Source: Blautia hansenii DSM 20583
GTDB lineage: Bacteria; Bacillota; Clostridia; Lachnospirales; Lachnospiraceae
DNA length: 64,000 nucleotides
Direction: 5' to 3'
NCBI RefSeq assembly: GCF_002222595.2
Contig: NZ_CP022413.2
Span: forward strand, 1,194,001 to 1,258,000
The notes beneath the pieces are model-generated. The model ran no database searches, was not told the origin of the DNA, and saw only the letters and a list, made by a program, of their open reading frames with translations. A program made the translations under genes and the position numbers. Shown here piece by piece: positions 1 to 64,000 of this stretch; position 1 is the stretch's first letter; each line of letters begins with the position of its first letter.

Positions 1-249
1 ACCGGTATGAGAAAGCAGATGATTTCTCTGGCAAATCTGGGGCTTTTGGGGAATTTCATCGGTATGCTTACAGACTCCAGAAGCTTTCTTTCATATCCCC
101 GCCATGAATATTTTCGCAGAATTCTCTGCGATTTGATTGGAGGCTGGGTGGAAAATGGAGAATATCCAAATGATAGGAAGACTTTAGAGAAAATTGTAAA
201 GGGCATTTCTTATAAGAATGCGGTACGATATTTTGAATTTCAGGTATAA
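1..249 (+). CDS. uxaC: Glucuronate isomerase, C-terminal end (5' end outside window)
   Basis: The open frame runs in from the window edge and stops at 247-249. The visible 82 or so residues carry the highly conserved C-terminal block of the UxaC family ([20 protein letters not shown], followed by the ENGEYPND segment). UxaC interconverts glucuronate/fructuronate and galacturonate/tagaturonate in hexuronate catabolism in the cytoplasm. The in-frame ATG at 7 is internal, not a start. Neighbouring hexuronate genes, if any, lie outside the window. Family identity is secure from the motif; only the last part of the enzyme can be assessed. Confidence 0.9.
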
Positions 250-321
250 ATGAAATTGTTGTAGTATTTTGACACAATTCATGCTAATATAGTACGGATA
301 AAAAGAAAAAGGAGAAAAAGT

Positions 322-1590
322 GTGGAAAATCGTAAAATTATCCAAGTGGAAGAAAAAGTGCCGCCAAAGCTTTTAATTCCGCTAAGTATTCAGCACATGT
401 TTGCCATGTTTGGCGCATCTGTGTTGGTTCCGTCTTTATTTGGCATGAACCCTGCAATTGTTCTTTTTATGAACGGTATCGGAACCTTATTGTTTATCTT
501 GATAACAAAAGGAAAGGCGCCTGCATATTTGGGCTCCAGCTTTGCATTTATTGCCCCGTCTTTGGTGGTTATGGGCAAGTTTGGTTATGAATATGCACTG
601 GGGGGATTTGTTGTTGTTGGTCTTTGCGGCTGCATTTTATCACTGATTATCTATAAGTTTGGTTCAGATTGGATTGATGTGGTGCTTCCGCCGGCAGCAA
701 TGGGACCGGTAGTAGCGCTTATCGGTCTGGAGCTTTCCGGCACTGCTGCAAAAAATGCAGGCCTGCTAGATGAAAAAATTCAGACAGAAAGTGTAATTGT
801 ATTTTTAGTGACCCTTGGTGTTGCGGTATTTGGCTCCGTAGTATTCCGAAAATTTTTGTCGGTTATTCCGATTTTGATTGCAATTTTGGCAGGATATGTT
901 GCAGCAATCCTCTGCGGAATTGTGGATTTTACACCGGTAGCGGAAGCAGCCTTCTTTTCACTGCCGAATTTTACAACACCGAAATTTAATGTGGAAGCAA
1001 TTTTAATTATTTTGCCGGTTATTCTGGTAGTGGCTTCCGAGCACATCGGACATCAGATTGTAACCGGAAAAATTATCGGAAGAGACTTAATCAAAAATCC
1101 GGGACTGCACCGCTCTATGTTTGCGGATAATTTTTCAACAATGCTTTCCGGTCTTATCGGTTCTGTGCCAACTACCACTTACGGGGAAAACATTGGCGTT
1201 ATGGCAATGACAAAGGTATACAGTGTATATGTCATCGGAGGAGCCGCAGTGCTCTCTATCATTTGCTCTTTCATTGGAAAGCTGACAGCGCTTATTCAGA
1301 CAATTCCAAGTCCGATTATCGGCGGAATTTCTTTCCTGCTTTACGGTATGATTGGAACATCCGGTATTCGTATTCTGGTAGACGGAAAAGTGGATTACAG
1401 CCGTTCCAGAAATATGGCGCTGACTTCTGTTATTTTCGTTACAGGCTTGTCCGGCATTAAAATCAGCATTGGCGAGATTGAGCTGACAGGAATGGTTCTA
1501 GCATGTATTGTGGGAATGATTTTAAGCTTGATTTTCTATATTCTGGATAAATTGAAGCTGACAAATGACAGAGAAGAGGAAATAGAATAG
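322..1590 (+). CDS. uraA: Uracil permease (NCS2 / nucleobase:cation symporter-2 family)
   Basis: A 422-residue polytopic membrane protein of usual family length. It opens with the typical cytosolic lead-in and the PLSIQHMFAMFGASVLVP first helix, and carries the family segments ASEHIGHQ (substrate-binding glutamate) and GLIGSVPTTTYGENIGVM. It should import uracil by proton symport into pyrimidine salvage. The start is GTG at 322, supported by GGAG at 311-314. A TTGACA at 269-274 may be its -35 box, but no convincing -10 is visible. No PyrR-type attenuator was recognised in the short leader. It stands alone and ends at a strong terminator. Confidence 0.93.
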   Translation: MENRKIIQVEEKVPPKLLIPLSIQHMFAMFGASVLVPSLFGMNPAIVLFMNGIGTLLFILITKGKAPAYLGSSFAFIAPSLVVMGKFGYEYALGGFVVVGLCGCILSLIIYKFGSDWIDVVLPPAAMGPVVALIGLELSGTAAKNAGLLDEKIQTESVIVFLVTLGVAVFGSVVFRKFLSVIPILIAILAGYVAAILCGIVDFTPVAEAAFFSLPNFTTPKFNVEAILIILPVILVVASEHIGHQIVTGKIIGRDLIKNPGLHRSMFADNFSTMLSGLIGSVPTTTYGENIGVMAMTKVYSVYVIGGAAVLSIICSFIGKLTALIQTIPSPIIGGISFLLYGMIGTSGIRILVDGKVDYSRSRNMALTSVIFVTGLSGIKISIGEIELTGMVLACIVGMILSLIFYILDKLKLTNDREEEIE

Positions 1591-1605
1591 AGAAATAGTA
1601 ACACA

Positions 1606-1662
1606 AAGAAGCTGTTGAATTAAGCACAAAGAAAAAGCTTAATTTAATGGCTTCTTCTTTTA
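1606..1662 (+). terminator. Rho-independent terminator after uraA
   Basis: A long inverted repeat pairs AAGAAGC..AATTAAGC (1606-1624) with GCTTAATT..GGCTTCTT (1637-1656), with an A-rich loop, followed by a T-rich tail. It lies 15 bases after the uraA stop codon. Confidence 0.85.
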
Positions 1663-1675
1663 TCTAAAATGATTA

Positions 1676-1710
1676 TTGACATATACTAATAATAGTGCAA
1701 TAATAAGTAT
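1676..1710 (+). promoter_or_regulatory. Promoter with overlapping imperfect palindrome
   Basis: The -35 TTGACA (1676-1681) and -10 AATAAT (1699-1704) are separated by exactly 17 bases. An imperfect inverted repeat with outer arms ATACT (1683-1687) and AGTAT (1706-1710) covers the spacer and -10, which is where an operator would lie. Autoregulation by the downstream DUF134 helix-turn-helix protein is an inference. Confidence 0.6.
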
Positions 1711-1739
1711 ATGCCAACAATAAAAAGAGAGGAAAGCCT

Positions 1740-2471
1740 ATGCCAAGACCAAACAAACCAAAACGAGTAAAGAGAGAGCCTGTCTGTGACAGTTTTTTTC
1801 CAAAGGGAAGAGCAGAACAGTGCCATGAAATTGAAATGTCTGTGGAGGAATACGAAACCCTTCGTCTTCTGGATTATGAAGGGATGACGCAGGCAGAGTG
1901 TGCACAGGAGATGGGAATTGCCAGAGCAACGGTGCAGAGCCTTTATACGGAGGCAAGAAAAAAAACAGCCAGATTTTTGGTGGAAGCAGCCGGACTTCGT
2001 ATTCGTGGAGGAAATTTTTTAATAGAAGAAACAAAAGGAAAGGGCAGAGGCAAGAAAGGAGCTTATACTATGAAAATTGCAGTTACTTATGAAAATGGAG
2101 AAGTTTTTCAGCATTTCGGTCATACAGAACAGTTTAAAATTTACCATGTAGAAGAAGGAAAGATTGTTTCCTCAGAAGTGGTAAATACAAATGGCAGCGG
2201 ACATGGCGCATTGGCAGGATTTTTAAAAGAATTAGGAGCAGAGGTTTTAATCTGCGGAGGTATTGGCGGAGGCGCAAGAAATGCACTGGCAGAAGCGGGA
2301 ATTCGCCTGTTCCCGGGAGCATGCGGAAACGCAGACGCACAGGTGGAAGCATATTTGGGAGGAACATTAAATTATAATCCGGATACCATGTGCAATCATC
2401 ACCATCATGAAGGAGAATGTGGAGAACACAAAGGAGAAAATCATCACTGTGGCGGACATTGCGGTAAATAA
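1740..2471 (+). CDS. DUF134 DNA-binding domain fused to NifX/NifB-like cofactor-binding domain
   Basis: A 243-residue two-domain protein. Residues 1 to about 95 form a DUF134 domain (MPRPNKPKRV start, then a sigma-70 region 4-like helix-turn-helix around MTQAECAQEMGIARATVQS). Residues about 111-215 form a dinitrogenase iron-molybdenum cofactor-binding fold (FGHTEQF and ICGGIGGGARNAL). The tail is rich in His and Cys (NHHHHEGECGEH, HHCGGHCGK), suggesting metal binding. No nitrogenase genes are visible, so a general metal or Fe-S sensing or transport-regulatory role is more likely than nitrogen fixation. ATG at 1740 follows AGAGAGGAAAG. Confidence 0.85.
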   Translation: MPRPNKPKRVKREPVCDSFFPKGRAEQCHEIEMSVEEYETLRLLDYEGMTQAECAQEMGIARATVQSLYTEARKKTARFLVEAAGLRIRGGNFLIEETKGKGRGKKGAYTMKIAVTYENGEVFQHFGHTEQFKIYHVEEGKIVSSEVVNTNGSGHGALAGFLKELGAEVLICGGIGGGARNALAEAGIRLFPGACGNADAQVEAYLGGTLNYNPDTMCNHHHHEGECGEHKGENHHCGGHCGK

Positions 2472-2476
2472 AGTTC

Positions 2477-2505
2477 TTGACAATAAGATGCAAGTCGATT
2501 AAAAT
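2477..2505 (+). promoter_or_regulatory. tRNA-Thr promoter
   Basis: TTGACA (2477-2482) and TAAAAT (2500-2505) with a 17-base spacer, about 17 bases upstream of the tRNA 5' end. This is close to consensus for the housekeeping sigma factor. Confidence 0.75.
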
Positions 2506-2521
2506 TAGTATTTGTAAGACT

Positions 2522-2594
2522 GCTGGAATAGCTCAGTTGGTAGAGCACTTCACTCGTAATGAAGGGGTCGTGGGTTCGAGTCCCATTTTCAGCT
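2522..2594 (+). tRNA. tRNA-Thr (anticodon CGT)
   Basis: A complete cloverleaf can be folded by eye. The acceptor stem GCTGGAA pairs with TTTCAGC (one G-T pair) and is followed by discriminator T. The D arm contains GCTCAGTTGGTAGAGC. The anticodon stem CTTCA/TGAAG encloses loop CTCGTAA with anticodon CGT, and the T arm has GGTTCGAGTCC. The 3' CCA is not encoded. A good promoter precedes it and a terminator follows. Confidence 0.95.
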
Positions 2595-2610
2595 CTTATA
2601 AATGGGAAAG

Positions 2611-2636
2611 GGACGTCATAAGTGGCGTCCTTTTTT
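2611..2636 (+). terminator. Terminator after tRNA-Thr
   Basis: The stem GGACGTCA/TGGCGTCC (2611-2618 and 2623-2630) has a four-base loop and is followed by TTTTTT (2631-2636). Confidence 0.85.
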
Positions 2637-2660
2637 GCGGAATATAGAAGGGAGGAAAAA

Positions 2661-3230
2661 ATGGGGAAACTATATTTTCGCTACGGAGCTATGGGAAGCA
2701 GCAAGACTGCCAATTTACTGATGGTTCATTATAATTATTTAGAGAGAGGAAAACGCCCTGTTATTTTGAAACCTCGCATTGATGTAAGAGACGGCATTAA
2801 TATTGTAAAATCAAGGATTGGTTTACAGGCAGAATGTATTTTAGTCGAGGATTTTCACATAGAAAGTAATCAATATGATGCAATTTTAGTGGATGAGGCA
2901 AATTTTTTATCGGCGGAGCAAATCGATTGGCTGGCAGAAATTTGTGATGTGTACAATATACCGGTGCTTTGCTATGGGCTGAAAACAGATTTTCAGGGTA
3001 AGCTGTTTGAAGGCGCAAAACGCCTATTTGAATTAGCGGATGTGATTGAGGAAATCCCCACTATTTGCTGGTGCGGGAAAAAAGCGCATTTTAATGCCAG
3101 AGTTGTGGATGGAAAAATCGTACGGGACGGAGAACAAATCGCTTTGGGAGCTAATGATTTGTATGTTCCGCTTTGCAGGAAGCATTTTATGCGTGGCGAA
3201 GTGAAAGAATATTGTGATATTCATCAATAA
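2661..3230 (+). CDS. tdk: Thymidine kinase
   Basis: A 189-residue type II thymidine kinase that phosphorylates thymidine with ATP in the salvage pathway. It shows the P-loop GAMGSSKT near the N terminus (residues 9-16), the Walker B-like VDEANF, and C-terminal zinc-binding cysteines (CWCGKKA and LCRKHF). ATG at 2661 is chosen because GGGAGG sits at 2650-2655. An upstream in-frame start at 2622 would lie inside the tRNA terminator. Length is normal for the family. Together with the nearby uracil permease it gives this stretch a pyrimidine-salvage flavour. Confidence 0.93.
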   Translation: MGKLYFRYGAMGSSKTANLLMVHYNYLERGKRPVILKPRIDVRDGINIVKSRIGLQAECILVEDFHIESNQYDAILVDEANFLSAEQIDWLAEICDVYNIPVLCYGLKTDFQGKLFEGAKRLFELADVIEEIPTICWCGKKAHFNARVVDGKIVRDGEQIALGANDLYVPLCRKHFMRGEVKEYCDIHQ

Positions 3231-3238
3231 GAAGAAAA

Positions 3239-3895
3239 GTGAAAATTATTACAGAAGTTCCTAAAAATGAATTGGAAATTTTTGATGTAGGAGAAACCTT
3301 TCAAATGGAAGGCTCAGGGGAGAATGAAGCAGGGGAATATATTTCCACAGATGACATTTCTGTGAAGGTTTATTCTGTTCAGACAGCAGATGATTTAAGT
3401 CTTTTAGATGAGAAATTGGTGGAAAATACACTTTCTTATATAAAAAGAGGAGATGGCATAGAAACACTGGATGAGGTGGTAAAGACAGAAAAGTTGAAGC
3501 AGAAGCTTGTATATGTAACAGTAACTTATCAGAATAACAGTGATTTTATAATAAATCACATGATGTATAACGGAAATATTATGTTATTACAGGATAAAGA
3601 TGAAAAATATTCTATCTATAATCTTTGTAGTAATTCAGAAAAAGAATGTGATTATGTAGAAGGAAGCAGTGTTGCCCGTGCAGCAGAGATGCGGTACGGA
3701 AGCGTAAGAGAAAATTACGGAGGAAGCAATTATATACTGTCTTTACGGCCGGGAGAGAGTATAGATGTATCTATGGCATGGATTGTAAATGAAAATGATT
3801 TAGATAAGATGTATTTGAATTTGTCTACTTATGGCGGAAATCTGGAATTTACAGAAGGCGCACTGGAAACAGGAGTGGTTGATATTCGCCGATAA
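3239..3895 (+). CDS. Unknown beta-rich protein, possibly a 5'-truncated DUF5027/5028-type lipoprotein
   Basis: A 218-residue frame with a GTG start at 3239, eight bases after tdk, and only a weak AAGAAGAAAAG in the ribosome-site position. The sequence alternates short beta strands with acidic loops and resembles the extracellular domain of Lachnospiraceae DUF5027/5028-type lipoproteins (for example the segment VYVTVTYQNNSDFIINHMM). It lacks the signal peptide or lipobox such proteins have. It may therefore be the surviving mature domain of a truncated gene, or a cytosolic relative. The family assignment is tentative. A strong terminator follows. Confidence 0.5.
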   Translation: MKIITEVPKNELEIFDVGETFQMEGSGENEAGEYISTDDISVKVYSVQTADDLSLLDEKLVENTLSYIKRGDGIETLDEVVKTEKLKQKLVYVTVTYQNNSDFIINHMMYNGNIMLLQDKDEKYSIYNLCSNSEKECDYVEGSSVARAAEMRYGSVRENYGGSNYILSLRPGESIDVSMAWIVNENDLDKMYLNLSTYGGNLEFTEGALETGVVDIRR

Positions 3896-3912
3896 ATAAA
3901 GGAGAAAGCAGA

Positions 3913-3948
3913 GAGCTGTCGTTTTGTTTTTAAACGGCAGCTCCTTTT
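3913..3948 (+). terminator. Rho-independent terminator
   Basis: GAGCTGTCGTTT (3913-3924) pairs with AAACGGCAGCTC (3932-3943), a 12-bp stem with a single G-T pair, followed by CTTTTG. Confidence 0.85.
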
Positions 3949-4002
3949 GCGCAGATACATCTTTTTTGATTTGGGCAGGGTAATTCATAGTGGGAAAAGG
4001 AA

Positions 4003-4031
4003 TTGAGAAGCAGAGCTTTTGATGATATAAT
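4003..4031 (+). promoter_or_regulatory. Promoter for alcohol dehydrogenase / YgjP operon
   Basis: TTGAGA (4003-4008) and TATAAT (4026-4031) with a 17-base spacer. The expected transcript start near 4038 gives a leader of about 44 bases before the ATG at 4082. This also argues against the alternative TTG start at 4049. Confidence 0.75.
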
Positions 4032-4081
4032 CGTATTTTAAAGAAACATTGAAAAATTTGAAAAGCTATGGAGATGGAAGG

Positions 4082-5131
4082 ATGCAAGCATATACATATA
4101 TTTCAGAAGGAAAATTCGAACTTGTGGAAAAAGAAAAACCGATTATTATACATGAGAGAGATGCGATTGTCAAAGTGACACTTGCAAGTATTTGTTCCAG
4201 TGATATCCATATTAAACACGGAAGCGTTCCTCGTGCCGTACCGGGTATTACTGTGGGACATGAAATGGTAGGTATTGTAGAGTCAGTTGGAGCTAAAGTG
4301 ACGCATGTAAAACCGGGAGATCGAGTAACGGTAAATGTAGAGACCTTTTGTGGAGAATGTTTTTTCTGTAAGAAAGGGTTTGTAAATAATTGTACAGACG
4401 AAAATGGAGGCTGGGCGCTTGGCTGCCGCATTGATGGAGGACAGGCAGAATACGTTCGTGTACCCTTTGCAGATCAGGGATTAAATAAAATTCCGGATAG
4501 GGTTACAGATAGACAGGCTTTACTGGCAGGCGATGTACTGGCTACCGGATTTTGGGCTGCAAAAATTTCAGAAATTAAAGAGGAAGATACAGTTTTAATT
4601 ATCGGAGCAGGTCCAACAGGTATTTGCACATTGCTGTGTGTTATGCTGAAAAAACCGAAACGAATTATTGTATGTGAAAAAGATGAAAATCGAGTACGTT
4701 TTATTAAGGAGCATTATTCAGATGTATGGACAGTTACACCAAATGTTTGCGAAGAATTTGTCCGCAAGCACAGTGAGCATGGGGGAGCTGATGTGGTGAT
4801 TGAAGCAGCAGGGGCAGACTCTACTTTCCGCCTTGCTTGGGAATGTGCCAGACCAAATGCAGTTGTGACAGTTGTTGCCCTGTATAATCAGGCACAGACA
4901 TTGCCTCTGCCTGATATGTATGGGAAAAATCTTACTTTTAAAACCGGAGGTGTAGATGGCTGCGACTGTGAAGAAATTTTATGTCTGATTGCAGAAGGTA
5001 AGCTAAATACAGAACCGCTGATTACCCATACATATCCGCTGGAAAAAATCGAGGAAGCCTATGAGTTATTCGAAAATAAGAGAGATGGCGTGATGAAGGT
5101 GGCAGTGGAATGTGAGAAAAGACATGACTAA
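4082..5131 (+). CDS. Zinc-dependent alcohol dehydrogenase (MDR superfamily)
   Basis: A 349-residue medium-chain dehydrogenase/reductase. Catalytic zinc ligands are Cys38 (ICSSD) and the His60-Glu61 pair (VGHE). The structural zinc site is Cys90, 93, 96 and 104 in the classic spacing. The nucleotide-binding loop GAGPTG follows at about residue 170. It should oxidise or reduce a small alcohol/aldehyde or polyol with NAD(P); the substrate cannot be read from the sequence. ATG at 4082 has GGAG at 4070-4073. The gene's last 8 bases overlap the start of the following peptidase gene, implying cotranscription. Confidence 0.88.
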   Translation: MQAYTYISEGKFELVEKEKPIIIHERDAIVKVTLASICSSDIHIKHGSVPRAVPGITVGHEMVGIVESVGAKVTHVKPGDRVTVNVETFCGECFFCKKGFVNNCTDENGGWALGCRIDGGQAEYVRVPFADQGLNKIPDRVTDRQALLAGDVLATGFWAAKISEIKEEDTVLIIGAGPTGICTLLCVMLKKPKRIIVCEKDENRVRFIKEHYSDVWTVTPNVCEEFVRKHSEHGGADVVIEAAGADSTFRLAWECARPNAVVTVVALYNQAQTLPLPDMYGKNLTFKTGGVDGCDCEEILCLIAEGKLNTEPLITHTYPLEKIEEAYELFENKRDGVMKVAVECEKRHD

Positions 5132-5693
5132 TCAACTTGAAGATTTACAAATCAATATTATTTACAGCAAACGTAAAACTATTTCCATAGAATTGCGCAT
5201 GGACGAGTTAATTGTGCGTGCTCCAAAGGGAATGAGCCGATATGAAATTAATAAATTTCTTAGTGAAAAGCAAAGCTGGATTGAAAAACATTTGGCAAAA
5301 CTTCAGGAACAAAGAAGTGCATTAGAACAGCTTCCGCCATTCACAATGGATGAAATACGGAAACTGGCGGCTCAAGCACTGATAAGTATTCCTGAAAAAG
5401 TCAAAAAGTATGCGCCTATTGTGGGTGTTAGCTATGGAAGAATTACTATCCGTAATCAGCGTTCACGATGGGGCAGTTGTTCAGGCAAAGGAAATCTGAA
5501 TTTTAATTGCCTTTTGATGTTATTTCCAGATGATGTGATTGATTATGTCGTGGTTCATGAATTATGCCATAGAAAATATATGAACCATTCTGCGGATTTT
5601 TATGCAGAAGTTGAACGTGTTTTTCCGGAATACCGCAGATGTCAAAAGTGGCTTAAAGAGAATGGGTGGGTATATATTAGTCGACTTCCATAG
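5124..5693 (+). CDS. YgjP-type zinc metallopeptidase (DUF45), copy 1
   Basis: A 189-residue member of the YgjP/DUF45 family of WLM-like zinc hydrolases. It carries the signature QRSRWGSCS at about 112-120, the HELCH zinc-binding motif (145-149) with catalytic Glu, and the third ligand region MNHS (His155). The start ATG 5124 is chosen over GTG 5112 because it aligns with the start of copy 2 at 8842. It overlaps the dehydrogenase gene by 8 bases. The in vivo substrate of this family is unclear. Copy 2 lies 3.1 kb downstream in the same direction and a third fragment lies at 10094. Confidence 0.85.
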   Translation: MTNQLEDLQINIIYSKRKTISIELRMDELIVRAPKGMSRYEINKFLSEKQSWIEKHLAKLQEQRSALEQLPPFTMDEIRKLAAQALISIPEKVKKYAPIVGVSYGRITIRNQRSRWGSCSGKGNLNFNCLLMLFPDDVIDYVVVHELCHRKYMNHSADFYAEVERVFPEYRRCQKWLKENGWVYISRLP

Positions 5694-5758
5694 AAAGAAA
5701 AAATAAAAAAGAAAAGCAGATGTAATTTATTTTTATAATTAGGTATTGTAATTCATAA

Positions 5759-5787
5759 TTGAATTTAAGATAAGAAGGTGTTATATT
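5759..5787 (+). promoter_or_regulatory. Promoter for the methyltransferase-like/TIR operon
   Basis: TTGAAT (5759-5764) and TATATT (5782-5787) with a 17-base spacer, 33 bases before the ATG at 5820. The gap from 5694 to 5819 holds no other recognisable feature. Confidence 0.6.
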
Positions 5788-5819
5788 TCAAATATAGAAA
5801 ATAAAGAAGGGGTAGCAAT

Positions 5820-7586
5820 ATGCAGCAAAGAATAGAAGAAATCTGGAGAGAGTTGAAAAGAAAAGTACCTTTGGAGCAAATATTTTATTTATCACTGGTT
5901 CTTGCATTTTGTCAAAACCAAAGGAAAGAGAAGGGGAAAATTACACAGGCTGGGGTAAAAGAAGTTTTAGAAAGAATACAGGGATATAATTTGCGTGTTG
6001 CTTTTACAAGGATTTTTCAGTTTATTCGCTGGGAAATTCTTGATGATAAAGATATAGAGGAAATGTTTCAAATAGAAGTTTCTCTCTTTCGTGAGTATCT
6101 GGAAAAAGGAGGAAAGTTATCTGAATTATTTCAGATGATTTTTGCACAGGCAGGAAAATGGGATGTTTATGCTCCTACACCGACGGAAGTTCGGAAACTT
6201 ATTGTAGATATTCTTGGTTTTCATAAAGCTCATAGAATTGCAGATTTTTGCTGCGGAGGAGCAGGACTTGGATTGGAGCTTTGGAAGAGATTGACAATTC
6301 GAAATAAAGAGGTGAGTTTTCACGGAGAGGAATTAAATCGAAATTTGTGTGATGCAGCACAACTTTATTTTTCTGCTTATGAAGTGCCGGATGGAGAAAT
6401 TGAAGAAAGGGATATTTTGACAATTCCGGATACAGCAGAGAGCCAATCTTATGACATCATTGTTTTAGACATTCCCAGAGGACAAAATGTAACAGAAGTA
6501 TACGATGAAAAAGACCCAAGGCTGCTTTGCTTTAATAAAAAGAATATATATTCTGACTGGATTTTTATTCAGGATGTGTTGTATCGTCTGAAAAAAACAG
6601 GTACAGCGGCAGTGTTGGTAACACCAGGAGCATTAACCAGAGTGAATGAGGAAATTTTGAGAGAGCAGATTGTAGTAAATGATTGGCTGGAAGCAGTTAT
6701 TACATTGCCGGAAAATCTATATTCCAAATATTATGCAGGAACAGAATTACTGATTTTTAATAAAGATAAAGAAAGCTCAAGAAAAGGAAAGGTTATTTTT
6801 ATTGATATCAGCAAAGAATTTAAACGGCAGGGAAGGAGAACCGTTGAGATTACAGAGGCGGGATTGTTACAGGTACGGGAAATCTTTGTTCATAGTTGGG
6901 AAGTAAAGGGAGTCAGTGCAGTTTGCAGCAGAGAACAGATACAGAAAAATCAGTACTCTTTTAAGCCATCTCAATATATTCAGCAGGAAGATGAATGGGA
7001 GTTTGTGTCCGAGCTTGTATTAGAAGATATCGCACAAATTACAAGAGGAGCACAAGTTCCGAAAAGGGCGGATGTTGTAGAAGATGGCGATGTATATTTT
7101 TTAAATATTAAAGATATTCAGGAAAAAAGAATTCAGTATGAGGGGGCGGACAAGGTTAGAAGCACAAATTCTGTTTGTAAAGGAAAATATAGAATACAGA
7201 AGGATGATATTTTAATTACTTCAAAAGGAACAGCTCTGAAACTGGCGATAGTGGAAGATTATTCCCCGGAAGCATACATTAGCGGAAATCTGACGCTTAT
7301 TCGGGTTAATCCGGAAAAATATCATCCCTATGTGCTTTTTGAATACTTAAATTCCAGGCAGGGGCAAATTTCTCTGGAGCGAATACAATCAGGAACAACC
7401 ATCCGAATTTTAAGTAATGCCAGTCTCCAAAAACTAAAAATACCGGAATATCATTTAGAAAAAATGAGAGAAATAGGGAAGGAATTAAAAGAAAACCAGA
7501 CTGTATTTTACAGAGAAAAATATATGCTGGAAAAACAATATGAAAACAAAAGAAAACATCTTTTAAAAGAACTGGAGGTATTGTAA
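5820..7586 (+). CDS. HsdM-HsdS-like fusion with abnormal methyltransferase motif IV
   Basis: A 588-residue protein. Residues about 1-110 are helical, like the HsdM N-terminal domain. Residues about 120-390 form an N6-adenine methyltransferase-like core with a SAM-binding motif I (ADFCCGGAG, 141-149). Where HsdM enzymes carry NPPF/NPPY, this protein has D217-I-P-R after the usual YDIIV strand, so methylation may be lost. Residues about 400-588 are a single HsdS-like target-recognition domain (LVLEDIAQITRGAQVPK, then ITSKGTALKLA) ending in a coiled coil. No HsdR is adjacent. The TIR gene begins one base after this stop. I infer DNA recognition coupled to the TIR protein rather than normal restriction-modification. 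Confidence 0.75.
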   Translation: MQQRIEEIWRELKRKVPLEQIFYLSLVLAFCQNQRKEKGKITQAGVKEVLERIQGYNLRVAFTRIFQFIRWEILDDKDIEEMFQIEVSLFREYLEKGGKLSELFQMIFAQAGKWDVYAPTPTEVRKLIVDILGFHKAHRIADFCCGGAGLGLELWKRLTIRNKEVSFHGEELNRNLCDAAQLYFSAYEVPDGEIEERDILTIPDTAESQSYDIIVLDIPRGQNVTEVYDEKDPRLLCFNKKNIYSDWIFIQDVLYRLKKTGTAAVLVTPGALTRVNEEILREQIVVNDWLEAVITLPENLYSKYYAGTELLIFNKDKESSRKGKVIFIDISKEFKRQGRRTVEITEAGLLQVREIFVHSWEVKGVSAVCSREQIQKNQYSFKPSQYIQQEDEWEFVSELVLEDIAQITRGAQVPKRADVVEDGDVYFLNIKDIQEKRIQYEGADKVRSTNSVCKGKYRIQKDDILITSKGTALKLAIVEDYSPEAYISGNLTLIRVNPEKYHPYVLFEYLNSRQGQISLERIQSGTTIRILSNASLQKLKIPEYHLEKMREIGKELKENQTVFYREKYMLEKQYENKRKHLLKELEVL

Positions 7587-7587
7587 A

Positions 7588-8355
7588 ATGAAGAAAATAT
7601 TTATCAGTTACTGTACAAAAAATAAAGAACTGGCAGAAGCTTTTATAGAATTTTTGCAGCTTGGCATGGGTATTGCAAAACAGGATATTTTTTGCACGGC
7701 ATATTTGGAAATGCTGGAAACAGGGGGCAATTTTAGTGAGAAAATACGACAGCAGCTTCAAAATTGTGAGGCTTTTGTATCTTTGATTACAGAAGAATAT
7801 TTAAAAAGTGCTTTTTGCCTTGTGGAAATGGGGGCTGCATGGGGACAGAATAAAAGATTTTTCCCTCTCGTAACAGTTCCTTTTGAAAGATTAAATCATA
7901 CACCTTTTCAGGGGATGCAGATGCGCCTATTGGACAGCATAGAAGCTTTAAGCGCTGTCTATGATGAATTTCATACACATGGAATTTTGGAGTCTTATCA
8001 GACAGCAGAATTTCATAAACGTGCGGTGGAATTTCAGAGGAAACTGAGAAATTTGGAAAGCGGAGAAGGTATTCTTGAAAAAGACCATGAAGGTTACTAT
8101 AAGGCAGTGATTGAAGGTGTTCGGAATTTACAGAATGATCAGTATCGATGTTATAAAATCAAAGGACATATTGCAGAGCCACCGGATCGAATGGGAGCGG
8201 AAAGCGATTGGCTGTTTTATTGGACAGGAGCTTTTGCAGATCTTCAGGTGGGAGATTATGTGAAATTTAAGACTACTAAAAGTAAGGTGAATACATTTTC
8301 GGATATTGGGAGAGCAAGGAATATTTATCCGGATGAATTGTGGAAGGTGGATTAG
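7588..8355 (+). CDS. TIR-domain protein, probable NAD-degrading defence effector
   Basis: A 255-residue protein. Residues 1 to about 130 form a TIR domain: strand A KIFISYCTKN, a middle segment with SEKIRQQLQNCEAFVSLIT, then SAFCLVE with the presumptive catalytic glutamate at residue 80, followed by MGAAW. The C-terminal 120 residues (containing WLFYWTGAFADLQVGDYVKF) are not recognised. Many bacterial TIR proteins hydrolyse NAD once activated, killing or arresting the infected cell. The start lies one base after the methyltransferase-like gene's stop, so the two are translated from one message and likely form a sensor-effector pair. Confidence 0.8.
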   Translation: MKKIFISYCTKNKELAEAFIEFLQLGMGIAKQDIFCTAYLEMLETGGNFSEKIRQQLQNCEAFVSLITEEYLKSAFCLVEMGAAWGQNKRFFPLVTVPFERLNHTPFQGMQMRLLDSIEALSAVYDEFHTHGILESYQTAEFHKRAVEFQRKLRNLESGEGILEKDHEGYYKAVIEGVRNLQNDQYRCYKIKGHIAEPPDRMGAESDWLFYWTGAFADLQVGDYVKFKTTKSKVNTFSDIGRARNIYPDELWKVD

Positions 8356-8412
8356 GAATTTAGTAATGTATGTATACATAATATATTTAGCTGATATGAT
8401 AGGAGGAATATT

Positions 8413-8784
8413 ATGAATTTTCAATTTGCACATTATAATTACAACGTAAAAAATCTGGAGACATCTATTCAGTTTTATGAAAAAGCACTTGGATTAAAGG
8501 AAGTAAGACGTAAGCAAGCAGAAGATGGAAGTTTTACTCTTGTTTATCTGGGAGATGGAAAAACGGGATTTCAATTGGAACTGACCTGGCTGCGTGATTG
8601 GGAGAAAGACCATTATGATTTAGGGGATAATGAAATACACTTGGCATTTATTACTGATAATATGAAAGAAGCTCATAGGAAACATGAGGAGATGAAGTGT
8701 ATCTGTTATGAAAATCCGAAAATGGGAATTTATTTTATCAGTGATCCAGATGGATATTGGATTGAGATTGTACCGGAGAAATAG
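8413..8784 (+). CDS. Glyoxalase I / lactoylglutathione lyase-like VOC protein
   Basis: A 123-residue single-unit vicinal oxygen chelate protein, comprising two beta-alpha-beta-beta-beta modules (start NFQFAHYNYNVKNLETSIQFY, end FISDPDGYWIEIVPE). Candidate metal ligands are His7, the glutamate of FQLELTW, His in EIHLAF, and the C-terminal glutamate of WIEIVP, the usual pattern of glyoxalase I, which detoxifies methylglyoxal adducts. ATG 8413 follows AGGAGG at 8401-8406. It sits between the TIR gene and the second YgjP copy with no obvious functional tie to either. Confidence 0.85.
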   Translation: MNFQFAHYNYNVKNLETSIQFYEKALGLKEVRRKQAEDGSFTLVYLGDGKTGFQLELTWLRDWEKDHYDLGDNEIHLAFITDNMKEAHRKHEEMKCICYENPKMGIYFISDPDGYWIEIVPEK

Positions 8785-8841
8785 AAGAATCGTTGAATAT
8801 TGTCTAAAAACAAGTTTTGTACGCAAGGAGAGAACGAAGAT

Positions 8842-9411
8842 ATGGCGAACTATTTTGAGGGGTTACAATTTAATATAATTTATAGTTCCCGCAAGTCAAT
8901 CGCCATCGAATTACGTATGGATGGTATTCTTGTGCGTGCTCCCAAGGGCATGAGCTGTGGTGAAATTAACGCTTTCATTCATGAGAAACGGGGCTGGATT
9001 GAGAAGCAGTTAGTAAAAATGCAAGACAGAAAGAAGGACTTAGAACAGATTCCTCTATTTACTAGGGATGAGATTAGGGAGCTGGCAAAGAAGGCGTTGG
9101 TTGTAATTCCAGAAAAAGTAAAGAAATATGCTCCACTTGTGGGTGTCACTTATGGCAGAATTACAATTCGTAATCAGCGTTCACGTTGGGGAAGTTGTTC
9201 TAGTAAGGGTAATCTGAATTTTAATTGTCTTTTGATGTTATTTCCAGAAGATGTGATAGATTATGTTGTTATTCATGAACTCTGTCATAGAAAACAAATG
9301 AATCATTCAGCAGAGTTTTATGCAGAAGTTGAGCGTGTATTTCCAGAATACCGCAAATGTCAGAAATGGCTTAAGGAAAATGGTGGATTGTATCTTGCTC
9401 GTCTTCCATAG
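8842..9411 (+). CDS. YgjP-type zinc metallopeptidase (DUF45), copy 2
   Basis: A 189-residue paralogue of the protein at 5124, with the same QRSRWGSCS, HELCH and NHS zinc-site elements. Protein and DNA are clearly similar over the full length; long exact runs lie around the HELCH region. ATG 8842 is chosen over earlier in-frame codons because AAGGAGAG stands at 8825-8832 and the protein then begins MANYFEGLQFN, matching copy 1. The two copies are direct repeats flanking the methyltransferase/TIR/VOC genes, so they may have mediated gain of that cassette. Confidence 0.85.
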   Translation: MANYFEGLQFNIIYSSRKSIAIELRMDGILVRAPKGMSCGEINAFIHEKRGWIEKQLVKMQDRKKDLEQIPLFTRDEIRELAKKALVVIPEKVKKYAPLVGVTYGRITIRNQRSRWGSCSSKGNLNFNCLLMLFPEDVIDYVVIHELCHRKQMNHSAEFYAEVERVFPEYRKCQKWLKENGGLYLARLP

Positions 9412-9480
9412 AAAGAGAGGATACTACACTATTTGCGTTCTGACAATAAGAGATGGTAGGTGAAAGAAAAGGTGAAAGAT

Positions 9481-9660
9481 ATGAAAATAATTGTTAATAA
9501 AATAAAGTGCAAGAAATGCGGAGATGTAATTGAAAGTAAATCTGTACATGATTTTAAGTTTTGCAAGTGTGGTGCAGTTGCTGTAGATGGCGGTCAAGAT
9601 TATCTAAAAAGATGTGGCAATAGAGAAGACTGGGAAGAGTTATCTGAGGTAGAGAGATAA
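9481..9660 (+). CDS. Small zinc-ribbon-like hypothetical protein
   Basis: A 59-residue protein with two CxC/CxxC pairs (IKCKKCGDVIE and FCKCGAVAV), suggesting a small zinc ribbon of the DUF7695 kind. ATG at 9481 is preferred to GTG at 9460; an AAAGGTGAAAG lies just before it. Its function is unknown. It sits 23 bases before the DUF4259 gene, so the two are probably cotranscribed. Confidence 0.6.
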   Translation: MKIIVNKIKCKKCGDVIESKSVHDFKFCKCGAVAVDGGQDYLKRCGNREDWEELSEVER

Positions 9661-9683
9661 TGTGAATTTAGGAGAATATTAAA

Positions 9684-10088
9684 ATGGGCGCATGGAATTA
9701 TGGTGTGTTTGATGACGATATAGCTTATGATGCGTTGGACGACTTGAGAGAGTCATTAGAAATTATTACGGATATGGAAAAATATTTTGACGTTGTGATT
9801 GAGGCAAAGTATGTTGAATATGACGAGGGATGTTATGCACTGGTATCGGCGGCAGTCATTGATAGTGTGTTTAACGAAAAGCAATATAGATGTGATGATG
9901 AAGATTACTTTGAATGGGTAAAAGCATTAAAGTCTTTTGATTTTACTCCACTCAAACAGAAGGCTATAGTGGCTATTGACGCTGTGCTTTCCGATAGTTC
10001 TGAAATAAAAGAGCTATGGGAGGAAAACAAGGAATTATATAGTGAATGGAGAGAAGATAAGATTTCTATACGAGAAAGACTTAGATAA
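9684..10088 (+). CDS. DUF4259 domain protein
   Basis: A 134-residue acidic protein that begins MGAWNYGVFDDDIAYDAL, the hallmark N terminus of DUF4259 proteins, which are common among polymorphic-toxin immunity and small accessory genes. AGGAG at 9669-9673 supports the ATG at 9684. No toxin partner is visible beside it. Function unknown; an immunity-like or orphan role is only a guess. Confidence 0.75.
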   Translation: MGAWNYGVFDDDIAYDALDDLRESLEIITDMEKYFDVVIEAKYVEYDEGCYALVSAAVIDSVFNEKQYRCDDEDYFEWVKALKSFDFTPLKQKAIVAIDAVLSDSSEIKELWEENKELYSEWREDKISIRERLR

Positions 10089-10093
10089 TAAGC

Positions 10094-10159
10094 AACTTGA
10101 ATCATTTTTCAGAGTTTTCAGTAGAAGTTAAATGTGTATTTTCAGAATGTCGCAGATAA
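10094..10159 (+). pseudogene. Decayed C-terminal fragment of a third YgjP gene
   Basis: Translated in frame from 10100, this stretch reads NHFSEFSVEVKCVFSECRR then TAA. It aligns to NHSAEFYAEVERVFPEYRK of the two intact YgjP copies with 11 of 19 identities. Nothing upstream of it aligns. It is the tail of a lost third copy. Confidence 0.7.
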
Positions 10160-10201
10160 TTGATACTAAAAAGTTTTTCTTTTATGAAGTTTAGAGGTTT
10201 G

Positions 10202-10210
10202 TGCTATAAT
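10202..10210 (+). promoter_or_regulatory. Extended -10 promoter
   Basis: TGCTATAAT (10202-10210) combines the extended TG motif with a consensus -10 and lies 73 bases before the flavoprotein start. The -35 region is weak, as allowed for extended -10 promoters. Confidence 0.5.
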
Positions 10211-10282
10211 TTATGACATAAATGAGACAACTGGTTTACTTGTTAAATTATAGAAATCGGATTGTAAATGGAGGATAGCAGT

Positions 10283-10807
10283 ATGAAAATAGTAATTATA
10301 AATGGAAGCGCAAGAAAAGGGAACACCTTGACAGCGATAGAGGCATTTGTGAAAGGTGCGTTGGAAAAGAATGAAATTGAAGTTATTGAGCCAGATAGGC
10401 TTCATATAGCACCTTGTAAGGGGTGTGAAACTTGTCAATGTTATAAAGGATGTGTAGACAGCGATGATACAAATCCAACAATTGATAAAATAGCCGCAGC
10501 AGATATGATTCTTTTTGCTACACCAGTGTATTGGTGGGGAATGTCAGCACAATTAAAGCTTATCATTGATAAATGCTATTGTCGTGGATTGCAATTGAAA
10601 AATAAAAAAGTAGGTGTTATTATCGTTGGAGGTTCTCCAATTGATAGTATACAGTATGAGTTGATTTGCAAGCAATTTGATTGTATGGCTAGCTACCTGT
10701 CATGGGATATGCTTTTCCAGAAATCCTATTATGCTAATGCCAGAGATGAACTTGCAAAAAATGTCAATGCAATGAAAGAACTTGAGGAGATTGGTAAAAA
10801 ATTATAA
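10283..10807 (+). CDS. NADPH-dependent FMN reductase / iron-sulfur flavoprotein-like
   Basis: A 174-residue flavodoxin-fold protein. The FMN phosphate loop NGSARKGNT lies near the N terminus, and PCKGCETCQCYKGC is the cysteine cluster typical of iron-sulfur flavoprotein relatives. FATPVYWWGMSAQLK is the second flavin-contact region. It should transfer electrons from NAD(P)H through FMN; the partner is unknown. ATG 10283 has GGAGGA at 10271-10276; the in-frame ATG at 10268 overlaps that ribosome site and is rejected. Confidence 0.85.
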   Translation: MKIVIINGSARKGNTLTAIEAFVKGALEKNEIEVIEPDRLHIAPCKGCETCQCYKGCVDSDDTNPTIDKIAAADMILFATPVYWWGMSAQLKLIIDKCYCRGLQLKNKKVGVIIVGGSPIDSIQYELICKQFDCMASYLSWDMLFQKSYYANARDELAKNVNAMKELEEIGKKL

Positions 10808-10884
10808 TAGAAGAAACATTTATGAAAAATATTATTTAACGTGTATGTTGATGAGCCAGATAAATTCCCAGTCTCTCGGAGAGA

Positions 10885-11274
10885 TTGGATACATTTGAAG
10901 ATGTTGTAATAGGTTTTAATGCAAAGGTTCAAGAAATGCTGAAACCAATGACAGCTGTTTATAAGAGTGGTGTAGTAGATGCTTTGAGCTCTGTCGGAAA
11001 AGCTTATGCAAATATGAATTTGGGAATAACTCAATCAGAAATGATAAAAAGTATGAATGCAATGGCAGAAAGTTTTTTGGTATCAAAAGTTGTTGCCAAT
11101 AGTTTTGCAACAACGCAGATATTAGCAGAGAGTGTGAAGACGGCTGAAATGATACAGAAACAATTGAAGATTTTGATGAAAAAACGGTTGAGAGCGATGA
11201 AGATGAGTGATGCATCCTCTAAACAGAGACTAACAATTGCCCCTTCAAAATTATTATACTTGGTCTTGAATTGA
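10885..11274 (+). pseudogene. Unrecognised, probably frameshifted gene remnant
   Basis: A 129-residue helical frame (TTG at 10885, no clear ribosome site, TAA just upstream) with alternating hydrophobic heptads such as KSGVVDALSSVGKAYANM. After about 11150 the frame turns basic. A neighbouring frame there reads an acidic tail (TETIEDFDEKTVESDEDE, then TGA), which suits the start of the protein better and suggests a frameshift. I do not recognise the family. It is the last gene-like sequence before the first attachment site. Confidence 0.3.
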
Positions 11275-11299
11275 CATGTTATTCCATTTTTGCTATTTT
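11271..11299 (+). promoter_or_regulatory. Likely original promoter of the LMW-PTP gene
   Basis: TTGACA (11271-11276) and TATTTT (11294-11299) with a 17-base spacer, about 80 bases before the truncated phosphatase start at 11380. The insertions now separate it by about 50 kb from the intact gene at 61500. Confidence 0.5.
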
Positions 11300-11379
11300 T
11301 TTGAAAAATAGTATATCTTGAAAAAATAAAAAAAGTGCGTAAAATAGGGAAAAAAGAGAGAGTTCAGGAGGAAAATATA

Positions 11380-11418
11380 ATGATTAAAGTATTATTCATC
11401 TGCCACGGCAATATTTAA
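11380..11418 (+). pseudogene. LMW-PTP 5' remnant, attachment site A (host side)
   Basis: ATG at 11380, with GGAGG at 11368-11372, opens a frame reading MIKVLFICHGNI and then stops at TAA 11416-11418. This is the start of a low-molecular-weight tyrosine phosphatase cut off inside its catalytic loop. The core TGCCACGGCA is at 11401-11410. It is the host-derived upstream junction of the tandem array. Confidence 0.85.
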
Positions 11419-11472
11419 TGTACGCTGTGAAAGCCTTGATTTTATTGGATTTCTTGAGGATTAACCAATAAT

Positions 11473-11493
11473 TTACACCTTATTTATACCTTT
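11473..11493 (+). repeat. Left-end integrase arm-type repeats, element 1
   Basis: TTACACCTTA (11473-11482) and TTTATACCTTT (11483-11493) are adjacent and near-identical. Matching copies occur at the element's right end (14552-14594). By analogy with Tn916-family DR sites they are likely bound by the integrase N-terminal domain. Confidence 0.5.
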
Positions 11494-11571
11494 GGAAGAC
11501 CGGATCGGAATAATTAAAAAAGTTGTCATAATTCAGTTGGTCAAAAAATAATACTACACTCAAAATTGATT

Positions 11572-11626
11572 AAAAAATCAATCGTAAAAAAATACGATTG
11601 ATTTTTTGCACGTTTTTGCATATAAT
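11572..11626 (+). promoter_or_regulatory. Promoter overlapped by a perfect 15-bp inverted repeat
   Basis: AAAAAATCAATCGTA (11572-11586) and its exact complement (11593-11607) flank six A residues. The second arm contains TTGATT (11598-11603), which with TATAAT (11621-11626) at 17 bases makes a good promoter. The palindrome could be an operator or a terminator for incoming transcription. The expected start near 11633 supports translation from 11660. Confidence 0.6.
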
Positions 11627-11659
11627 ATAATCATTATGGTTGGAAAGGGAACGATTACT

Positions 11660-12913
11660 ATGCGTGAAACAAGAATATTAGAATTCAAGGAAACGATTAC
11701 GAATACTTTTTTGAAAACAGTTAGTGCCTTTTCGAATTACAATGGTGGAACAATTCTTTTTGGGGTTGATGATAATGGAAATGTGAAAGGATTGCCAGAT
11801 GTAAAACAGGCCTGTCAGGATATCGAAAATAAAATCAATGACAGTATATCACCTCAACCAAACTATACACTTGAAATACAGAATAATGACCAGACGATAA
11901 AACTTACTGTAAAAAGTGGTCTTCAAAAACCGTATTTATATAAATCAAAAGCATACAAACGAAATGATACAGCAACGATAGAGGTAGATACATTGGAATT
12001 TTCAAGGCTTATATTAGAAGGAAAAAATATTAGTTTCGAAGAATTACCTTGTAAAGATCAGGAGCTATCTTTTAAAATTTTACAGTGTAAACTGAAAGAA
12101 AATATTTACATTGAAACTTTCAATCAAGATACTTTAAAGACATTGAACCTGTATGACAATATAAATGGTTATAATAATGCAGCGGGACTTTTGGCAGATA
12201 AAAATCATTTTTCAGGAATTGATATTGTTAAGTTCGGTGAGAATATCAGTATTATTCAAAAAAGAGTAACGTTTGAACATATATCGGTTTTAGAAATATA
12301 TGAAAAAGCACTTGCTGTATTTAGAGATTATTACCAATATGAAGTAATACAGGGGGCTGACAGAAAGATGGTAGAGAAAATACCGGAAGCAGCTTTCAGA
12401 GAAGCAATTGCAAATGCTTTGATTCATAGGGTATGGGATATTAATTCACACATCAGAGTTTCTATGTTTGATGATAGAATAGAAGTAGTGTCTCCTGGTG
12501 GATTGCCGGCTGGAATAACGGCAGAAGAATATTTATCAGGTAAACTATCTATTTTAAGAAATAGAAATCTTGCAAATGTATTTTACAGACTGGGACTAGT
12601 AGAGATATTTGGAACAGGAATTACACGAATCAAACAACTGTATGCAGAGAGTTTGATAAAACCAGAATTTGAAGTGTCAGAAAATGCTATAAAAATTGTA
12701 CTACCGATATTTGAAACGAATGTCAATTTAACCGAAGACGAAAAAGTGATTTACAAATTTTTAAGTAAGACGATGCTGAAACCAATAAGTGAAATTGCAC
12801 CATATGTCCCATTTGGCAAATCAAAAACAACACAATTACTGAAAGCTATGGAGAAAAAGGGTGTGATTGCAGTTGAAGGAAAAGGCAGAGGAACAAAATA
12901 TATCATTAAGTGA
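11660..12913 (+). CDS. AlbA_2 / schlafen-like putative DNA-binding protein with ATPase-like fold
   Basis: A 417-residue protein. Residues 1 to about 115 are an AlbA_2 (schlafen-like) domain: LEFKETIT, AFSNYNGGTILFGVDDNGNV, and the later LYKSKAYKRNDTAT. The middle carries a GHKL-ATPase-like C-terminal region (FREAIANALIHR, VVSPGGLPAGIT, GTGITRIKQLY), the usual partner in this family. The last 60 residues form a winged helix. ATG 11660 is preferred to upstream ATGs because AAAGGGA stands at 11644-11650 and the promoter start would leave an ATG at 11636 almost leaderless. Such proteins are called transcriptional regulators or defence factors; the role here is unproven. Confidence 0.8.
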   Translation: MRETRILEFKETITNTFLKTVSAFSNYNGGTILFGVDDNGNVKGLPDVKQACQDIENKINDSISPQPNYTLEIQNNDQTIKLTVKSGLQKPYLYKSKAYKRNDTATIEVDTLEFSRLILEGKNISFEELPCKDQELSFKILQCKLKENIYIETFNQDTLKTLNLYDNINGYNNAAGLLADKNHFSGIDIVKFGENISIIQKRVTFEHISVLEIYEKALAVFRDYYQYEVIQGADRKMVEKIPEAAFREAIANALIHRVWDINSHIRVSMFDDRIEVVSPGGLPAGITAEEYLSGKLSILRNRNLANVFYRLGLVEIFGTGITRIKQLYAESLIKPEFEVSENAIKIVLPIFETNVNLTEDEKVIYKFLSKTMLKPISEIAPYVPFGKSKTTQLLKAMEKKGVIAVEGKGRGTKYIIK

Positions 12914-13033
12914 TTGAGAACAGATCACCGTCAGCATCGGACGGACCATTGCCCCAATGGCCGTCACAAAGCGTCCGAAGCATAAGACATAGTTTTCTTT
13001 TCTAAGATCTTTGTATTGTGAAATTAGATTCAT
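12914..13033 (-). pseudogene. N-terminal fragment of an MFS transporter
   Basis: Reading leftward from an ATG at 13033, behind an AAAGGGG ribosome site, the frame encodes MNLISQYKDLRKENYVLCF and continues GRFVTAIGAMVRPML. This is the conserved N terminus and first helix of an MFS drug/metabolite transporter. Homology ends after about 40 residues, where the 3' end of the AlbA_2 gene begins. The rest of the transporter has been lost. Confidence 0.6.
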
Positions 13034-13141
13034 GATACGTTTTCCCCTTTGCATATTCCCCAGTTTCAAACTACTAATAATATACAATGCGGGCACTTTT
13101 TTGTCTATCTTATTCCGTCGGGTTTCAGCAAAAAATGGTGG

Positions 13142-13170
13142 TTGATTGAAGCCGGAAAATGATGTATCTT
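13142..13170 (+). promoter_or_regulatory. Putative glutaminase promoter
   Basis: TTGATT (13142-13147) and TATCTT (13165-13170) with a 17-base spacer, 58 bases upstream of the glutaminase start. The remainder of the 12914-13227 gap is the transporter fragment. Confidence 0.45.
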
Positions 13171-13227
13171 AGTACTTAGAAAATAGCAGTTGTAAGGGGA
13201 TTATGACTGAGCGAAAAGGAGAATATG

Positions 13228-14175
13228 ATGAAATCAGAAGAGGTTATGAGAATACTGGAAAATGCCATCCGTATCGGAAAAGGTGTGATCCGGTATGGAA
13301 GTGTTGCATCGTATATTCCGGAGCTTGCCAAGGCAGATAAGAATAAACTGGGGATCTGCCTTTATACAATAGACGGCAATCAATTTGAGACCGGAAATAC
13401 AGAAGACAGATTTACGATACAGTCCATTTCCAAAGTAATGGCACTGTGTCTGGCACTGGAAACATTTGGAGCAGAGTTTGTGTTTGAACATGTTGGTGTG
13501 GAGCCGTCAGGGGAGGCTTTTAACTCACTGGTAGAACTGGATAACCGAAGTAACCGGCCCTTTAATCCGATGATCAATTCTGGAGCAATCACGGTTGCGA
13601 GCCTGCTTGTAAACCACTATTCCATCGAAGATATGCAGAAGTATATGCAGGACGTATGTGAAGATCCGGAGATTGCAGTAGACGAAGCTGTATTTCAGTC
13701 TGAGATGGCGACTTGCGCAAGAAATAAGGCGATTGCCTATCTTTTAAAAAGTAAGGAGATCATTGATACCGATGTAGAAGATAGTGTTACCTTTTATACA
13801 AAGATGTGTTCCATGTCGGTAAATGCAAGAGATTTGGCAATGTTCGGTCTTTTGCTTGCAAATGACGGAGTGCAATTATCTACCGGAAAACGTCTGATCT
13901 CATCTCAGACTGTACGGATGGTACAGACCATTATGCTCACCTGCGGGATGTATGACGGATCAGGTGAATTTGCGTTAAGAACAGGAATTCCGACTAAGAG
14001 CGGAGTCGGCGGCGGCCTGCTTAGTGTATCGAAAAAGAAAATGGGAATCGGGATCTACGGACCGTCTCTTGATAAAAAAGGAAACTGTATCGCAGGCTGC
14101 GAATTGTTGGGATATATTTCAGAAGCACTACATCTTCACATCTTTGATACCAGAGAGTGGAAGGTAGAAGAATAA
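13228..14175 (+). CDS. glsA: Glutaminase A
   Basis: A 315-residue serine-dependent glutaminase of the beta-lactamase-like fold. The catalytic SxxK motif is Ser66-Ile-Ser-Lys69 within FTIQSISKV. Other family blocks are RPFNPMINSGAI, CARNKAIAYLLK and KSGVGGGLLSV. It hydrolyses glutamine to glutamate and ammonia in the cytoplasm; in gut bacteria this often supports acid resistance or glutamate supply. Two ATGs occur; 13228 is chosen because GGAG at 13218-13221 is then 6 bases away. It is the only clear metabolic gene in element 1. No glutamate transporter or decarboxylase is visible beside it. Confidence 0.93.
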   Translation: MKSEEVMRILENAIRIGKGVIRYGSVASYIPELAKADKNKLGICLYTIDGNQFETGNTEDRFTIQSISKVMALCLALETFGAEFVFEHVGVEPSGEAFNSLVELDNRSNRPFNPMINSGAITVASLLVNHYSIEDMQKYMQDVCEDPEIAVDEAVFQSEMATCARNKAIAYLLKSKEIIDTDVEDSVTFYTKMCSMSVNARDLAMFGLLLANDGVQLSTGKRLISSQTVRMVQTIMLTCGMYDGSGEFALRTGIPTKSGVGGGLLSVSKKKMGIGIYGPSLDKKGNCIAGCELLGYISEALHLHIFDTREWKVEE

Positions 14176-14311
14176 AAAAAGACGATACTGCAGATCTCCC
14201 TTAGCATGTGGTTTTGCATTTTTATCTGCACTTTCCAGATAAATAAGTACTTGTCTTGCAACTCGCCGGCTGGATGTATTGACCTCGGTCTGATCTTTGG
14301 TATTCCTTTGA

Positions 14312-14527
14312 AGAGCATACAATGACATTTACCGAGTACAGATGCCAAATATTACACCTTATGTATGTCGGCATACCTATTGCTCAAATATGGCAAAATC
14401 AGGAATGAATCCAAAAGCATTGCAATATTTGATGGGCCACTCAGATATCAGCGTAACGCTGAATACATATACGCATGTAAATCTTGAGGATGCCAGGGAA
14501 GAAGTTGCCCGGATTCAGGTTGTGTAA
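14312..14527 (+). pseudogene. Tyrosine integrase C-terminal stub, element 1
   Basis: From 14312 the frame reads RAYNDIYRVQMPNITPYVCR and continues through HTYCSNMAKSGMNPKALQYL to LNTYTHVN. This is the Tn916-type catalytic C terminus, with the HxxR box and the active-site tyrosine in NTYTH. The first 300 or so residues of the expected 400 are missing, so it cannot be active. It lies 180 bases before attachment site B, the standard int-att layout. Confidence 0.85.
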
Positions 14528-14551
14528 TTACGATTTTTAATTGAAAATAGC

Positions 14552-14594
14552 AAGGTGTAAAATAGAAAAACATACACCTTATTTTACACCTTTT
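14552..14594 (+). repeat. Right-end integrase arm-type repeats, element 1
   Basis: AAGGTGTAAAA (14552-14562, inverted), ATACACCTTA (14572-14581) and TTTTACACCTTTT (14582-14594) match the left-end repeats at 11473-11493. Matching ends support one unit running from site A to site B. Confidence 0.5.
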
Positions 14595-14706
14595 GCGGAC
14601 GATATTATGCGAAAATAAACCAGGTTATGCCAGAAAGCAAAAATTTACAAAGGCTCACAAAGCCCGAAATACCAAGAAAAACTAAGAAATGCGAGGTTAT
14701 GCAACA

Positions 14707-14757
14707 ATGATAAAAGTACTCTTTATTTGCCACGGCAATATACTGGCAAATCTCTGA
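14707..14757 (+). pseudogene. LMW-PTP 5' remnant, attachment site B
   Basis: ATG at 14707 opens MIKVLFICHGNILANL and ends at TGA 14755-14757. The first 12 codons match the phosphatase start and then diverge. The core TGCCACGGCA is at 14728-14737. It joins elements 1 and 2. Otherwise the gap 14528-14893 holds only arm-type repeats: element 1's right set, and TTTTACACAGG (14799) with TTTTACACGG (14810) for element 2. Confidence 0.85.
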
Positions 14758-14893
14758 AAAGCTTGATTTTACAAGGGTTAGACGGACTAAGGATGTACTT
14801 TTACACAGGTTTTACACGGTTTGAAAAGACTGGATTTTAAGTGAAAAATGAGCTGAAAAGATAAATATAGATAAGCCAAAAGGTGTGTTAGCA

Positions 14894-15169
14894 TTAAGAA
14901 ACCCGGCGATGTGATTTTAATAAAATTGCATCAGCCGGATTTTTTAATTTCTCGTTATTCTGTTTGTCACGAGCCATTGCTTCATCGATGGCACGGTTGA
15001 TAAAGGCAGTAGCGCTTTCACCCATGGAGGCGGCGTGTTCCTGAATGATGGTTCTTTTTTCAGGAGTCATACGGACCTTCACTTCACAGAAGCGTTCATT
15101 GTATTTTTTGTTGGCTCTTCGGCGGGCTTCCGTGAGCCCACGATAAGAGCTGCGTTTTTCGTCACTCAT
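14894..15169 (-). CDS. Ribbon-helix-helix-like small protein
   Basis: A 91-residue basic protein. A short beta strand (CEVKVRMTPEKRTIIQEHAA) followed by two helices (MGESATAFINRAIDEAM) fits an Arc/CopG-type DNA-binding fold, as in antitoxins and plasmid accessory regulators. Its ATG at 15169 is preceded by an AGAAAGAAG stretch. It is transcribed away from the SymE-ParAB operon, with about 110 bases shared between the two starts, so it could regulate that promoter. No toxin is found beside it on the same strand. Confidence 0.6.
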   Translation of the reverse strand: MSDEKRSSYRGLTEARRRANKKYNERFCEVKVRMTPEKRTIIQEHAASMGESATAFINRAIDEAMARDKQNNEKLKNPADAILLKSHRRVS

Positions 15170-15278
15170 GGCGACTTCTTTCTGAAATGTTTTGGAGTTA
15201 CATCAAGGTAAGTATAGCACATTTTGGCACATAAGACTATGTAAAAATTAAAGAATTTGAAAAAAAGGAGACAAGCTT

Positions 15279-15596
15279 ATGGCAAAACAGAGAAAAGAGT
15301 TTAGAGAACTCACTGTAAGTGAGACTTGTGGATATAACTACAGTCGTGTACCGGGGATTCGTATTCAGGGAAAATGGTTGGCTGAGTTAGGGTTTGAACC
15401 GGGAGACTCTGTGTTGGTTCGGTGTGAGGATGGCAAGATTGTGATTACAAAGGATGAAGCGTTGGCTGCACGGAAGGCTGCCGAAAAGGCTTTTATGGAA
15501 ACGGAGTTGCGGAAGTTAGAAAAGCGATATGAAGAAGAAAAGGAACGCTTGCTGAAATCGTATGTAGCGGAGCAGAAAGGAAGGTACAACGCATGA
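15279..15596 (+). CDS. SymE-like domain protein with coiled-coil tail
   Basis: A 105-residue protein. Residues about 8-58 match the SymE toxin/AbrB-like fold: RELTVSETCGYNYSRVPGIR, then IQGKWLAELGFEPGDSVLVR and DGKIVITKDEA. The C-terminal 45 residues form a charged helix. AAGGAG at 15265-15270 supports the ATG. It overlaps parA by four bases (ATGA), a fixed arrangement in Firmicute integrative elements. There it is more likely a partition-locus regulator than a toxin; that role is inferred. Confidence 0.7.
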   Translation: MAKQRKEFRELTVSETCGYNYSRVPGIRIQGKWLAELGFEPGDSVLVRCEDGKIVITKDEALAARKAAEKAFMETELRKLEKRYEEEKERLLKSYVAEQKGRYNA

Positions 15597-16378
15597 TGGG
15601 AAAGATTATTGTTTGTGGTTCGCAAAAGGGCGGTGTAGGCAAGACTGTTACAACATTCAATTTGGCATATGCACTTACATCCTTAGGAAAAAAGGTTCTG
15701 GCTGTCGATTTTGACAGTCAGGGCAACCTGTCTACTTGTATGGGGATTGAGGATCTAAGAAATGAAGAAAAAACTATTGGGCATCTGATGATGGCAGAGA
15801 TTGAAGATGAACCGATAGTGGCAGATGATTTCATACAGAATAATGCAGGTATTGATTTTATTTCTGCTAATGTTTACCTCTCAGCTGTGGATACGAAGCT
15901 TCGATTGGAAATGGGGGCAGAAAAAATGCTTAGTAATATTCTGGAGTCGTTAAGAGACAGATACGACTATATTTTGGTAGATACGGCTCCGACTTTAGGC
16001 AGTCTTACCATCAATGCATTGGTGGCTGCAGATAGTGTCATTATTCCGGTAAATCCTCAGTTGCTGGCAATGATGGGTTTGCAGGATTTTATAAAGACGG
16101 TTTCGAAGATTAAGCACAGAATTAACCCAAGGTTAGAGATAGCAGGGATATTACTCACGATGTGTGATTCCAGAACAAATCTGTGTAAGGTTTTGATGGA
16201 AGAAGTAAATGAAACCTTCAAGGGGCAGATAAGAGTATTCCATACTTGCATTCCAACTACGATAAAGGTTGGAGAAGCTGTTTATTACAATATGGCAGTG
16301 GAACAGTACAGTCCGAAGTCTACGGCGGGTATCGCATATAGAAATTTTGCAAAGGAGTTGATTGGATATGAAAGCTAA
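15593..16378 (+). CDS. parA: ParA-family ATPase
   Basis: A 261-residue Walker-type ATPase with the deviant Walker A KGGVGKT (residues 12-18), the VDFDSQGNLS switch region, and the DTAPTLGSL Walker B region. It partitions DNA together with ParB, or positions and stabilises the element. ATG at 15593 overlaps the previous stop; AGAAAGGAAGG at 15574-15584 is its ribosome site. parB follows with an 11-base overlap. Confidence 0.92.
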   Translation: MMGKIIVCGSQKGGVGKTVTTFNLAYALTSLGKKVLAVDFDSQGNLSTCMGIEDLRNEEKTIGHLMMAEIEDEPIVADDFIQNNAGIDFISANVYLSAVDTKLRLEMGAEKMLSNILESLRDRYDYILVDTAPTLGSLTINALVAADSVIIPVNPQLLAMMGLQDFIKTVSKIKHRINPRLEIAGILLTMCDSRTNLCKVLMEEVNETFKGQIRVFHTCIPTTIKVGEAVYYNMAVEQYSPKSTAGIAYRNFAKELIGYES

Positions 16379-17315
16379 TGCACCAAAAAGAAAGGTATTT
16401 GACGCAGTTGACGTATTAGTGGGAGAAGAAGAGGTACGTAATAACAATGATATTCGAGAACTTTCGATTGAAAGTATCAAGCCGTTCCATAACCATCCAT
16501 TTCGCCTGTACGAAGGCGAGCGATTGGAAGATATGGTGGAGAGCATTAAGGAACATGGTGTTTTGAATCCGGTGATTGTATTGAAAACAGGGGATGGGTA
16601 TGAAATGCTTTCCGGTCATAACAGACAGAATGCAGCAAGGATTGCGGGGCTTAAAACTGTTCCGGCTATTGTTAAAGCGGAACTGACGGAAGAAGAGGCT
16701 TATGTTTACGTGATTGAAACCAATCTGATGCAGAGGTCTTTTACAGATATGGAGATTTCCGAAAAGGCAGCTGTGTTGCAGGAGAGATATGATAAGGTAA
16801 TGTCTCAGGGAAAGAGAAATGATATTCTAAGGGAAATTGCAAAGTTGGAAGGAAAAGAGTCAACTTCTGGTCACCGTGACCAGAAGTTATGGTCCAGAGA
16901 TGCAGTGGGTGCAGAATATGGCCTTTCCGGTAGCTCTGTGGCGAGATTACTTCGAGTGAATCATCTGATAGAACCTTTGAAGGATAAAGTAGACAAAGGA
17001 AGCCTGGGAATGAAGATTGCGATTCAGTTATCCTATCTGACAAAGGAAGAACAGGAAATGATTCATGATGCGATGAAGGAAATGCATGTGAAGCTTAGCC
17101 AGCACCAGGTTATTAAACTTCGTGAGCATGCCGGGGAACTTACTCCGGGGAGAGTGAGACAGTATATTAAAATGGCTGATCCGAATAAGAAGCTTCCGGT
17201 TGTAAAGGTCCCGGCACGATTGATTCAGCAGTATTTTGCCAAGATGGAACCGGATAGGGTGGATCAGATACTGGAAGAGGCGATTCGGGAGTACTTTGAA
17301 AAGCGGGAGGGTTAA
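16368..17315 (+). CDS. parB: ParB/Spo0J-family partition protein
   Basis: A 315-residue protein. The N-terminal ParB/Srx CTPase domain has the LSGHNRQNAAR box. A helix-turn-helix follows (YGLSGSSVARLLRVNHLIEP), and a C-terminal helical part probably dimerises. ATG 16368 is chosen with AAAGGAG at 16351-16357; the upstream TTG is rejected. Its parS site was not located. It acts with ParA to maintain the element during any excised phase. Confidence 0.9.
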   Translation: MKANAPKRKVFDAVDVLVGEEEVRNNNDIRELSIESIKPFHNHPFRLYEGERLEDMVESIKEHGVLNPVIVLKTGDGYEMLSGHNRQNAARIAGLKTVPAIVKAELTEEEAYVYVIETNLMQRSFTDMEISEKAAVLQERYDKVMSQGKRNDILREIAKLEGKESTSGHRDQKLWSRDAVGAEYGLSGSSVARLLRVNHLIEPLKDKVDKGSLGMKIAIQLSYLTKEEQEMIHDAMKEMHVKLSQHQVIKLREHAGELTPGRVRQYIKMADPNKKLPVVKVPARLIQQYFAKMEPDRVDQILEEAIREYFEKREG

Positions 17316-17591
17316 ATGTTTAGTGAGAAGTATTTACAGGAAATAGATTCCGAATATTTCAATGTTCTGGTGCAAGATGCCTATGATGTCACTATACAGA
17401 GTAGAAATACCGGTCATTATTGGTACTTACATTGTTGTGAATTCCCAACAGAGGAAAATTGTATTATCTTTCATAAGCACCAATTCCAGCATCCATATCA
17501 TCAGCATGGCAGAGCGAGAACATTGAAGCAGGCGGTAAAAAGCATTATTCAGCATGATAGATATCAGTTGAATGTGAGAAAATGTGTGTAA
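17316..17591 (+). CDS. Small hypothetical protein of the partition operon
   Basis: A 91-residue protein whose ATG directly abuts the parB stop codon, so translational coupling is likely. It is rich in His, Tyr and aromatic residues (GHYWYLHCCEFPTEENCIIF, HQFQHPYHQHGRA). No known domain is recognised. Position suggests a function in element maintenance. A bidirectional terminator follows. Confidence 0.6.
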   Translation: MFSEKYLQEIDSEYFNVLVQDAYDVTIQSRNTGHYWYLHCCEFPTEENCIIFHKHQFQHPYHQHGRARTLKQAVKSIIQHDRYQLNVRKCV

Positions 17592-17615
17592 TATATGCTC
17601 AAATGAAAGCAAAAG

Positions 17616-17645
17616 AAGCCAGTGGGGAAATGACCTCACTGGCTT
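17616..17645. terminator. Bidirectional terminator between convergent operons
   Basis: AAGCCAGTG (17616-17624) pairs with CACTGGCTT (17637-17645), extended inside by GGG/CCT, with an AAATGA loop. It separates the parAB operon from the gene at 17655 on the opposite strand. Confidence 0.75.
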
Positions 17646-17654
17646 TCGTGCTGC

Positions 17655-18329
17655 TTAACGGTAGTTCTGCAGGAACTCTTTTACGATAGGGTAGAGCTTG
17701 TCCAAATCGGAATCGACGGTGCTTTTGCCACAACCGATTTTTTCTGCTGTTTCTACAATGGTATGCTCGTCCACTCTGTGCTTAATGACTGCTATAAGGC
17801 GGTCGAGATTCTTCAGACCTGTGAGAGTGTGCAGATGGTCGATAAGTGCTTCCAAAATCTTTTCGTAAGTATCAGCTGTGTTGTAATCGTTCGGCGCAGC
17901 TGGGTCAAATTCTGTCACTTCATCAGTGTCATTGACCATTGCAAGCTCGCTGAAGGTCTTGGTTCTACCGGATTCCTTGTTCCAAGAAAGGTTGTAAGCA
18001 CATTCGCTGCAGCGGTTACATTCCGGGCATTTAATAAGATGTCCTTTTCCATCTGAAACGAAGCAACGGGCGTCACGGTCTTCCTTCTTAAATTCATCCG
18101 TTACCATGCGAAGATATTCATGTCTTTCAGTTTCTGTTGCAGGAACTAACACTACATCACAGTAACGATTGCCGACACGCCAGTTGTGGCGGATATCAGC
18201 AGCAGTTACACCTGCGATGAAGCCGTTTTCCTTGAATGCTTCCATATCTATAACCATAGGGATGTAAACTGTGGAAGGTGCTGGGTTAGTAGTTACGTTG
18301 TTTGTCTGTACATTTTCTTTGAATTCCAT
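17655..18329 (-). CDS. Unrecognised protein with cysteine cluster and C-terminal helix-turn-helix
   Basis: A 224-residue protein. A central zinc-knuckle-like cluster (CPECNRCSEC) lies at about residues 100-110. An acidic linker follows, then a C-terminal sigma-like helix-turn-helix (TIVETAEKIGCGKSTVDSDL). GGAGG stands eight bases before the ATG at 18329. It is probably a DNA-binding regulator of the element, convergent with parAB. I do not recognise a named family. Confidence 0.55.
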   Translation of the reverse strand: MEFKENVQTNNVTTNPAPSTVYIPMVIDMEAFKENGFIAGVTAADIRHNWRVGNRYCDVVLVPATETERHEYLRMVTDEFKKEDRDARCFVSDGKGHLIKCPECNRCSECAYNLSWNKESGRTKTFSELAMVNDTDEVTEFDPAAPNDYNTADTYEKILEALIDHLHTLTGLKNLDRLIAVIKHRVDEHTIVETAEKIGCGKSTVDSDLDKLYPIVKEFLQNYR

Positions 18330-18408
18330 ATGATGTGGCCTCCAACCGCTGAATGCGGAACGAAGGCTCTGATATGAAATTCAAGAATGCATCGATTGAC
18401 TTATTCAT
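18286..18408 (-). CDS. Possible 40-residue upstream ORF overlapping the regulator gene
   Basis: Reading leftward from an ATG at 18408, with CGGAG eight bases upstream, a 40-codon frame (start MNKSIDAFLNFISEP) ends at 18286, overlapping the first 44 bases of the 224-residue gene in another frame. It could be a small protein or a coupling leader. The rest of 18330-18820 contains a short hairpin (18737-18752) and direct repeats before the NACHT gene. Confidence 0.35.
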   Translation of the reverse strand: MNKSIDAFLNFISEPSFRIQRLEATSYGIQRKCTDKQRNY

Positions 18409-18755
18409 GGTTACGTCTCCGTTCCGTAAAATAAGTAATCAGGCTTCTTAGCCCCTGATGCAGTTAATGGGTTCATCACATTGCAACTCTAAGAAGATGC
18501 CGCGTCCGGCAGTTGAGATGCGATGGAGCAGTTTATGGTCATGCTCTGGACGAAATAGATTTTCTGTGTAAAGGCGTAGATTTATCTTGAGAAAAAAGTT
18601 CTTTTGATGTACAATTAAACGTGAATAAGTGGGATTGAGTTTGATTGAATTAATATAGTAATGAGTTCAAATCACCTCATTTGTACCTTAGAGGTATTGC
18701 CTTTACATTGAATATTTTAGAATAGGCGGGGGAAAAGTTCCCTGACAGGAACACG

Positions 18756-18787
18756 GACATTTCACGATAGTTCGCAGACATTTCACG
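18756..18787 (+). repeat. Direct repeats upstream of the NACHT gene (putative operator)
   Basis: GACATTTCACG occurs at 18756-18766 and 18777-18787. Their starts are 21 bases apart, two helical turns, placing both on one DNA face 34 bases before the NACHT start. This is the geometry of a tandem repressor or activator site. The inverted repeat GTTCC/GGAAC (18737-18752) is just upstream. Confidence 0.5.
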
Positions 18788-18820
18788 GACAATACAGACA
18801 GAGAAAAGAGGGATTGATTA

Positions 18821-21148
18821 TTGAGACTGAAATTCGATGAGTTTTTCTTGAATTTTTATATGTCAAGATCCTCTGGCGGATTAACTAACCACAGAGCAAA
18901 AAAGAAGATAGTAGAGTTTTTGATAATGGCAGCAATTCCGGAAGAAAGCTGGGGAATACTTCCTACATCAGATAGTAGCTATGAAAAATGGTTGAATGGT
19001 ACTAGAACTTTTGACCCTGCAGTGTGGCAAGAAATCGCAGAGAAATACAAGGAAGATAGATTTTTGGAAATTGTTATCAAGGAACTAAATGATGGTGTTT
19101 TGGTAACGGTTATGGACAGATTCGGAATAAAAGTTGCGACTGTCAATGAAATTGATAAGGAACTTTTTATAGTAGCTATCGGACATCAATTTTGTGAAAT
19201 AGCAAAAGGATCTGGAAGCGCAGAGAACATTGTTAAAAATATTTATGAAAATACAAAGAGTAAAGAATTATTTCCAGTGTATGAGCAGAAAGCTCTGGCG
19301 GAGTATTCAAAGGTAAAGACAAATTTTTCAGATGAGTTATGTGATATGGAAAAAGTGTTCATCTGCAATACACTTAGTACTGTTGATAGTGCGTATTCGC
19401 GAAGAGGCTTGCCTGCCAGAGGAACGGTAATACAAGATGCGACTCTTGATAAAATTGCGGAACAATCCAATATGGTAGCACTCATAGCTAATGGTGGTAT
19501 GGGCAAATCGATGATGTTGAGGCACTTGTTTGTAGAATCAATGAAAAAATATTCTGAGTCGGGTGTGATGCCTATATTGGTTGAATTAAGAGATTACAGA
19601 TTTGCAGGATGTGATCTGTTTAACAGTATTGTGAAATCCGTTAATGTGTTTGATGCTTCATTTGATGAGAGGGCTGCAGAAAAGGTATTAAGGGCAGGTA
19701 AATGTCAAATATTACTGGATGGATTAGATGAGATAGATCCTTCGGATGTTGCAGGATTTCAACATAAGTTGAGAGACATGATAAAAACTTATCCATTAAA
19801 TCAATATGTCATAACATCCAGGGAATGTGATGTGGCAAAGTCGATTGGGTTTAGAAGCAGACTATATCTGATGCCATTTGACGAAAAACAGACAGGAGAT
19901 TTAATAGATAAACTTGTTAGCGATGATAGTGTAAAGGCAGAAATTACCAGAAATCTTAACGAGGGATATCTGAATAAGCACGGCGAATTTGCTTCTAATC
20001 CTATGCTGCTCACTTTCTGCATTATGAATTATCCGTCATATCAGTCTTTTTACGATAGACCGCATGAGTTTTATCGCTCTGCATATGATACCATCCTAGC
20101 GGATCATGATTTGGAAAAAAGTCCTTTAGATAGAGTATTCCGGAGTGCAGACAGTCGGGATGATTTCACGGATGTGTTCAGGGAGTTCTGTGCGGTATCA
20201 TACGTAGAAAGAAAGTTTCAGTTTAATAAAATGACTTTCGAAGCTATCTTCAAAAAATTGAAATCAACAAAGCAAGTGGCCAATCCCAGAATCATGAATA
20301 AGACAAATTTCCTTCATGATGCATGTGCTACTGCGTGTATGATGTATGAGGCGAAGTCTGATATTTTATATATTGATCCGGGATTTCAACAATTTTTGTT
20401 TGCTGAATACAATTATTTTGCGGAGCCGGAAGAAGTAGAAGCTATGGGGAAAAAACTGTGGACTGTGCCAGAATCAGAATTTAACGGTGGTATAGCTTTC
20501 GAAATGCTGTATGAGCTTTCAGATGAAAAGGTCGAGGTGTGTTTGGATCTCCCTTATCTCGATATGATATTCAAAGACAAGACAGAAGAGGAATCCTTCA
20601 ATGCATTTCTAGTACATGGATTCCGGGAGATAAAGAGTGCATTGATTGACAGAACCGCTATTGCAGAATGTGAGCAGAAAAGTGGAATTATAGGAAAATA
20701 TGCTATTGCAAGCAAGAGCGAACCGAAGTCGGTGATTTTGTCCATGATGTTAAAGCGTTTGAATATGGATATGGATGAACCATCGGCTATGATTGCACCT
20801 TTGATAGATATGGAGTCTTTGTATCCGGAGGCTGAAAGCAAGGCAATTATCGGAGAGAGAATCTTTGATCAAAGTACCCAGAAGTATTTTCTGAATTTTA
20901 GAAAAGTGGAAAAAGAGAAGGTGGAAAAACTGGAAGGCAGAGATTTTGTACTTACGGATGATTCCGGAAAGGTTATTACTTTTGGATATGAATATAAAGC
21001 CGATATGAGACAGCTGGAAAAGAGACTGGAAAGATATGTGGCGTTGTTTACCCTTGTCAAGAGTGATGAGGTTATCAAGAAAAAATTTGAACGACTCAAA
21101 ACATATTATGATGAGCTGGTAGAGAAACATAGAAACAGTGAATTTTAA
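18821..21148 (+). CDS. NACHT-domain NTPase, putative antiphage NLR-like protein
   Basis: A 775-residue protein. Residues about 1-190 are an unrecognised helical N-terminal region. A NACHT ATPase follows, with Walker A NGGMGKS (224-230), Walker B LLDGLDEID (D300, D303, E304) and the sensor VITSRE. A winged-helix and helical C-terminal part of about 300 residues lacks obvious leucine-rich repeats. The start is TTG at 18821, with AGAGGGA eight bases before. Bacterial NACHT proteins (bNACHT) protect against phage. Its stop overlaps the next gene by one base, so it leads into the restriction-modification operon. Confidence 0.82.
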   Translation: MRLKFDEFFLNFYMSRSSGGLTNHRAKKKIVEFLIMAAIPEESWGILPTSDSSYEKWLNGTRTFDPAVWQEIAEKYKEDRFLEIVIKELNDGVLVTVMDRFGIKVATVNEIDKELFIVAIGHQFCEIAKGSGSAENIVKNIYENTKSKELFPVYEQKALAEYSKVKTNFSDELCDMEKVFICNTLSTVDSAYSRRGLPARGTVIQDATLDKIAEQSNMVALIANGGMGKSMMLRHLFVESMKKYSESGVMPILVELRDYRFAGCDLFNSIVKSVNVFDASFDERAAEKVLRAGKCQILLDGLDEIDPSDVAGFQHKLRDMIKTYPLNQYVITSRECDVAKSIGFRSRLYLMPFDEKQTGDLIDKLVSDDSVKAEITRNLNEGYLNKHGEFASNPMLLTFCIMNYPSYQSFYDRPHEFYRSAYDTILADHDLEKSPLDRVFRSADSRDDFTDVFREFCAVSYVERKFQFNKMTFEAIFKKLKSTKQVANPRIMNKTNFLHDACATACMMYEAKSDILYIDPGFQQFLFAEYNYFAEPEEVEAMGKKLWTVPESEFNGGIAFEMLYELSDEKVEVCLDLPYLDMIFKDKTEEESFNAFLVHGFREIKSALIDRTAIAECEQKSGIIGKYAIASKSEPKSVILSMMLKRLNMDMDEPSAMIAPLIDMESLYPEAESKAIIGERIFDQSTQKYFLNFRKVEKEKVEKLEGRDFVLTDDSGKVITFGYEYKADMRQLEKRLERYVALFTLVKSDEVIKKKFERLKTYYDELVEKHRNSEF

Positions 21149-21375
21149 TGGAGGGTAAGTTGTTGGACACTAATATGAGTAATATTAATGATGTGGAAAG
21201 ATGGCTTAGTTTGGAAGAAATCGCTAAGCATGTAGGATGCAGCAAAGATACAATTCGTGCTTGGATAAAGAAGGGAACAATTCCATATTACAAAGTGGGA
21301 AGAATGTATAAATTCAAAATATCAGAAGTGGATGCATGGATTGAAAGCGGACAGAGTGCCGATGCAGACAAATAA
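21148..21375 (+). CDS. Excisionase-type (MerR-like) helix-turn-helix protein
   Basis: A small DNA-binding protein (75 residues from ATG 21148). Its domain reads WLSLEEIAKHVGCSKDTIRA followed by IKKGTIPYYKVGRMYKFKIS, the standard excisionase-family fold. The exact start is uncertain: GGAGG at 21150-21154 would better serve TTG 21160/21163 or ATG 21175. It is 25 bases before hsdM and is probably the operon's regulator rather than a true excisionase. Confidence 0.75.
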   Translation: MEGKLLDTNMSNINDVERWLSLEEIAKHVGCSKDTIRAWIKKGTIPYYKVGRMYKFKISEVDAWIESGQSADADK

Positions 21376-21400
21376 TTAGAGAAAATGGAGGACAATCAAA

Positions 21401-22969
21401 ATGATTGATACTAAAAAAGAGCAGGAAAGAGAAGAACTGCATCGTGCGATTTGGGCGATTGCCGATGAACTTCGTGGAGCGGTAGATGGATGGGATTTCA
21501 AGAACTATGTTCTTGGCACCATGTTTTATAGATATATTTCTGAGAATATTACTGCGTATATAAATAGTGGTGAGATTGAGGCTGGAAATATAGATTTTGA
21601 TTATGCAAAAATGATTGATGAAGAAGCAGAAGAAGCACGTGAAGGTTTGGTTCAGGAAAAAGGGTTCTTTATCCTTCCAAGTGAACTGTTCTGCAATGTA
21701 AGGGCGAGAGCAAGTTTGGATGAAAATCTTAATGAAACTTTGGAACAAGTATTTTGTCATATCGAGGAATCAGCTCAGGGAAGCCAATCGGAAAATAGCT
21801 TTGCAGGTTTATTCGATGATTTTGATGTAAACAGCAATAAGCTAGGAAGTACTGTAGCCAAGCGAAACGAGAGACTTGTAAAATTGTTGGATGGTGTTGC
21901 TGCAATGAATCTTGGTTCGGTAAAGGATCATGATATCGATGCTTTCGGAGATGCATATGAGTATCTTATGACAATGTATGCTTCCAATGCTGGTAAATCT
22001 GGTGGTGAATTCTTTACACCGGCGGATGTGTCTGTACTTCTTACAAAGCTTGGAACTGTAGGAAAGACTACTATCAATAAAGTGTATGATCCAGCCTGTG
22101 GTTCCGGTTCATTGCTGTTGAAGGCAGAAAAACTTCTTGGAAAAGAGGCTGTTACGAGCGGCTTCTATGGACAGGAAATCAACATTACTACCTACAACCT
22201 TTGCCGTATCAATATGTTTTTGCATGACATTGGTTTTGATAAATTTGATATTGAGTGTGAGGATACATTAACAAATCCCCAGCATTGGGACGATGAACCT
22301 TTTGAATTGATTGTTTCAAATCCGCCGTATTCCATCAAATGGGCGGGGGACGATAACCCGCTTTTGATTAACGATCCAAGATTTGCACCTGCAGGAGTTT
22401 TGGCACCTAAGAGTAAGGCAGACATGGCATTTATCATGCATTCGCTTTCATGGTTGGCACCGAATGGAACGGCAGCAATTGTATGTTTCCCAGGTATTAT
22501 GTATCGTGGCGGAGCTGAGAAGAAAATTCGCCAGTATATGGTAGATAATAACTATATCGATTGTATTATACAACTTCCAAATAATCTATTTTTTGGTACT
22601 TCTATTGCGACATGTATCATGGTAATGAAAAAAGGAAAGAAGGATAATAATATTCTTTTTATTGATGCTACAAATGAATGTATCAAGGTTACCAATAACA
22701 ATAAGCTTACAGATGATAATATTGAAAATATTATTAAGTGGTTTGTTGAGCGGAGAGAGATTGAGCATACTGTCCACTTGGCAACCTATGATGAGGTGTC
22801 TCAAAATGATTATAATTTGTCTGTAAGTACATATATTGAAGCGGCTGATATTCGTAAAAAGATTGATATTGCTAAACTTAATTCAGAAATTGTAGATATT
22901 GTGTCAAGAGAGCAGGTTCTTAGAGATGAAATCGATAGAATTATTGCGGAGATTGAGGGGGGATATTAA
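21401..22969 (+). CDS. hsdM: Type I restriction-modification methyltransferase subunit
   Basis: A 522-residue HsdM. The N-terminal helical domain includes IWAIADELRGAVDGWDFKNY. SAM motif I is DPACGSGS (from Asp230) and the catalytic motif IV is NPPY (307-310), intact here in contrast to the protein at 5820. With HsdS it methylates adenine in a bipartite target. AATGGAGGACAATCAAA precedes the ATG. Its final base overlaps hsdS. Confidence 0.95.
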   Translation: MIDTKKEQEREELHRAIWAIADELRGAVDGWDFKNYVLGTMFYRYISENITAYINSGEIEAGNIDFDYAKMIDEEAEEAREGLVQEKGFFILPSELFCNVRARASLDENLNETLEQVFCHIEESAQGSQSENSFAGLFDDFDVNSNKLGSTVAKRNERLVKLLDGVAAMNLGSVKDHDIDAFGDAYEYLMTMYASNAGKSGGEFFTPADVSVLLTKLGTVGKTTINKVYDPACGSGSLLLKAEKLLGKEAVTSGFYGQEINITTYNLCRINMFLHDIGFDKFDIECEDTLTNPQHWDDEPFELIVSNPPYSIKWAGDDNPLLINDPRFAPAGVLAPKSKADMAFIMHSLSWLAPNGTAAIVCFPGIMYRGGAEKKIRQYMVDNNYIDCIIQLPNNLFFGTSIATCIMVMKKGKKDNNILFIDATNECIKVTNNNKLTDDNIENIIKWFVERREIEHTVHLATYDEVSQNDYNLSVSTYIEAADIRKKIDIAKLNSEIVDIVSREQVLRDEIDRIIAEIEGGY

Positions 22970-24213
22970 TGAGCAAATTAGAAGAGCTATTAATGGAACT
23001 CTGTCCAGAAGGTGTTGCTTATATGCCGATTTGGTCTATTACTGCATGGGATAAGAAGTTTAATACAGTAGCCAAAGAAAAACAGAAAACCATTGTGAAA
23101 TATAATTATTTTCTCGCAGCGGATTTAAAAAAACTTGAGTCCGAAAATGGTACTGTAAAAATATTAACTACAAGTATATCGGATTTATGGGCTGATGAAG
23201 AGAAAACAGCGGATGTATTATCGGAAGGTGAAATTGTGTGCATTCCTTGGGGTGGAAACCCAGTAGTACAGTATTATAAAGGGAAATTTATAACGGGTGA
23301 TAATAGAATTGCAACCTCATTGGATGTAAAAAGATTGAGTAATAAATATCTATATTATTGTATGCAAAATAGATTGGTAGATATATCGTCATATTATAGA
23401 GGATCAGGAATAAAGCATCCCGACATGTCCAAGGTGTTAGACTTAGTTATTCCTGTGCCTCCAATTGAGGTGCAGAGTGAAATTGTCCGAATTTTGGACA
23501 ATTTCACAGAGCTTACAGCAGAGCTTACAGCAGAGCTTACAGCAGAGCTTACAGCGAGAAATAAACAGTTTGAGTATTACAGAACACAATTGCTGACTTT
23601 TTCAGATGAAGTAGAAATGTTAACTCTTGAAGATGTATGTCAGATTGTTGATTGCCCCCATACTTCGCCAAAATGGAAGGAAAATGGAGTACCAGTTATT
23701 AGAAACTACAATCTTGTGAATGGCCAGATAGATACCAGTAATCTTTCATATGTGGATGAGGATGAATATTTGACCAGAATAAAAAGAATTGAGCCACAGG
23801 AAAATGATATTTTATTTTCTCGAGAGGCACCTATAGGAAATGTTGGAATTATTCCAGCTAATTTCAAATGTTGCCAGGGGCAAAGAGTTGTTCTTCTTAG
23901 ACCTGATCAAGATATTATTTATCCAAGATATTTGATGCATATTTTACAAGGTGAAATCGTAAGAAATCAGATATCTTCTGTTGAAGGTAAAGGAGCTACC
24001 GTGAGCAATTTCAATATTTCAGATTTGAGAAAGTTGAAATTCCAGGTACCTGACAAAAAGGTGCAACTATATTTAATTGATAAATTAGATATTTTTGCCA
24101 AATTAAATGGAGATATTAAAGAAGGACTGCCTGCAGAAATCAAACTTAGGAAAATGCAGTATGAATATTACAGAGAGAAATTGCTTTGCTTTCCGGAGAG
24201 GAGTCAGATGTAA
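22969..24213 (+). CDS. hsdS: Type I restriction-modification specificity subunit
   Basis: A 414-residue HsdS with two target-recognition domains (about 1-165 and 215-380), each followed by a conserved helix. The first half ends PPIEVQSEIVRILDNFTEL. Between the halves lies a TAEL tandem repeat (encoded at 23509-23556), the linker type that sets the spacing of the two half-sites in EcoR124-like enzymes. The domains differ, so an asymmetric bipartite target is expected. The stop overlaps the next ATG (TAATG). Confidence 0.92.
   Translation: MSKLEELLMELCPEGVAYMPIWSITAWDKKFNTVAKEKQKTIVKYNYFLAADLKKLESENGTVKILTTSISDLWADEEKTADVLSEGEIVCIPWGGNPVVQYYKGKFITGDNRIATSLDVKRLSNKYLYYCMQNRLVDISSYYRGSGIKHPDMSKVLDLVIPVPPIEVQSEIVRILDNFTELTAELTAELTAELTARNKQFEYYRTQLLTFSDEVEMLTLEDVCQIVDCPHTSPKWKENGVPVIRNYNLVNGQIDTSNLSYVDEDEYLTRIKRIEPQENDILFSREAPIGNVGIIPANFKCCQGQRVVLLRPDQDIIYPRYLMHILQGEIVRNQISSVEGKGATVSNFNISDLRKLKFQVPDKKVQLYLIDKLDIFAKLNGDIKEGLPAEIKLRKMQYEYYREKLLCFPERSQM
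23509..23556 (+). repeat. 12-bp tandem repeat (x4) in hsdS encoding TAEL units
   Basis: Four consecutive copies of GAGCTTACAGCA (the last ends in G) occupy 23509-23520, 23521-23532, 23533-23544 and 23545-23556. Each copy adds four residues to the inter-domain helix. Copy-number change by slippage would keep the frame and alter target spacing. Confidence 0.95.
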
Positions 24214-24710
24214 TGAAAATTGCAAAAGATACCAATATGCTTCTTTTTCGATTCAGAAGCTATGGGAAGAATAATTTTATTGAATCTCATAAGCAAATAC
24301 TTGAAGACAAGAAATATGTTTGGATGTTGAAGCTTGGAAAACGCACAAGCACAGAGAAACTTCGCAATATATTGGATGAAGGTGGATGGGTGGTTTTAAG
24401 AGCACCTAAATCAGAAGGCAGTAAATCTTTTGTAGCGAGATATGTTGCTTTTTCAGAAGAAGAACCTGAGGATATGGGATATCCGGATTACTACCAAGAG
24501 ATTATTGATGATGACGAGAGTGAGTATTTTGAAGGAAATGCAATATCCCAGTGGTTTAAGTTGGATTTGATTACTGAGATTGATGAAGCTACAGCGGAAG
24601 AGTTGGTAATGGCAAAGTCAGAAAAGAAGGTTAATGAAGTGATTGGAAGCACAAGGACAGCTGTTATGTTTGTAAGAAATACTAAAGAAATTGAAATTAC
24701 GGAGGTGTAG
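24213..24710 (+). CDS. Unrecognised small protein between hsdS and hsdR
   Basis: A 165-residue protein translated from ATG 24213, overlapping the hsdS stop, with GGAGAGGAG upstream. It has a mixed alpha/beta pattern with basic and aromatic motifs (MLLFRFRSYGKNNFIESHKQ, KYVWMLKLGKR, GWVVLRAPKSEGSKSFVARY). These vaguely suggest a small nucleic-acid- or nucleotide-binding fold. No named family is assigned. Coupling on both sides within hsdMS-hsdR argues for a role in this restriction system, for example modulating HsdR or acting as an anti-restriction-sensitive switch; this is inference. Confidence 0.6.
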   Translation: MKIAKDTNMLLFRFRSYGKNNFIESHKQILEDKKYVWMLKLGKRTSTEKLRNILDEGGWVVLRAPKSEGSKSFVARYVAFSEEEPEDMGYPDYYQEIIDDDESEYFEGNAISQWFKLDLITEIDEATAEELVMAKSEKKVNEVIGSTRTAVMFVRNTKEIEITEV

Positions 24711-24713
24711 GAC

Positions 24714-27700
24714 ATGCCATATTTTAATATAGTTGCAGCAACGAATGAAAATACTGTTGTAACAGAGTATGAGCCTGTGAAGTCACGTTCTGATTCTTAT
24801 CAGTCAGAAGTTGAATTGGAAAAGGAATTCATACGCCTCCTTTGTGAGCAGGGATACACATATTTACCTATACACACAGAAAAAGATCTTATCGCGAATC
24901 TGCGTGAACGACTGGAAGAATTGAATAATTATAAGTTTTCAGATTCTGAATGGGACAGGTTTTTCAATGAGGCAATTGCGAATCCGAATGATAAGATAGA
25001 AGACAAAACTAGAAAAATACAAGAAGATTTTGTTCAAGTATTAAAGCGTGACGATGCACTTACTAAGAATATTCTGTTGATTGATAGAAAGAATATTCAT
25101 AATAACAGACTGCAGGTTATTAATCAGTATGTTATAGGAACAGAGCAAGGGGCAAAGCATGATAACAGATATGATGTGACAATTTTGGTAAATGGTCTTC
25201 CTTTGGTTCATGTGGAACTAAAACGCAGAGGTGTTGCTATCCGTGAGGCATTTAATCAGATTAACAGATATCAGAGGGATTCTTTTTGGGCTGGAAGTGG
25301 TCTTTTTGAGTATGCTCAGATATTTGTAATATCTAACGGAACAAACACAAAGTATTATTCCAACAGCACTCGTTTCAATGCGATAAAAGATGCCAATTCT
25401 GGAAAAACAAAAAAGGAAAAAACAAGTAATAGCTTTGAATTTACATCCTTTTGGGCTGATGCAAATAACAAAGTGATTCCGGATCTTATTGACTTTACAA
25501 AGACATTCTTTGCAAAGCATACTATCTTGAATATTCTCACAAAGTATTGCGTATTCACATCTGAGAATATGTTAATGGTTATGAGACCATATCAGATTAC
25601 AGCTACGGAGAGAATTCTTAATCGAATTGAGATTGCTCATAACTATAAGAAGTATGGTGATATTGCTGGCGGTGGATACATCTGGCATACGACTGGATCG
25701 GGTAAAACCTTAACTTCATTTAAAACAGCAAGGCTTGCATCAAATCTAAAATTTGTTGATAAGGTTTTATTTGTTGTAGACCGTAAGGATTTGGATTACC
25801 AGACGATGAAGGAATATGACAGATTTGAAAAGGGTGCGGCTAATAGTAACTCTTCTACGGTGATTTTAGAGAGGCAGCTAAGAGACAGTAAATCCCATAT
25901 TATTATCACAACCATTCAAAAGCTATCATCATTCATAAAGAAATATAAAGAACATGCAGTTTATAACAAGCAGGTTGTTATTATTTTCGATGAATGTCAT
26001 CGTAGCCAGTTTGGTGATATGCATGCGGCAATTGTTCGTAATTTTAAAAAGTATTATATGTTTGGATTTACCGGTACTCCGATATTTCCGGCGAATTCCG
26101 GAACGGTCAGAAATCCTAAGTTTTTCACAACTGAGCAAACTTTTGGCGATCAGTTACATACCTATACGATTGTAGATGCAATCAATGATAAGAATGTACT
26201 ACCTTTCCGTGTTGATTATATAAAGACTATGGATACGGATGCAGATATTGACGATGAGCAGGTATGGGATATTGATCGTAAAAAAGCATTTGAGGCACCT
26301 GAGCGTATAACATTGGTTGCTAAGTATATATTGGAACATTTTGACCAGAAGACATATCGCGGAGACAAGACCTATGTTTATAATGCACTGACTAATATTG
26401 CAGAGGTGGCATCTGCAGACAGAGGAAAAGTTGAAGAGATAAAGCAGAAACAGAGAATAAGTGGATTTAATTCTATCTTTGCTGTTTCATCGGTGCCGAT
26501 GGCAAAACTTTATTACGATGAGTTCAGACGACAAATAAAAGCAGATCCAACAAAGAATCTAAAAATTGCTGTTATTTACAGTTACGGAGCAAATGAGAAA
26601 GAAGCTGATGGAATTCTGGATGAAGAGAATCCAGAAGATACATCTGCACTTGATCAAACTGCAAGAGATTTCCTTGAATCTGCAATTCTGGATTATAATC
26701 AAATGTTCCATACTAACTATGATACTTCCAGTGATAAGTTCCAGAACTATTACAAGGATGTGTCACTTCGTATGAAGAATAAGGAATTGGATCTTTTAAT
26801 TGTAGTAAATATGTTCCTTACCGGTTTTGATGCTACCACTCTGAATACATTGTGGGTGGACAAGAACCTAAAAATGCATGGCCTAATCCAGGCGTTCTCG
26901 CGTACAAATCGTATTCTGAACAGTATTAAGACATTCGGTAATATTGTTTGCTTTAGAAATTTGCAGAAACGAGTGGATGCAGCTATTTCATTATTTGGAG
27001 ATAAGAATGCTGGCGGCATCGTTCTTATAAAGAGTTTCAAAGATTATTACTATGGATGCGAGTCTATAGACGGTAAGTCAATGCCGGGATATGTGGACAT
27101 GATTGAAGAATTAAGTGATAAATTTCCACTTACAGAACCGCAGATAATCGGAGAACAGAACCAGAAGGACTTTATTGCGTTATTTGGTGCAATACTTAGA
27201 ATGAGAAATCTTCTTTTGTCATTCGATGAATTTGCGGGTAAAGAAGGTATTACAGAAAGAGATCTGCAGGATTATCTTGGAAGATATCAGGACCTGAGGG
27301 ATGAGTGGAAACGCAAGAGAGAAAATGGAGAAAGCGTTGATATAATCGATGATATTGTCTTTGAGGTGGAATTGATTAAGCAGATTGAGATTAATATCGA
27401 TTATATATTAATGCTGGTGAAAAAGTATCATGACACGCATGGGGAAGACAAGGAAGTTTTGATTACAATAAGAAAAGCTATTGATGCCAGTCCTGAGTTG
27501 AGAAGTAAAAAGGCACTTATTGAAAACTTTATTTCCGGTATTAACGATATGGATGATGTAATGCTTGAATGGAAGGAATATGTTGTCGTTCAACGAGAGC
27601 GTGATTTGGAGAACATTATTGAACAGGAGAAGCTAAAACCGAATGAGGCTCGAAAATTTTTAGAGAATTGTTTCCGCGAAGGAGAGGTAAAGACCACAGG

Positions 27701-27938
27701 TACGGATATTGATAAACTGATGCCACCAGTGAGTAGGTTTGGTGGCAGTGGCGCCAGAGCAAAGAAGAAAAAGAAAGTTATTGATTTGCTGAGGGCATTT
27801 TTTGAGAAATATTCTGGACTTGGGATGGCTACATTTAAAGCAAAACAGGAAGAGGATAAAGTTGTTACATATGACTTTACGCAACAGCCTATGTCTATGG
27901 TTGCAGAGAACCCTGTAAAATATGGGAAGAAAGACTGA
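24714..27938 (+). CDS. hsdR: Type I restriction endonuclease / translocase subunit
   Basis: A 1074-residue HsdR. The PD-(D/E)xK nuclease site is D154...E168-L-K170 in YDVTILV..HVELKRRG. The SF2 motor has Walker A TTGSGKT (326-332), the DECH box (426-429), and later motifs including FTGTP and QAFSRTNR. It cuts DNA remotely after translocation when the HsdS target is unmethylated. Length and domain order are complete, and no disruption is seen. Confidence 0.95.
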   Translation: MPYFNIVAATNENTVVTEYEPVKSRSDSYQSEVELEKEFIRLLCEQGYTYLPIHTEKDLIANLRERLEELNNYKFSDSEWDRFFNEAIANPNDKIEDKTRKIQEDFVQVLKRDDALTKNILLIDRKNIHNNRLQVINQYVIGTEQGAKHDNRYDVTILVNGLPLVHVELKRRGVAIREAFNQINRYQRDSFWAGSGLFEYAQIFVISNGTNTKYYSNSTRFNAIKDANSGKTKKEKTSNSFEFTSFWADANNKVIPDLIDFTKTFFAKHTILNILTKYCVFTSENMLMVMRPYQITATERILNRIEIAHNYKKYGDIAGGGYIWHTTGSGKTLTSFKTARLASNLKFVDKVLFVVDRKDLDYQTMKEYDRFEKGAANSNSSTVILERQLRDSKSHIIITTIQKLSSFIKKYKEHAVYNKQVVIIFDECHRSQFGDMHAAIVRNFKKYYMFGFTGTPIFPANSGTVRNPKFFTTEQTFGDQLHTYTIVDAINDKNVLPFRVDYIKTMDTDADIDDEQVWDIDRKKAFEAPERITLVAKYILEHFDQKTYRGDKTYVYNALTNIAEVASADRGKVEEIKQKQRISGFNSIFAVSSVPMAKLYYDEFRRQIKADPTKNLKIAVIYSYGANEKEADGILDEENPEDTSALDQTARDFLESAILDYNQMFHTNYDTSSDKFQNYYKDVSLRMKNKELDLLIVVNMFLTGFDATTLNTLWVDKNLKMHGLIQAFSRTNRILNSIKTFGNIVCFRNLQKRVDAAISLFGDKNAGGIVLIKSFKDYYYGCESIDGKSMPGYVDMIEELSDKFPLTEPQIIGEQNQKDFIALFGAILRMRNLLLSFDEFAGKEGITERDLQDYLGRYQDLRDEWKRKRENGESVDIIDDIVFEVELIKQIEINIDYILMLVKKYHDTHGEDKEVLITIRKAIDASPELRSKKALIENFISGINDMDDVMLEWKEYVVVQRERDLENIIEQEKLKPNEARKFLENCFREGEVKTTGTDIDKLMPPVSRFGGSGARAKKKKKVIDLLRAFFEKYSGLGMATFKAKQEEDKVVTYDFTQQPMSMVAENPVKYGKKD

Positions 27939-27958
27939 GGGGTGAAGATATAGCTTTT

Positions 27959-30694
27959 ATGCTAAGAATTGAGCAAAAAATATATGATATTGATAGGGTG
28001 ATATGTGGAAACTTAGATATGATGGATTGGCCCATGGCTACCAGAGCTCTTATATCTCAAAATTTACTAAGCCAATCCAGAAATTTGGTGGAACATATTG
28101 CTGTAAGAGCCTATGGTAAAGGGGAAGAAATTGCACTGAATCGGGAGACAGTACCAAATGCATTGGCATATCTCAAAGAAGATAATAAGTACCTTTTCTT
28201 GAGAAAATTTCATTCTTTCCTGCAGGAATCAAAATCGCATTATACACCGGATAATGAGGGTGCAGAGAGATTGATGATAAAGTATTATCAGTTTTTTGTG
28301 ATGATTAGAAATTTTGCAAAACAGGAATATGGAATGAATTTGCTAGCTAATTTGGAAAAGTTTCCGGTTAACACTGATAGAACAGTTGCAGAGTTCCATG
28401 AAAAGATTGCTGAGAGATTAATGGAAAATAGACCTTCGGTTGAATACAGCAGAAATGAGAGAATGTATGTGCATAAGGTAATTCCATTTATTGTTGATGG
28501 CGTTTCGTATTATGAAATGGTACTTACACCTGCTTATGATGCTACCAGTAAATTCGATAGATTCATTGTTTATTCAAAATATATGATACCGGCGCATTAT
28601 GCAATAAAGGCGGCAATATTCTATGATGATATTGAAGTGGAATGCAAAAAGATGCCCGTGAATATTATGACTGAATATTCTGTCTCTATTAGGCCTTGTG
28701 AATTTAATAATTTTGCAAGATTGTTTGGTGTGAAAATAAAAATGCAGGCAGGTAGTGCCGAGTATATTGGAATGATGAACTATTTGTCAAATTCGGGTTC
28801 GAGTTTACTGGATGTAGTTTTATCATCAGATCACAATTATGCAAGATATAAGCAGATGATTTTTGGACGTAGTCAGGCAAAACATTTCGAGCCTGTATTA
28901 GATAGAGCACGTCAATTGATTTTATCAGGTGCGCCTGGAAGTAATACTATCAGATATCTGCTTCATACTATGAATAATAAAGTACTTAAGTTGCAGAGAG
29001 GCGACGATGACAATAGGTTGCTATCAGGACTTAGGATGAAATGGGGATGTATTCCGTTTGATACAATGCCATTTGCAACATCACTGATTCAGCATAATCC
29101 CGAAGCAGTGGACTTATTTGAGAGTATTGATTCTACAGGAAGAGAACATGAGTTGATGACTAGGTATATTCAAAGCAATATGAGTACTAATGCAAGACTT
29201 TATACTCCTATAAAAGAACTGGAAGAATTTATAGATGATGTAGATTCCAATATGGCTGCATTCAATAACAATATTTATTTTAAGCATGAAGGTCGTAAAT
29301 TAGCAAAGTTTGGACAGAATATTTATGTGAAAGAGGCTTTTGATAATACTAAGTTCATTATGGATAGGTTGATTGCAGAACCTGGTTCAGGACTACAGGG
29401 ATATGCAGATGCTATTTCAGCGTGGATGGATGAAAAGAAGAATGTTGATAGTAATGAAAAAAGGGAAATTCTTCAGAAGTTGTTTGAAAAAACACACGCA
29501 GCAATAATTTATGGAGCAGCAGGAACTGGAAAAACATATTTGATTAATCATGTGTCACAGTTTCTTGATTCGCATTCTAAATTATTTCTTGCCAACACAA
29601 ATCCAGCAGTTGAAAATCTTCGTCGTAAGGTCAAATCGCAGAATTGTGATTTCATGACTATTCGTAAGTACGTTATGACTAGGAATGCGCCTATTAATGT
29701 CGATGTTTTGATAATGGATGAGTGCAGTATGGTCAGCAATTCTGATATGGCTGCAGTATTGAGTAAGGTAAAGTGCAAAATCATGCTTTTAGTTGGAGAT
29801 ACATATCAGATAGAATCTATTAGCTTTGGAAATTGGTTTTCAATGACAAAGTACTTTATTCCGAGATATGCGTGGCATGAGCTTGAAATGCCTTACAGAA
29901 CTAAGGATGAAGCTTTACTTACTTTCTGGAAAAAGGTGAGAGAGTTGGCTGATGATATGACAGAGCATATTGTTGCAAATAGATATGCATCAAATCTTGG
30001 ACCATCAGTTTTTGATAGAAAATCAGAAGATGAAATTATTCTTTGTCTGAACTATGATGGGTTATATGGAATAAATAATATTAACAAATTTCTTCAAGAA
30101 AATAATCCGAATCCGGCAATCAGATGGGGTTTATGGACATATAAAGTTGGGGATCCAATTCTTTTTAATGAATCAGAAAGGTTTGCACCGTTACTCTACA
30201 ACAATTTAAAAGGAACTATTGTAGGGATAGAAAAAGAATCGGAAGAAAAAATATGGTTTACATTGGAAATAGATAAGGCAATTACAGAACTTGATGTTAT
30301 GGATTGGGAAATTGAGCTGTTGGATTCAATTACGCCAGGGAAATCTGTGATTAAGTTTTATGCATTGAAGAAAAAAGATTCTGATAATGATGAGACGGAT
30401 TTTGCTGATGAAACAGATGTACCTTTTCAGATTGCATATGCAGTGTCTATCCATAAAGCACAAGGCTTGGAGTATGATTCTGTAAAGATAATCATTACGG
30501 AGGAAGTGGATCATATGATTACCCATAATATTTTCTATACTGCTATTACTCGATCTAAAAAAGATTTAACGATTTACTGGAGTCCTGAAACGCAGGAAAA
30601 GGTTATTAATAACTTTGAAATTGCAGATTCAAAGGGCGATGCAACAGTGTTTGCCGCACAGACCCATATGAAAATGAGAAAAATCAGAGACTAA
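27959..30694 (+). CDS. Large SF1 (UvrD/RecD-like) helicase with unknown N-terminal half
   Basis: A 911-residue protein. Residues about 1-480 show no recognised domain. The C-terminal half is an SF1 helicase: Walker A GAAGTGKT (519-526), Walker B IMDECS (D587-E588), then GDTYQI, the conserved SIHKAQGLEY motif and the terminal TAITRSKKDLTI motif of UvrD_C_2/RecD-type proteins. Starting 20 bases after hsdR, it belongs to the RM operon. It may act on cut or invading DNA. Such an N-terminal extension is not typical of RecD2. Confidence 0.75.
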   Translation: MLRIEQKIYDIDRVICGNLDMMDWPMATRALISQNLLSQSRNLVEHIAVRAYGKGEEIALNRETVPNALAYLKEDNKYLFLRKFHSFLQESKSHYTPDNEGAERLMIKYYQFFVMIRNFAKQEYGMNLLANLEKFPVNTDRTVAEFHEKIAERLMENRPSVEYSRNERMYVHKVIPFIVDGVSYYEMVLTPAYDATSKFDRFIVYSKYMIPAHYAIKAAIFYDDIEVECKKMPVNIMTEYSVSIRPCEFNNFARLFGVKIKMQAGSAEYIGMMNYLSNSGSSLLDVVLSSDHNYARYKQMIFGRSQAKHFEPVLDRARQLILSGAPGSNTIRYLLHTMNNKVLKLQRGDDDNRLLSGLRMKWGCIPFDTMPFATSLIQHNPEAVDLFESIDSTGREHELMTRYIQSNMSTNARLYTPIKELEEFIDDVDSNMAAFNNNIYFKHEGRKLAKFGQNIYVKEAFDNTKFIMDRLIAEPGSGLQGYADAISAWMDEKKNVDSNEKREILQKLFEKTHAAIIYGAAGTGKTYLINHVSQFLDSHSKLFLANTNPAVENLRRKVKSQNCDFMTIRKYVMTRNAPINVDVLIMDECSMVSNSDMAAVLSKVKCKIMLLVGDTYQIESISFGNWFSMTKYFIPRYAWHELEMPYRTKDEALLTFWKKVRELADDMTEHIVANRYASNLGPSVFDRKSEDEIILCLNYDGLYGINNINKFLQENNPNPAIRWGLWTYKVGDPILFNESERFAPLLYNNLKGTIVGIEKESEEKIWFTLEIDKAITELDVMDWEIELLDSITPGKSVIKFYALKKKDSDNDETDFADETDVPFQIAYAVSIHKAQGLEYDSVKIIITEEVDHMITHNIFYTAITRSKKDLTIYWSPETQEKVINNFEIADSKGDATVFAAQTHMKMRKIRD

Positions 30695-30708
30695 AAGGAG
30701 AAATTATA

Positions 30709-31668
30709 TTGTCACAAACGCTTTATATATTTGGGAATGGTTTTGACATAGCTCATGGAATTAAAACTCCATATTCTGCTTTTAGAGAATTTCTAAAAGA
30801 GAATTATGAGATCTTTTTAACGACTTTCGAAAGTATGTATAATATTTTACCGTTAGATGATACGGAACCATGGTACACAAAAGAAGCCCAAGAAAAATGG
30901 GATAAGACAGTTATAGATGATTTATGGTGGAGTTTTGAAGAGAAGATTGGACATCCTGATGTTGAGGGAATGTATGATTCTGCTTATTCAATGGTAGATA
31001 CAATGCCAACAGATGGCATAATCGATACTATGAATGTATATTGGAGAGAACAATATGGATTTGTTGACAAACTTCAAAAGTACGTTTTAGAATGGCTGCA
31101 AACCATCGATACTTCCAAAGCTATGTGTAAAAAGGATAGTCTTATTAATAACAGAAATGATTTGTTTATGAGTTTTAATTACACAGATACTCTCGAAAAA
31201 GTGTATGGTATCAATTATGTATTTCACCCGCATGGAGGAGTTCCATCATGTTGTGAGAAAATGCCTATTATGGGACATGGAAATAAATACATAATTGATT
31301 CATACCGTAGGAAAGCAAAAGAGGCACAAGAGGAATATGTTGAATGGTATGAAAGCATATGTAATGCAACTGCCGATTTTTGTGAGTCGTTGTATAAAGA
31401 CACGGATGCGATAATAAGTGAGAATGATGAGTTTTTTTCAGCTTTGTGGGACGTTAACCAGGTTATATGTTTAGGAATATCATTTGGAGATGTCGATGTC
31501 CCTTACCTTGATAGAATTCAGTATAAAGTTCGTCCGGAAACAACATGGATAGTTCATTATCATAGTGAAGAAGATTTTAAGCGTTTGAAAAGTGTTTTCG
31601 GGATCACAGGTATTTCAAGGAAGTATAAAGTATATTTCTTTAAAAGCGATACCTTTTGGGATAGGTGA
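30709..31668 (+). CDS. abiH: AbiH-family abortive phage infection protein
   Basis: A 319-residue protein. Its N terminus, TLYIFGNGFDIAHGIKTPYS, and the later SFNYTDTLEKVYG and HPHGG motifs are hallmarks of AbiH proteins, first known from lactococcal abortive infection. The start is TTG at 30709, with AAAGGAG at 30694-30700 making it convincing. Its mechanism is not established. It continues the defence operon. Confidence 0.88.
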   Translation: MSQTLYIFGNGFDIAHGIKTPYSAFREFLKENYEIFLTTFESMYNILPLDDTEPWYTKEAQEKWDKTVIDDLWWSFEEKIGHPDVEGMYDSAYSMVDTMPTDGIIDTMNVYWREQYGFVDKLQKYVLEWLQTIDTSKAMCKKDSLINNRNDLFMSFNYTDTLEKVYGINYVFHPHGGVPSCCEKMPIMGHGNKYIIDSYRRKAKEAQEEYVEWYESICNATADFCESLYKDTDAIISENDEFFSALWDVNQVICLGISFGDVDVPYLDRIQYKVRPETTWIVHYHSEEDFKRLKSVFGITGISRKYKVYFFKSDTFWDR

Positions 31669-31674
31669 AAGTAG

Positions 31675-32832
31675 GTGTTTTCTTTGGAATTAATAGATGA
31701 AATAGAAGCGCTAGTTGGTATGCATCAGGAGGGCTCATACTGGGATTTTAAAAGAGAATGGTATGGTAATAATAAAGACGGTGATATGTTAATTGATATA
31801 ATTTGTATGGCCAATAATCTAGTAAATAGAGATGCCTATATCATAATAGGTGTCGATGAAGAGAGCAATTATGCTATTCGTGATGTTTCGCAGGATACAA
31901 ATCGTAGAAATACGCAGATGCTTACGGATTTTATTCGAGGTAAGAAATTTGCTGGTGATTTTCGGCCAGTGGTGACTGTAGAACCGATGTATTTAGATGG
32001 AGGCTTAGTAGATGTTATTGTGATTCATAATAGTACAAATACACCGTATTATTTAAAAGAGAAGTATAAGGGAATATTTGCTAATAATATTTATATAAGA
32101 CTATCAGATAGTAATACCCCATCAGATAAATCGGCAGATTTTCATCATGTTGAGTATCTTTGGAAGAAGAGATTTGGAATGCTGCTTTCGCCAATAGAAA
32201 AAGTAAAGCTGTATTTAAAGCATCCTGAACATTGGGAAAACAGCCCATCCAACGAAGATAAGAAATATCATAAGTATGCTCCAGAATTTACGATTGATCA
32301 TACTTATGAACCGGAGGATGGTAGGGACGGCTATGAGTATTACCTGTTTGCACAGACTGATTCAAGACCACATTGGAGTGAAATCAGAATATGTTATCAC
32401 CAAACCGTTTTGGCAGAACTTGGGGGCGTGATTCTTGATGGGGGTAGGTATTTTACGGCAACCCCAGATAGGGATGGAATATCACTTACAGAATATCATA
32501 ACTGGGATGTATCGTATCGATATATGGTAAAAGGAAATTTAAATCATTTGATTCATGAATTTTATTATGTTGATGATGGTGATGAAGCACGGCATGCACA
32601 CAATGAGTATGAAGGATGCATTTTAATTTTTGAAGATGAAAAAGAACATCAGAAATTCAGAATTTATGTACAAAAAAACTGGGATAGAAAAGATGAATTT
32701 GCAAATAATATTTGGATTCCTTATATGGAACAACTACCCGGTTATAATATGGATGCGTTTCGTGAAGAGTATAAAAACATGCAGATTCTTAGGAGAATGT
32801 TGGAAGAGTTTAGGAGAAATGGTAATAAATGA
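31675..32832 (+). CDS. AlbA_2 / schlafen-like putative DNA-binding protein
   Basis: A 385-residue protein. The AlbA_2 domain is N-terminal: EGSYWDFKREWYG, MANNLVNRDAYIIIGVDEES and later IYIRLSDSNTPSD. The C-terminal 220 residues are acidic and aromatic and are not recognised. The GTG start at 31675 is six bases after the abiH stop, so it is probably the last gene of the defence operon. It is not closely similar to the AlbA_2 protein at 11660. Probable role: nucleic-acid binding in defence. Confidence 0.7.
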   Translation: MFSLELIDEIEALVGMHQEGSYWDFKREWYGNNKDGDMLIDIICMANNLVNRDAYIIIGVDEESNYAIRDVSQDTNRRNTQMLTDFIRGKKFAGDFRPVVTVEPMYLDGGLVDVIVIHNSTNTPYYLKEKYKGIFANNIYIRLSDSNTPSDKSADFHHVEYLWKKRFGMLLSPIEKVKLYLKHPEHWENSPSNEDKKYHKYAPEFTIDHTYEPEDGRDGYEYYLFAQTDSRPHWSEIRICYHQTVLAELGGVILDGGRYFTATPDRDGISLTEYHNWDVSYRYMVKGNLNHLIHEFYYVDDGDEARHAHNEYEGCILIFEDEKEHQKFRIYVQKNWDRKDEFANNIWIPYMEQLPGYNMDAFREEYKNMQILRRMLEEFRRNGNK

Positions 32833-32912
32833 TTTAAATACATTGCGGTCTCTGGCGATGAACCGGAAGCCGCTATATTTTTAATCTTTTTTATAAAATT
32901 TAGTCTCGTATC

Positions 32913-33036
32913 GTAAACGCAAAATAGCGAGTACCTGTTCAAAATCATCCGATGTGAGATAATAGACTCATCACTACAAAGTCCAAATAGTTTAGTACTC
33001 AACTTTTTTGACTTTGCTACAGGAGGTGAGTTATGA
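32913..33036 (+). mobile_element. IS66 terminal remnant (124 bp, identical to the right end of the intact IS66)
   Basis: Starting with the inverted repeat GTAAACGCAAAATAGCGAG, this stretch matches the complement of 42530-42653 base for base up to the first codon of tnpA. A degenerate second terminus (TTGCGCTTAC, 33111-33120) follows, so it may be an internally deleted IS66 of about 208 bp. No target duplication is visible. It truncates the integrase fragment that follows. Confidence 0.75.
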
Positions 33037-33144
33037 TGAAGTAAAATGCTTGCATTCTCTATTGATTATTATGAGATGATTTTTAGGGTAACACAATCCG
33101 TCGAATTATTTTGCGCTTACGTTACAAATTTAGTTTACCACTAC

Positions 33145-33666
33145 AAATTCTGTGGATTGACATTGGCAGATATCGATATGAAAGAGCGAATCATTCATGT
33201 GGATCATCAGTTGCTTCGATTATCGGATATGGAATATGTAATCACACAAACAAAGACGGATTGTGGCGTCAGAGACCTTCCGATGACACAGGGGGTGTAT
33301 GAATGCTTCCAGCGTATATTGAAGGCGAGAAGACGTCCAAAAGTCGAGCCGATGATTGATAACAAAATTGGATTTTTGTTTTTAGATAAGAATGGAATGC
33401 CGAAAGTGGCAGGACATTGGGAGAAGTATTTTAATCATATGGTAGGGAAATACAATCGGACACATTCGGTACAGATACCGGGGATTACGCCGCATGTGTG
33501 CAGACATACCTATTGTACCAATATGGCTAGAGCAGGAATGAATCCGAAGTCGCTACAGTACCTGATGGGGCACTCGGAAGTGGCGACGACAATGGATGTG
33601 TATACGCACTTTGGGTATGAAGAAGCGAAAATAGAGGTAGAGAAGGTGAAAGGTATTGGACAATAG
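33145..33666 (+). pseudogene. Tyrosine integrase C-terminal fragment
   Basis: Homology begins at FCGLTLADIDMKERIIHVDH, runs through TKTDCGVRDLPM and HVCRHTYCTNMARAGMNP, and ends with the catalytic tyrosine region TTMDVYTHFG. The N-terminal half and the first catalytic arginine are missing. Upstream in-frame ATGs belong to IS66-derived sequence. It is the remains of an integrase different from the one split at 39804. No TGCCACGGCA core follows it. The gap 33667-33809 holds only the next gene's promoter. Confidence 0.85.
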
Positions 33667-33749
33667 AGGCCATAATGATTGTAAATGCTCATCTATACAG
33701 AAGTTTGGTGATAAATGTAAAATTCTATGAGGAATAGTATGAAGACTAA

Positions 33750-33758
33750 TGTTATAAT
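33750..33758 (+). promoter_or_regulatory. Extended -10 promoter for the nuclease-STAND gene
   Basis: TGTTATAAT (33750-33758) gives an extended -10 with consensus TATAAT, 51 bases upstream of the ATG. The -35 region is poor. Confidence 0.5.
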
Positions 33759-33809
33759 TAAAAGAGTAAAGGTTGCTTGAATTATTGTATTTTATAAAAG
33801 GAGAATTGT

Positions 33810-36800
33810 ATGTCTACACCAGGAATTGGCGATCCATATTGGTATGAATGGTATGTGGGTTTAGAAAATATTATTGAAATGTTAAATGAAGATAGCGGCA
33901 TTAAATATGTGATATTTCAAGCTGAATTATATGATACGATTGATGATGTTGTAGTTGGCTATGAGAATCATGAAGAATATTGTTATCAAGTAAAACATGA
34001 GGTTGGATTGGAACAAAAATATAATCTCACTTTTGGGAAATTATTAGAAAACAAGGTAACAAGAAGAAAAGACGGTGAATATATGAAACCTAATCTTCTT
34101 CAAGCACTTGCCGAAGGATGGAAAAAAGCTAATGAGTCGGGAACAAATATGCTTATTCCGGTACTATATACCAATAGGAAGCTCGGAATAAATAAGACCA
34201 ATCGTGAATATAAAGGACAGACATATTCTGCATTACCGTTGGGAGAATTTATTACCGACATACAAAATAGAATAGAATGTATAGCAGAATTAAAGGCTAT
34301 TGAATTTAAAACCGAAGAGACAGATATAAGGTTACAGTATCTTGAGTTTTATGATGCTTTTGAAATGGAAGATAGTGAGATTTTAGATTTTTTGAAGGCT
34401 ATAAAGATAAAATCAGAAATGCATACTTTGGCAGAAATGGAAAAATCGATGCTTTCAAAAATGCAAGAATATTTTCATTGTTCTGATGAATTGGCAGGAG
34501 TCCTTTTTAGAAATCTTACTAGTCAACTCAGAATTTGGACAACAACCCGAAGAAGTAAGGAAAAAATTACAATAGAAGATGTATATAACGCATTGGCATT
34601 AAAACAGGAATATACAAATGATCTTCAACATCAGTTAGTTGCACCGTCTCCTTTTTTTGAAAGTAGAAAAGAATTTGTAAATCGGATTATTGAAGAAATT
34701 TATAAAACAGACAAAAAAGTGGTTTTTCTTTCAGGTGAACCAGGGTGTGGAAAAACAAGTGTTATAAGTTATCTGCAGAATAATTATAATTGTTTTGCGG
34801 CAAGATATCATACATTTAAGCCAATTTCTCCAGAACAACGATTCTATAATTCAGATGAAGGATTGTGTTTACAAGAAACGTTATGGGGAGAATTATTAAA
34901 TCAATTAAGAAGAAGATTAAAAGGACAGATAGCAAAATATAAAATTCCTGTTAGTAATGCATTATGCACTATTGAGGAACTTAGAAGAGAAGTATTAAGA
35001 ATTCTTGAGATATTGTACAAATCGGAAGGGAAAAAGGCTTGTCTTTGTATAGATGGTCTTGATCATGCTGCACGTTCAAAAGCAACAGTAACATTTATGT
35101 CTTCATTATTTCAGCCAGATGAGATTCCTGAAGGTGTTTGTTTTATAATTGTTGGACAGCCAGAAGAGATGTATGAAAACTATCCTATATGGTTAACTAA
35201 AAATAATCCGGATGTTTTGTATATGAATATGCCACGTCTTGTGTTTGAGGACGTTAAACAGTTTTTATATGTAAAAGGTATTTCAGCAGAACTGCAGAAT
35301 GATGGACTTGCACGAGCAATTTATGAAAAAACACAAGGTAATAACTTATCGGTAGTTTTTGCAATTGAGGAGCTTAAAAGAATTGTTAATATTGAAGATG
35401 CATTAAACTTATTGGATTCAGGTCATGTGAGTGGAGATGTTGAGCAATATTATGCGCATATATGGAATCATTTGAAAGGTAAAATACAAGAGTTAGGATT
35501 ACAGGTCAATTTTCCGGATATCGTAGTAGCGTCTGTTATACTATTACTTAATGGAAGAATAAAGACGGATATATTGGCCGATGCATTTAAAGATATAGAT
35601 TTATCTAAAAATGATTGGGATTATGTTTTTGATAGTTTATATCCTGTGATAAAAAGAAGTGAAAAAGATAATTCATATTATGTATTTCATAATGATTTTC
35701 GTGTGTTTTTAATGGGAATCATAAAGCGTAATAAAGCAAAATTCAAAGATATGTCATACAAGATGGCGATGTATTTTGTAAATGACTCTGATGAGGTTTT
35801 AGACAGATATGTTAATATTGTACCTTTATTATGTTGTGCGGAACGAGAGGATATAATTCCTCAGATTTTCACAGCAGAATTTGTTATTGGCGCTTTAGCT
35901 ACAGGAATATCAAGAAAATTACTCGAAAGATATGCACAACAAGCATATCAGAATGTCTGTCGAAATAAAAATTGGGATGAATTTCATGATGTATATCTTG
36001 CAATTTGCACAATTAAACAACATTATTCATATTTTGAATATTACGATATGAATTATGAGGTTAACGATGTGTCAGCAATGCAGCAGATATATCCTTTTGA
36101 AATTGTAAGCAAAAAATTAAGTCTTGGAACATTAGGCGAGTTTCTTGACGTGTTGACATTTATTAATCGTTTAATCAAGGATGGTGGTGATAAACACAGT
36201 AGTCGTATATCAACGGTATATGATTTATGGTTTAGTAACCTACTTCCGGAACAAGCAATTACGATTTTGTTAAAAGATGAAGAAATATCAGAAAATGTAT
36301 GGGATACTAATGGAATCTTTAATTTTATGAAGGTTTGGGGAAAAACGGCTGCATTCTTAGAAAAGTATGAGTGTTTAATTAAAAATGTTCAGGAGGGAGA
36401 AGGAGAGCAAGAACTATTAGCATTTAATGATGCGTTTTTTGACTATTATTTTTATGCTAAAAAATATAGTCAAGCAATTGAAATTGTGCAGACTGCTAGC
36501 ATTACATATGATTGTATAGAAAGTAAAATATTCCAAATGATGGAAGAGGGTTCTGTAAAGGACTACAAGGAAGTGATACAGGTGTTGGCAAAATCAAATA
36601 GAAATAATTCTTTAAATAAACTTGCACATGTATTATATGTTTTAAACGAAAAAGATAACGATGACTTAACCAATATTTTATTGGACTACAATATTAAATA
36701 TTTGTCAGATGACGAAACTTTTAGAATTGTTGTTGAATCAATTTTAGAAGCTGCACGAGATTGGAAAAATGATATAAATATCATATGTGGGCATTTGCTA

Positions 36801-39683
36801 AGAAGAATTCAAGTAGAGAAAAAGGATTATAATGAAAGAGAAAATGAATATTTGAAAATGCTCCTTAGAGTATGTGCGGTTATTGGACGACACATAATTA
36901 ATGATTTTAATCTTGAGGAAAGTGAAAAGAGAATAATTCAAACTTTTTTTCAGACATATATTTTTCGTACTTTCGATTTTAGTAAAGCGTATAGAACAAT
37001 CGCATATTGTTTGTGTAATATGAAATGTATATCTATATCTTTGGGCGAAAAAGTATATGCAGATATGATTAAAGAAGCTTTGTTTAATTACTCGAATTTA
37101 GGTCAGTATTGTAAAACAATTTATCTTAGGTATTTGAAGAAAACAGGATATTTTGAAATAATAAAGGAATATTTCTCGGAATTGTATGGACAAGATGGAA
37201 GCAGACTGGTTACACACGATCAATATAAGGATATGTTCTTTCATTTTTATGATTTTGCTGTTGATGTTTTTCCTGAATTGTGCAGGGATATACGAGATAA
37301 GATGAAATGGAATGTGGTTGGTTATACAGGACATAAAGAATATGCTCTTGATGGTCCCAAAACTGTACTGGAAAAATTATTAAAAGAGAAACCGCAGTTA
37401 TGGGAAACAGAAGGAGTAAAATTATACGCGTTGTCTAATGTTGCAGATATTGCATCGGGAAATAGAGTTGCCGGTGAAATTGAAAATATAATAAGCAGAG
37501 CAGCAATTAAAAGTGGTGTTGCGGATTATTGGAAATGGCACCATTATGATTCGGATATTACATATTCATTACATACTTTATATACTCAAATTTTTGATAT
37601 AATATCAACAGTAAAGAGTGCAGGCGAATTGCTGGATGTTTGGCTATATTCATGTGGAATACAATCTTGGTATCGTCAAGATGATAGAATTGGAATAGAA
37701 AGCATATATTTTAAGTGTATCAAAAAGGCAAAAGAAATAGGGTATGATTCGTTCGAAGAAGATTGTTATCGATATACGCCGTCATACGTTGATATCTGCC
37801 TGCATAGAGGCGTAGTTGCTAATTATACGACCAAAGAGAGTGAATTTGATAGGCGGTGGAAAAAAGAAATTGAAGAATCTATTGAAATGATTGATTTGCT
37901 TCCGGCATCAGAGTTGTTAGAATGTATCTTATATCAGAAGAATGATTCTCATGTCTGGAAGAAGATAAATAGAGCTCTGGCGCGTTTGGATGAAGAAGGA
38001 TTACTTACTGTCGAAACAGCAGACACTATTTTGGAGTCGGTAATTAATAAGATGTTTCAATATACTTGGGAGCATTATGGATGTACTGAAGTATTGGAAC
38101 GGTTGTTAGCAATCTTAGGGGAGAATGCGTCATGGAGATTAGCTGAGAGTATTGTGTTGTATCTTAATGAAGACCATTATTATGCATCGACATCAAACAT
38201 GTTCTTTATTTTAAAAAGGAATTATGACAAATTTGATTTACAAGATATGTTTTGTAAAGAAGTTGCATCTGAGTATGCATGGGTTAGTGGAAATGGACAC
38301 ATCAAGTTGCAATGTGAAAATAATGCAATTAATGAGTTTAATATGATACCAGATAATCTTCAAGAAGCACTATTTACGATTCTTCTTGAAAATCTTAGTT
38401 TTGGAAATATTCATCGAATGGAAATTGCGTTACCTGCAATATATAATATGTGTCAAAAATCTAAAGAGTTATTTTTAACTATTTTAAAAACATGGGATAG
38501 CTTGTCTGAACATGCAAAAGAGTCACTCATGCTGTGTGGTGTAAGATGGGCGAGAGAACAAACAGAAGGATTTGAAATTATTGTGCCGATGTTAGAAAAA
38601 ATATATGAAAATAGCAATGTGCTTTCGATTAAATATATATTGCATACTGTGCTTAATCTTCATTATAAAAGCATAGGAAAAGAAGGGATAAATCTTTCTT
38701 TTGCTACGGAATCTGCAAATGATACTGGATATCAAAATATTCTTTCGTATTTGCATAAAGGAGAAGTAGATAGTAGTACAAAGTTCTTTTTGCAATTATT
38801 GAATAATTTTGAAGATGTTGAAGATTTATACCGAAAAATGCCGTTATATAAAGAAGATTCTGAATGTAAATTTCCAGGTTATAATCGGGATGGAGACAGT
38901 ATATGTTTTGCTGTTAATAAACGTAATATAAGCCATCAAATTCTTTATGGAGAAGAGCGCGGAAGGCGATGGGACTATATACCCGTGCATATAAAAAAAC
39001 AATGGTTACTACAAATGGATGATGCATATTTAATGACGTCTATACCACAGATTTCGTATAATGCTTGTTGGGATGTGGAAGCTTCTTTGAAAAAATATAA
39101 CAACGAACATAACAATAAAGAGATTGAAAAAATATGTGGTCATATATGCATGCATGAAATTCATTCAGACGAAGTTGTTATTGGAGCTGTTTTATGGTAT
39201 CCGTTCAATCAGCGTGATGGTTTAATATATACCATGGTAAGTAAAGTTTTGACAAAAACGGAGATGTTTATAGATAAGCATATATTACCAGCTTTTATTA
39301 ACTATTCGATGTTATATGATGAAGAATTCTATTTTGAATTATATGATGAATCTATATCGAAAGGCGGAATTTCCTTATTAAGAGAATGTGTAGGCACTGC
39401 ATTATGGTATTATAATAATCCGATGTTGTGTCCGACAAATATATTGCGTAATGAATTAGAATTAATATCTGATCCTAAAAACCCGTTCAAATGGTACGAT
39501 AATAAGGGAGATGTTGCGTTACGTTATGAAAGAATTGTAAATCCAACAAGAGAATTGATTCAGCAGTATTATATAAGACAACCTATTTTGAGTAGATGGA
39601 TTTGCAAAAAAGAAATTTTAAACGATTGGTTAGAGGGCAATAAGTTGCACTTGAAATATGCAACTGAATTAAAACAGATGTAA
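33810..39683 (+). CDS. Giant nuclease-STAND NTPase, Avs-like antiphage protein
   Basis: A 1957-residue protein. Residues 1 to about 200 are a Cap4/DUF4297-like dsDNA nuclease domain (GDPYWYEWYVG, then D45-D46 and the Q60-x-K62 of CYQVKHE, a PD-(D/E)xK site). A STAND ATPase follows, with Walker A GEPGCGKTS (309-317) and Walker B LCIDGLDHA (412-420). The remaining roughly 1400 residues are helical and repeat-like, as in Avs sensor domains. Known Avs proteins bind a phage protein through this part, tetramerise and cut DNA. AAAGGAG precedes the ATG. It is a single-gene unit between integrase remnants, with a terminator after it. Confidence 0.82.
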   Translation: MSTPGIGDPYWYEWYVGLENIIEMLNEDSGIKYVIFQAELYDTIDDVVVGYENHEEYCYQVKHEVGLEQKYNLTFGKLLENKVTRRKDGEYMKPNLLQALAEGWKKANESGTNMLIPVLYTNRKLGINKTNREYKGQTYSALPLGEFITDIQNRIECIAELKAIEFKTEETDIRLQYLEFYDAFEMEDSEILDFLKAIKIKSEMHTLAEMEKSMLSKMQEYFHCSDELAGVLFRNLTSQLRIWTTTRRSKEKITIEDVYNALALKQEYTNDLQHQLVAPSPFFESRKEFVNRIIEEIYKTDKKVVFLSGEPGCGKTSVISYLQNNYNCFAARYHTFKPISPEQRFYNSDEGLCLQETLWGELLNQLRRRLKGQIAKYKIPVSNALCTIEELRREVLRILEILYKSEGKKACLCIDGLDHAARSKATVTFMSSLFQPDEIPEGVCFIIVGQPEEMYENYPIWLTKNNPDVLYMNMPRLVFEDVKQFLYVKGISAELQNDGLARAIYEKTQGNNLSVVFAIEELKRIVNIEDALNLLDSGHVSGDVEQYYAHIWNHLKGKIQELGLQVNFPDIVVASVILLLNGRIKTDILADAFKDIDLSKNDWDYVFDSLYPVIKRSEKDNSYYVFHNDFRVFLMGIIKRNKAKFKDMSYKMAMYFVNDSDEVLDRYVNIVPLLCCAEREDIIPQIFTAEFVIGALATGISRKLLERYAQQAYQNVCRNKNWDEFHDVYLAICTIKQHYSYFEYYDMNYEVNDVSAMQQIYPFEIVSKKLSLGTLGEFLDVLTFINRLIKDGGDKHSSRISTVYDLWFSNLLPEQAITILLKDEEISENVWDTNGIFNFMKVWGKTAAFLEKYECLIKNVQEGEGEQELLAFNDAFFDYYFYAKKYSQAIEIVQTASITYDCIESKIFQMMEEGSVKDYKEVIQVLAKSNRNNSLNKLAHVLYVLNEKDNDDLTNILLDYNIKYLSDDETFRIVVESILEAARDWKNDINIICGHLLRRIQVEKKDYNERENEYLKMLLRVCAVIGRHIINDFNLEESEKRIIQTFFQTYIFRTFDFSKAYRTIAYCLCNMKCISISLGEKVYADMIKEALFNYSNLGQYCKTIYLRYLKKTGYFEIIKEYFSELYGQDGSRLVTHDQYKDMFFHFYDFAVDVFPELCRDIRDKMKWNVVGYTGHKEYALDGPKTVLEKLLKEKPQLWETEGVKLYALSNVADIASGNRVAGEIENIISRAAIKSGVADYWKWHHYDSDITYSLHTLYTQIFDIISTVKSAGELLDVWLYSCGIQSWYRQDDRIGIESIYFKCIKKAKEIGYDSFEEDCYRYTPSYVDICLHRGVVANYTTKESEFDRRWKKEIEESIEMIDLLPASELLECILYQKNDSHVWKKINRALARLDEEGLLTVETADTILESVINKMFQYTWEHYGCTEVLERLLAILGENASWRLAESIVLYLNEDHYYASTSNMFFILKRNYDKFDLQDMFCKEVASEYAWVSGNGHIKLQCENNAINEFNMIPDNLQEALFTILLENLSFGNIHRMEIALPAIYNMCQKSKELFLTILKTWDSLSEHAKESLMLCGVRWAREQTEGFEIIVPMLEKIYENSNVLSIKYILHTVLNLHYKSIGKEGINLSFATESANDTGYQNILSYLHKGEVDSSTKFFLQLLNNFEDVEDLYRKMPLYKEDSECKFPGYNRDGDSICFAVNKRNISHQILYGEERGRRWDYIPVHIKKQWLLQMDDAYLMTSIPQISYNACWDVEASLKKYNNEHNNKEIEKICGHICMHEIHSDEVVIGAVLWYPFNQRDGLIYTMVSKVLTKTEMFIDKHILPAFINYSMLYDEEFYFELYDESISKGGISLLRECVGTALWYYNNPMLCPTNILRNELELISDPKNPFKWYDNKGDVALRYERIVNPTRELIQQYYIRQPILSRWICKKEILNDWLEGNKLHLKYATELKQM

Positions 39684-39734
39684 TAAAGGAGAAGTCAAAA
39701 ATGTTTTGAAATATATGGATTTTCCATAGAAACC

Positions 39735-39789
39735 AAGCCTCTTTCATGGTATATTAACAGTATGCTATGGCAGAGGCTTCTCCGTTTTT
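39735..39789 (+). terminator. Terminator after the nuclease-STAND gene
   Basis: AAGCCTCT (39735-39742) pairs with AGAGGCTT (39772-39779) across a partly structured loop, followed by TCCGTTTTT. Confidence 0.65.
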
Positions 39790-39903
39790 AGGAGGAAATT
39801 TCTATGAAAACAGAAAGAAGAGATCACAGGAACCGACTTTTAGTAAACGCAAAATAGCGAGTACCTTGACATTTTTAGGCGGCTGCTTTGCAGCCACCGA
39901 TAT

Positions 39904-41523
39904 TTAAGCTTTGCGAATCCCTGCCGGAAGTTTTTCTGACCAGGGCAGAAGATCTTCCAGAAAAGAACAGTCCTTATCATTCATGTGTTTCGGAATCTCT
40001 TCCAAGAGATGCTGCACATAATCAAAAGGTTTCAGATTATTGGCTTTTGCAGTTTCTACAATACTGTAAATAATTGCGGAAGATTTGGCTCCATGAATCG
40101 TATCGATCATCTGCCAATTCTTCTTTCCAATACAAAAACCTCGGATTGCCCTTTCGGATGCATTATTATCAATCGGAACATCTCCGTCTGTAAGAAATAC
40201 CCGGAGATATTTTTCCTGATTTCGTGCATATCTAACGGCATCACCAAATTTGTCCTTTTTGGACACATTTATGGTTTTCAGGTACGCAAAAAAAGCATCC
40301 ACAAGAGGTTTGATAACCGCCTGTCGCTGTTTCAGTCGTTCATCAGAAGAAAGGTCATTCAATTTCCCTTCTTCCCGATAGATTGCCTGAATCTGTTTCA
40401 TCAGCAGAAATGCATTGGATTCCTTTTGGGATGGTTTGGGAATCAGCTTCAAAGCTTCATCAAATCTGCGGCGACAGTGCACCCAGCATCCAGCAATGGT
40501 CAGTTCTTCCAATTCTTTTTCTAAAGTATGGTAGACCTGATAACCATCTGTTACACAGATGCCATCGTATCCTTTCAGGAATTCCCGTGGATGGGATGCA
40601 TTTCTTGTCTGCTGGTATTCATACAGGACAATCTGCCGGTCTTGATACAGATGACCAGAACGGTATACCCACATCCAGCTTTTGCTTCCGGCTTTGCGTC
40701 CGTCATGGTTTACAAGCAACGGCGTCTCGTCTGCCTGGATCACATGATAGAAATACAATTCTTCATGAAGATGATCATAAAGGATCGAGAGATATTCCTC
40801 TGCCAAACGTATGCACCAGTTTGCCATGTTCTGCCTTGTGATCTGCAGGCCATAACGCTGGAATTCCTGCTCTAACCGATAGAGAGGAACTGCATTCACA
40901 TACTTTCCATTGATGATCGCAGCTCCAAGAGATGGTGATACCAAACTTCCATGCAGTAATGCTTTTGGATGGTCTGCTTTGACCATGTGCTCATCTGTTT
41001 TGCTGGCATACACACCGATGTGATGTTCTTCTACCTCTACCCTCGCAGGTACAAAATGATATTTTTTGGAAATGGCATCCGGTAACTGTTTCCACCCATT
41101 GACACCGAATTCTATTTCCAATTCCTCCTCTGACAGATAATGGTCAATCCGTCTGACCGTAAGTCCGGAAAGATCTGATTCTTTCTTTCCCTTACGCTTT
41201 GGCTGTTTTGGAGATTTGAGTTCCAGCTCATCAGGTTCTTTTTCATTGAGATCGTAGACAGCTTCCGCTTCATTGAAAAAAACAATAGTGCCGTCTACTT
41301 CTTGAAAACAGATCTGGCTGGTATCTTCCATTTTTTCAGATGACCTTCCAAAACGGTTCTGCTTACCAAGGATTACCTGTTCCATCAGAAGCTGCATTTT
41401 TTCATTCGATGCGTGAAGCTCCTTTGTTATGGCTTCCAATTGTTCCTGCTGTTGTAAAAGAAGCTGGATAAGAAACGACTTATCAACACTATTTAATTGT
41501 TCCTCCGTATACTTAACTGCCAT
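39904..41523 (-). CDS. tnpC: IS66 transposase (TnpC)
   Basis: A 539-residue IS66 transposase. It has an N-terminal coiled coil (LLLQQQEQLEAITKELHASN), a zinc-finger/helix-turn-helix middle, and a DDE catalytic region (VIQADETPLLVNHDG, VTDGYQ, and the late NNASERAIRG segment with the glutamate). ATG 41523 is chosen with GTGAGG upstream; the TTG two codons earlier is unnecessary. It appears full length. Confidence 0.93.
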   Translation of the reverse strand: MAVKYTEEQLNSVDKSFLIQLLLQQQEQLEAITKELHASNEKMQLLMEQVILGKQNRFGRSSEKMEDTSQICFQEVDGTIVFFNEAEAVYDLNEKEPDELELKSPKQPKRKGKKESDLSGLTVRRIDHYLSEEELEIEFGVNGWKQLPDAISKKYHFVPARVEVEEHHIGVYASKTDEHMVKADHPKALLHGSLVSPSLGAAIINGKYVNAVPLYRLEQEFQRYGLQITRQNMANWCIRLAEEYLSILYDHLHEELYFYHVIQADETPLLVNHDGRKAGSKSWMWVYRSGHLYQDRQIVLYEYQQTRNASHPREFLKGYDGICVTDGYQVYHTLEKELEELTIAGCWVHCRRRFDEALKLIPKPSQKESNAFLLMKQIQAIYREEGKLNDLSSDERLKQRQAVIKPLVDAFFAYLKTINVSKKDKFGDAVRYARNQEKYLRVFLTDGDVPIDNNASERAIRGFCIGKKNWQMIDTIHGAKSSAIIYSIVETAKANNLKPFDYVQHLLEEIPKHMNDKDCSFLEDLLPWSEKLPAGIRKA

Positions 41524-41611
41524 AACCAAACCTCACTTTCCTGAGTGCTATTATAGCAGAACCAACGGTTTTTGGCTATTTTTGAATTCTGTCACCTTCG
41601 TCATTTTGACA

Positions 41612-41678
41612 GTGGATAACAGTCATGAATACCTGAAAATAAAAGCCTGAATTTCAGATATTTATGACTGTTATCCAC
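41612..41678. repeat. Large near-perfect hairpin between tnpB and tnpC
   Basis: GTGGATAACAGTCAT (41612-41626) and its complement (41664-41678) begin arms of about 29 bases with few mismatches around a short loop. It occupies the 286-bp untranslated gap before tnpC on the minus strand and could act as an attenuator limiting transposase expression. The rest of the gap shows nothing recognisable. Confidence 0.7.
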
Positions 41679-41815
41679 AATCTGAAAAGTTTTGGAATCA
41701 GGAGTATATAGAAACTCACAGAAAACTTTCAGGATGTGAATAACTTTAAATTTTATATTGCACAGGGTGATTTATCATGGATGAAAGCAATTTTATTTTC
41801 TACGTTTTGCACAAA

Positions 41816-42178
41816 TCACAAGGAGAATTCTGGACAGGAGATTTCTTCTATGGGATGTCTGGCAACGATTTCCAGACCTTGCATTAACATTTGATACTGG
41901 TCTGCACTAATTTCCAGTGCTTCTTCTTGTGTACGGGGCCAGCGGAAGTTTCCGTTTTCAATCCGCTTGTACAGAAGTAGAAATCCATCGCCCTCCCAGA
42001 TAAGCCCTTTTATCCGATCTGTACGTTTGCCGCAAAATAAAAATAATGTATTCTTATCGTAAGGATCAAGCTGGAACTGAAAACGTATGATTCTGGCCAA
42101 GCCATCGATCCCTCTGCGCAGATCCGTAAATCCAGTCGCCAGATATACTTTTTTGAACCCGGAGCCATCATTGAGCAT
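41816..42178 (-). CDS. tnpB: IS66 accessory protein TnpB (Orf2)
   Basis: A 120-residue IS66 Orf2 protein with the family signature KKVYLATGFTDLRRGIDGLA followed by LFLFCGKRTDRIKGLIWEGD. It is needed for efficient IS66 transposition together with TnpA and TnpC. It overlaps tnpA by 11 bases. Full length. Confidence 0.93.
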   Translation of the reverse strand: MLNDGSGFKKVYLATGFTDLRRGIDGLARIIRFQFQLDPYDKNTLFLFCGKRTDRIKGLIWEGDGFLLLYKRIENGNFRWPRTQEEALEISADQYQMLMQGLEIVARHPIEEISCPEFSL

Positions 42179-42533
42179 TGCCGAGCACTCCCAAAAGTGT
42201 TTTTAAAAATGAATCAGATGCCTGTTCGGTAATTTCCAGAGTGAGGTTGTTTCTGCCTCTAATCAAGGCAATGATTTTATACTCCGCTGCCATATTTACC
42301 GGCTGGATTGCAGAAGAGGGAACTTCTACAAATGTTTGTGTATGATCCGCTGTTTTCAGATAAGCCTCACGAACTTTCCGGAGTCTCCAGTAATAACTTG
42401 CTTTTGTAATGTCGTGTAGTTGACACCATTCATCGATTTTCATTCCTTGCGGACGGTTTTGGCAGTCCCTGACCATGTCAGCCCATTCGCTCAGACGGGT
42501 TTGCTGTGCAACTAAACTTGTATGAGATTTCAT
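42168..42533 (-). CDS. tnpA: IS66 accessory protein TnpA (Orf1)
   Basis: A 121-residue IS66 Orf1 protein. The N-terminal helix-turn-helix region contains RLSEWADMVRDCQNRPQGMK and WCQLHDITKASYYWRLRKVR. A C-terminal beta part follows. AGGAGG eight bases upstream of the ATG at 42533 is its ribosome site. First gene of the IS66 operon. Confidence 0.9.
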   Translation of the reverse strand: MKSHTSLVAQQTRLSEWADMVRDCQNRPQGMKIDEWCQLHDITKASYYWRLRKVREAYLKTADHTQTFVEVPSSAIQPVNMAAEYKIIALIRGRNNLTLEITEQASDSFLKTLLGVLGNAQ

Positions 42534-42900
42534 AACTCACCTCCTGTAGCAAAGTCAAAAAAGTTGAGTACTAAACTATTTGGACTTTGTAGTGATGAGT
42601 CTATTATCTCACATCGGATGATTTTGAACAGGTACTCGCTATTTTGCGTTTACGACTTTTAAGAGAAGGGGAGAGCCAATGCAAAGATGGTAGATATCGT
42701 TACACATACTACGAAAACGGAAAGCAGAAAGCAATCTACAGCTGGAAACTGGAAGCAAAGGACAAACTTCCGGTAGGTAAAAAGGATTGTGTCGCGCTGC
42801 GAATACAGATTGAAAATCTGCAAAAAAAACAGTTACTGTACGGAAGATATTCCGAAAGCAGTTATACGGTCCTGGATTTAGTAGAACGTTATATCAGATA

Positions 42901-43323
42901 TTTGCTGTAGATAAAGATGCTAAGATTGCAATTGTCAGTGCAGATAAGGATTATCGGTCAGTACTAGATTATTGGACTCCAAGATTATCCGTGCCGAATC
43001 AGCTGGTTCGTTGCAAGACACTTGCTAAGGCAATTAGCCATGTGAATGGAGAAGGTGCAAGAAAGACCCTTGTAAATGAGAGAATGAAGATTCTTGACCT
43101 GCAGACAGAGTATGGTAGGTATGAGGAACGTAAGAGGATTGTAAACGAGATTACAGTGTTGTTCGCCGGGACAGATTATGAAGCATTGATTTCACAAATA
43201 GTCGACATGGTTATTTCAACTGACAAACCTAAAATCTTATATCTTACTTCTTTGAAGTCTTTTGGTAAAAAGGATGGCACAGAAGTGTATAGAAAAATAA
43301 AAAATTCCGCTATAAGTGTTTAG
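42901..43323 (+). pseudogene. 3' fragment of a possible PIN/NYN-like nuclease gene
   Basis: From 42901, directly after the integrase homology breaks off, an open frame reads FAVDKDAKIAIVSADKDYRS and continues to a stop at 43323. The segment IVSADKDYRSVLDYW resembles the C-terminal part of PIN/NYN-like nuclease domains (an aspartate-rich strand after IVS). No start codon with a ribosome site precedes it; the ATG at 42991 is internal. It is coupled to the next gene (TAGGAGG). The family call is tentative. Confidence 0.4.
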
Positions 43324-43334
43324 GAGGTCAGATG

Positions 43335-43625
43335 ATGAGAAACTATGTAAAGATTGAGAAGAAATCATTATTGTATAATTACTATGCTTACATTGATATC
43401 GAGGATCTTCTTGCAGACAGTATCTTTATTCAAGAGAAACTTAGAGTGTTCTTTGGTAAAACCGGAAGGAAGCAGGACAGCCAATATGTAGTTGTACTGT
43501 GTAAGGTTTGGAAGTGGGACGCAGAGAAGTTTGTTCGTGCAATGGAGATATTTTATAATAAACTGTTGCTGCTTGGACATGGAGAGTGTGTGAATTTCTT
43601 TGAAGAACTTGGTATGAGAGAGTAG
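43335..43625 (+). CDS. Hypothetical protein downstream of the PIN-like fragment
   Basis: A 96-residue protein with no recognised domain (segments KKSLLYNYYAYIDIEDLLAD and CKVWKWDAEKFVRAMEIFYN). AGGAGG at 43323-43328 favours ATG 43335 over 43332. It probably formed an operon with the truncated gene before it. A UUCG-type hairpin (GCCCCGGC/GCTGGGGC, 43641-43660) follows without a T tract. Confidence 0.5.
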   Translation: MRNYVKIEKKSLLYNYYAYIDIEDLLADSIFIQEKLRVFFGKTGRKQDSQYVVVLCKVWKWDAEKFVRAMEIFYNKLLLLGHGECVNFFEELGMRE

Positions 43626-43717
43626 CATGTTGTATGGAATGCCCCGGCTTCGGCTGGGGCAGTTCTAAGTAGAAGAATAAAGAAGACGATATAATATATT
43701 ACAAGTAGAAAAAGCAA

Positions 43718-43759
43718 CCAACAGTTGCTTGCAGGGCAAGTGCTAGTTGGTAGATTTTT
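43718..43759 (+). terminator. Terminator-like hairpin
   Basis: Outer arms CCAAC (43718-43722) and GTTGG (43746-43750) enclose an inner CTTGC/GCAAG helix and are followed by TAGATTTTT. It separates the hypothetical gene from the XRE regulator. Confidence 0.5.
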
Positions 43760-43807
43760 CTTCACGATTTATTATACTTAAATTAATAAATCAAGGAGGT
43801 ATTGAAA

Positions 43808-44365
43808 ATGGTATTTTCAGAGCAATTAAGTAAACTAAGAAAAGAAGCGAATTTAACACAGGAAGATTTGGCTGAAAAATGTGATGTTTCAAGGCAGGCG
43901 GTTGCAAAGTGGGAAGGTGGAGAAAGTCTTCCGGATGTTTATAAAATATCACAAATAGCCAAGACATTTGAAGTGTCGTTGGAGGAGCTTATTTGGGGAA
44001 AGGACCGACAAGATAGTCAGATGAGTATTGCCAGAGATATTTATATGCAATTTATTGATAATATGGAAAGCTTTCAATATGATGCGTATTCATCTAGTAT
44101 AGGATTGTTAAAAAAGTTGAAGACATCAATTAGGAAATCTAGAATTGTATTCAAGAAAGAAATAGTCGATGGATTGTTAGCACAATTGGATGATTTCGGG
44201 ATATATTATGGTGATGTTTGGTGTAAAGATGAATATCAAAGCATTTTTGCAGATGTGGAAAGTAATGGCCATGAAGTGAAAAAGAAGATATACATGGATA
44301 AGATAATGCCACATAAAGTTGAGGCTGTGGAGAACTTGTTAGCCGACTATTTAGAATTGCCATAA
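43808..44365 (+). CDS. XRE-family transcriptional regulator
   Basis: A 185-residue protein. Residues about 5-62 are a Cro/CI-type helix-turn-helix (LRKEANLTQEDLAEKCDVSR, QAVAKWEGGESLPD), and the C-terminal 110 residues are helical and unrecognised. AAGGAGG at 43793-43799 supports ATG 43808; TATACT (43773-43778) may be its -10. It is the last gene of element 2, near site C, where a regulator of the element or of its former integrase would be expected. Confidence 0.85.
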   Translation: MVFSEQLSKLRKEANLTQEDLAEKCDVSRQAVAKWEGGESLPDVYKISQIAKTFEVSLEELIWGKDRQDSQMSIARDIYMQFIDNMESFQYDAYSSSIGLLKKLKTSIRKSRIVFKKEIVDGLLAQLDDFGIYYGDVWCKDEYQSIFADVESNGHEVKKKIYMDKIMPHKVEAVENLLADYLELP

Positions 44366-44424
44366 GAAGTTTGAGTGTTATTATTCGTTGGTTATTGGTA
44401 TAATCAAAGGGATGGACAAAACCC

Positions 44425-44573
44425 TTAGTAGTAGGAATTTCCGTTTTACTACTATTTCTACTACTAACAGGTAGTCACAACTTGCTAAATTATGCTATAA
44501 TTTGCCTATCTAACAACCAAATAACAATTTAACCATAACCCCGGAATATCCTGCAAAACAGGGCATTTCCGGG
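44425..44573. repeat. Inverted repeats at the right end of element 2
   Basis: TTAGTAGTAG (44425-44434) with CTACTACTAA (44458-44467), and CCCGGAA..CCTG (44540-44553) with CAGG..TTCCGGG (44559-44573). The second hairpin sits 22 bases before the remnant start codon at site C and could block read-through or contribute to recombination. No other feature is seen in 44366-44595. Confidence 0.45.
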
Positions 44574-44595
44574 CAAAAAGGAGCAAACAATTACT

Positions 44596-44634
44596 ATGAT
44601 AAAAGTACTTTTCATCTGCCACGGCACTCTTTGA
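44596..44634 (+). pseudogene. LMW-PTP 5' remnant, attachment site C
   Basis: ATG at 44596, with AAGGAG at 44578-44583, opens MIKVLFICHGTL and then stops at TGA 44632-44634. The core TGCCACGGCA is at 44617-44626. It joins elements 2 and 3. Confidence 0.85.
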
Positions 44635-44689
44635 AGAACTCTTTAAAAAGTCAGTAAAATCAATGTTCGGAAGGTATTTGTGGGAGAGA

Positions 44690-44710
44690 AATAACCCGAA
44701 AATAACCCAC
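44690..44710 (+). repeat. Left-end integrase arm-type repeats, element 3
   Basis: AATAACCCGA (44690-44699) and AATAACCCAC (44701-44710) are tandem. The matching AAATAACCCAT is at the right end (61357-61367), just after the integrase gene. They pair the two ends of this element and differ from those of elements 1 and 2. Confidence 0.5.
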
Positions 44711-44758
44711 AGATTTAAAATAATTATAAAATTTTGGGATGTGACATGATGAGAATGA

Positions 44759-44798
44759 AAGCTGTAAGATTTCTAATAGTGGAATCTTACAGCTTTTT
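44759..44798 (+). terminator. Terminator at the left end of element 3
   Basis: AAGCTGTAAGATT (44759-44771) and its perfect complement AATCTTACAGCTT (44783-44795) form a 13-bp stem ending in TTTTT. It insulates the cargo operon from transcription entering through the attachment site. Confidence 0.85.
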
Positions 44799-44942
44799 CT
44801 ATAAATGAAGTTGAAAGCAAAATATTTATAACATAATATAGAGTGTTGTAAATGTATAAAAAAGTAGATAGTTCATTGCATATGGATGTAACAAAAGATG
44901 TTTTTATTAAAATCCTAATACAGTGCTATAAGAATTAAGGAA

Positions 44943-45084
44943 ACGTTTTGTGCAGGCTTTCCAAGGAAATTTTTTGTTATAGATAAATATTAGATACACA
45001 GCATAGAAACGGTGACTATTAATCATTATATATTTGTTGAAAATATTCCTATAAGGGAATATAATATAAGTGACGTTTTGTGCA
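44943..45084 (+). promoter_or_regulatory. Hxs operon promoter with 12-bp direct repeats
   Basis: TTGAAA (45037-45042) and TATAAT (45060-45065) with a 17-base spacer predict a start near 45072. ACGTTTTGTGCA occurs exactly at 45073-45084, on the start site, and again at 44943-44954, 130 bases upstream. This suggests a repressor site with an auxiliary operator. The first operon protein is itself a helix-turn-helix candidate for this site. Nothing else is recognised in 44799-45101. Confidence 0.6.
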
Positions 45085-45101
45085 AATATAGGAGGTTGGT
45101 T

Positions 45102-45272
45102 ATGCAGTATTTAACGACTACAGAAATGGCAGAAAAATGGAACATCTCAAGACGGCGTGTAGCGGAATTATGCAGAAATGAACGAATAAATGGCGCCATA
45201 CTCAAAGGGAAAACTTGGTTGATTCCAAGTGATGCAACAAAACCAGAGGATCCAAGAAGAAATCACAATTAA
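45102..45272 (+). CDS. Small helix-turn-helix protein, first gene of the Hxs operon
   Basis: A 56-residue protein beginning MQYLTTTEMAEKWNISRRRV and continuing AELCRNERINGAILKGKTWL, a MerR/excisionase-like helix-turn-helix with its wing. GGAGG at 45091-45095 is 6 bases before ATG 45102; the longer frame upstream lacks a ribosome site. Its position at the head of the operon suggests local regulation. Confidence 0.75.
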   Translation: MQYLTTTEMAEKWNISRRRVAELCRNERINGAILKGKTWLIPSDATKPEDPRRNHN

Positions 45273-45289
45273 AGGAGTTTATTCCTAGA

Positions 45290-45658
45290 ATGAATATTAA
45301 ATTTGATGAAATGTTTAAGTTTAAAAAAGAATTATATTCGAAAACGGCATTGTTAAAGGCTGCGTATAATTTTTCTGACAGCAGTTACATTCATTTAGAT
45401 GCAGATGAAGAATATTATTATGTGTCTATATCTCCTAAAACGGATAAGCAGATACTGTTAGAGAAAGATTTCATTAACGAAATGTTAGCTCAAAGCATTC
45501 GTCACGAAGTTTACAGACAAACTAAAAATATACGTGAATTAATGTTGGCAAGAGCTATGGCATCTAGTGTAATGGTTGAAAATGATTATGAGACGTTAGA
45601 GGAGCAAGAGTTGTTTTCAGAAGATGAAATATTAAAGGATTGGTTTGAAGAAAAATGA
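45290..45658 (+). CDS. hxsD: His-Xaa-Ser system protein HxsD
   Basis: A 122-residue protein matching the HxsD family: SKTALLKAAYNFSDSSYIHL near the start and the conserved RQTKNIRELMLARAMASSVM block, with an acidic tail. HxsD is always found with the two radical SAM enzymes HxsB and HxsC, and its exact role is unknown. A substrate-binding accessory, comparable to peptide-recognition partners of other maturases, is plausible but unproven. Its stop overlaps the next ATG (ATGA). Confidence 0.8.
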   Translation: MNIKFDEMFKFKKELYSKTALLKAAYNFSDSSYIHLDADEEYYYVSISPKTDKQILLEKDFINEMLAQSIRHEVYRQTKNIRELMLARAMASSVMVENDYETLEEQELFSEDEILKDWFEEK

Positions 45659-45852
45659 TCTTATATCTACATTCTGAAATATATACAAAAGAAAAAATAG
45701 AATATACAAAATTTATATATAAGGACTATGCCCATATTGAAATAGAAAAAGAAAACGATTATTGGATAGTTATTCTAACAGAATGCAGATATGATGCTGT
45801 TTTAACTGGAAAAGCATTTGAAAATTATCTGATTGGATTGGAGAATTCATGA
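45655..45852 (+). CDS. Second, short HxsD-like protein
   Basis: A 65-residue protein, translationally coupled to hxsD. Its pattern (LHSEIYTKEKIEYTKFIYKD, then HIEIEKENDYWIVILTE) follows the N-terminal half of HxsD-type proteins but lacks the IREL block. It may be a split or duplicated HxsD half. Its stop overlaps the following gene by four bases, so it is an integral part of the operon. Low sequence complexity limits certainty. Confidence 0.5.
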   Translation: MILYLHSEIYTKEKIEYTKFIYKDYAHIEIEKENDYWIVILTECRYDAVLTGKAFENYLIGLENS

Positions 45853-46883
45853 TGAAGATGTTAGAAGGTATCATGATTATACTCATGCTTATTTTGTGTG
45901 TGCAGGCTGGTAAGACAGATATACGAGATGGAAAAGTATACAATAAAACATTATTGTTTTTTGGATTTATTGGAATAGCGTTAGATGTACTTTATTATTC
46001 GGCTTTCAACAAAACTATGTTTGTTCCATTCATGATCAATTTGGCAGTAATGATAGTAGCAAGTTTGGTGCTGTTTTATTCTCATTCTTTTGCGGGAGGA
46101 GACTGCAAGCTGTTAATGGTTCTTACTTTATTTTATCCTGCTAATTACTATATAAGTTATTCAGGAAGTCTTATTACAGTTGTGTTTACTGTAGGAATTG
46201 CATTGTTTTTTGGATATATCTATTTACTAGCTACATCTATATATGAATTGATAATTAAGAAAAATAACATGTCGGTATCATATGTAAAGGGATATTTCAT
46301 GGCTTTCTTTAAGTCATTTGGAACGGCGATAGTGTATATAAGTGTTGTAACTTTAAGTGTATCCGTTTTAGCCTTTTGGGGAATAACTCTTCCAATTTGG
46401 CTTGTTCGTATACTATGCATATTAACATCATTAATTATAGGGAAATATCCATTTTTTAAGAAAAAAATTGTCATCGGTATGATGGTAGGTTTAGATCTCA
46501 TTTTGTCTATTTTATTAAAGACCATACCATTTTCAATTCATCCAGAAAACTATGTTTTAGTCATTGTATTACTAGTATGCCAAATGACAATTAAAACGAG
46601 TCTATATCAGGAAGTCAAAATTTCAGATTTGAAAAAAGGAATGATTCTAACAATGGGTTCTTCTTTGCTTATGCAGAATTCCAGAGTAAGAGGATTACCT
46701 AAAATTTCATCAGAAGATTTACGAGATAGACTTACGGAAGATGAAATTGTTAGTATCAATAGATGGGCAAAATCACGTAAAATTGAATCGCTGTCTATTG
46801 TTAAAAAGATACCATTTGCCACATTTATAGCATGTGGATACATTTGTTATTTGATATTCTGGAGGATATTGAAATGGTGCTAA
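45849..46883 (+). CDS. A24-family prepilin-type peptidase with C-terminal extension
   Basis: A 344-residue membrane protein. Residues 1 to about 190 have the A24 aspartic peptidase layout: first catalytic Asp24 in KTDIRDGKVYNK and second Asp85 in FAGGDCKLL (the GxGD motif), with about six membrane segments. The C-terminal 150 residues add further membrane segments and a cytosolic part (KISSEDLRDRLTEDEIVSIN). Such enzymes cut leader peptides just before a hydrophobic helix. No pilin genes are in the window, so HxsA or another operon membrane protein is the likely substrate (inference). It overlaps hxsC by 10 bases. Confidence 0.8.
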   Translation: MMKMLEGIMIILMLILCVQAGKTDIRDGKVYNKTLLFFGFIGIALDVLYYSAFNKTMFVPFMINLAVMIVASLVLFYSHSFAGGDCKLLMVLTLFYPANYYISYSGSLITVVFTVGIALFFGYIYLLATSIYELIIKKNNMSVSYVKGYFMAFFKSFGTAIVYISVVTLSVSVLAFWGITLPIWLVRILCILTSLIIGKYPFFKKKIVIGMMVGLDLILSILLKTIPFSIHPENYVLVIVLLVCQMTIKTSLYQEVKISDLKKGMILTMGSSLLMQNSRVRGLPKISSEDLRDRLTEDEIVSINRWAKSRKIESLSIVKKIPFATFIACGYICYLIFWRILKWC

Positions 46884-47980
46884 GAATTGATCAGTATAAT
46901 GCTGGATTTAAGATTGTGTCTCTTGCAAAAGATGAAGAGACCTGTTGTGATTTATTGGGAGATCAATTGGATTTTGTATTTATAGAAAATGATATATTAG
47001 TATTATATCCAGAAAAAATAGTGTTGGTAGCATCTATTGATATAATATCTGAATTAAAAAAATATTCTAACTATGATGTTTTTGAAATATGGCCAGACGG
47101 CAGAATGTTTATGCGTTTTGATACCATGTCTTTAGATAATTTTTTCTTTGTGACGGGAAAATGTAATTCTAACTGTGTCATGTGTCCATCTCCTGAAATT
47201 ATGAGAAAACAGGGTGAGGAAACAGACATCATAAAATTGATTGAACTTGCAAAACATATTCCTGCAAATGTGCGTCATTTAACGATTACTGGTGGTGAAC
47301 CATTCCTAAGTGGGGAGAAAATATTTGAATTTATCTCTTTTCTTAGAGATAAATTTACCGATACAGAATGTTTGTTTTTGACAAATGGGAGAATATTTTC
47401 ATTGGATAAATATGTTAGATTATTGCAAGAAAATATGCCATCAAGATCAATTTTTGCAATACCGTTACATGCAGCTGATGAAAACTTGCATGATAAAATA
47501 ACGCAAGCAAGAGGCAGTTTCGCTCAAACAACATTGGGAATTAAACGAATGTTAAGATATGGGATGCATATTGAACTTAGAATTGTTGTTTCTAAATTAA
47601 ATTGTCACAATCTAACGAAATTGGCACAATTTATTGTTCAAGAAATTTCTCAGATTGAATATGTTAGCGTGATAGCGATGGAAATGACAGGAAGTGCATA
47701 CAAAAATAAGGACTTAGTATGGATATCCTATAGAGATGCGTTTGAATGTGCAAAAGATGCCATAAAATTATTGATTAGCAATGGGATAAATGTTAGATTG
47801 TATAATTTCCCTTTGTGTACTGTAAATTCTTCGTACTGGATGATATGTGAAAAGAGTATTTCTCCTAACAAAGTGCGTTATGGAGAAGTGTGCGAGGCAT
47901 GTAATTATAAAAGTGCCTGTGGAGGAGTTTTTGCAGGAACGATTCAAATGGAGAAAGAAGAGTTGAAAGCTATATTATGA
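46874..47980 (+). CDS. hxsC: His-Xaa-Ser system radical SAM maturase HxsC
   Basis: A 368-residue radical SAM enzyme. The 4Fe-4S cluster motif CNSNCVMC is at residues 97-104, placed unusually late after a 90-residue N-terminal domain, as in HxsC. TITGGEPFL is the SAM-binding glycine motif, and a C-terminal cysteine set (CEACNYKSACGGVF) suggests an auxiliary cluster. It probably modifies the HxsA repeats by radical chemistry. ATG 46874 is chosen with GGAGG at 46861-46865. It overlaps hxsB by four bases. Confidence 0.85.
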   Translation: MVLRIDQYNAGFKIVSLAKDEETCCDLLGDQLDFVFIENDILVLYPEKIVLVASIDIISELKKYSNYDVFEIWPDGRMFMRFDTMSLDNFFFVTGKCNSNCVMCPSPEIMRKQGEETDIIKLIELAKHIPANVRHLTITGGEPFLSGEKIFEFISFLRDKFTDTECLFLTNGRIFSLDKYVRLLQENMPSRSIFAIPLHAADENLHDKITQARGSFAQTTLGIKRMLRYGMHIELRIVVSKLNCHNLTKLAQFIVQEISQIEYVSVIAMEMTGSAYKNKDLVWISYRDAFECAKDAIKLLISNGINVRLYNFPLCTVNSSYWMICEKSISPNKVRYGEVCEACNYKSACGGVFAGTIQMEKEELKAIL

Positions 47981-49368
47981 AGTTAAATTATTTTAATTTT
48001 AAATCGTTTGAAGATGAGATTCTGCTGACGAATGATTTGGGAGAACATATCTTTTTGAAAAATGAAGAATTTCATCAACTTATCAGTAAGTCAGTACAAC
48101 AAGAATCTGATCTCGAAAAAAAGTTACTTGAGAAATATATGATTTATGATGAAACAAATTTGGAATTTACAAATAAAAATCGTTATGAGATGCAATATTT
48201 AAAAGGGCATTTGAATATGTCTGCTTCATTGCATATTTTTGTTGTAACAACAGCTTGTAATATGGGATGTGTTTATTGTCAAGCGAATAATGGGACTAAA
48301 TGTTCTAATATTTTTATGGATGAGGAGACAGCGGAAAAGGCAGTAGACATTGCATTACAGTCTCCGACCCGTTGCTTGAGTTTTGAATTTCAAGGCGGAG
48401 AGCCACTGTTAAATTTTAAAATCATAAAACATATTGTTGAATATACAGAGGAGCATAATACAAATCATGAAATCAATTACAATGTAGTCACGAATCTCAC
48501 ATTGTTAGATGATGAAAAAATAGAGTTTTTTAAAACGTATAAATTTGGTGTATCCACGTCTATAGATGGTCATGAGTATCTTCATAACAGCAATAGACCT
48601 TTCAAAGACGGAACACCAACATTTACAAAAGTCATTGATTCTCTTGATAAATTAAAAAATTCAGGAATATATGTGGGAGCAATACAAACAACTACAAGAG
48701 AATCCTTAAAGTATCCGGTTGAGATTGTAAAAACATATTATGATTTGGGATTCGACAGTATTTTTATCCGTCCGTTAACACCTTTGGGAAAAGCGACTAT
48801 AAATTGGAAAGATATTGGATATACAGCAGAAGAATATTTAGAATTTTATTTAAAGGCATTGGAAGCTACGATATCATTGAATAAAGAAGGTAGATTTTTT
48901 AAAGAAGAGCATGCAACAATATTGTTGAAACGTATATCAGGATTTTTTGTAAACTATATGGAGCTAAGATCTCCATGTGGTGCCGGTATAGGGCAATTAG
49001 CATATTATGCAGACGGCAATATATTTACCTGTGATGAAGGACGAATGTTGTATGAAATGGGAAATGAAGCCTTCAAATTAGGAAATGTAAATTCAAGTAC
49101 ATATAGCACTCTTATAGGTAATAGTGCTTGTAAGGCAATTTGTGCTTCAACTATTTTGGAATCTATTCCTACATGTTGTGATTGCGTATACCAACCGTAT
49201 TGTGGAACATGTCCTGTCGTGAGTTATGCTGCAACAGGAGATATTATAGAAAAGTCACCGAGAGGATATAGATGCAAGATATATGCTGGTATGTTAGATA
49301 AATTATTCTTACTTTTAAAAGAGAATGATACTCAAATAGTACATATATTACAGACATGGAGTAATTAA
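47977..49368 (+). CDS. hxsB: His-Xaa-Ser system radical SAM maturase HxsB
   Basis: A 463-residue radical SAM/SPASM protein. CNMGCVYC is at residues 94-101, FQGGEPLLN binds SAM, and the C-terminal SPASM region has cysteines in SPCGAGI, FTCDEG, CCDCVYQPYCGTCP and YRCKIY. SPASM enzymes usually modify peptides. Together with HxsC it forms the two-enzyme maturase pair that defines Hxs systems. ATG 47977 is coupled to hxsC through ATGA. Confidence 0.88.
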   Translation: MKLNYFNFKSFEDEILLTNDLGEHIFLKNEEFHQLISKSVQQESDLEKKLLEKYMIYDETNLEFTNKNRYEMQYLKGHLNMSASLHIFVVTTACNMGCVYCQANNGTKCSNIFMDEETAEKAVDIALQSPTRCLSFEFQGGEPLLNFKIIKHIVEYTEEHNTNHEINYNVVTNLTLLDDEKIEFFKTYKFGVSTSIDGHEYLHNSNRPFKDGTPTFTKVIDSLDKLKNSGIYVGAIQTTTRESLKYPVEIVKTYYDLGFDSIFIRPLTPLGKATINWKDIGYTAEEYLEFYLKALEATISLNKEGRFFKEEHATILLKRISGFFVNYMELRSPCGAGIGQLAYYADGNIFTCDEGRMLYEMGNEAFKLGNVNSSTYSTLIGNSACKAICASTILESIPTCCDCVYQPYCGTCPVVSYAATGDIIEKSPRGYRCKIYAGMLDKLFLLLKENDTQIVHILQTWSN

Positions 49369-49369
49369 A

Positions 49370-50734
49370 ATGGGCAAAAAGAAACAAGACGAAATAATAG
49401 TTCAAGAGACGGAAAAGCCTTTGGAAGACAATAGTATTATAGAAAAGGCACTTCCAGAACAAGAATACAACAAAAGCAAAAAAAATATGAGGAAAAAAAT
49501 TGCTTTAGGAATGATTGCGTTACTAGCTATCGAAGTAGCATCAGCAGCTTTTTATGTGAATACAATCATGCAAGATAATATTCATCATCGTGTTGTACGA
49601 GAGGTTCGTTATCAAATAGATGATAAATTGGTCCTCAAAACAGGAACATTTACCGGTGATTTAGATTTCGGTGTATTTAGTGGAAACGGAGAATTTATCT
49701 TCGACACTGGTTCTGTATACGAAGGTGAGTGGGCTGATAATTATTTTGATGGATTAGGAAAACTACAAGTACCATCCGAGGGAGTATATGAAGGAAAATT
49801 TATAAATGGACTCAAATCTGGTAAAGGAACATTTACTTGGGATGATGGAGACATTTATGAGGGTGAATGGAAAAATGATCAAATGAATGGTCAGGGAATA
49901 TATACTACTTCTGATGCAGTAGTTTATAGTGGCACATTTGAAAATAATTCCTTTAAAGAAGGTTCGTGTGAGTTTAGTAATGATGAAGGCACTTATTCCT
50001 TAACATTTGCTAATAATGCAATTTCTAATGCGGAGATTAAATATGCAGATGGTACCAAATATTCTGGAGTTTGTTCTAAATCTGATATCACAGGATCAGG
50101 CACAATGGTCTTTATTAATGAGGACAAGTATGTAGGAGAGTTTGAAGGCAACAAACGGTCCGGTAAAGGTGTATACACATGGAAATCAGGTGCATCTTAT
50201 GATGGAGATTGGTTAAATGATAACATGAATGGAACCGGAACATATACATATTCAAAAAATAATTACGCTACTGGAAAGTTTGAAGAAAATATTTTTATAG
50301 AAGGCTCTTATCATATATTAAATGATTTTGGTGAGTATACATTTACAATTAAAAATGGAGAACCAACAGCTGTAGAAATGACTTTAGCAAATGGAACGAC
50401 ATATTCAGGAGGCATGTCAAAAGGGAAACTGAATGGCACTGCACAGATAAAGTATAGTAATGGTGATAAGTACAGCGGAAATGTAACGGATAATCAAAAA
50501 TCAGGTCAAGGCACATATGTATGGACAAGCGGTGCTACCTATGAAGGAAATTGGTCAAAAGACAGAATGCATGGAAGTGGAACATATAGCTACCCTAAGA
50601 ATCAAACAGGGTATCAATTAACTGGTGAATTCAAAGAAGGCCGTCCTAATGGTGAATGTACGTATTATGTAAGTGCTTCTGAATATTACAAAACTGATTG
50701 GTCAAATGGAAAATGTGTAAAGGTGTATGAATAG
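49370..50734 (+). CDS. Membrane-anchored MORN-repeat protein
   Basis: A 454-residue protein. A charged cytosolic stretch (1 to about 42) is followed by one membrane helix (KIALGMIALLAIEVASAAFY), then an outside domain of about ten MORN repeats (YEGEWADNYFDGLGKL, YEGEWKNDQMNGQG, YDGDWLNDNMNGTG and others). MORN repeats form elongated beta scaffolds that bind lipids or proteins. In this operon it may hold the modified HxsA at the envelope. GGAG nine bases before the ATG is its ribosome site. Confidence 0.8.
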   Translation: MGKKKQDEIIVQETEKPLEDNSIIEKALPEQEYNKSKKNMRKKIALGMIALLAIEVASAAFYVNTIMQDNIHHRVVREVRYQIDDKLVLKTGTFTGDLDFGVFSGNGEFIFDTGSVYEGEWADNYFDGLGKLQVPSEGVYEGKFINGLKSGKGTFTWDDGDIYEGEWKNDQMNGQGIYTTSDAVVYSGTFENNSFKEGSCEFSNDEGTYSLTFANNAISNAEIKYADGTKYSGVCSKSDITGSGTMVFINEDKYVGEFEGNKRSGKGVYTWKSGASYDGDWLNDNMNGTGTYTYSKNNYATGKFEENIFIEGSYHILNDFGEYTFTIKNGEPTAVEMTLANGTTYSGGMSKGKLNGTAQIKYSNGDKYSGNVTDNQKSGQGTYVWTSGATYEGNWSKDRMHGSGTYSYPKNQTGYQLTGEFKEGRPNGECTYYVSASEYYKTDWSNGKCVKVYE

Positions 50735-50736
50735 TT

Positions 50737-51291
50737 ATGGATAATTTATTTCCCGAATTTAAAAAAAGTATTGAAAATTTAATAGAAGATGAGGAAGGTA
50801 ATATCCCAGGGGGGAAATTACTAGCCTTAGGTACAATGATTATAATCCTAGGAAGTTTGATGTCGGTTGATGCGTTTGCAGGACATAGATCGCATAGTTC
50901 ACATAGATCGCATAGTTCACATAGATCTCATTCTTCGGGATCGCATGGTAATAGTCATAGTAATCATGGAAGTCATGAAAGTCATCAGAGTCATCAGAGC
51001 CATACTTCTCATTCAAATACAGGTTCTCATTCGAATTCTCGTTATAGTGCTGAGGGTGACGTTACATATTCTGCACCTGCGGCTTCTAGTGTACCGACAA
51101 TTTCAACACCAGCAGTTGAGATGACAGCCGATACATTTAAATTGCCAGATGTGAATCAAAATATTCAGTTGCCGAATGGAACCCCAATTTCAAGTATTTT
51201 GCCGGCATTTGCAGTGCCAGCATCTACAGTTGCTCCTAAAATGGAATCAATAGATCCTAATACACCATCGGCAACAGAAACTGTTGAATAA
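50737..51291 (+). CDS. hxsA: His-Xaa-Ser repeat protein HxsA, predicted substrate
   Basis: A 184-residue protein. Residues 1-24 are acidic. A Gly-Gly at about 25-26 precedes a hydrophobic helix (KLLALGTMIIILGSLMSVDA), then a His-Xaa-Ser region (HRSHSSHRSHSSHRSHSS, later HQSHQSHTSHS) and a Pro/Thr/Ser-rich tail. The repeat is the defining feature of HxsA, thought to be modified by HxsB/HxsC. The tail would be outside the membrane. It lies directly after the MORN gene in the same operon. Confidence 0.85.
   Translation: MDNLFPEFKKSIENLIEDEEGNIPGGKLLALGTMIIILGSLMSVDAFAGHRSHSSHRSHSSHRSHSSGSHGNSHSNHGSHESHQSHQSHTSHSNTGSHSNSRYSAEGDVTYSAPAASSVPTISTPAVEMTADTFKLPDVNQNIQLPNGTPISSILPAFAVPASTVAPKMESIDPNTPSATETVE
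50884..50937 (+). repeat. 18-bp tandem repeat in hxsA
   Basis: CATAGATCGCATAGTTCA occurs at 50884-50901 and 50902-50919, and a diverged third copy is at 50920-50937. Each encodes two His-Xaa-Ser units. Near-identity at DNA level implies recent expansion by slippage. Confidence 0.9.
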
Positions 51292-51305
51292 GAGGGAGGG
51301 ATAAG

Positions 51306-52421
51306 ATGTCTATTTTTAAAAAGAAATTTGCAAAGGAACAAAAAGAATCTATAGTTGTAGAGCAAGAAGATAACGGATTACCTGAAATATCTAGTTATGA
51401 GCAAGAACCGGAGAAAGTGGCAGAAATTGTTAATAATAGTTTGAAAAAAGGATATTTTTCAGAAATAAGTCAAAAGATAGAATCTCTTCCCAGTACAGGA
51501 TATAAACGTACACAGTATGTATTTGAGGGACCAAAAACAGGAGGATTTCTCTGGTTTATTACAATGTGCACTATTGTTTCAGCATGTTTCTTATATTTTG
51601 CTGCTATGGGGTTAGGAATGCATCTGTATTCCAATGATTATGAGCAATATAGTTTATTGTTTATGTGTGGCTCAGGTGTATTTATATGTATAAACATCTT
51701 TTTGATTGTGTTATCGATAAAAGTAATTCAATTTGCCAAGCGTTACGAAAAATATTATGAATTGTTACAGTATAAAAATGTTGAAATCATCGATGATATC
51801 AGTAATTGTGCTAAGATACCGTATAATAGAGTTGTTGCGGATTTGATGTTATCTGTTAAGAAAAAGATGATACCGCAAGGTCATTTTACTACGGATAATT
51901 TAGTGTTTATTGCTTCAGATGAGCTATATTCTAAATATGAATCTGATAGACCTACGTATGATCGATATTATAAACAGTTGATTGAAGAACGTATTCGAAT
52001 GGAAGAACGTTCCGCTGAAATACAGAAAATAATTGATATTGGTCAGGAATATGTCGAAAAAATTCATAATAGCAATCATCTTATTAAAGATAAAGAAATT
52101 ACTTTAAAGTTAAATAAGATGGAAAAATTGGTATCAGCTATTTTTAGAGAAGTAGATTTGAATCCACACCAATCTAATAAGCTGGGTATGTTTATCAATT
52201 ACTATTTACCGACTACAGAGAAGCTATTGAATGCATATATAGACATAAATGAGAAAAAGATAGAAGGAAACAATATCGCTAAGGCAAAGAAAGATATTGA
52301 GCAGGCAATAGATATGCTGATCGTGTCGTTTGAAGGAATTTTAAATCAATTCTATGAATCTATAGAAATGGATATTTCTGGAGAAATTGCCGTAATGGAA
52401 AAAATGAAAAATAAAAAGTAG
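51306..52421 (+). CDS. XpaC-like membrane protein
   Basis: A 371-residue protein. An acidic N-terminal segment is followed by two membrane helices (about 80-150) and a long helical cytosolic part. It ends with the XpaC-family signature: LVSAIFREVDLNPHQ, MFINYYLPTTEKLLNAYIDI and the AKKDIEQAIDMLIVSFEGIL helix. XpaC is usually paired with TelA proteins, as here. The old annotation (5-bromo-4-chloroindolyl phosphate hydrolysis) does not describe a proven enzyme activity. GGGAGGG precedes the ATG. An envelope-associated role is likely. Confidence 0.78.
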   Translation: MSIFKKKFAKEQKESIVVEQEDNGLPEISSYEQEPEKVAEIVNNSLKKGYFSEISQKIESLPSTGYKRTQYVFEGPKTGGFLWFITMCTIVSACFLYFAAMGLGMHLYSNDYEQYSLLFMCGSGVFICINIFLIVLSIKVIQFAKRYEKYYELLQYKNVEIIDDISNCAKIPYNRVVADLMLSVKKKMIPQGHFTTDNLVFIASDELYSKYESDRPTYDRYYKQLIEERIRMEERSAEIQKIIDIGQEYVEKIHNSNHLIKDKEITLKLNKMEKLVSAIFREVDLNPHQSNKLGMFINYYLPTTEKLLNAYIDINEKKIEGNNIAKAKKDIEQAIDMLIVSFEGILNQFYESIEMDISGEIAVMEKMKNKK

Positions 52422-52435
52422 ATGGTGATTACGGA

Positions 52436-53233
52436 ATGAATGAATCAATGGATGATATCTTGAAATATGTAGAAAAACTCACCTCATATGTACAAGGCGA
52501 GGTAAAAGTAGGTGACTATGAATCATTATCTATTTTGGGTAGCAAGGAACAGCAACATCTTTCTGAAATATCACAAGATATATCGCAGCTTTTTTTGAAT
52601 CAGAGTGATGAAATCGGAAGCACAATCAGTTTATTGTTAGATAAATTAACTTCTATCAGACTTCCACAAAGTAGAGAAAAGAGATGTTTTTTTGTAAAAA
52701 AAAAGAAAAAGTTACCAGAATCTGTAATTTGGGGTCAGTATACAGATGCTAATAGATATATTGAAAAATTAACCTGTGAATTAGAATTACAAAAAGTACA
52801 ATTGCTTAAGGAAGAGCATCTGCTAACCAGATTGGAAAGTCAATTAAAAGATTGTGAACAAGATTTGTTGATGTGTGAGAAAAAAGGAACGCATATATTA
52901 AAAACGAAATCAGCTTTAGATGATGATGTATGGTGGGAACGACTGGAACAAAGAATCAATGATATTTCAGTATCGAAAATAGTTACCAAACAATCATTAT
53001 TACAGATACAATTATTAAGTAAAAACAATACTGCAATCATCAATAAAATAGAGTCTTTATTGGAAAATGTTGTACCAATATGGAAAAAGCAGATAGAAAT
53101 ATTTGTTTCAGTAATGAAGAAAACAGATGATGCTCAAATCTGCCAATTGATGGAAGAAGAAATGATGCTTTTATCTAAATTTGAAATCGCAGATGGAACA
53201 ATAAGAAAAGAATTAGAAAGTGTTTCACTATGA
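52436..53233 (+). CDS. Divergent TelA-like helical protein
   Basis: A 265-residue, almost entirely helical protein. Its C-terminal region (KQSLLQIQLLSKNNTAIINK, then LENVVPIWKKQIEIF) follows the same pattern as the TelA protein encoded next (QSAPQVRMLQNNDRELLDKL, LSNTIPLWRNQLVL), so it looks like a shortened TelA paralogue. A basic patch (FFVKKKKK) lies mid-protein. Its stop codon TGA at 53231-53233 lies 14 bases before the telA start. It probably forms a hetero-oligomer with the TelA and XpaC proteins (inference). Confidence 0.6.
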   Translation: MNESMDDILKYVEKLTSYVQGEVKVGDYESLSILGSKEQQHLSEISQDISQLFLNQSDEIGSTISLLLDKLTSIRLPQSREKRCFFVKKKKKLPESVIWGQYTDANRYIEKLTCELELQKVQLLKEEHLLTRLESQLKDCEQDLLMCEKKGTHILKTKSALDDDVWWERLEQRINDISVSKIVTKQSLLQIQLLSKNNTAIINKIESLLENVVPIWKKQIEIFVSVMKKTDDAQICQLMEEEMMLLSKFEIADGTIRKELESVSL

Positions 53234-53247
53234 AAGGAGCATTTACA

Positions 53248-54408
53248 ATGAGTAACAAAACGATTCTAACACTAAATCCAGAGGAGAAAACAGAAGACGT
53301 ACATATGTTGAATATACCAACAATGACGGCTGTTGACGCAGGAATCAATAAAGGTGGTTATAATGCAGGAACTATCGATGAGTCTATGTTATCAGAAGAA
53401 GAAAAAGAACAAGTCGAACAATTTGCAGCTGAAATAGATATTTCAAATGTGGATCAGGTTGTACAGTATGGTATGTCAGCTCAGCAAAATATTTCAAATT
53501 TTTCTGTTTCGATTCTCAAGAAAGTTAAAACTTATGATTTGGGCGAAGTTGGAACTTCGTTGAAAGAATTGACCGTTGCCATTGATGCCACAACAGAGCC
53601 AGAGAAAAAAGGAATATTTGGATTATTTCAAAAAGCAAAAAGGGGAGTTGGCTCAATTAGGGCAAATTACGCAAAAGCGGAAAGTAATGTGGACCGTATT
53701 GAAAAAGATTTAAGATTACATCAAAATACACTGATACAGGATGTATCAATGTATCAACAAATGTATGAACTGAATGTGCAATATTACAAAGAATTGACAA
53801 TGTATATCATTGCAGGTAAAAAGGCTCTGGATATTGCAAAAGCAGGAAAGCTACAAGAGCTAAAGAATAAAGCTGACAGCACAAATATGCAGGAAGATGT
53901 TCAGGCCTTTAAAGATTTTGAAGATTTATGTTATCGATTTGAAAAGAAAATCAATGATTTGGAATTTACAAGAGTGATTGCGATTCAGTCTGCTCCACAG
54001 GTTAGAATGCTTCAAAATAATGATCGTGAATTATTGGATAAATTGCAGTCTTCATTGTCAAATACAATACCTCTTTGGAGAAATCAGTTGGTTCTTTCAT
54101 TGGGAATAGAACGTTCAAAACGAGCACTTGACGCACAATCTACTCTTACAGAAAAGACGAATGAACTGTTAAGAAGAAATTCAGAAACATTAAAAATGGC
54201 AACAATTGAAACAGCGGAAGAGGTTGAAAAGCCTATTGTAGATATTGAAACATTGCGCTTATGTAGCAAAAACTTGATTACTTCGGTGAATGAGGTTATG
54301 AAAATTCATGAAGCAGGATCTGTTCAAAGAGTAAAAGCACAGGAAGAACTTATCAAAATTGAAGAGGATTTGAAACAGGCAATGCTGGAATCTAAATTTA
54401 GAAAATAG
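53248..54408 (+). CDS. TelA-family (toxic anion resistance) protein
   Basis: A 386-residue, all-helical cytosolic protein of the TelA/KlaA family. The family core includes RVGSIRANYAKAESNVDRIE-type helices, VSMYQQMYELNVQYYKELTM, IAIQSAPQVRML and NTIPLWRNQL. TelA proteins have been linked to tellurite and antimicrobial-peptide tolerance, but their biochemical role is unknown. ATG 53248 has AAAGGAG eight bases upstream; the ATG at 53230 overlaps the previous stop and lacks a ribosome site. It pairs with the XpaC-like gene. Confidence 0.85.
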   Translation: MSNKTILTLNPEEKTEDVHMLNIPTMTAVDAGINKGGYNAGTIDESMLSEEEKEQVEQFAAEIDISNVDQVVQYGMSAQQNISNFSVSILKKVKTYDLGEVGTSLKELTVAIDATTEPEKKGIFGLFQKAKRGVGSIRANYAKAESNVDRIEKDLRLHQNTLIQDVSMYQQMYELNVQYYKELTMYIIAGKKALDIAKAGKLQELKNKADSTNMQEDVQAFKDFEDLCYRFEKKINDLEFTRVIAIQSAPQVRMLQNNDRELLDKLQSSLSNTIPLWRNQLVLSLGIERSKRALDAQSTLTEKTNELLRRNSETLKMATIETAEEVEKPIVDIETLRLCSKNLITSVNEVMKIHEAGSVQRVKAQEELIKIEEDLKQAMLESKFRK

Positions 54409-54460
54409 ATGATTTCAAAAAGAGGTAAATTGAAGTTCTTTTTGAAAATGGAGGGTGCTT

Positions 54461-55024
54461 GTGAAAAAATTTAAAGTAACAATTAATGCTCCTATAGTTT
54501 TAGGGTTTGTATTTGTTTGCGCTATTTCATTGATTATCGGTACTTTAACACAAGGGATGAGCACAGAAGCTTTGTTCATGACATATCATTCATCTTTGAA
54601 AAATCCAATGACCTATTTACGTTTTTTTACGCATGTTTTTGGACATGAAGGTATGTCTCATTTCATAGGAAACACGATATATATTTTGCTATTGGGTCCA
54701 TTACTTGAAGAGAAATATGGATCAAGCTGTTTGATAAAAGTGATACTAGTTACAGCTTTTGTAACAGGGATTGTAAATTATATATTTTTTCCACAAATAG
54801 CATTGTGTGGAGCTAGTGGTGTGGTATTTGCATTTATTGTTTTATCATCATTTACTGGCTTCAAAAATGGAGAAATACCCCTTACATTTATATTGGTTGT
54901 AGTATTATTCTTGGGACAGCAGATATATGAAGGAATTGCACTGCATGATAATGTTTCTCAAATTACACATATCATTGGTGGAGCGATTGGTGGATTTGTT
55001 GGATATTTTTTTAATAGAAAATGA
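54461..55024 (+). CDS. Rhomboid-family intramembrane serine protease
   Basis: A 187-residue, six-helix rhomboid protein. HFIGN (His67, Asn71) is the helix-2 motif, CGASG contains the nucleophile Ser119, and THIIGGAIGGF in the last helix supplies the catalytic histidine. It cleaves membrane helices of substrate proteins. GTG 54461 after TGGAGGG is the preferred start over GTG 54455. As the last gene of the Hxs operon, it could release HxsA or the MORN protein from the membrane (inference). Confidence 0.85.
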   Translation: MKKFKVTINAPIVLGFVFVCAISLIIGTLTQGMSTEALFMTYHSSLKNPMTYLRFFTHVFGHEGMSHFIGNTIYILLLGPLLEEKYGSSCLIKVILVTAFVTGIVNYIFFPQIALCGASGVVFAFIVLSSFTGFKNGEIPLTFILVVVLFLGQQIYEGIALHDNVSQITHIIGGAIGGFVGYFFNRK

Positions 55025-55082
55025 AATTGCAGATTTAGTAAAAAATAAATATAGTATAATCTAAAGAGAGTTGAAGTAACTG

Positions 55083-55124
55083 TACTCCTATGATTTCAAT
55101 TTTGAAGTCATAGGGGTATTTTTT
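55083..55124 (+). terminator. Terminator of the Hxs operon
   Basis: TACTCCTATGATTTC (55083-55097) pairs with GAAGTCATAGGGGTA (55104-55118) with two G-T pairs, followed by TTTTTT. It closes the twelve-gene operon. Confidence 0.88.
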
Positions 55125-55140
55125 GTGCAGAAAAATAAAA

Positions 55141-55260
55141 AATTTCCTTTTTCACCCTGTATTTTCCCCGCTGAACATTTCGTTATATGAGAGCAAAAAA
55201 ATAAAATTCCTTTTTTATTTGTAAAAAGCCCTCTCTACGTTCTGATATATGAGGAACAAA
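55141..55260 (+). repeat. Two degenerate direct repeats of about 60 bp upstream of ssb
   Basis: Each unit begins with AATTTCCTTTTT or AATTCCTTTTTT (55141 and 55206) and ends with ATATGAGAGCAAA (55185-55197) or ATATGAGGAACAAA (55247-55260). They are the only structure seen in 55125-55332. They could be replication-initiator or regulator sites for the adjacent SSB/primase module. Confidence 0.4.
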
Positions 55261-55332
55261 TTACATTTGCCTTAAAAGAATCGGGCCTGATTCAAGAACA
55301 AAGAAAAAACGAAAAGAGAAAGGAGAAACTAC

Positions 55333-55737
55333 ATGAACAAAACAATCTTAATGGGAAGACTGACAAAAGATCCGGAGGTGAAATATCTCCAGGATGAAAA
55401 CAGTACTGCAATGGCAAGATACACGCTGGCAGTAGACAGGCGATATCGAAAGGATGGAAAGGCAGAAACAGATTTTATTTCTTGTGTTACCTTTGGGAAG
55501 AATGCTGAGTTTGTAGAAAAATATCTGCAAAAAGGGTTGAAGATTTTAGTAAGCGGACGGATCCAGACAGGAAGCTATGTGAATCAGGAGGGGAATAAAG
55601 TTTATACCATCAATGTGATCGTAGAAGAACATTATTTCGCAGAAGGGAAGAAACTGTCAGGATCAGAAAAGAAAGAAGATACCGATCCGGATGGATTTAT
55701 GCATCTTCCAGACGGAGAAGAACTTCCGTTTGAGTAA
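55333..55737 (+). CDS. ssb: Single-stranded DNA-binding protein
   Basis: A 134-residue OB-fold protein: MNKTILMGRLTKDPEVKYLQ start, DFISCVTFGKNAEFVEKYLQ and KGLKILVSGRIQTGSYVNQEG. It ends with the acidic DGEELPFE tip, which recruits partner proteins. It coats single-stranded DNA during transfer and rolling-circle-type replication of the element. AAAGGAG precedes the ATG. It is likely element-specific rather than the host's main SSB. Confidence 0.93.
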   Translation: MNKTILMGRLTKDPEVKYLQDENSTAMARYTLAVDRRYRKDGKAETDFISCVTFGKNAEFVEKYLQKGLKILVSGRIQTGSYVNQEGNKVYTINVIVEEHYFAEGKKLSGSEKKEDTDPDGFMHLPDGEELPFE

Positions 55738-55763
55738 GAAAAACTCGGATGCTGAAAGCAGAA

Positions 55764-55792
55764 GAGCGCACTTATATACCTTACAAGGTATG
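55764..55792 (-). other. Putative origin of transfer (MOBQ-like oriT)
   Basis: On the minus strand, the inverted repeat ATACCTT/AAGGTAT (55777-55792) is followed one base later by AAGTGCGCTCT (55774-55764). This matches the MOBQ arrangement of an inverted repeat next to a TAAGTGCGCCCT-type nick region. It lies between ssb and the relaxase operon, and the relaxase found here is of the MobA/MobL (MOBQ) class. Confidence 0.65.
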
Positions 55793-55939
55793 TACGTCCT
55801 ACGGAGTTTGCATCTTTCTGAAGGGGAATTCCGAAAGTGTTTGCGGATGATCCATCCGAAGAAGGGTTCCCCTTCCGGCAGAAATGCCTATCCCGTAACA
55901 GAGAAAATGGAAGAGTTGAAAAAGGAGAAAAAGAACGAT

Positions 55940-56251
55940 ATGGCGAAGAAGAAAACATTTCAGGAATATACCCAAGAAGCACTTCTTGAGATTGAAAAAA
56001 CAGAAGCTGCATTGAAACAGGTAAAGCTTGAGAAGGAGCAGGCAGAGCACAGGATCCAGAGATCCTTGAATTATCTGGATACACAGAAAAAGAAAAAGCG
56101 AAAGGCACGAACCCATCTGTTGATCCAGAAGGGAGCAGCCATAGAAGCAATCTGTAAAGATACCAAATATCTGACAGAGGCAGAATTTTATCAGCTGATG
56201 GATGAACTTCTTCATGATCCCGCTTGTAAGTTTTGTGATTGTCGTTCATGA
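55940..56251 (+). CDS. DUF3847-type small relaxosome-associated protein
   Basis: A 103-residue protein: a long basic coiled coil (EALLEIEKTEAALKQVKLEK, then SLNYLDTQKKKKRKARTHLL) with the end block EAICKDTKYLTEAEFYQLMD. It resembles DUF3847 proteins found before MobA/MobL relaxases and is likely a relaxosome accessory protein that binds near oriT. ATG 55940 has AAGGAG about 13 bases upstream. Earlier in-frame codons would read through the putative oriT and are rejected. Confidence 0.65.
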   Translation: MAKKKTFQEYTQEALLEIEKTEAALKQVKLEKEQAEHRIQRSLNYLDTQKKKKRKARTHLLIQKGAAIEAICKDTKYLTEAEFYQLMDELLHDPACKFCDCRS

Positions 56252-56252
56252 A

Positions 56253-56363
56253 ATGGTTCGTGGACGGGCGGAAACTGCAGAAGCGAAGGAACGAGAATTC
56301 GCAGAAGAGGAAGCACTATTAAAGGCGATGCAGCGAGGTGAACTGCCACAGGGAGATGCGTAA
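56253..56363 (+). CDS. 36-residue hypothetical protein before the relaxase gene
   Basis: Starting at ATG 56253, one base after the previous stop, this short frame (MVRGRAETAEAKEREFAEEE, ending ELPQGDA) is charged and helical and ends one base before the relaxase ATG. A GTG at 56235 could add six residues. Tight packing suggests it is translated; no function can be assigned. Confidence 0.45.
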   Translation: MVRGRAETAEAKEREFAEEEALLKAMQRGELPQGDA

Positions 56364-56364
56364 G

Positions 56365-57912
56365 ATGGGATGTTATCACTTTCATCTAAATCAATTATCC
56401 AGAGGAAAAGGGCAGTCTGCCATTGCTAGTGCTGCTTACCGAGCCGGTACAAAACTGGAATGTACGTATTATGGAGAAGTGAGTGATTATACGAGAAAAG
56501 GCGGTGTGGTATTAGCGGAGATCCATCTTCCCCAACAGGCTCCGGAGAGATTCAAAGACAGAGAGACCCTTTGGAATGAGGTGGAATGGATCGAAGGGAA
56601 TAAGAAAGCACAGCTGGCACACAGCTTTGATATTGCCTTGATGAATGAGTTTTCCATGGGAGAAAATATTGAGCTTGCAAGAAGATTCGTAGAAGAACAG
56701 TTAGTCGCAAGAGGGATGATCGCAGATCTAGCGATCCATGATCCGAAGAAAGCAAAGGATAAAATACCCAATCCCCATATGCACATCATGGTTCCCATCC
56801 GCCCTTTACAGGAAGATGGTACCTGGGGACAAAAACAAAAAAAGGTTCCAGTATTAACACCGGATGGACAGACGGTTTTGAATCAGAAAGGACAACCGGT
56901 ATTTCGGGCGGTACATACAACGGATTGGAGCAGGAAAGAAACCTTGGAAGAATTGAGAAGTGCCTGGGCGAAGATGTGTAACGAACTGTATGAAGAAAAA
57001 GGACTTACAGAAAGAGTCGATGCCAGGTCTTATGAGGAACGGGGGATTGATAAGATCCCGATGGTGCATGAAGGACCGAATGTACAGGCAATGGAAGCAA
57101 GAGGGATTTCAACCGCACTGGGAAGTTTAAACCGACTCATCCGAGCCTTAAATGATATGAAAGAACGGGCAAAGAATCTTCTTCAATGGTCCTTGTTTCG
57201 AGAAAGCCAACTGATGGAACGGATGGTGTTCTTACATCAGCCAACCTTAGCGGATTATCTGAGAAACTATTGTGATAAGAGAAATGCAGTTGCAGAATCC
57301 TACGCTTATGGAACACAAAAGGCGAAGAATACAAATCTGAAACAATTTGCAGAGACGATCCGCTTTCTGGAAGAGCAGGATGTGAGAACCCCAGAACAGC
57401 TGACAGAGAAAATCCAGGAATTAGATACTCAGCTAAAAGAGGTAAGTCAGCGATTGAATCAACAACTGTCTGCTTTGCGAAGTGTCAACAGCAATCTTTA
57501 TGCAATGAAAGAGTATTTTGAAACAAGACCTGTTTATCTGGAATTAAAGAACAAATATTTTGGCAGGGAAAAATTCAAAGAGGAACATAAGAAGGAACTT
57601 AGCGGATATTATCGTTCGGAAAGAATCTTAAAAGAAAATCTAGATCCAAGTGGGAAGATTCCGGAAGGACAATGGAAACGAGAAGCCGCCCGTTTATCAG
57701 AAGAGATAGCTGCTTTACGAAAAGAAGATAAACGGATCTATGCCATGTTACGAAAGTATGAGGAAGTCAAAAATCATGTGGAAGCTTTGATGGCAGAGGA
57801 AGGAGAAGGTGTCTCTCTTCCAGAAACAAACAAACGGGAGCAATCCACAGAAACAAAAGAAGCAGTGAGAACCATGAAACGAAAGAAGAAACATCATGGA
57901 ATGGAGTTATAG
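56365..57912 (+). CDS. mobL: MobA/MobL-family relaxase
   Basis: A 515-residue MOBQ-class relaxase. Its N terminus, CYHFHLNQLSRGKGQSAIAS then AAYRAG, is the family signature. The HUH metal site is PHMHIMVPIRPL. The C-terminal 250 residues are coiled coil. It nicks oriT and leads the strand into the recipient through a helper's secretion system. ATG 56365, with GGGAGA upstream, is chosen over the ATG at 56338. The frame is intact. Confidence 0.92.
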   Translation: MGCYHFHLNQLSRGKGQSAIASAAYRAGTKLECTYYGEVSDYTRKGGVVLAEIHLPQQAPERFKDRETLWNEVEWIEGNKKAQLAHSFDIALMNEFSMGENIELARRFVEEQLVARGMIADLAIHDPKKAKDKIPNPHMHIMVPIRPLQEDGTWGQKQKKVPVLTPDGQTVLNQKGQPVFRAVHTTDWSRKETLEELRSAWAKMCNELYEEKGLTERVDARSYEERGIDKIPMVHEGPNVQAMEARGISTALGSLNRLIRALNDMKERAKNLLQWSLFRESQLMERMVFLHQPTLADYLRNYCDKRNAVAESYAYGTQKAKNTNLKQFAETIRFLEEQDVRTPEQLTEKIQELDTQLKEVSQRLNQQLSALRSVNSNLYAMKEYFETRPVYLELKNKYFGREKFKEEHKKELSGYYRSERILKENLDPSGKIPEGQWKREAARLSEEIAALRKEDKRIYAMLRKYEEVKNHVEALMAEEGEGVSLPETNKREQSTETKEAVRTMKRKKKHHGMEL

Positions 57913-57927
57913 GAGGAATTTTAGAAG

Positions 57928-59835
57928 ATGGAAGAATATACAAGAGAACAGATTCAAAGAGCAGATGATACTGATTTATATGTTTTTCTTTCTGGGAGAG
58001 GAGAACAGTTCAAACGATGTGGGAAGGAATACCGATGGTTGCGACATGACAGTGTGATGATCAACAAGAACGAATGGTATCGTTTTAGTCAGAATAAAGG
58101 TGGTCATGCCATCGATTTTATGAAAGAATTTTACGGTCTTTCTTTTGCAGAGGCAGTTAAAGAATTATTAGGAGAAGAGGGAGTTGGAGAAACCAACAGA
58201 AGAACGGACAAGGAAGATGCAGGCAGACAGAAGGTCTGCCCCATCCCCTTGCCTGGATTGGAATTGCCAGAAAGAAATGAAAGCTGTGAGATTGCAAGGA
58301 AGTATCTCATTGAGCAGAGGAAACTATCGGAATGGCTGATAGATCAGATGATTGCAAAGGGGGATATTTATGAAAGTAAAAACTATCACAATGTGGTATT
58401 CGTCGGAAGAGACAAAGAACAGAATCCTAGATATGCAGCTATGCGGGGAACCGATGAGAACCGATATCGTGGGGAGGCAAGAGGTTCGGAAAAAGCCTAT
58501 GGATTTGGCCATATAGGAACGGATGAAAAACTGTTTGTGTTTGAATCCCCCATTGATCTTTTGTCTTATATCACTGCAGTTCCGGAAGACTGGGGAAAGC
58601 ATAGTTATATTTCTCTGGGCGGATTGAGTGAAAAAGCAATGAAACGGATGTATACAGAATATCCTCATATTCATTCCATCTACTTGTGTCTGGATAATGA
58701 TGAGCCTGGAAATGAGAGATGCACGCAGTTTGTTTCTCTTATTCCGAAGGAACTGAGTGTGTACCGATTAGAACCGGTGAAGAAAGACTGGAATGAATGT
58801 CTGGTAGCAGAAGTTCCAGTAGAAAATATGGCAAAGCAGATGTGTTGGAGAGATGCCAGGGAAAAACCAGTTCCGGTCATGAAAATGTCGGAGGTTGAGG
58901 AAACGGTGGTCCAGTGGTTATGGTATCCCTTCATTCCCTTTGGAAAGGTTACTTTGATCCAAGGGAATCCGGGAAAAGGAAAAACATGGCTTGCAATGGC
59001 AATTGCCGCATACTGTACCAACGGAAAGGAACTTCCCAATGCACTTCCGATAGAACCCTTTAATGTGTTGTATCAAACAGCAGAGGATGGGATTGCAGAT
59101 ACCATTAAACCCAGATTAGCAAAATGTGGTGCAGATATGACAAGGGTACGATTCATCAATGAAGAAGAAAAACAGCTTTCTATGACGGACGATCGGATTG
59201 AAAAAGCCATCCGACAGAATAATGTACGACTCATGATCATGGATCCCATACAGGCTTATCTGGGAGCCAATGTGGATATGAACCGGGCAAATGAGATCCG
59301 TCCCTTATTTCGACATCTCAGTACGATTGCAGAGAGAACTGGATGTGCCATTGTTCTCATTGGACATTTGAATAAGTCGTCGGGAAGTCAGAGTGATTAC
59401 CGTTCCCTGGGATCCATTGATATCGCAGCGGCAGTACGAAGCATCTTATTTGTAGAAAAGGTGGAAAAAGAGAAGGAACAGGATATCCGAGTGGTATATC
59501 AGCAAAAGGATTCTCTTGCTAAAAAAGAAAATCCGGTAGCGTTTTCTTTAGGAGAAAAAGGCTTAAAATGGTTAGGAGAATACGATATATCCATTGAAGA
59601 TCTGCTAATGGGAAAAGCAGGAACGAAAAAGGAAACGAAACTGGAAAAGGCACAGAAATTGATCCTGGAGTTATTAACCAAACGAAAAGTGATGTGTTTA
59701 GAAGAATTAGAGGCGGAACTACTTGCCTATGGGATTTCTTCCAGAACAGGAAGAGATGCAAGAAAGCAGCTGGAAAACAGATTGAGCTACGACTGGTGTC
59801 AGGGAAGAAAAACAGTTGCGTTAATCACAGAATAA
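57928..59835 (+). CDS. Primase (toprim, DUF3991)-RepA-like ATPase fusion
   Basis: A 635-residue replication protein. Residues 1 to about 90 are a zinc-finger-like/DUF3991 N terminus, and about 140-280 a toprim domain (VFESPIDLLSYI, YLCLDNDEPGNERC). From about 330 onward lies an AAA_25/RepA-like hexameric helicase with Walker A QGNPGKGKTW and Walker B RLMIMDPIQAYLG. A winged-helix tail ends the protein. It primes and unwinds the element's DNA for replication. GGAGG precedes the ATG. Confidence 0.85.
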   Translation: MEEYTREQIQRADDTDLYVFLSGRGEQFKRCGKEYRWLRHDSVMINKNEWYRFSQNKGGHAIDFMKEFYGLSFAEAVKELLGEEGVGETNRRTDKEDAGRQKVCPIPLPGLELPERNESCEIARKYLIEQRKLSEWLIDQMIAKGDIYESKNYHNVVFVGRDKEQNPRYAAMRGTDENRYRGEARGSEKAYGFGHIGTDEKLFVFESPIDLLSYITAVPEDWGKHSYISLGGLSEKAMKRMYTEYPHIHSIYLCLDNDEPGNERCTQFVSLIPKELSVYRLEPVKKDWNECLVAEVPVENMAKQMCWRDAREKPVPVMKMSEVEETVVQWLWYPFIPFGKVTLIQGNPGKGKTWLAMAIAAYCTNGKELPNALPIEPFNVLYQTAEDGIADTIKPRLAKCGADMTRVRFINEEEKQLSMTDDRIEKAIRQNNVRLMIMDPIQAYLGANVDMNRANEIRPLFRHLSTIAERTGCAIVLIGHLNKSSGSQSDYRSLGSIDIAAAVRSILFVEKVEKEKEQDIRVVYQQKDSLAKKENPVAFSLGEKGLKWLGEYDISIEDLLMGKAGTKKETKLEKAQKLILELLTKRKVMCLEELEAELLAYGISSRTGRDARKQLENRLSYDWCQGRKTVALITE

Positions 59836-59840
59836 AAGAT

Positions 59841-59906
59841 GACATTGGCAAAAAAATACTTTGGCATTGGCAGTCTTTATAGATACCTTTGCCAGCCGCC
59901 AATGTC
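59841..59906 (+). repeat. Inverted repeat between primase and xis
   Basis: GACATTGGC (59841-59849) pairs with GCCAATGTC (59898-59906). A further GGCATTGGC (59863-59871) and TTTGCC inside allow alternative pairing. It could be a regulatory hairpin or attenuator controlling xis-int expression. Confidence 0.5.
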
Positions 59907-59937
59907 AAAAACAAAGATAATAGAAGGAGGCATACAA

Positions 59938-60141
59938 ATGACAAGTTATGATATACCTTATTGGAAGAAGTATACATTATCCATTGAAGAGGCAGCATCC
60001 TATTTTCGTATTGGAGAAGGAAAGCTTCGTAAGTTAGTCAGTGACAATCCAAATGCAGAGTATTTGCTTTGGAATGGGAATCGTGTATAGATAAAACGAA
60101 CAAGATTTGAAAAATTTATTGATACACTCAGTGCGATATAA
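59938..60141 (+). pseudogene. xis: Excisionase (Tn916 Xis-type) with premature amber codon
   Basis: ATG 59938, with GAAGGAGG upstream, encodes [20 protein letters not shown] then LLWNGNRV and stops at TAG 60088-60090. The same frame continues IKRTRFEKFIDTLSAI to TAA 60139-60141, matching the missing C terminus of Tn916-family Xis (NGNRVLIKRKLFEEF). A single T-to-A change of a TTG codon explains it. The 50-residue product lacks the last helix and is probably inactive. Confidence 0.8.
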
Positions 60142-60227
60142 AATGAAATTTAAAAGAAGGAGGTGTTCGAATTAGGGGTTACATGATATACTAACAATAT
60201 CATGTTGCGTCCCCTTGGAGGTAGGAT

Positions 60228-61339
60228 ATGATTTCAAAGAGACGTGATGATAAAGGCAGAGTTCTCCAGCAAGGAGAATGGCAGGAACCAAGTGGACGTT
60301 ACCGCTATAAATATACAGATTCACTTGGTAAGCGTAAAATATTATATAGTTGGAGATTGACAGAAGCAGATAAGATGCCGGAAGGTAAACGGGCAGATCT
60401 TTCTCTCAGGGAAAAAGAAAGAAAAGTTCAGTCCTTACAGATGCAAGGGATTACAGGAAGTAACATTACAGTGCTTGAACTTGTGGAACGATATCTTTCC
60501 CTGAAAACAGGAGTAAAGCATAATACTTTAGCGAATTACAAATTTGTGGTGAATGTATTGAAAAAGGAAGAATTCGCTTATAAGAAAGTGGATGATGTGA
60601 AACTTTCTGACGCAAAGATTTTTCTGATAAAACTACAAAGAGATGGTAGAGGATATAGTTCCATTCATTCCATCAGAGGTGTTTTAAGACCTGCTTTTCA
60701 AATGGCTGTGGATGATGACTTGATTCTAAAAAATCCATTTGGATTTGAATTAGGTACAGTACTTGTTAATGACAGTCAGAAAAGACACGCTGTTTCTCCG
60801 GAAGATGAAACTAAATTTCTTGATTTTGTAAAGAATGGAAGTATATCATCGTATCTACAAAGACAACAAGTGGTACGCGGTTACTTCCAATGGAAGCGGA
60901 TGTAAAAGAAGCATTTCTTCGAATCTTGAAGAATAGAAGGAAACCAAAACGTGAGCCGATGGTGGATGGATATGGAGGATTTCTGTTTCTGGACAAGAAT
61001 GGAAGGCCAATGGTTGCACTTCATTGGGAAAAGTACATGCAGCATGCAAGAGAAAAATATAATCGTGAGAATTTGTTGCAATTGCCGCCAGTTACTCCAC
61101 ATATATGCAGGCATACTTATTGTACAAATATGGCCAATTCAGGGATGAACCCAAAGACACTGCAATATCTGATGGGGCATTCAGATGTATCTGTAACACT
61201 TAATATTTATACGCATACCGGCTATGATGATGCAAAGAAAGAACTTGCCAGATTAAAAGAAGCAAGGGATGAACTGGAAAAGAAAAAGTTTATAACCCAA
61301 AAACATGCACAAACAACTCATGTAAGCCTTATCTCATAA
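60228..61339 (+). pseudogene. int: Tn916-type tyrosine integrase with internal deletion/frameshift, element 3
   Basis: The N-terminal frame (60228-60905) covers the arm- and core-binding domains (MISKRRDDKGRVLQQGEWQE to RHAVSPEDETKFLDFVKN). Around 60845-60880 it jumps to another frame that resumes at STKTTSGTRLLPM and continues to PHICRHTYCTNM and LNIYTHTG. About 65 codons are missing, including the segment with the first catalytic arginine (usually GLRISEFCGLT). The enzyme should be dead. It lies 160 bases before attachment site D. Confidence 0.85.
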
Positions 61340-61356
61340 GGAATTAGGGACTTTAA

Positions 61357-61367
61357 AAATAACCCAT
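61357..61367 (+). repeat. Right-end integrase arm-type repeat, element 3
   Basis: AAATAACCCAT lies 18 bases after the integrase stop codon and matches the left-end repeats AATAACCC at 44690-44710. The rest of 61340-61499 is the element's right end, with a short GGCT/AGCC hairpin and the new ribosome site for the phosphatase gene. Confidence 0.45.
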
Positions 61368-61499
61368 TTGTACCACAAATGCCCGAAAAAACATGAGAAA
61401 ATACAAGAATTTATAAGAAAAAGAACCTTTCAAGTAAAAAATGCACAAAGGCTGAAAAGCCAGTATTTATAAGGCTTTGAGAGGATATGAGGAGATAAA

Positions 61500-61973
61500 A
61501 TGGAGAAAATAAAGGTACTATTCATTTGCCACGGCAACATCTGCCGCAGCCCCATGGCTGAATTTGTTTTTAAAGACTTAGTCGCAAAATCCGGCTATGC
61601 ATCTGACTTTTACATTTCTTCCGCTGCCACCAGCACAGAGGAAATTGGCAACCCGGTTCACCACGGAACAAGAAACAAGCTGGCTCAGTTTCACATTTCC
61701 ACAGCAGGCAAATATGCTGTTCAAATGAAAAGGTCAGATTACGAAAAATATGATTATCTTATTGGAATGGATGATTGGAATATTAAAAATATAAATAGGA
61801 TAATCGGACAAGATTCTGAGAATAAAGTATATAAGCTTTTAGATTTTACTAATCATTCAAGAGCCATTGCAGATCCATGGTATACGGGAGATTTTGATAA
61901 AACTTATGAGGATATCAAAGAGGGTTGCGAAGCATTTTTGGAATATTTAAAGCATCAAGGTGAAATTTTCTAA
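61500..61973 (+). CDS. Low-molecular-weight protein tyrosine phosphatase, restored at site D
   Basis: A 157-residue LMW-PTP. The catalytic loop is C10-H-G-N-I-C-R16-S and the general-acid aspartate lies in DPWYTGDFDKTY. It removes phosphate from protein tyrosines or arginines. Its first codons, start codon and GAGGAG ribosome site come from element 3; the rest is host. The attachment core TGCCACGGCA is at 61527-61536, inside the catalytic-loop codons. The three truncated starts upstream are earlier versions of this 5' end. Confidence 0.93.
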   Translation: MEKIKVLFICHGNICRSPMAEFVFKDLVAKSGYASDFYISSAATSTEEIGNPVHHGTRNKLAQFHISTAGKYAVQMKRSDYEKYDYLIGMDDWNIKNINRIIGQDSENKVYKLLDFTNHSRAIADPWYTGDFDKTYEDIKEGCEAFLEYLKHQGEIF

Positions 61974-61991
61974 AGACAGGTAGGGATAAAA

Positions 61992-62660
61992 ATGAATGAA
62001 ACAATAGAAAGCGTATTAAAACAACAGGAGTTTTGGGAGAAGCTTACAGAGGAACAGCAAAAGTTGATTCTTAAGGAATCCAGAGTAATAAGTTATGAAA
62101 CAGGCGAGATTGTTTATTCAGGAGCCAGAGAATGTCTTGGTGGACTTTTGGTTTTAAATGGAAGTCTTAGGACGTATTTATTATCTGATGAAGGGAAAGA
62201 AGTCACTATTTATCGTTTACGGGAAGGAGATGTTTGCTTTTTGGCAGCCTCCTGTATTCTTTCTGCAATTACTTTTGATGTGGAAATCGAGGCTCAAGGG
62301 TTCACACAGGTACTTCTCATTCCTGCCCGAATTCTTTCTACATTGACAAAGGAAAATATTTATTTGGAAAATTTCATGTATAAAGAAACCGCAAGACGTT
62401 TTTCAGACGTAGTAGAAGCTTTACAGCAGCTGATGTTTTTGAGCCTTACACAGAGAATTGCTTCTTTTTTATTAGATGAGGCAGCCAAAAATAAGACATC
62501 CAGTATCACCATGACACATGAAGAAATTGCGAAAATTATTGGAAGTGCCAGAGAAGCAGTCAGTCGTATTTTAAAACAGCTTGCAAAACAGGGATATATA
62601 TCTTTAAACAGAGGCGAAATAAAAATCGAGAAAAGAGAAGAGCTTTATAAACTTCTATAA
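61992..62660 (+). CDS. Crp/Fnr-family transcriptional regulator
   Basis: A 222-residue protein with a cyclic-nucleotide-binding-like beta barrel (EIVYSGARECLGGLLVLNGS, GDVCFLAASCIL) and a C-terminal winged helix (MTHEEIAKIIGSAREAVSRI). The cysteines in VCFLAASC might sense redox, which would suit the neighbouring thioredoxin genes, but this is a guess. It is 18 bases after the phosphatase gene, so probably cotranscribed. A bidirectional terminator follows. Confidence 0.88.
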   Translation: MNETIESVLKQQEFWEKLTEEQQKLILKESRVISYETGEIVYSGARECLGGLLVLNGSLRTYLLSDEGKEVTIYRLREGDVCFLAASCILSAITFDVEIEAQGFTQVLLIPARILSTLTKENIYLENFMYKETARRFSDVVEALQQLMFLSLTQRIASFLLDEAAKNKTSSITMTHEEIAKIIGSAREAVSRILKQLAKQGYISLNRGEIKIEKREELYKLL

Positions 62661-62698
62661 AAACTTACAGAAAATGATAAAAAGATGAGAGAAAAATG

Positions 62699-62734
62699 AG
62701 AGCTGCGGTGGGAAGAATTTTACATCGCAGCTCT
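62699..62734. terminator. Bidirectional terminator between convergent genes
   Basis: AGAGCTGCG (62699-62707) pairs with CGCAGCTCT (62726-62734). It serves the Crp/Fnr gene on the plus strand and trxA on the minus strand. Confidence 0.75.
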
Positions 62735-62768
62735 TGCGTTATTAAATTTATAAGCATAATAAGTTAAA

Positions 62769-63077
62769 TTATTTTAACAAAGTTTCCAGCTGTTTTTTAG
62801 GAACAGCCCCTACGGATTTGTCAGCGACCTGCCCATTTTTAAACACCAGTACAGTAGGGATATTCATAATACCGTATTGTGCTGCAAGAGAAGGTTCTGC
62901 GTCTACATCGATTTTTCCTACTTTGTAGTTTCCATTTGCCTCTTCTGCTAATTCTTCAATAACCGGCGCCAACATTTTACACGGCATGCACCAGCTTGCC
63001 CAAAAGTCAACCAGTACCGGTACGTCAGATTGTAATACTTCTTTTGCAAAGTTTTCAGATGTAAATTCCATAGCCAT
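62769..63077 (-). CDS. trxA: Thioredoxin
   Basis: A 102-residue classic thioredoxin with active site WCMPC (Cys30, Cys33); methionine replaces the usual glycine. It includes the cis-proline loop NIPTVLVFKNG. It reduces protein disulfides in the cytoplasm using electrons from the adjacent reductase. GGAGG is seven bases before the ATG at 63077. It lies 29 bases downstream of the reductase gene, as an operon. Confidence 0.95.
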   Translation of the reverse strand: MAMEFTSENFAKEVLQSDVPVLVDFWASWCMPCKMLAPVIEELAEEANGNYKVGKIDVDAEPSLAAQYGIMNIPTVLVFKNGQVADKSVGAVPKKQLETLLK

Positions 63078-63106
63078 AATAATAGCCTCCTTTAAATATA
63101 TAATTT

Positions 63107-63979
63107 TTATTTTTTTGACTTTAAATAATCAACAGCACGTGTTCCTGCAAGTGCACCTTCGTACACAGCTTTTGCAATTTGCAACATGCCTCCGGTACAG
63201 TCTCCGGCTGCAAAGAGACCGGGCAGGGGAGTGCTGGTATCTGCTTCAATTAAAATATGATTGTCTTCCATAAAAAGTCCCAATTTTCTGGCGATGTCTG
63301 TACTGTCGGCTGTTCCCAGTGCAACGAAGAGACCATCAAGAGGAAAAAGAGTATGATCTTCTAATTGAAGCTGAGAAAGAGAATTTTCTCCTTTTGCAGA
63401 GATAATCTTTCTTTTTTCTAATTGAATAGAACCCAGTTCTTCCAAAGAAAAATCCGGTTCTTTTCCATTGGTTAGTATAGTTACCTTTGCTGCGAGAGGT
63501 TCTAAAACCTTTGCCTCATGGAGGGCATAAGAGCCATTGCCAAGTACGGCAACCTCCTTTTGCCGATAGAAGAAGCCATCGCATACTGCGCAGTAGCTGA
63601 TGCCGTTTCCTTCATATTTTTTCAACTCTTTTAGAGAAAGAGTATTTCTTTTTGTTCCCGTTGCCAGAATAAGCGCTTGGGTGTGATAGGAACCTTCAGA
63701 GGCTTGTATGGTATATTCTCCATCGTATGTAATTGAAAGCAGTTCATCCTTTAAAACAGGAACGTTCAGAGTCGCTAATTGAGAAAGACCGTTCTCATAC
63801 AGTTCTTTTCCGGAAACAGGAGACGGAAGCCCGTAGTAATTTTCTATTTTTTCTGCCTTTTCTAAAGCGCCGTATCCGTTATGGATAACCAGCGGCGGAA
63901 AGCCCATGCGTACTGCATATAAAGCGGCAGATACCCCTGCCGGACCGGCGCCGGCTATGACAAGTTGTTGCATTTCCAC
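63107..63979 (-). CDS. trxB: Thioredoxin reductase
   Basis: A 290-residue FAD/NAD(P)H reductase. GAGPAGVSAALYA binds FAD and the redox pair is CAVC (130-133). The nucleotide loop GNGSYALHEA departs from the standard GxGxxA/G(D)SA form, and the C-terminal FAAGDCTGG is conserved. Start GTG 63979 has AAAGGAGG about nine bases away; the ATG two codons on is farther. It is slightly shorter than typical bacterial TrxB and may use an alternative electron donor. Confidence 0.88.
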   Translation of the reverse strand: MEMQQLVIAGAGPAGVSAALYAVRMGFPPLVIHNGYGALEKAEKIENYYGLPSPVSGKELYENGLSQLATLNVPVLKDELLSITYDGEYTIQASEGSYHTQALILATGTKRNTLSLKELKKYEGNGISYCAVCDGFFYRQKEVAVLGNGSYALHEAKVLEPLAAKVTILTNGKEPDFSLEELGSIQLEKRKIISAKGENSLSQLQLEDHTLFPLDGLFVALGTADSTDIARKLGLFMEDNHILIEADTSTPLPGLFAAGDCTGGMLQIAKAVYEGALAGTRAVDYLKSKK

Positions 63980-64000
63980 TATCAGATACCTCCTTTTTTA

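Follow-up and report, generated by a model that had tools for sequence, protein, structure and literature searches.

The locus at positions 45102 to 55024 of a 64,000-nucleotide stretch of Blautia hansenii DSM 20583 DNA (contig NZ_CP022413.2, positions 1,194,001 to 1,258,000; hereafter the window) raises the question of which of its genes belong to a His-Xaa-Ser (Hxs) peptide-modification system and which only lie beside one. The Hxs system is said to have been described by Haft and Basu in 2011. An excerpt of a later article (PMC9062424) cites Haft and Basu (2011) for it, and in the literature searched we found the system only as a computational prediction, without an assigned product.

Gene content of the locus

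A preliminary description of this DNA had proposed twelve tightly packed genes behind one promoter and before one terminator. The packing was confirmed: all twelve genes lie on the plus strand between 45102 and 55024, and with the starts chosen here adjacent genes overlap by 4–10 bases or are separated by 1–52 bases. Candidate signals were found at both ends, namely a promoter-like site (TTGAAA-17-TATAAT; 45037..45065, plus strand) that agrees with 11 of 12 consensus positions, a consensus match only, and a 17-pair hairpin with a T run that resembles a terminator (55082..55119, plus strand), located by sequence scan. However, the same scan returned similar site numbers from shuffled sequence (70 promoter-like sites observed versus 59.7, sd 6.2; 3 terminator-like sites versus 3.8), and in view of these comparable counts a single promoter and a single terminator are no more than plausible. 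The first gene (45102..45272) encodes a small HTH_17/excisionase-like DNA-binding protein (HTH_17, 31.4 bits against a cut-off of 27), for which we found no match in the other Hxs loci compared.

The proposed Hxs core was clearly present, with HxsD (45290..45658; TIGR03976, 91.9 bits), an HxsD-like protein (45655..45852; NF038315, 63.1 bits), the radical SAM protein HxsC (46874..47980, its start behind GGAGG; TIGR03977, 357 bits), the radical SAM/SPASM maturase HxsB (47977..49368; TIGR03978, 573 bits) and the precursor HxsA3 (50737..51291; NF038309, 116.5 bits) all above their curated cut-offs of 50, 41, 268, 370 and 65 bits, respectively. The NF038309 match covers a precursor carrying His-Xaa-Ser repeats, and since the classical HxsA model TIGR03979 gave only 25.7 bits against a cut-off of 121.65, we assigned this precursor to the HxsA3 type. 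The window thus shares five families with the NCBIfam Hxs set (HxsA/A2/A3/A4, HxsB, HxsC, HxsC4, HxsD, HxsD-like), to which it adds an A24 membrane aspartyl peptidase (45849..46883; PF01478) and a membrane-anchored MORN-repeat protein (49370..50734; PF02493, 152.7 bits against 22.5); none of the NCBIfam models reached its cut-off on the A24 proteins (that of the window and two remote ones) or the MORN proteins scanned.

These additions were compared across the best 80 of 574 confirmed Hxs loci from a scan seeded with six HxsB proteins, a selection that over-represents A24-type relatives among the loci listed. Left out were L016 (on the same contig as L023), L018 and L019, loci more than 90% identical in HxsB to a retained locus (L043, L056, L077, L085), and loci with less than 3.5 kb of flank on either side, which took 87 loci to 63. 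Among these 63 listed loci (full flanks, de-duplicated), HxsD was found in 61, HxsD-like in 41, the A24 gene in 44 and the MORN gene in 36. No cassette gene intervened between A24 and HxsC in any of the 44 listed loci with A24, or between MORN and HxsA3 in any of the 36 with MORN, and these blocks stayed intact in both of the gene orders seen among listed loci from Clostridia, Eggerthellaceae, Spirochaetales and Synergistales. Judged from gene content, HxsD, HxsD-like, the A24 peptidase, HxsC, HxsB, the MORN protein and HxsA3 are a conserved seven-gene cassette. That A24 and MORN belong to the Hxs system, as had been claimed, is borne out by this conservation across the loci listed, which suggests that a pilin-trimming-type membrane protease may be a regular member of the Hxs set, with relatives in several phyla. 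Correlations between the HxsB tree and those of A24 (r = 0.83), HxsC (0.81), MORN (0.72), HxsD (0.71) and HxsA3 (0.58), none of which was equalled in 999 permutations, fit co-inheritance but would also be expected from common ancestry.

The envelope orientation attributed to the gene set is likewise supported. The MORN domain was detected in 42 of 43 members scanned, including that of the window, and 42 of 43 have an N-terminal hydrophobic segment. Among the 43 MORN partners there were five matches to SLH, peptidoglycan-binding or CWB2 domains. HxsA3 was longer in listed A24 loci without MORN (8 versus 35 sequences; Mann-Whitney p = 0.002), a difference that might reflect compensation for the missing MORN protein, but eight such long proteins matched no Pfam family.

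Around the loci listed, clustering of unassigned ORFs yielded no further family present in more than eight loci. The recurrent neighbors, named as read from their sequences, were tyrosine recombinases (8), a membrane protein of ~350 residues after HxsA3 (7) and VanZ-like proteins (6). Seven loci lay on viral contigs, one of which (L101) carried a MORN-A3-D-A24-C-B cassette. MT837156.1, filed as phage, holds the whole seven-gene cassette and, as read from the sequence, a FabZ-like gene; since it is an unverified 7.6 kb scaffold, we rejected it as evidence for phage carriage.

The A24 peptidase and the HxsA3 leader

The A24 protein of the window scored just below the PF01478 gathering threshold (25.1 versus 26.5 bits; 27.0 in the genome search), and 46 of 48 members matched this family at E ≤ 0.01. 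Five positions, D24, N32, G84, D85 and K87, were invariant in all 48 aligned sequences (the window and 47 of 54 listed) and held in 59–60 of 60 in a wider set, with D24 and D85 each in 59; both predicted catalytic aspartates were thus found, the second within GxGD/GGD (GGD in the window). The sole PDB sequence match was FlaK (3s0x, E = 4.7e-4), and Arc_PepC_II was matched by 3 of 48 members. Despite this likeness to FlaK and the archaeal A24 peptidases, the Hxs enzymes are bacterial and operon-linked to radical SAM genes. In Flp/Tad pili, too, an A24 enzyme carries two aspartates, whereas the Hxs protein, at about 344 residues, is larger than TadV and has a C-terminal domain. An apparent A24-HxsC fusion of 1273 residues in Oscillibacter (L027) was rejected because its ORF crosses a run of Ns in the scaffold.

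The distribution of A24 followed that of HxsB. In searches of 397 family and 398 phylum genomes, in which the five best first-look candidates were scored per genome, full-length A24 (>270 bits) occurred in 4 and 2 genomes, respectively, all HxsB-positive; five of six genomes with HxsB above cut-off had a full-length match, and none of the others among ~790 did. The exception (G332) has a contig that begins inside HxsC; G243, whose partial HxsB with an internal stop fell below cut-off, also had no full-length A24. Among remote genomes that encode an HxsA with the EEG leader and whose retrieved flank has no A24, the A24 profile was matched in nine of nine, six clearly and three (G795, G797, G801) at a borderline 42–52 bits; the latter score like TadV-size proteins (43–49 bits) from three genomes in which HxsB was not matched and differ from them only by a weak tail match. 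A24 lay beside an HxsC-like gene in 7 of 12 such remote regions. Across 18 remote HxsB genomes, the profile found nothing in G799, G800, G802 and G806 and only a TadV-size protein in G804; among these five, an HxsA was seen only in G802 (L094), where it has no EEG, so the coupling of EEG to A24 rests on one negative case. No plasmid record matched A24 by tblastn. We conclude that this A24 subfamily tracks Hxs, with a phyletic link to HxsB and a physical link to HxsC, and the membership of A24 in the system, as proposed in the preliminary description, is supported by phyletic co-occurrence as well.

A candidate substrate lies in the same cassette. Directly before its hydrophobic segment, HxsA3 carries a leader of the form F-x-x-[DE]-E-[DE]-[G/A]; in the window, the Flp-like leader EDEEG is followed by the hydrophobic segment, an AFA site and the His-Xaa-Ser repeats. 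In 53 sequences from A24 loci, the acidic columns were nearly fixed ([DE]18 in 50, E19 in 51, [ED]20 in 52), and the −1 residue (position 21) was Gly in 50 and Ala in 3, as in prepilins. An excerpt of PMC3244431 places the prepilin peptidase cut at a Gly or Ala residue ahead of the hydrophobic stretch. Of the 51 HxsA3 proteins that could be scored, 50 have the motif directly ahead of this segment, a count that holds by construction because HxsA3 itself served to define the motif; six further HxsA3 ORFs had no scorable segment. None of the 186 other ORFs that have a hydrophobic segment of this kind carries the motif. The leader spacing was the same in Flp pilins from four genomes, and Flp pilins, which go with TadV, share with HxsA3 the pattern F-x-x-[DEQN]-E-x-[G/A] ahead of a hydrophobic segment. 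Unlike the Flp/Tad system, HxsA3 has Asn (21), Gly (16), Ser (15) or His (1) at +5 in the 53 sequences rather than Glu or Asp, a His-Xaa-Ser domain takes the place of the pilin, and no pilus assembly genes occur in the cassette or among the recurrent neighbor families of the loci listed. Lacking both the +5 Glu and assembly genes, HxsA3 was not classed as a true pilin.

XpaC, TelA and rhomboid genes

Downstream of HxsA3 lie accessory genes for an XpaC-like membrane protein (51306..52421; PF10112, Halogen_Hydrol, 42.3 bits against 29.8), a short TelA-like protein (52436..53233; TelA, 73 against 30), TelA (53248..54408; 346 against 30) and a rhomboid protease (54461..55024; PF01694, 70.5 against 22.6; GTG start read from sequence). 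The rhomboid, a predicted protease by its Rhomboid domain, contains GASG and THIIGG, which we take to be the catalytic Ser and His motifs. These genes had been proposed as integral parts of the pathway, a claim that the comparison did not support in that form: XpaC was found in 4, TelA1 in 3 and TelA2 in 2 of the 63 loci listed (the rhomboid count of 0 of 63 reflects a 6 kb limit, since this gene is farther out both in the window and in L015), and XpaC and TelA are frequent in related genomes. Of 98 such genomes, only part of which were tested for HxsB, 43 have XpaC and 51 have TelA, and the two were neighbors in 39 of the 43 (counted from the two tables); the bearers include a genus in which 19 of 20 genomes are HxsB-free. 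XpaC-TelA is a common chromosomal pair. The XpaC-TelA (YaaN) operon of Firmicutes has the same adjacency, and a putative one is mentioned for Listeria in an excerpt of PMC12791056, whereas in the window the pair comes after HxsA3 and is accompanied by a rhomboid gene and an additional, short TelA.

The order HxsA3-XpaC is shared by the window and the three relatives nearest to it in HxsB among the matches listed (G102, Eubacterium ramulus and Floccifex porci; 61–64% identity). The whole run recurs in G102 (L015), again with the rhomboid at the operon end; in Floccifex porci it is partly present, the contig ending inside TelA1, and Eubacterium ramulus has XpaC only. Absent from most relatives and, in the case of XpaC and TelA, common in related genomes, these genes are accessory by the yardstick of the preliminary description itself, and XpaC-TelA-TelA-rhomboid is, by its predicted gene content, a lineage-restricted extension. 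The complete run in G102 and the partial ones in the other two relatives are what one would expect if all twelve genes formed one integrated envelope pathway, with the rhomboid as second protease and XpaC/TelA as required partners, yet the low counts among the listed loci, the frequency of XpaC-TelA in related genomes, a second such pair in the B. hansenii DSM 20583 genome itself and the absence of both genes from HxsB-positive G008 make this improbable. Still less credible, in our view, is that the cell secretes an antimicrobial RiPP and uses TelA/XpaC for immunity or tolerance. The radical SAM families are of the peptide-modifying type, and TelA appears among Listeria nisin-resistance genes in an excerpt of PMC8865564 (citing Collins 2010), but the loci listed share no exporter or immunity gene family, and the wall-type domains among MORN partners point to wall retention.

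A working model for HxsA3 maturation

We tentatively favor, at not quite even confidence, a model in which HxsA3 would be modified in the cytoplasm, cut by its dedicated A24 peptidase and then presented, next to the MORN protein, at the envelope. By the known roles of their families, HxsB and HxsC, aided by HxsD and its small paralogue, would modify the HxsA3 repeats in the cytoplasm, and the hydrophobic segment would insert HxsA3 into the membrane. The FlaK/TadV-like A24 would then, by likeness to prepilin peptidases, cleave the leader at the cytoplasmic face of the membrane, just behind the conserved Gly/Ala (G21, EDEEG|N). A second cut, by ordinary signal peptidase at the conserved [AV]-x-A site, may release the modified repeat domain or expose it on the outside of the cell, where it would act close to the MORN protein anchored in the membrane or wall. 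XpaC-TelA-TelA-rhomboid would have been added in one sublineage, perhaps serving in envelope stress or to protect the cell itself.

The main competitor, which we find doubtful and still weigh seriously, makes the EEG leader a recognition element for HxsB/HxsC/HxsD and has A24 process another protein or another site in HxsA3. Of 12 HxsA3/A4 sequences that have no A24 in their flank, 9 retain EEG, which could thus be a maturase docking motif; the 12 include L027 (A24 cut by a gap), L078 and L083 (with A24 at a greater distance on their contigs), and L094, L103 and L107 (without EEG). Basic residues are conserved after EEG (R25 in 39 and K27 in 46 of 53), and the good [AV]-x-A site would provide ordinary membrane exit, so A24 might act on something else. 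Against this reading stand, however, the restriction of −1 to Gly and Ala in the A24 loci and the A24 matches, three of them borderline, in all nine genomes with an unlinked EEG-type HxsA. Moreover, the six classical HxsA proteins examined (plasmid or viral) accompany HxsB yet, unlike HxsA3, have no EEG leader, so HxsB is not generally EEG-dependent.

Beyond cleavage at the envelope, it is possible, if short of probable, that HxsA3 and HxsA4 are prepilin-like RiPPs with a class III (Flp-type) leader, a dedicated A24, radical SAM modification and a surface His-Xaa-Ser polymer; the same guarded possibility applies to the lineages this would embrace, namely Clostridia, Eggerthellaceae, Spirochaetales, Synergistales, Omnitrophota, Patescibacteria-type and deltaproteobacterial genomes. 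The literature searched yielded nothing that combines prepilin peptidase, radical SAM and RiPP. The linkage of A24 and MORN to Hxs offers a concrete site (after G21), enzyme (D24/D85) and place (the cell envelope) to test, and, if the model is true, the substrates matured by prepilin peptidases would extend to peptides on which radical SAM enzymes act.

The twelve-gene run and its surroundings

All twelve genes that the preliminary description had placed at 45102–55024 were present there, on the forward strand, and profile searches matched their families: HxsD, HxsD-like, HxsC, HxsB and HxsA3 exceeded the NCBI cut-offs, and HTH_17, MORN, XpaC (PF10112), two TelA proteins and a rhomboid exceeded those of Pfam, with the A24 peptidase borderline when scored with Pfam alone. 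Adjacent genes overlap by 4–10 bases or are separated by gaps of 1–52 bases. The run is framed by a promoter-like site (45037) and a hairpin (55082), in keeping with the single promoter and terminator envisaged, although shuffled sequence yields similar numbers of such signals.

The region upstream (5820–39683) is rich in defence genes; its features are a TIR protein (7588), Schlafen/AlbA proteins (11606 and 31675), a borderline NACHT protein (18821), a type I restriction-modification system (21401–27938), AbiH (30709) and a P-loop protein of 1957 residues (33810). Downstream, mobility genes (55333–61339) encode SSB, DUF3847, a MobA/MobL relaxase and a Toprim/AAA protein; also among them is an integrase of the Tn916 type, its two domains divided between two overlapping ORFs (60228–60905 and 60890–61339). 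HxsB is scarce among relatives of the B. hansenii genome, exceeding the cut-off in 5/397 family, 2/398 phylum and 1/20 genus genomes (that genome included each time), and its absence from the other 19 of the 20 genus genomes makes horizontal gain of the Hxs genes likely.

A conserved cassette with A24 and MORN proteins

We annotated 94 stretches with profiles grown from the window proteins: the best 80 of 574 loci confirmed from named genomes in a scan seeded with six HxsB proteins, which over-represents A24-type relatives; seven from viral contigs; six from further genomes; and the window. Among the 63 loci left once duplicates and short flanks were dropped, we found HxsD in 61, HxsC in 58, HxsA3 in 51, A24 in 44, HxsD-like in 41 and MORN in 36. 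Two layouts prevail, D-(D-like)-A24-C-B-MORN-A3 and MORN-A3-D-(D-like)-A24-C-B, and no cassette gene intervenes between A24 and HxsC (44/44 loci) or between MORN and HxsA3 (36/36). The suggestion that the A24 and MORN proteins belong to the Hxs system was supported by this conservation, and a seven-gene HxsA3 system with a dedicated A24 peptidase and a MORN partner is well supported as a conserved unit. The entire cassette also lies at 871–6425 of MT837156.1 (L110), a 7.6-kb record filed as bacteriophage that is probably a bacterial scaffold. A protein of ~350 residues with an N-terminal hydrophobic segment recurs after HxsA3 in seven loci (L020, L027, L041, L053, L055, L059 and L063), in four of them accompanied by a partner of ~260 residues.

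The strongest result of the analysis is the phyletic linkage of A24 to HxsB, which holds despite ordinary A24 enzymes in all five HxsB genomes tested. Across the family and phylum draws (~790 distinct genomes together), full-length matches to the Hxs A24 profile (>270 bits) occurred in 4/397 and 2/398 genomes, every one HxsB-positive; the remaining matches (three in the family draw, one in the phylum draw) reached at most 48.4 bits in frames of 174–190 residues. Five of the six genomes with HxsB over the cut-off carry the full-length A24, and in the sixth (G332) the contig starts within HxsC. D24, N32, G84, D85 and K87 are invariant in all 48 aligned relatives (the window plus 47 of 54 listed), 46 of which yield PF01478 at E 0.01; in a wider set of 60, N32 is present in all and the other four residues in 59. 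FlaK was the profile's sole PDB sequence match. Although 341 plasmid records have HxsB, tblastn with two A24 queries matched no plasmid record, a search to which very distant forms would be invisible.

Pfam found MORN repeats in 42 of the 43 MORN proteins scanned, and 42 have an N-terminal hydrophobic segment. Wall-type domains among them (SLH in two, a peptidoglycan-binding domain in two, CWB2 in one), together with the peptidoglycan-binding domain carried in cis by a classical HxsA of an Aeromonas plasmid, would fit a product acting at the cell wall.

The HxsA3 leader and remote lineages

In the 53 HxsA3 proteins from A24 loci, [DE]-E-[DE]-[G/A] (Gly in 50, Ala in three) stands immediately N-terminal of a hydrophobic segment ending in a signal-peptidase-like [AV]-x-[AG] site. 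This leader motif was in position in 50 of 51 scorable HxsA3 (six more were unscorable) and in 0/186 other ORFs with an N-terminal hydrophobic segment; six classical HxsA (L102, L104, L105, L108, L109, L157) have no EEG motif. Flp pilins from the Tad loci of B. hansenii, G102, G159 and G008 share this spacing, two carrying Ala at −1 and two Gly. The strict motif of the ORF scan would overlook the pilin of G159, whose sixth position is Ser. Prepilins are described in PMC3244431 as cleaved at Gly or Ala ahead of the hydrophobic stretch, with an acidic residue (Glu or Asp) usually occupying +5. HxsA3 has no such residue there and is therefore prepilin-like in its leader only. Cleavage of this leader by A24 is the best reading, offered as an unproven proposal.

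Among 18 remote genomes whose HxsB loci lack A24 in the fetched flank, 14 have some A24 enzyme, and with two positive loci added, 16 of 20 matched the Hxs A24 profile at E 0.001. An EEG-leader HxsA lies in the locus in nine of the 18 (L078, L080, L082, L083, L085, L087, L092, L097, L100; the HxsB of L085 is over 90% identical to that of a kept locus), and all nine genomes match the profile, six clearly. Of the clear matches, four cover the peptidase domain together with the C-terminal tail; a fifth, in a protein of 340 residues, runs along most of that protein; and the sixth is a tail fragment at a contig end. The borderline three (G795, G797, G801) score 42–52 bits and, a weak tail match aside, do not exceed the level of TadV-size proteins in three genomes without an HxsB match (43–49 bits); for four HxsB genomes, the TadV-size proteins of their Tad loci reach 17–29 bits. 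The L094 genome, the only one with a differing leader (KKEKKLTRRDFL), has two ordinary A24 enzymes and no match to the profile; its HxsA4-like protein at L094:11523–11867 has a leader without EEG, reading KKLTRRDFL, that appears Tat-like. Three further remote HxsB genomes gave no profile match and a fourth only a TadV-size one, and no HxsA is visible in the HxsB loci of these four. The remote A24 gene directly adjoins an HxsC-like radical SAM gene in 7/12 regions. In L145, L146, L147 and L151, four such genes in a run precede an Hxs-type A24, at a distance from HxsB; a scan of the L145 genes as an example showed resemblance to HxsC4/HxsC under the cut-off.

Accessory genes and the extent of the system

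The proposal that XpaC, TelA and the rhomboid are integral to the set was not supported by the comparison. XpaC occurs in four, TelA1 in three and TelA2 in two of the 63 loci. XpaC comes after HxsA3 in four cases (the window, G102, Floccifex porci and Eubacterium ramulus); all but E. ramulus continue with TelA genes, the Floccifex contig stopping at that point, and the window and G102 also have the rhomboid in the run. Elsewhere the pair is widespread: in 98 related genomes XpaC is present in 43 and TelA in 51, and for 39 of those 43 the two genes are no more than 2.5 kb apart (a count from two tables); B. hansenii carries a second pair at about 2.476 Mb, and the HxsB-positive G008 has neither gene. 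XpaC-TelA is therefore a common module joined on in one sublineage. TelA is listed among Listeria nisin-resistance genes in PMC8865564, and a stress or self-protection role is thus possible. An apparently rhomboid-like gene (L111:1153–1818) adjoins the Tad pilus locus of its own genome.

Searches of a collection covering only part of the subscription literature returned no paper describing an A24 or MORN link to the Hxs system, or a prepilin peptidase together with radical SAM and RiPP. The available parts of PMC9062424 and PMC8446631 only name the His-Xaa-Ser system, that of the PMC8326336 review does not mention it, and for MORN repeats with radical SAM only a domain-identification method paper was returned.
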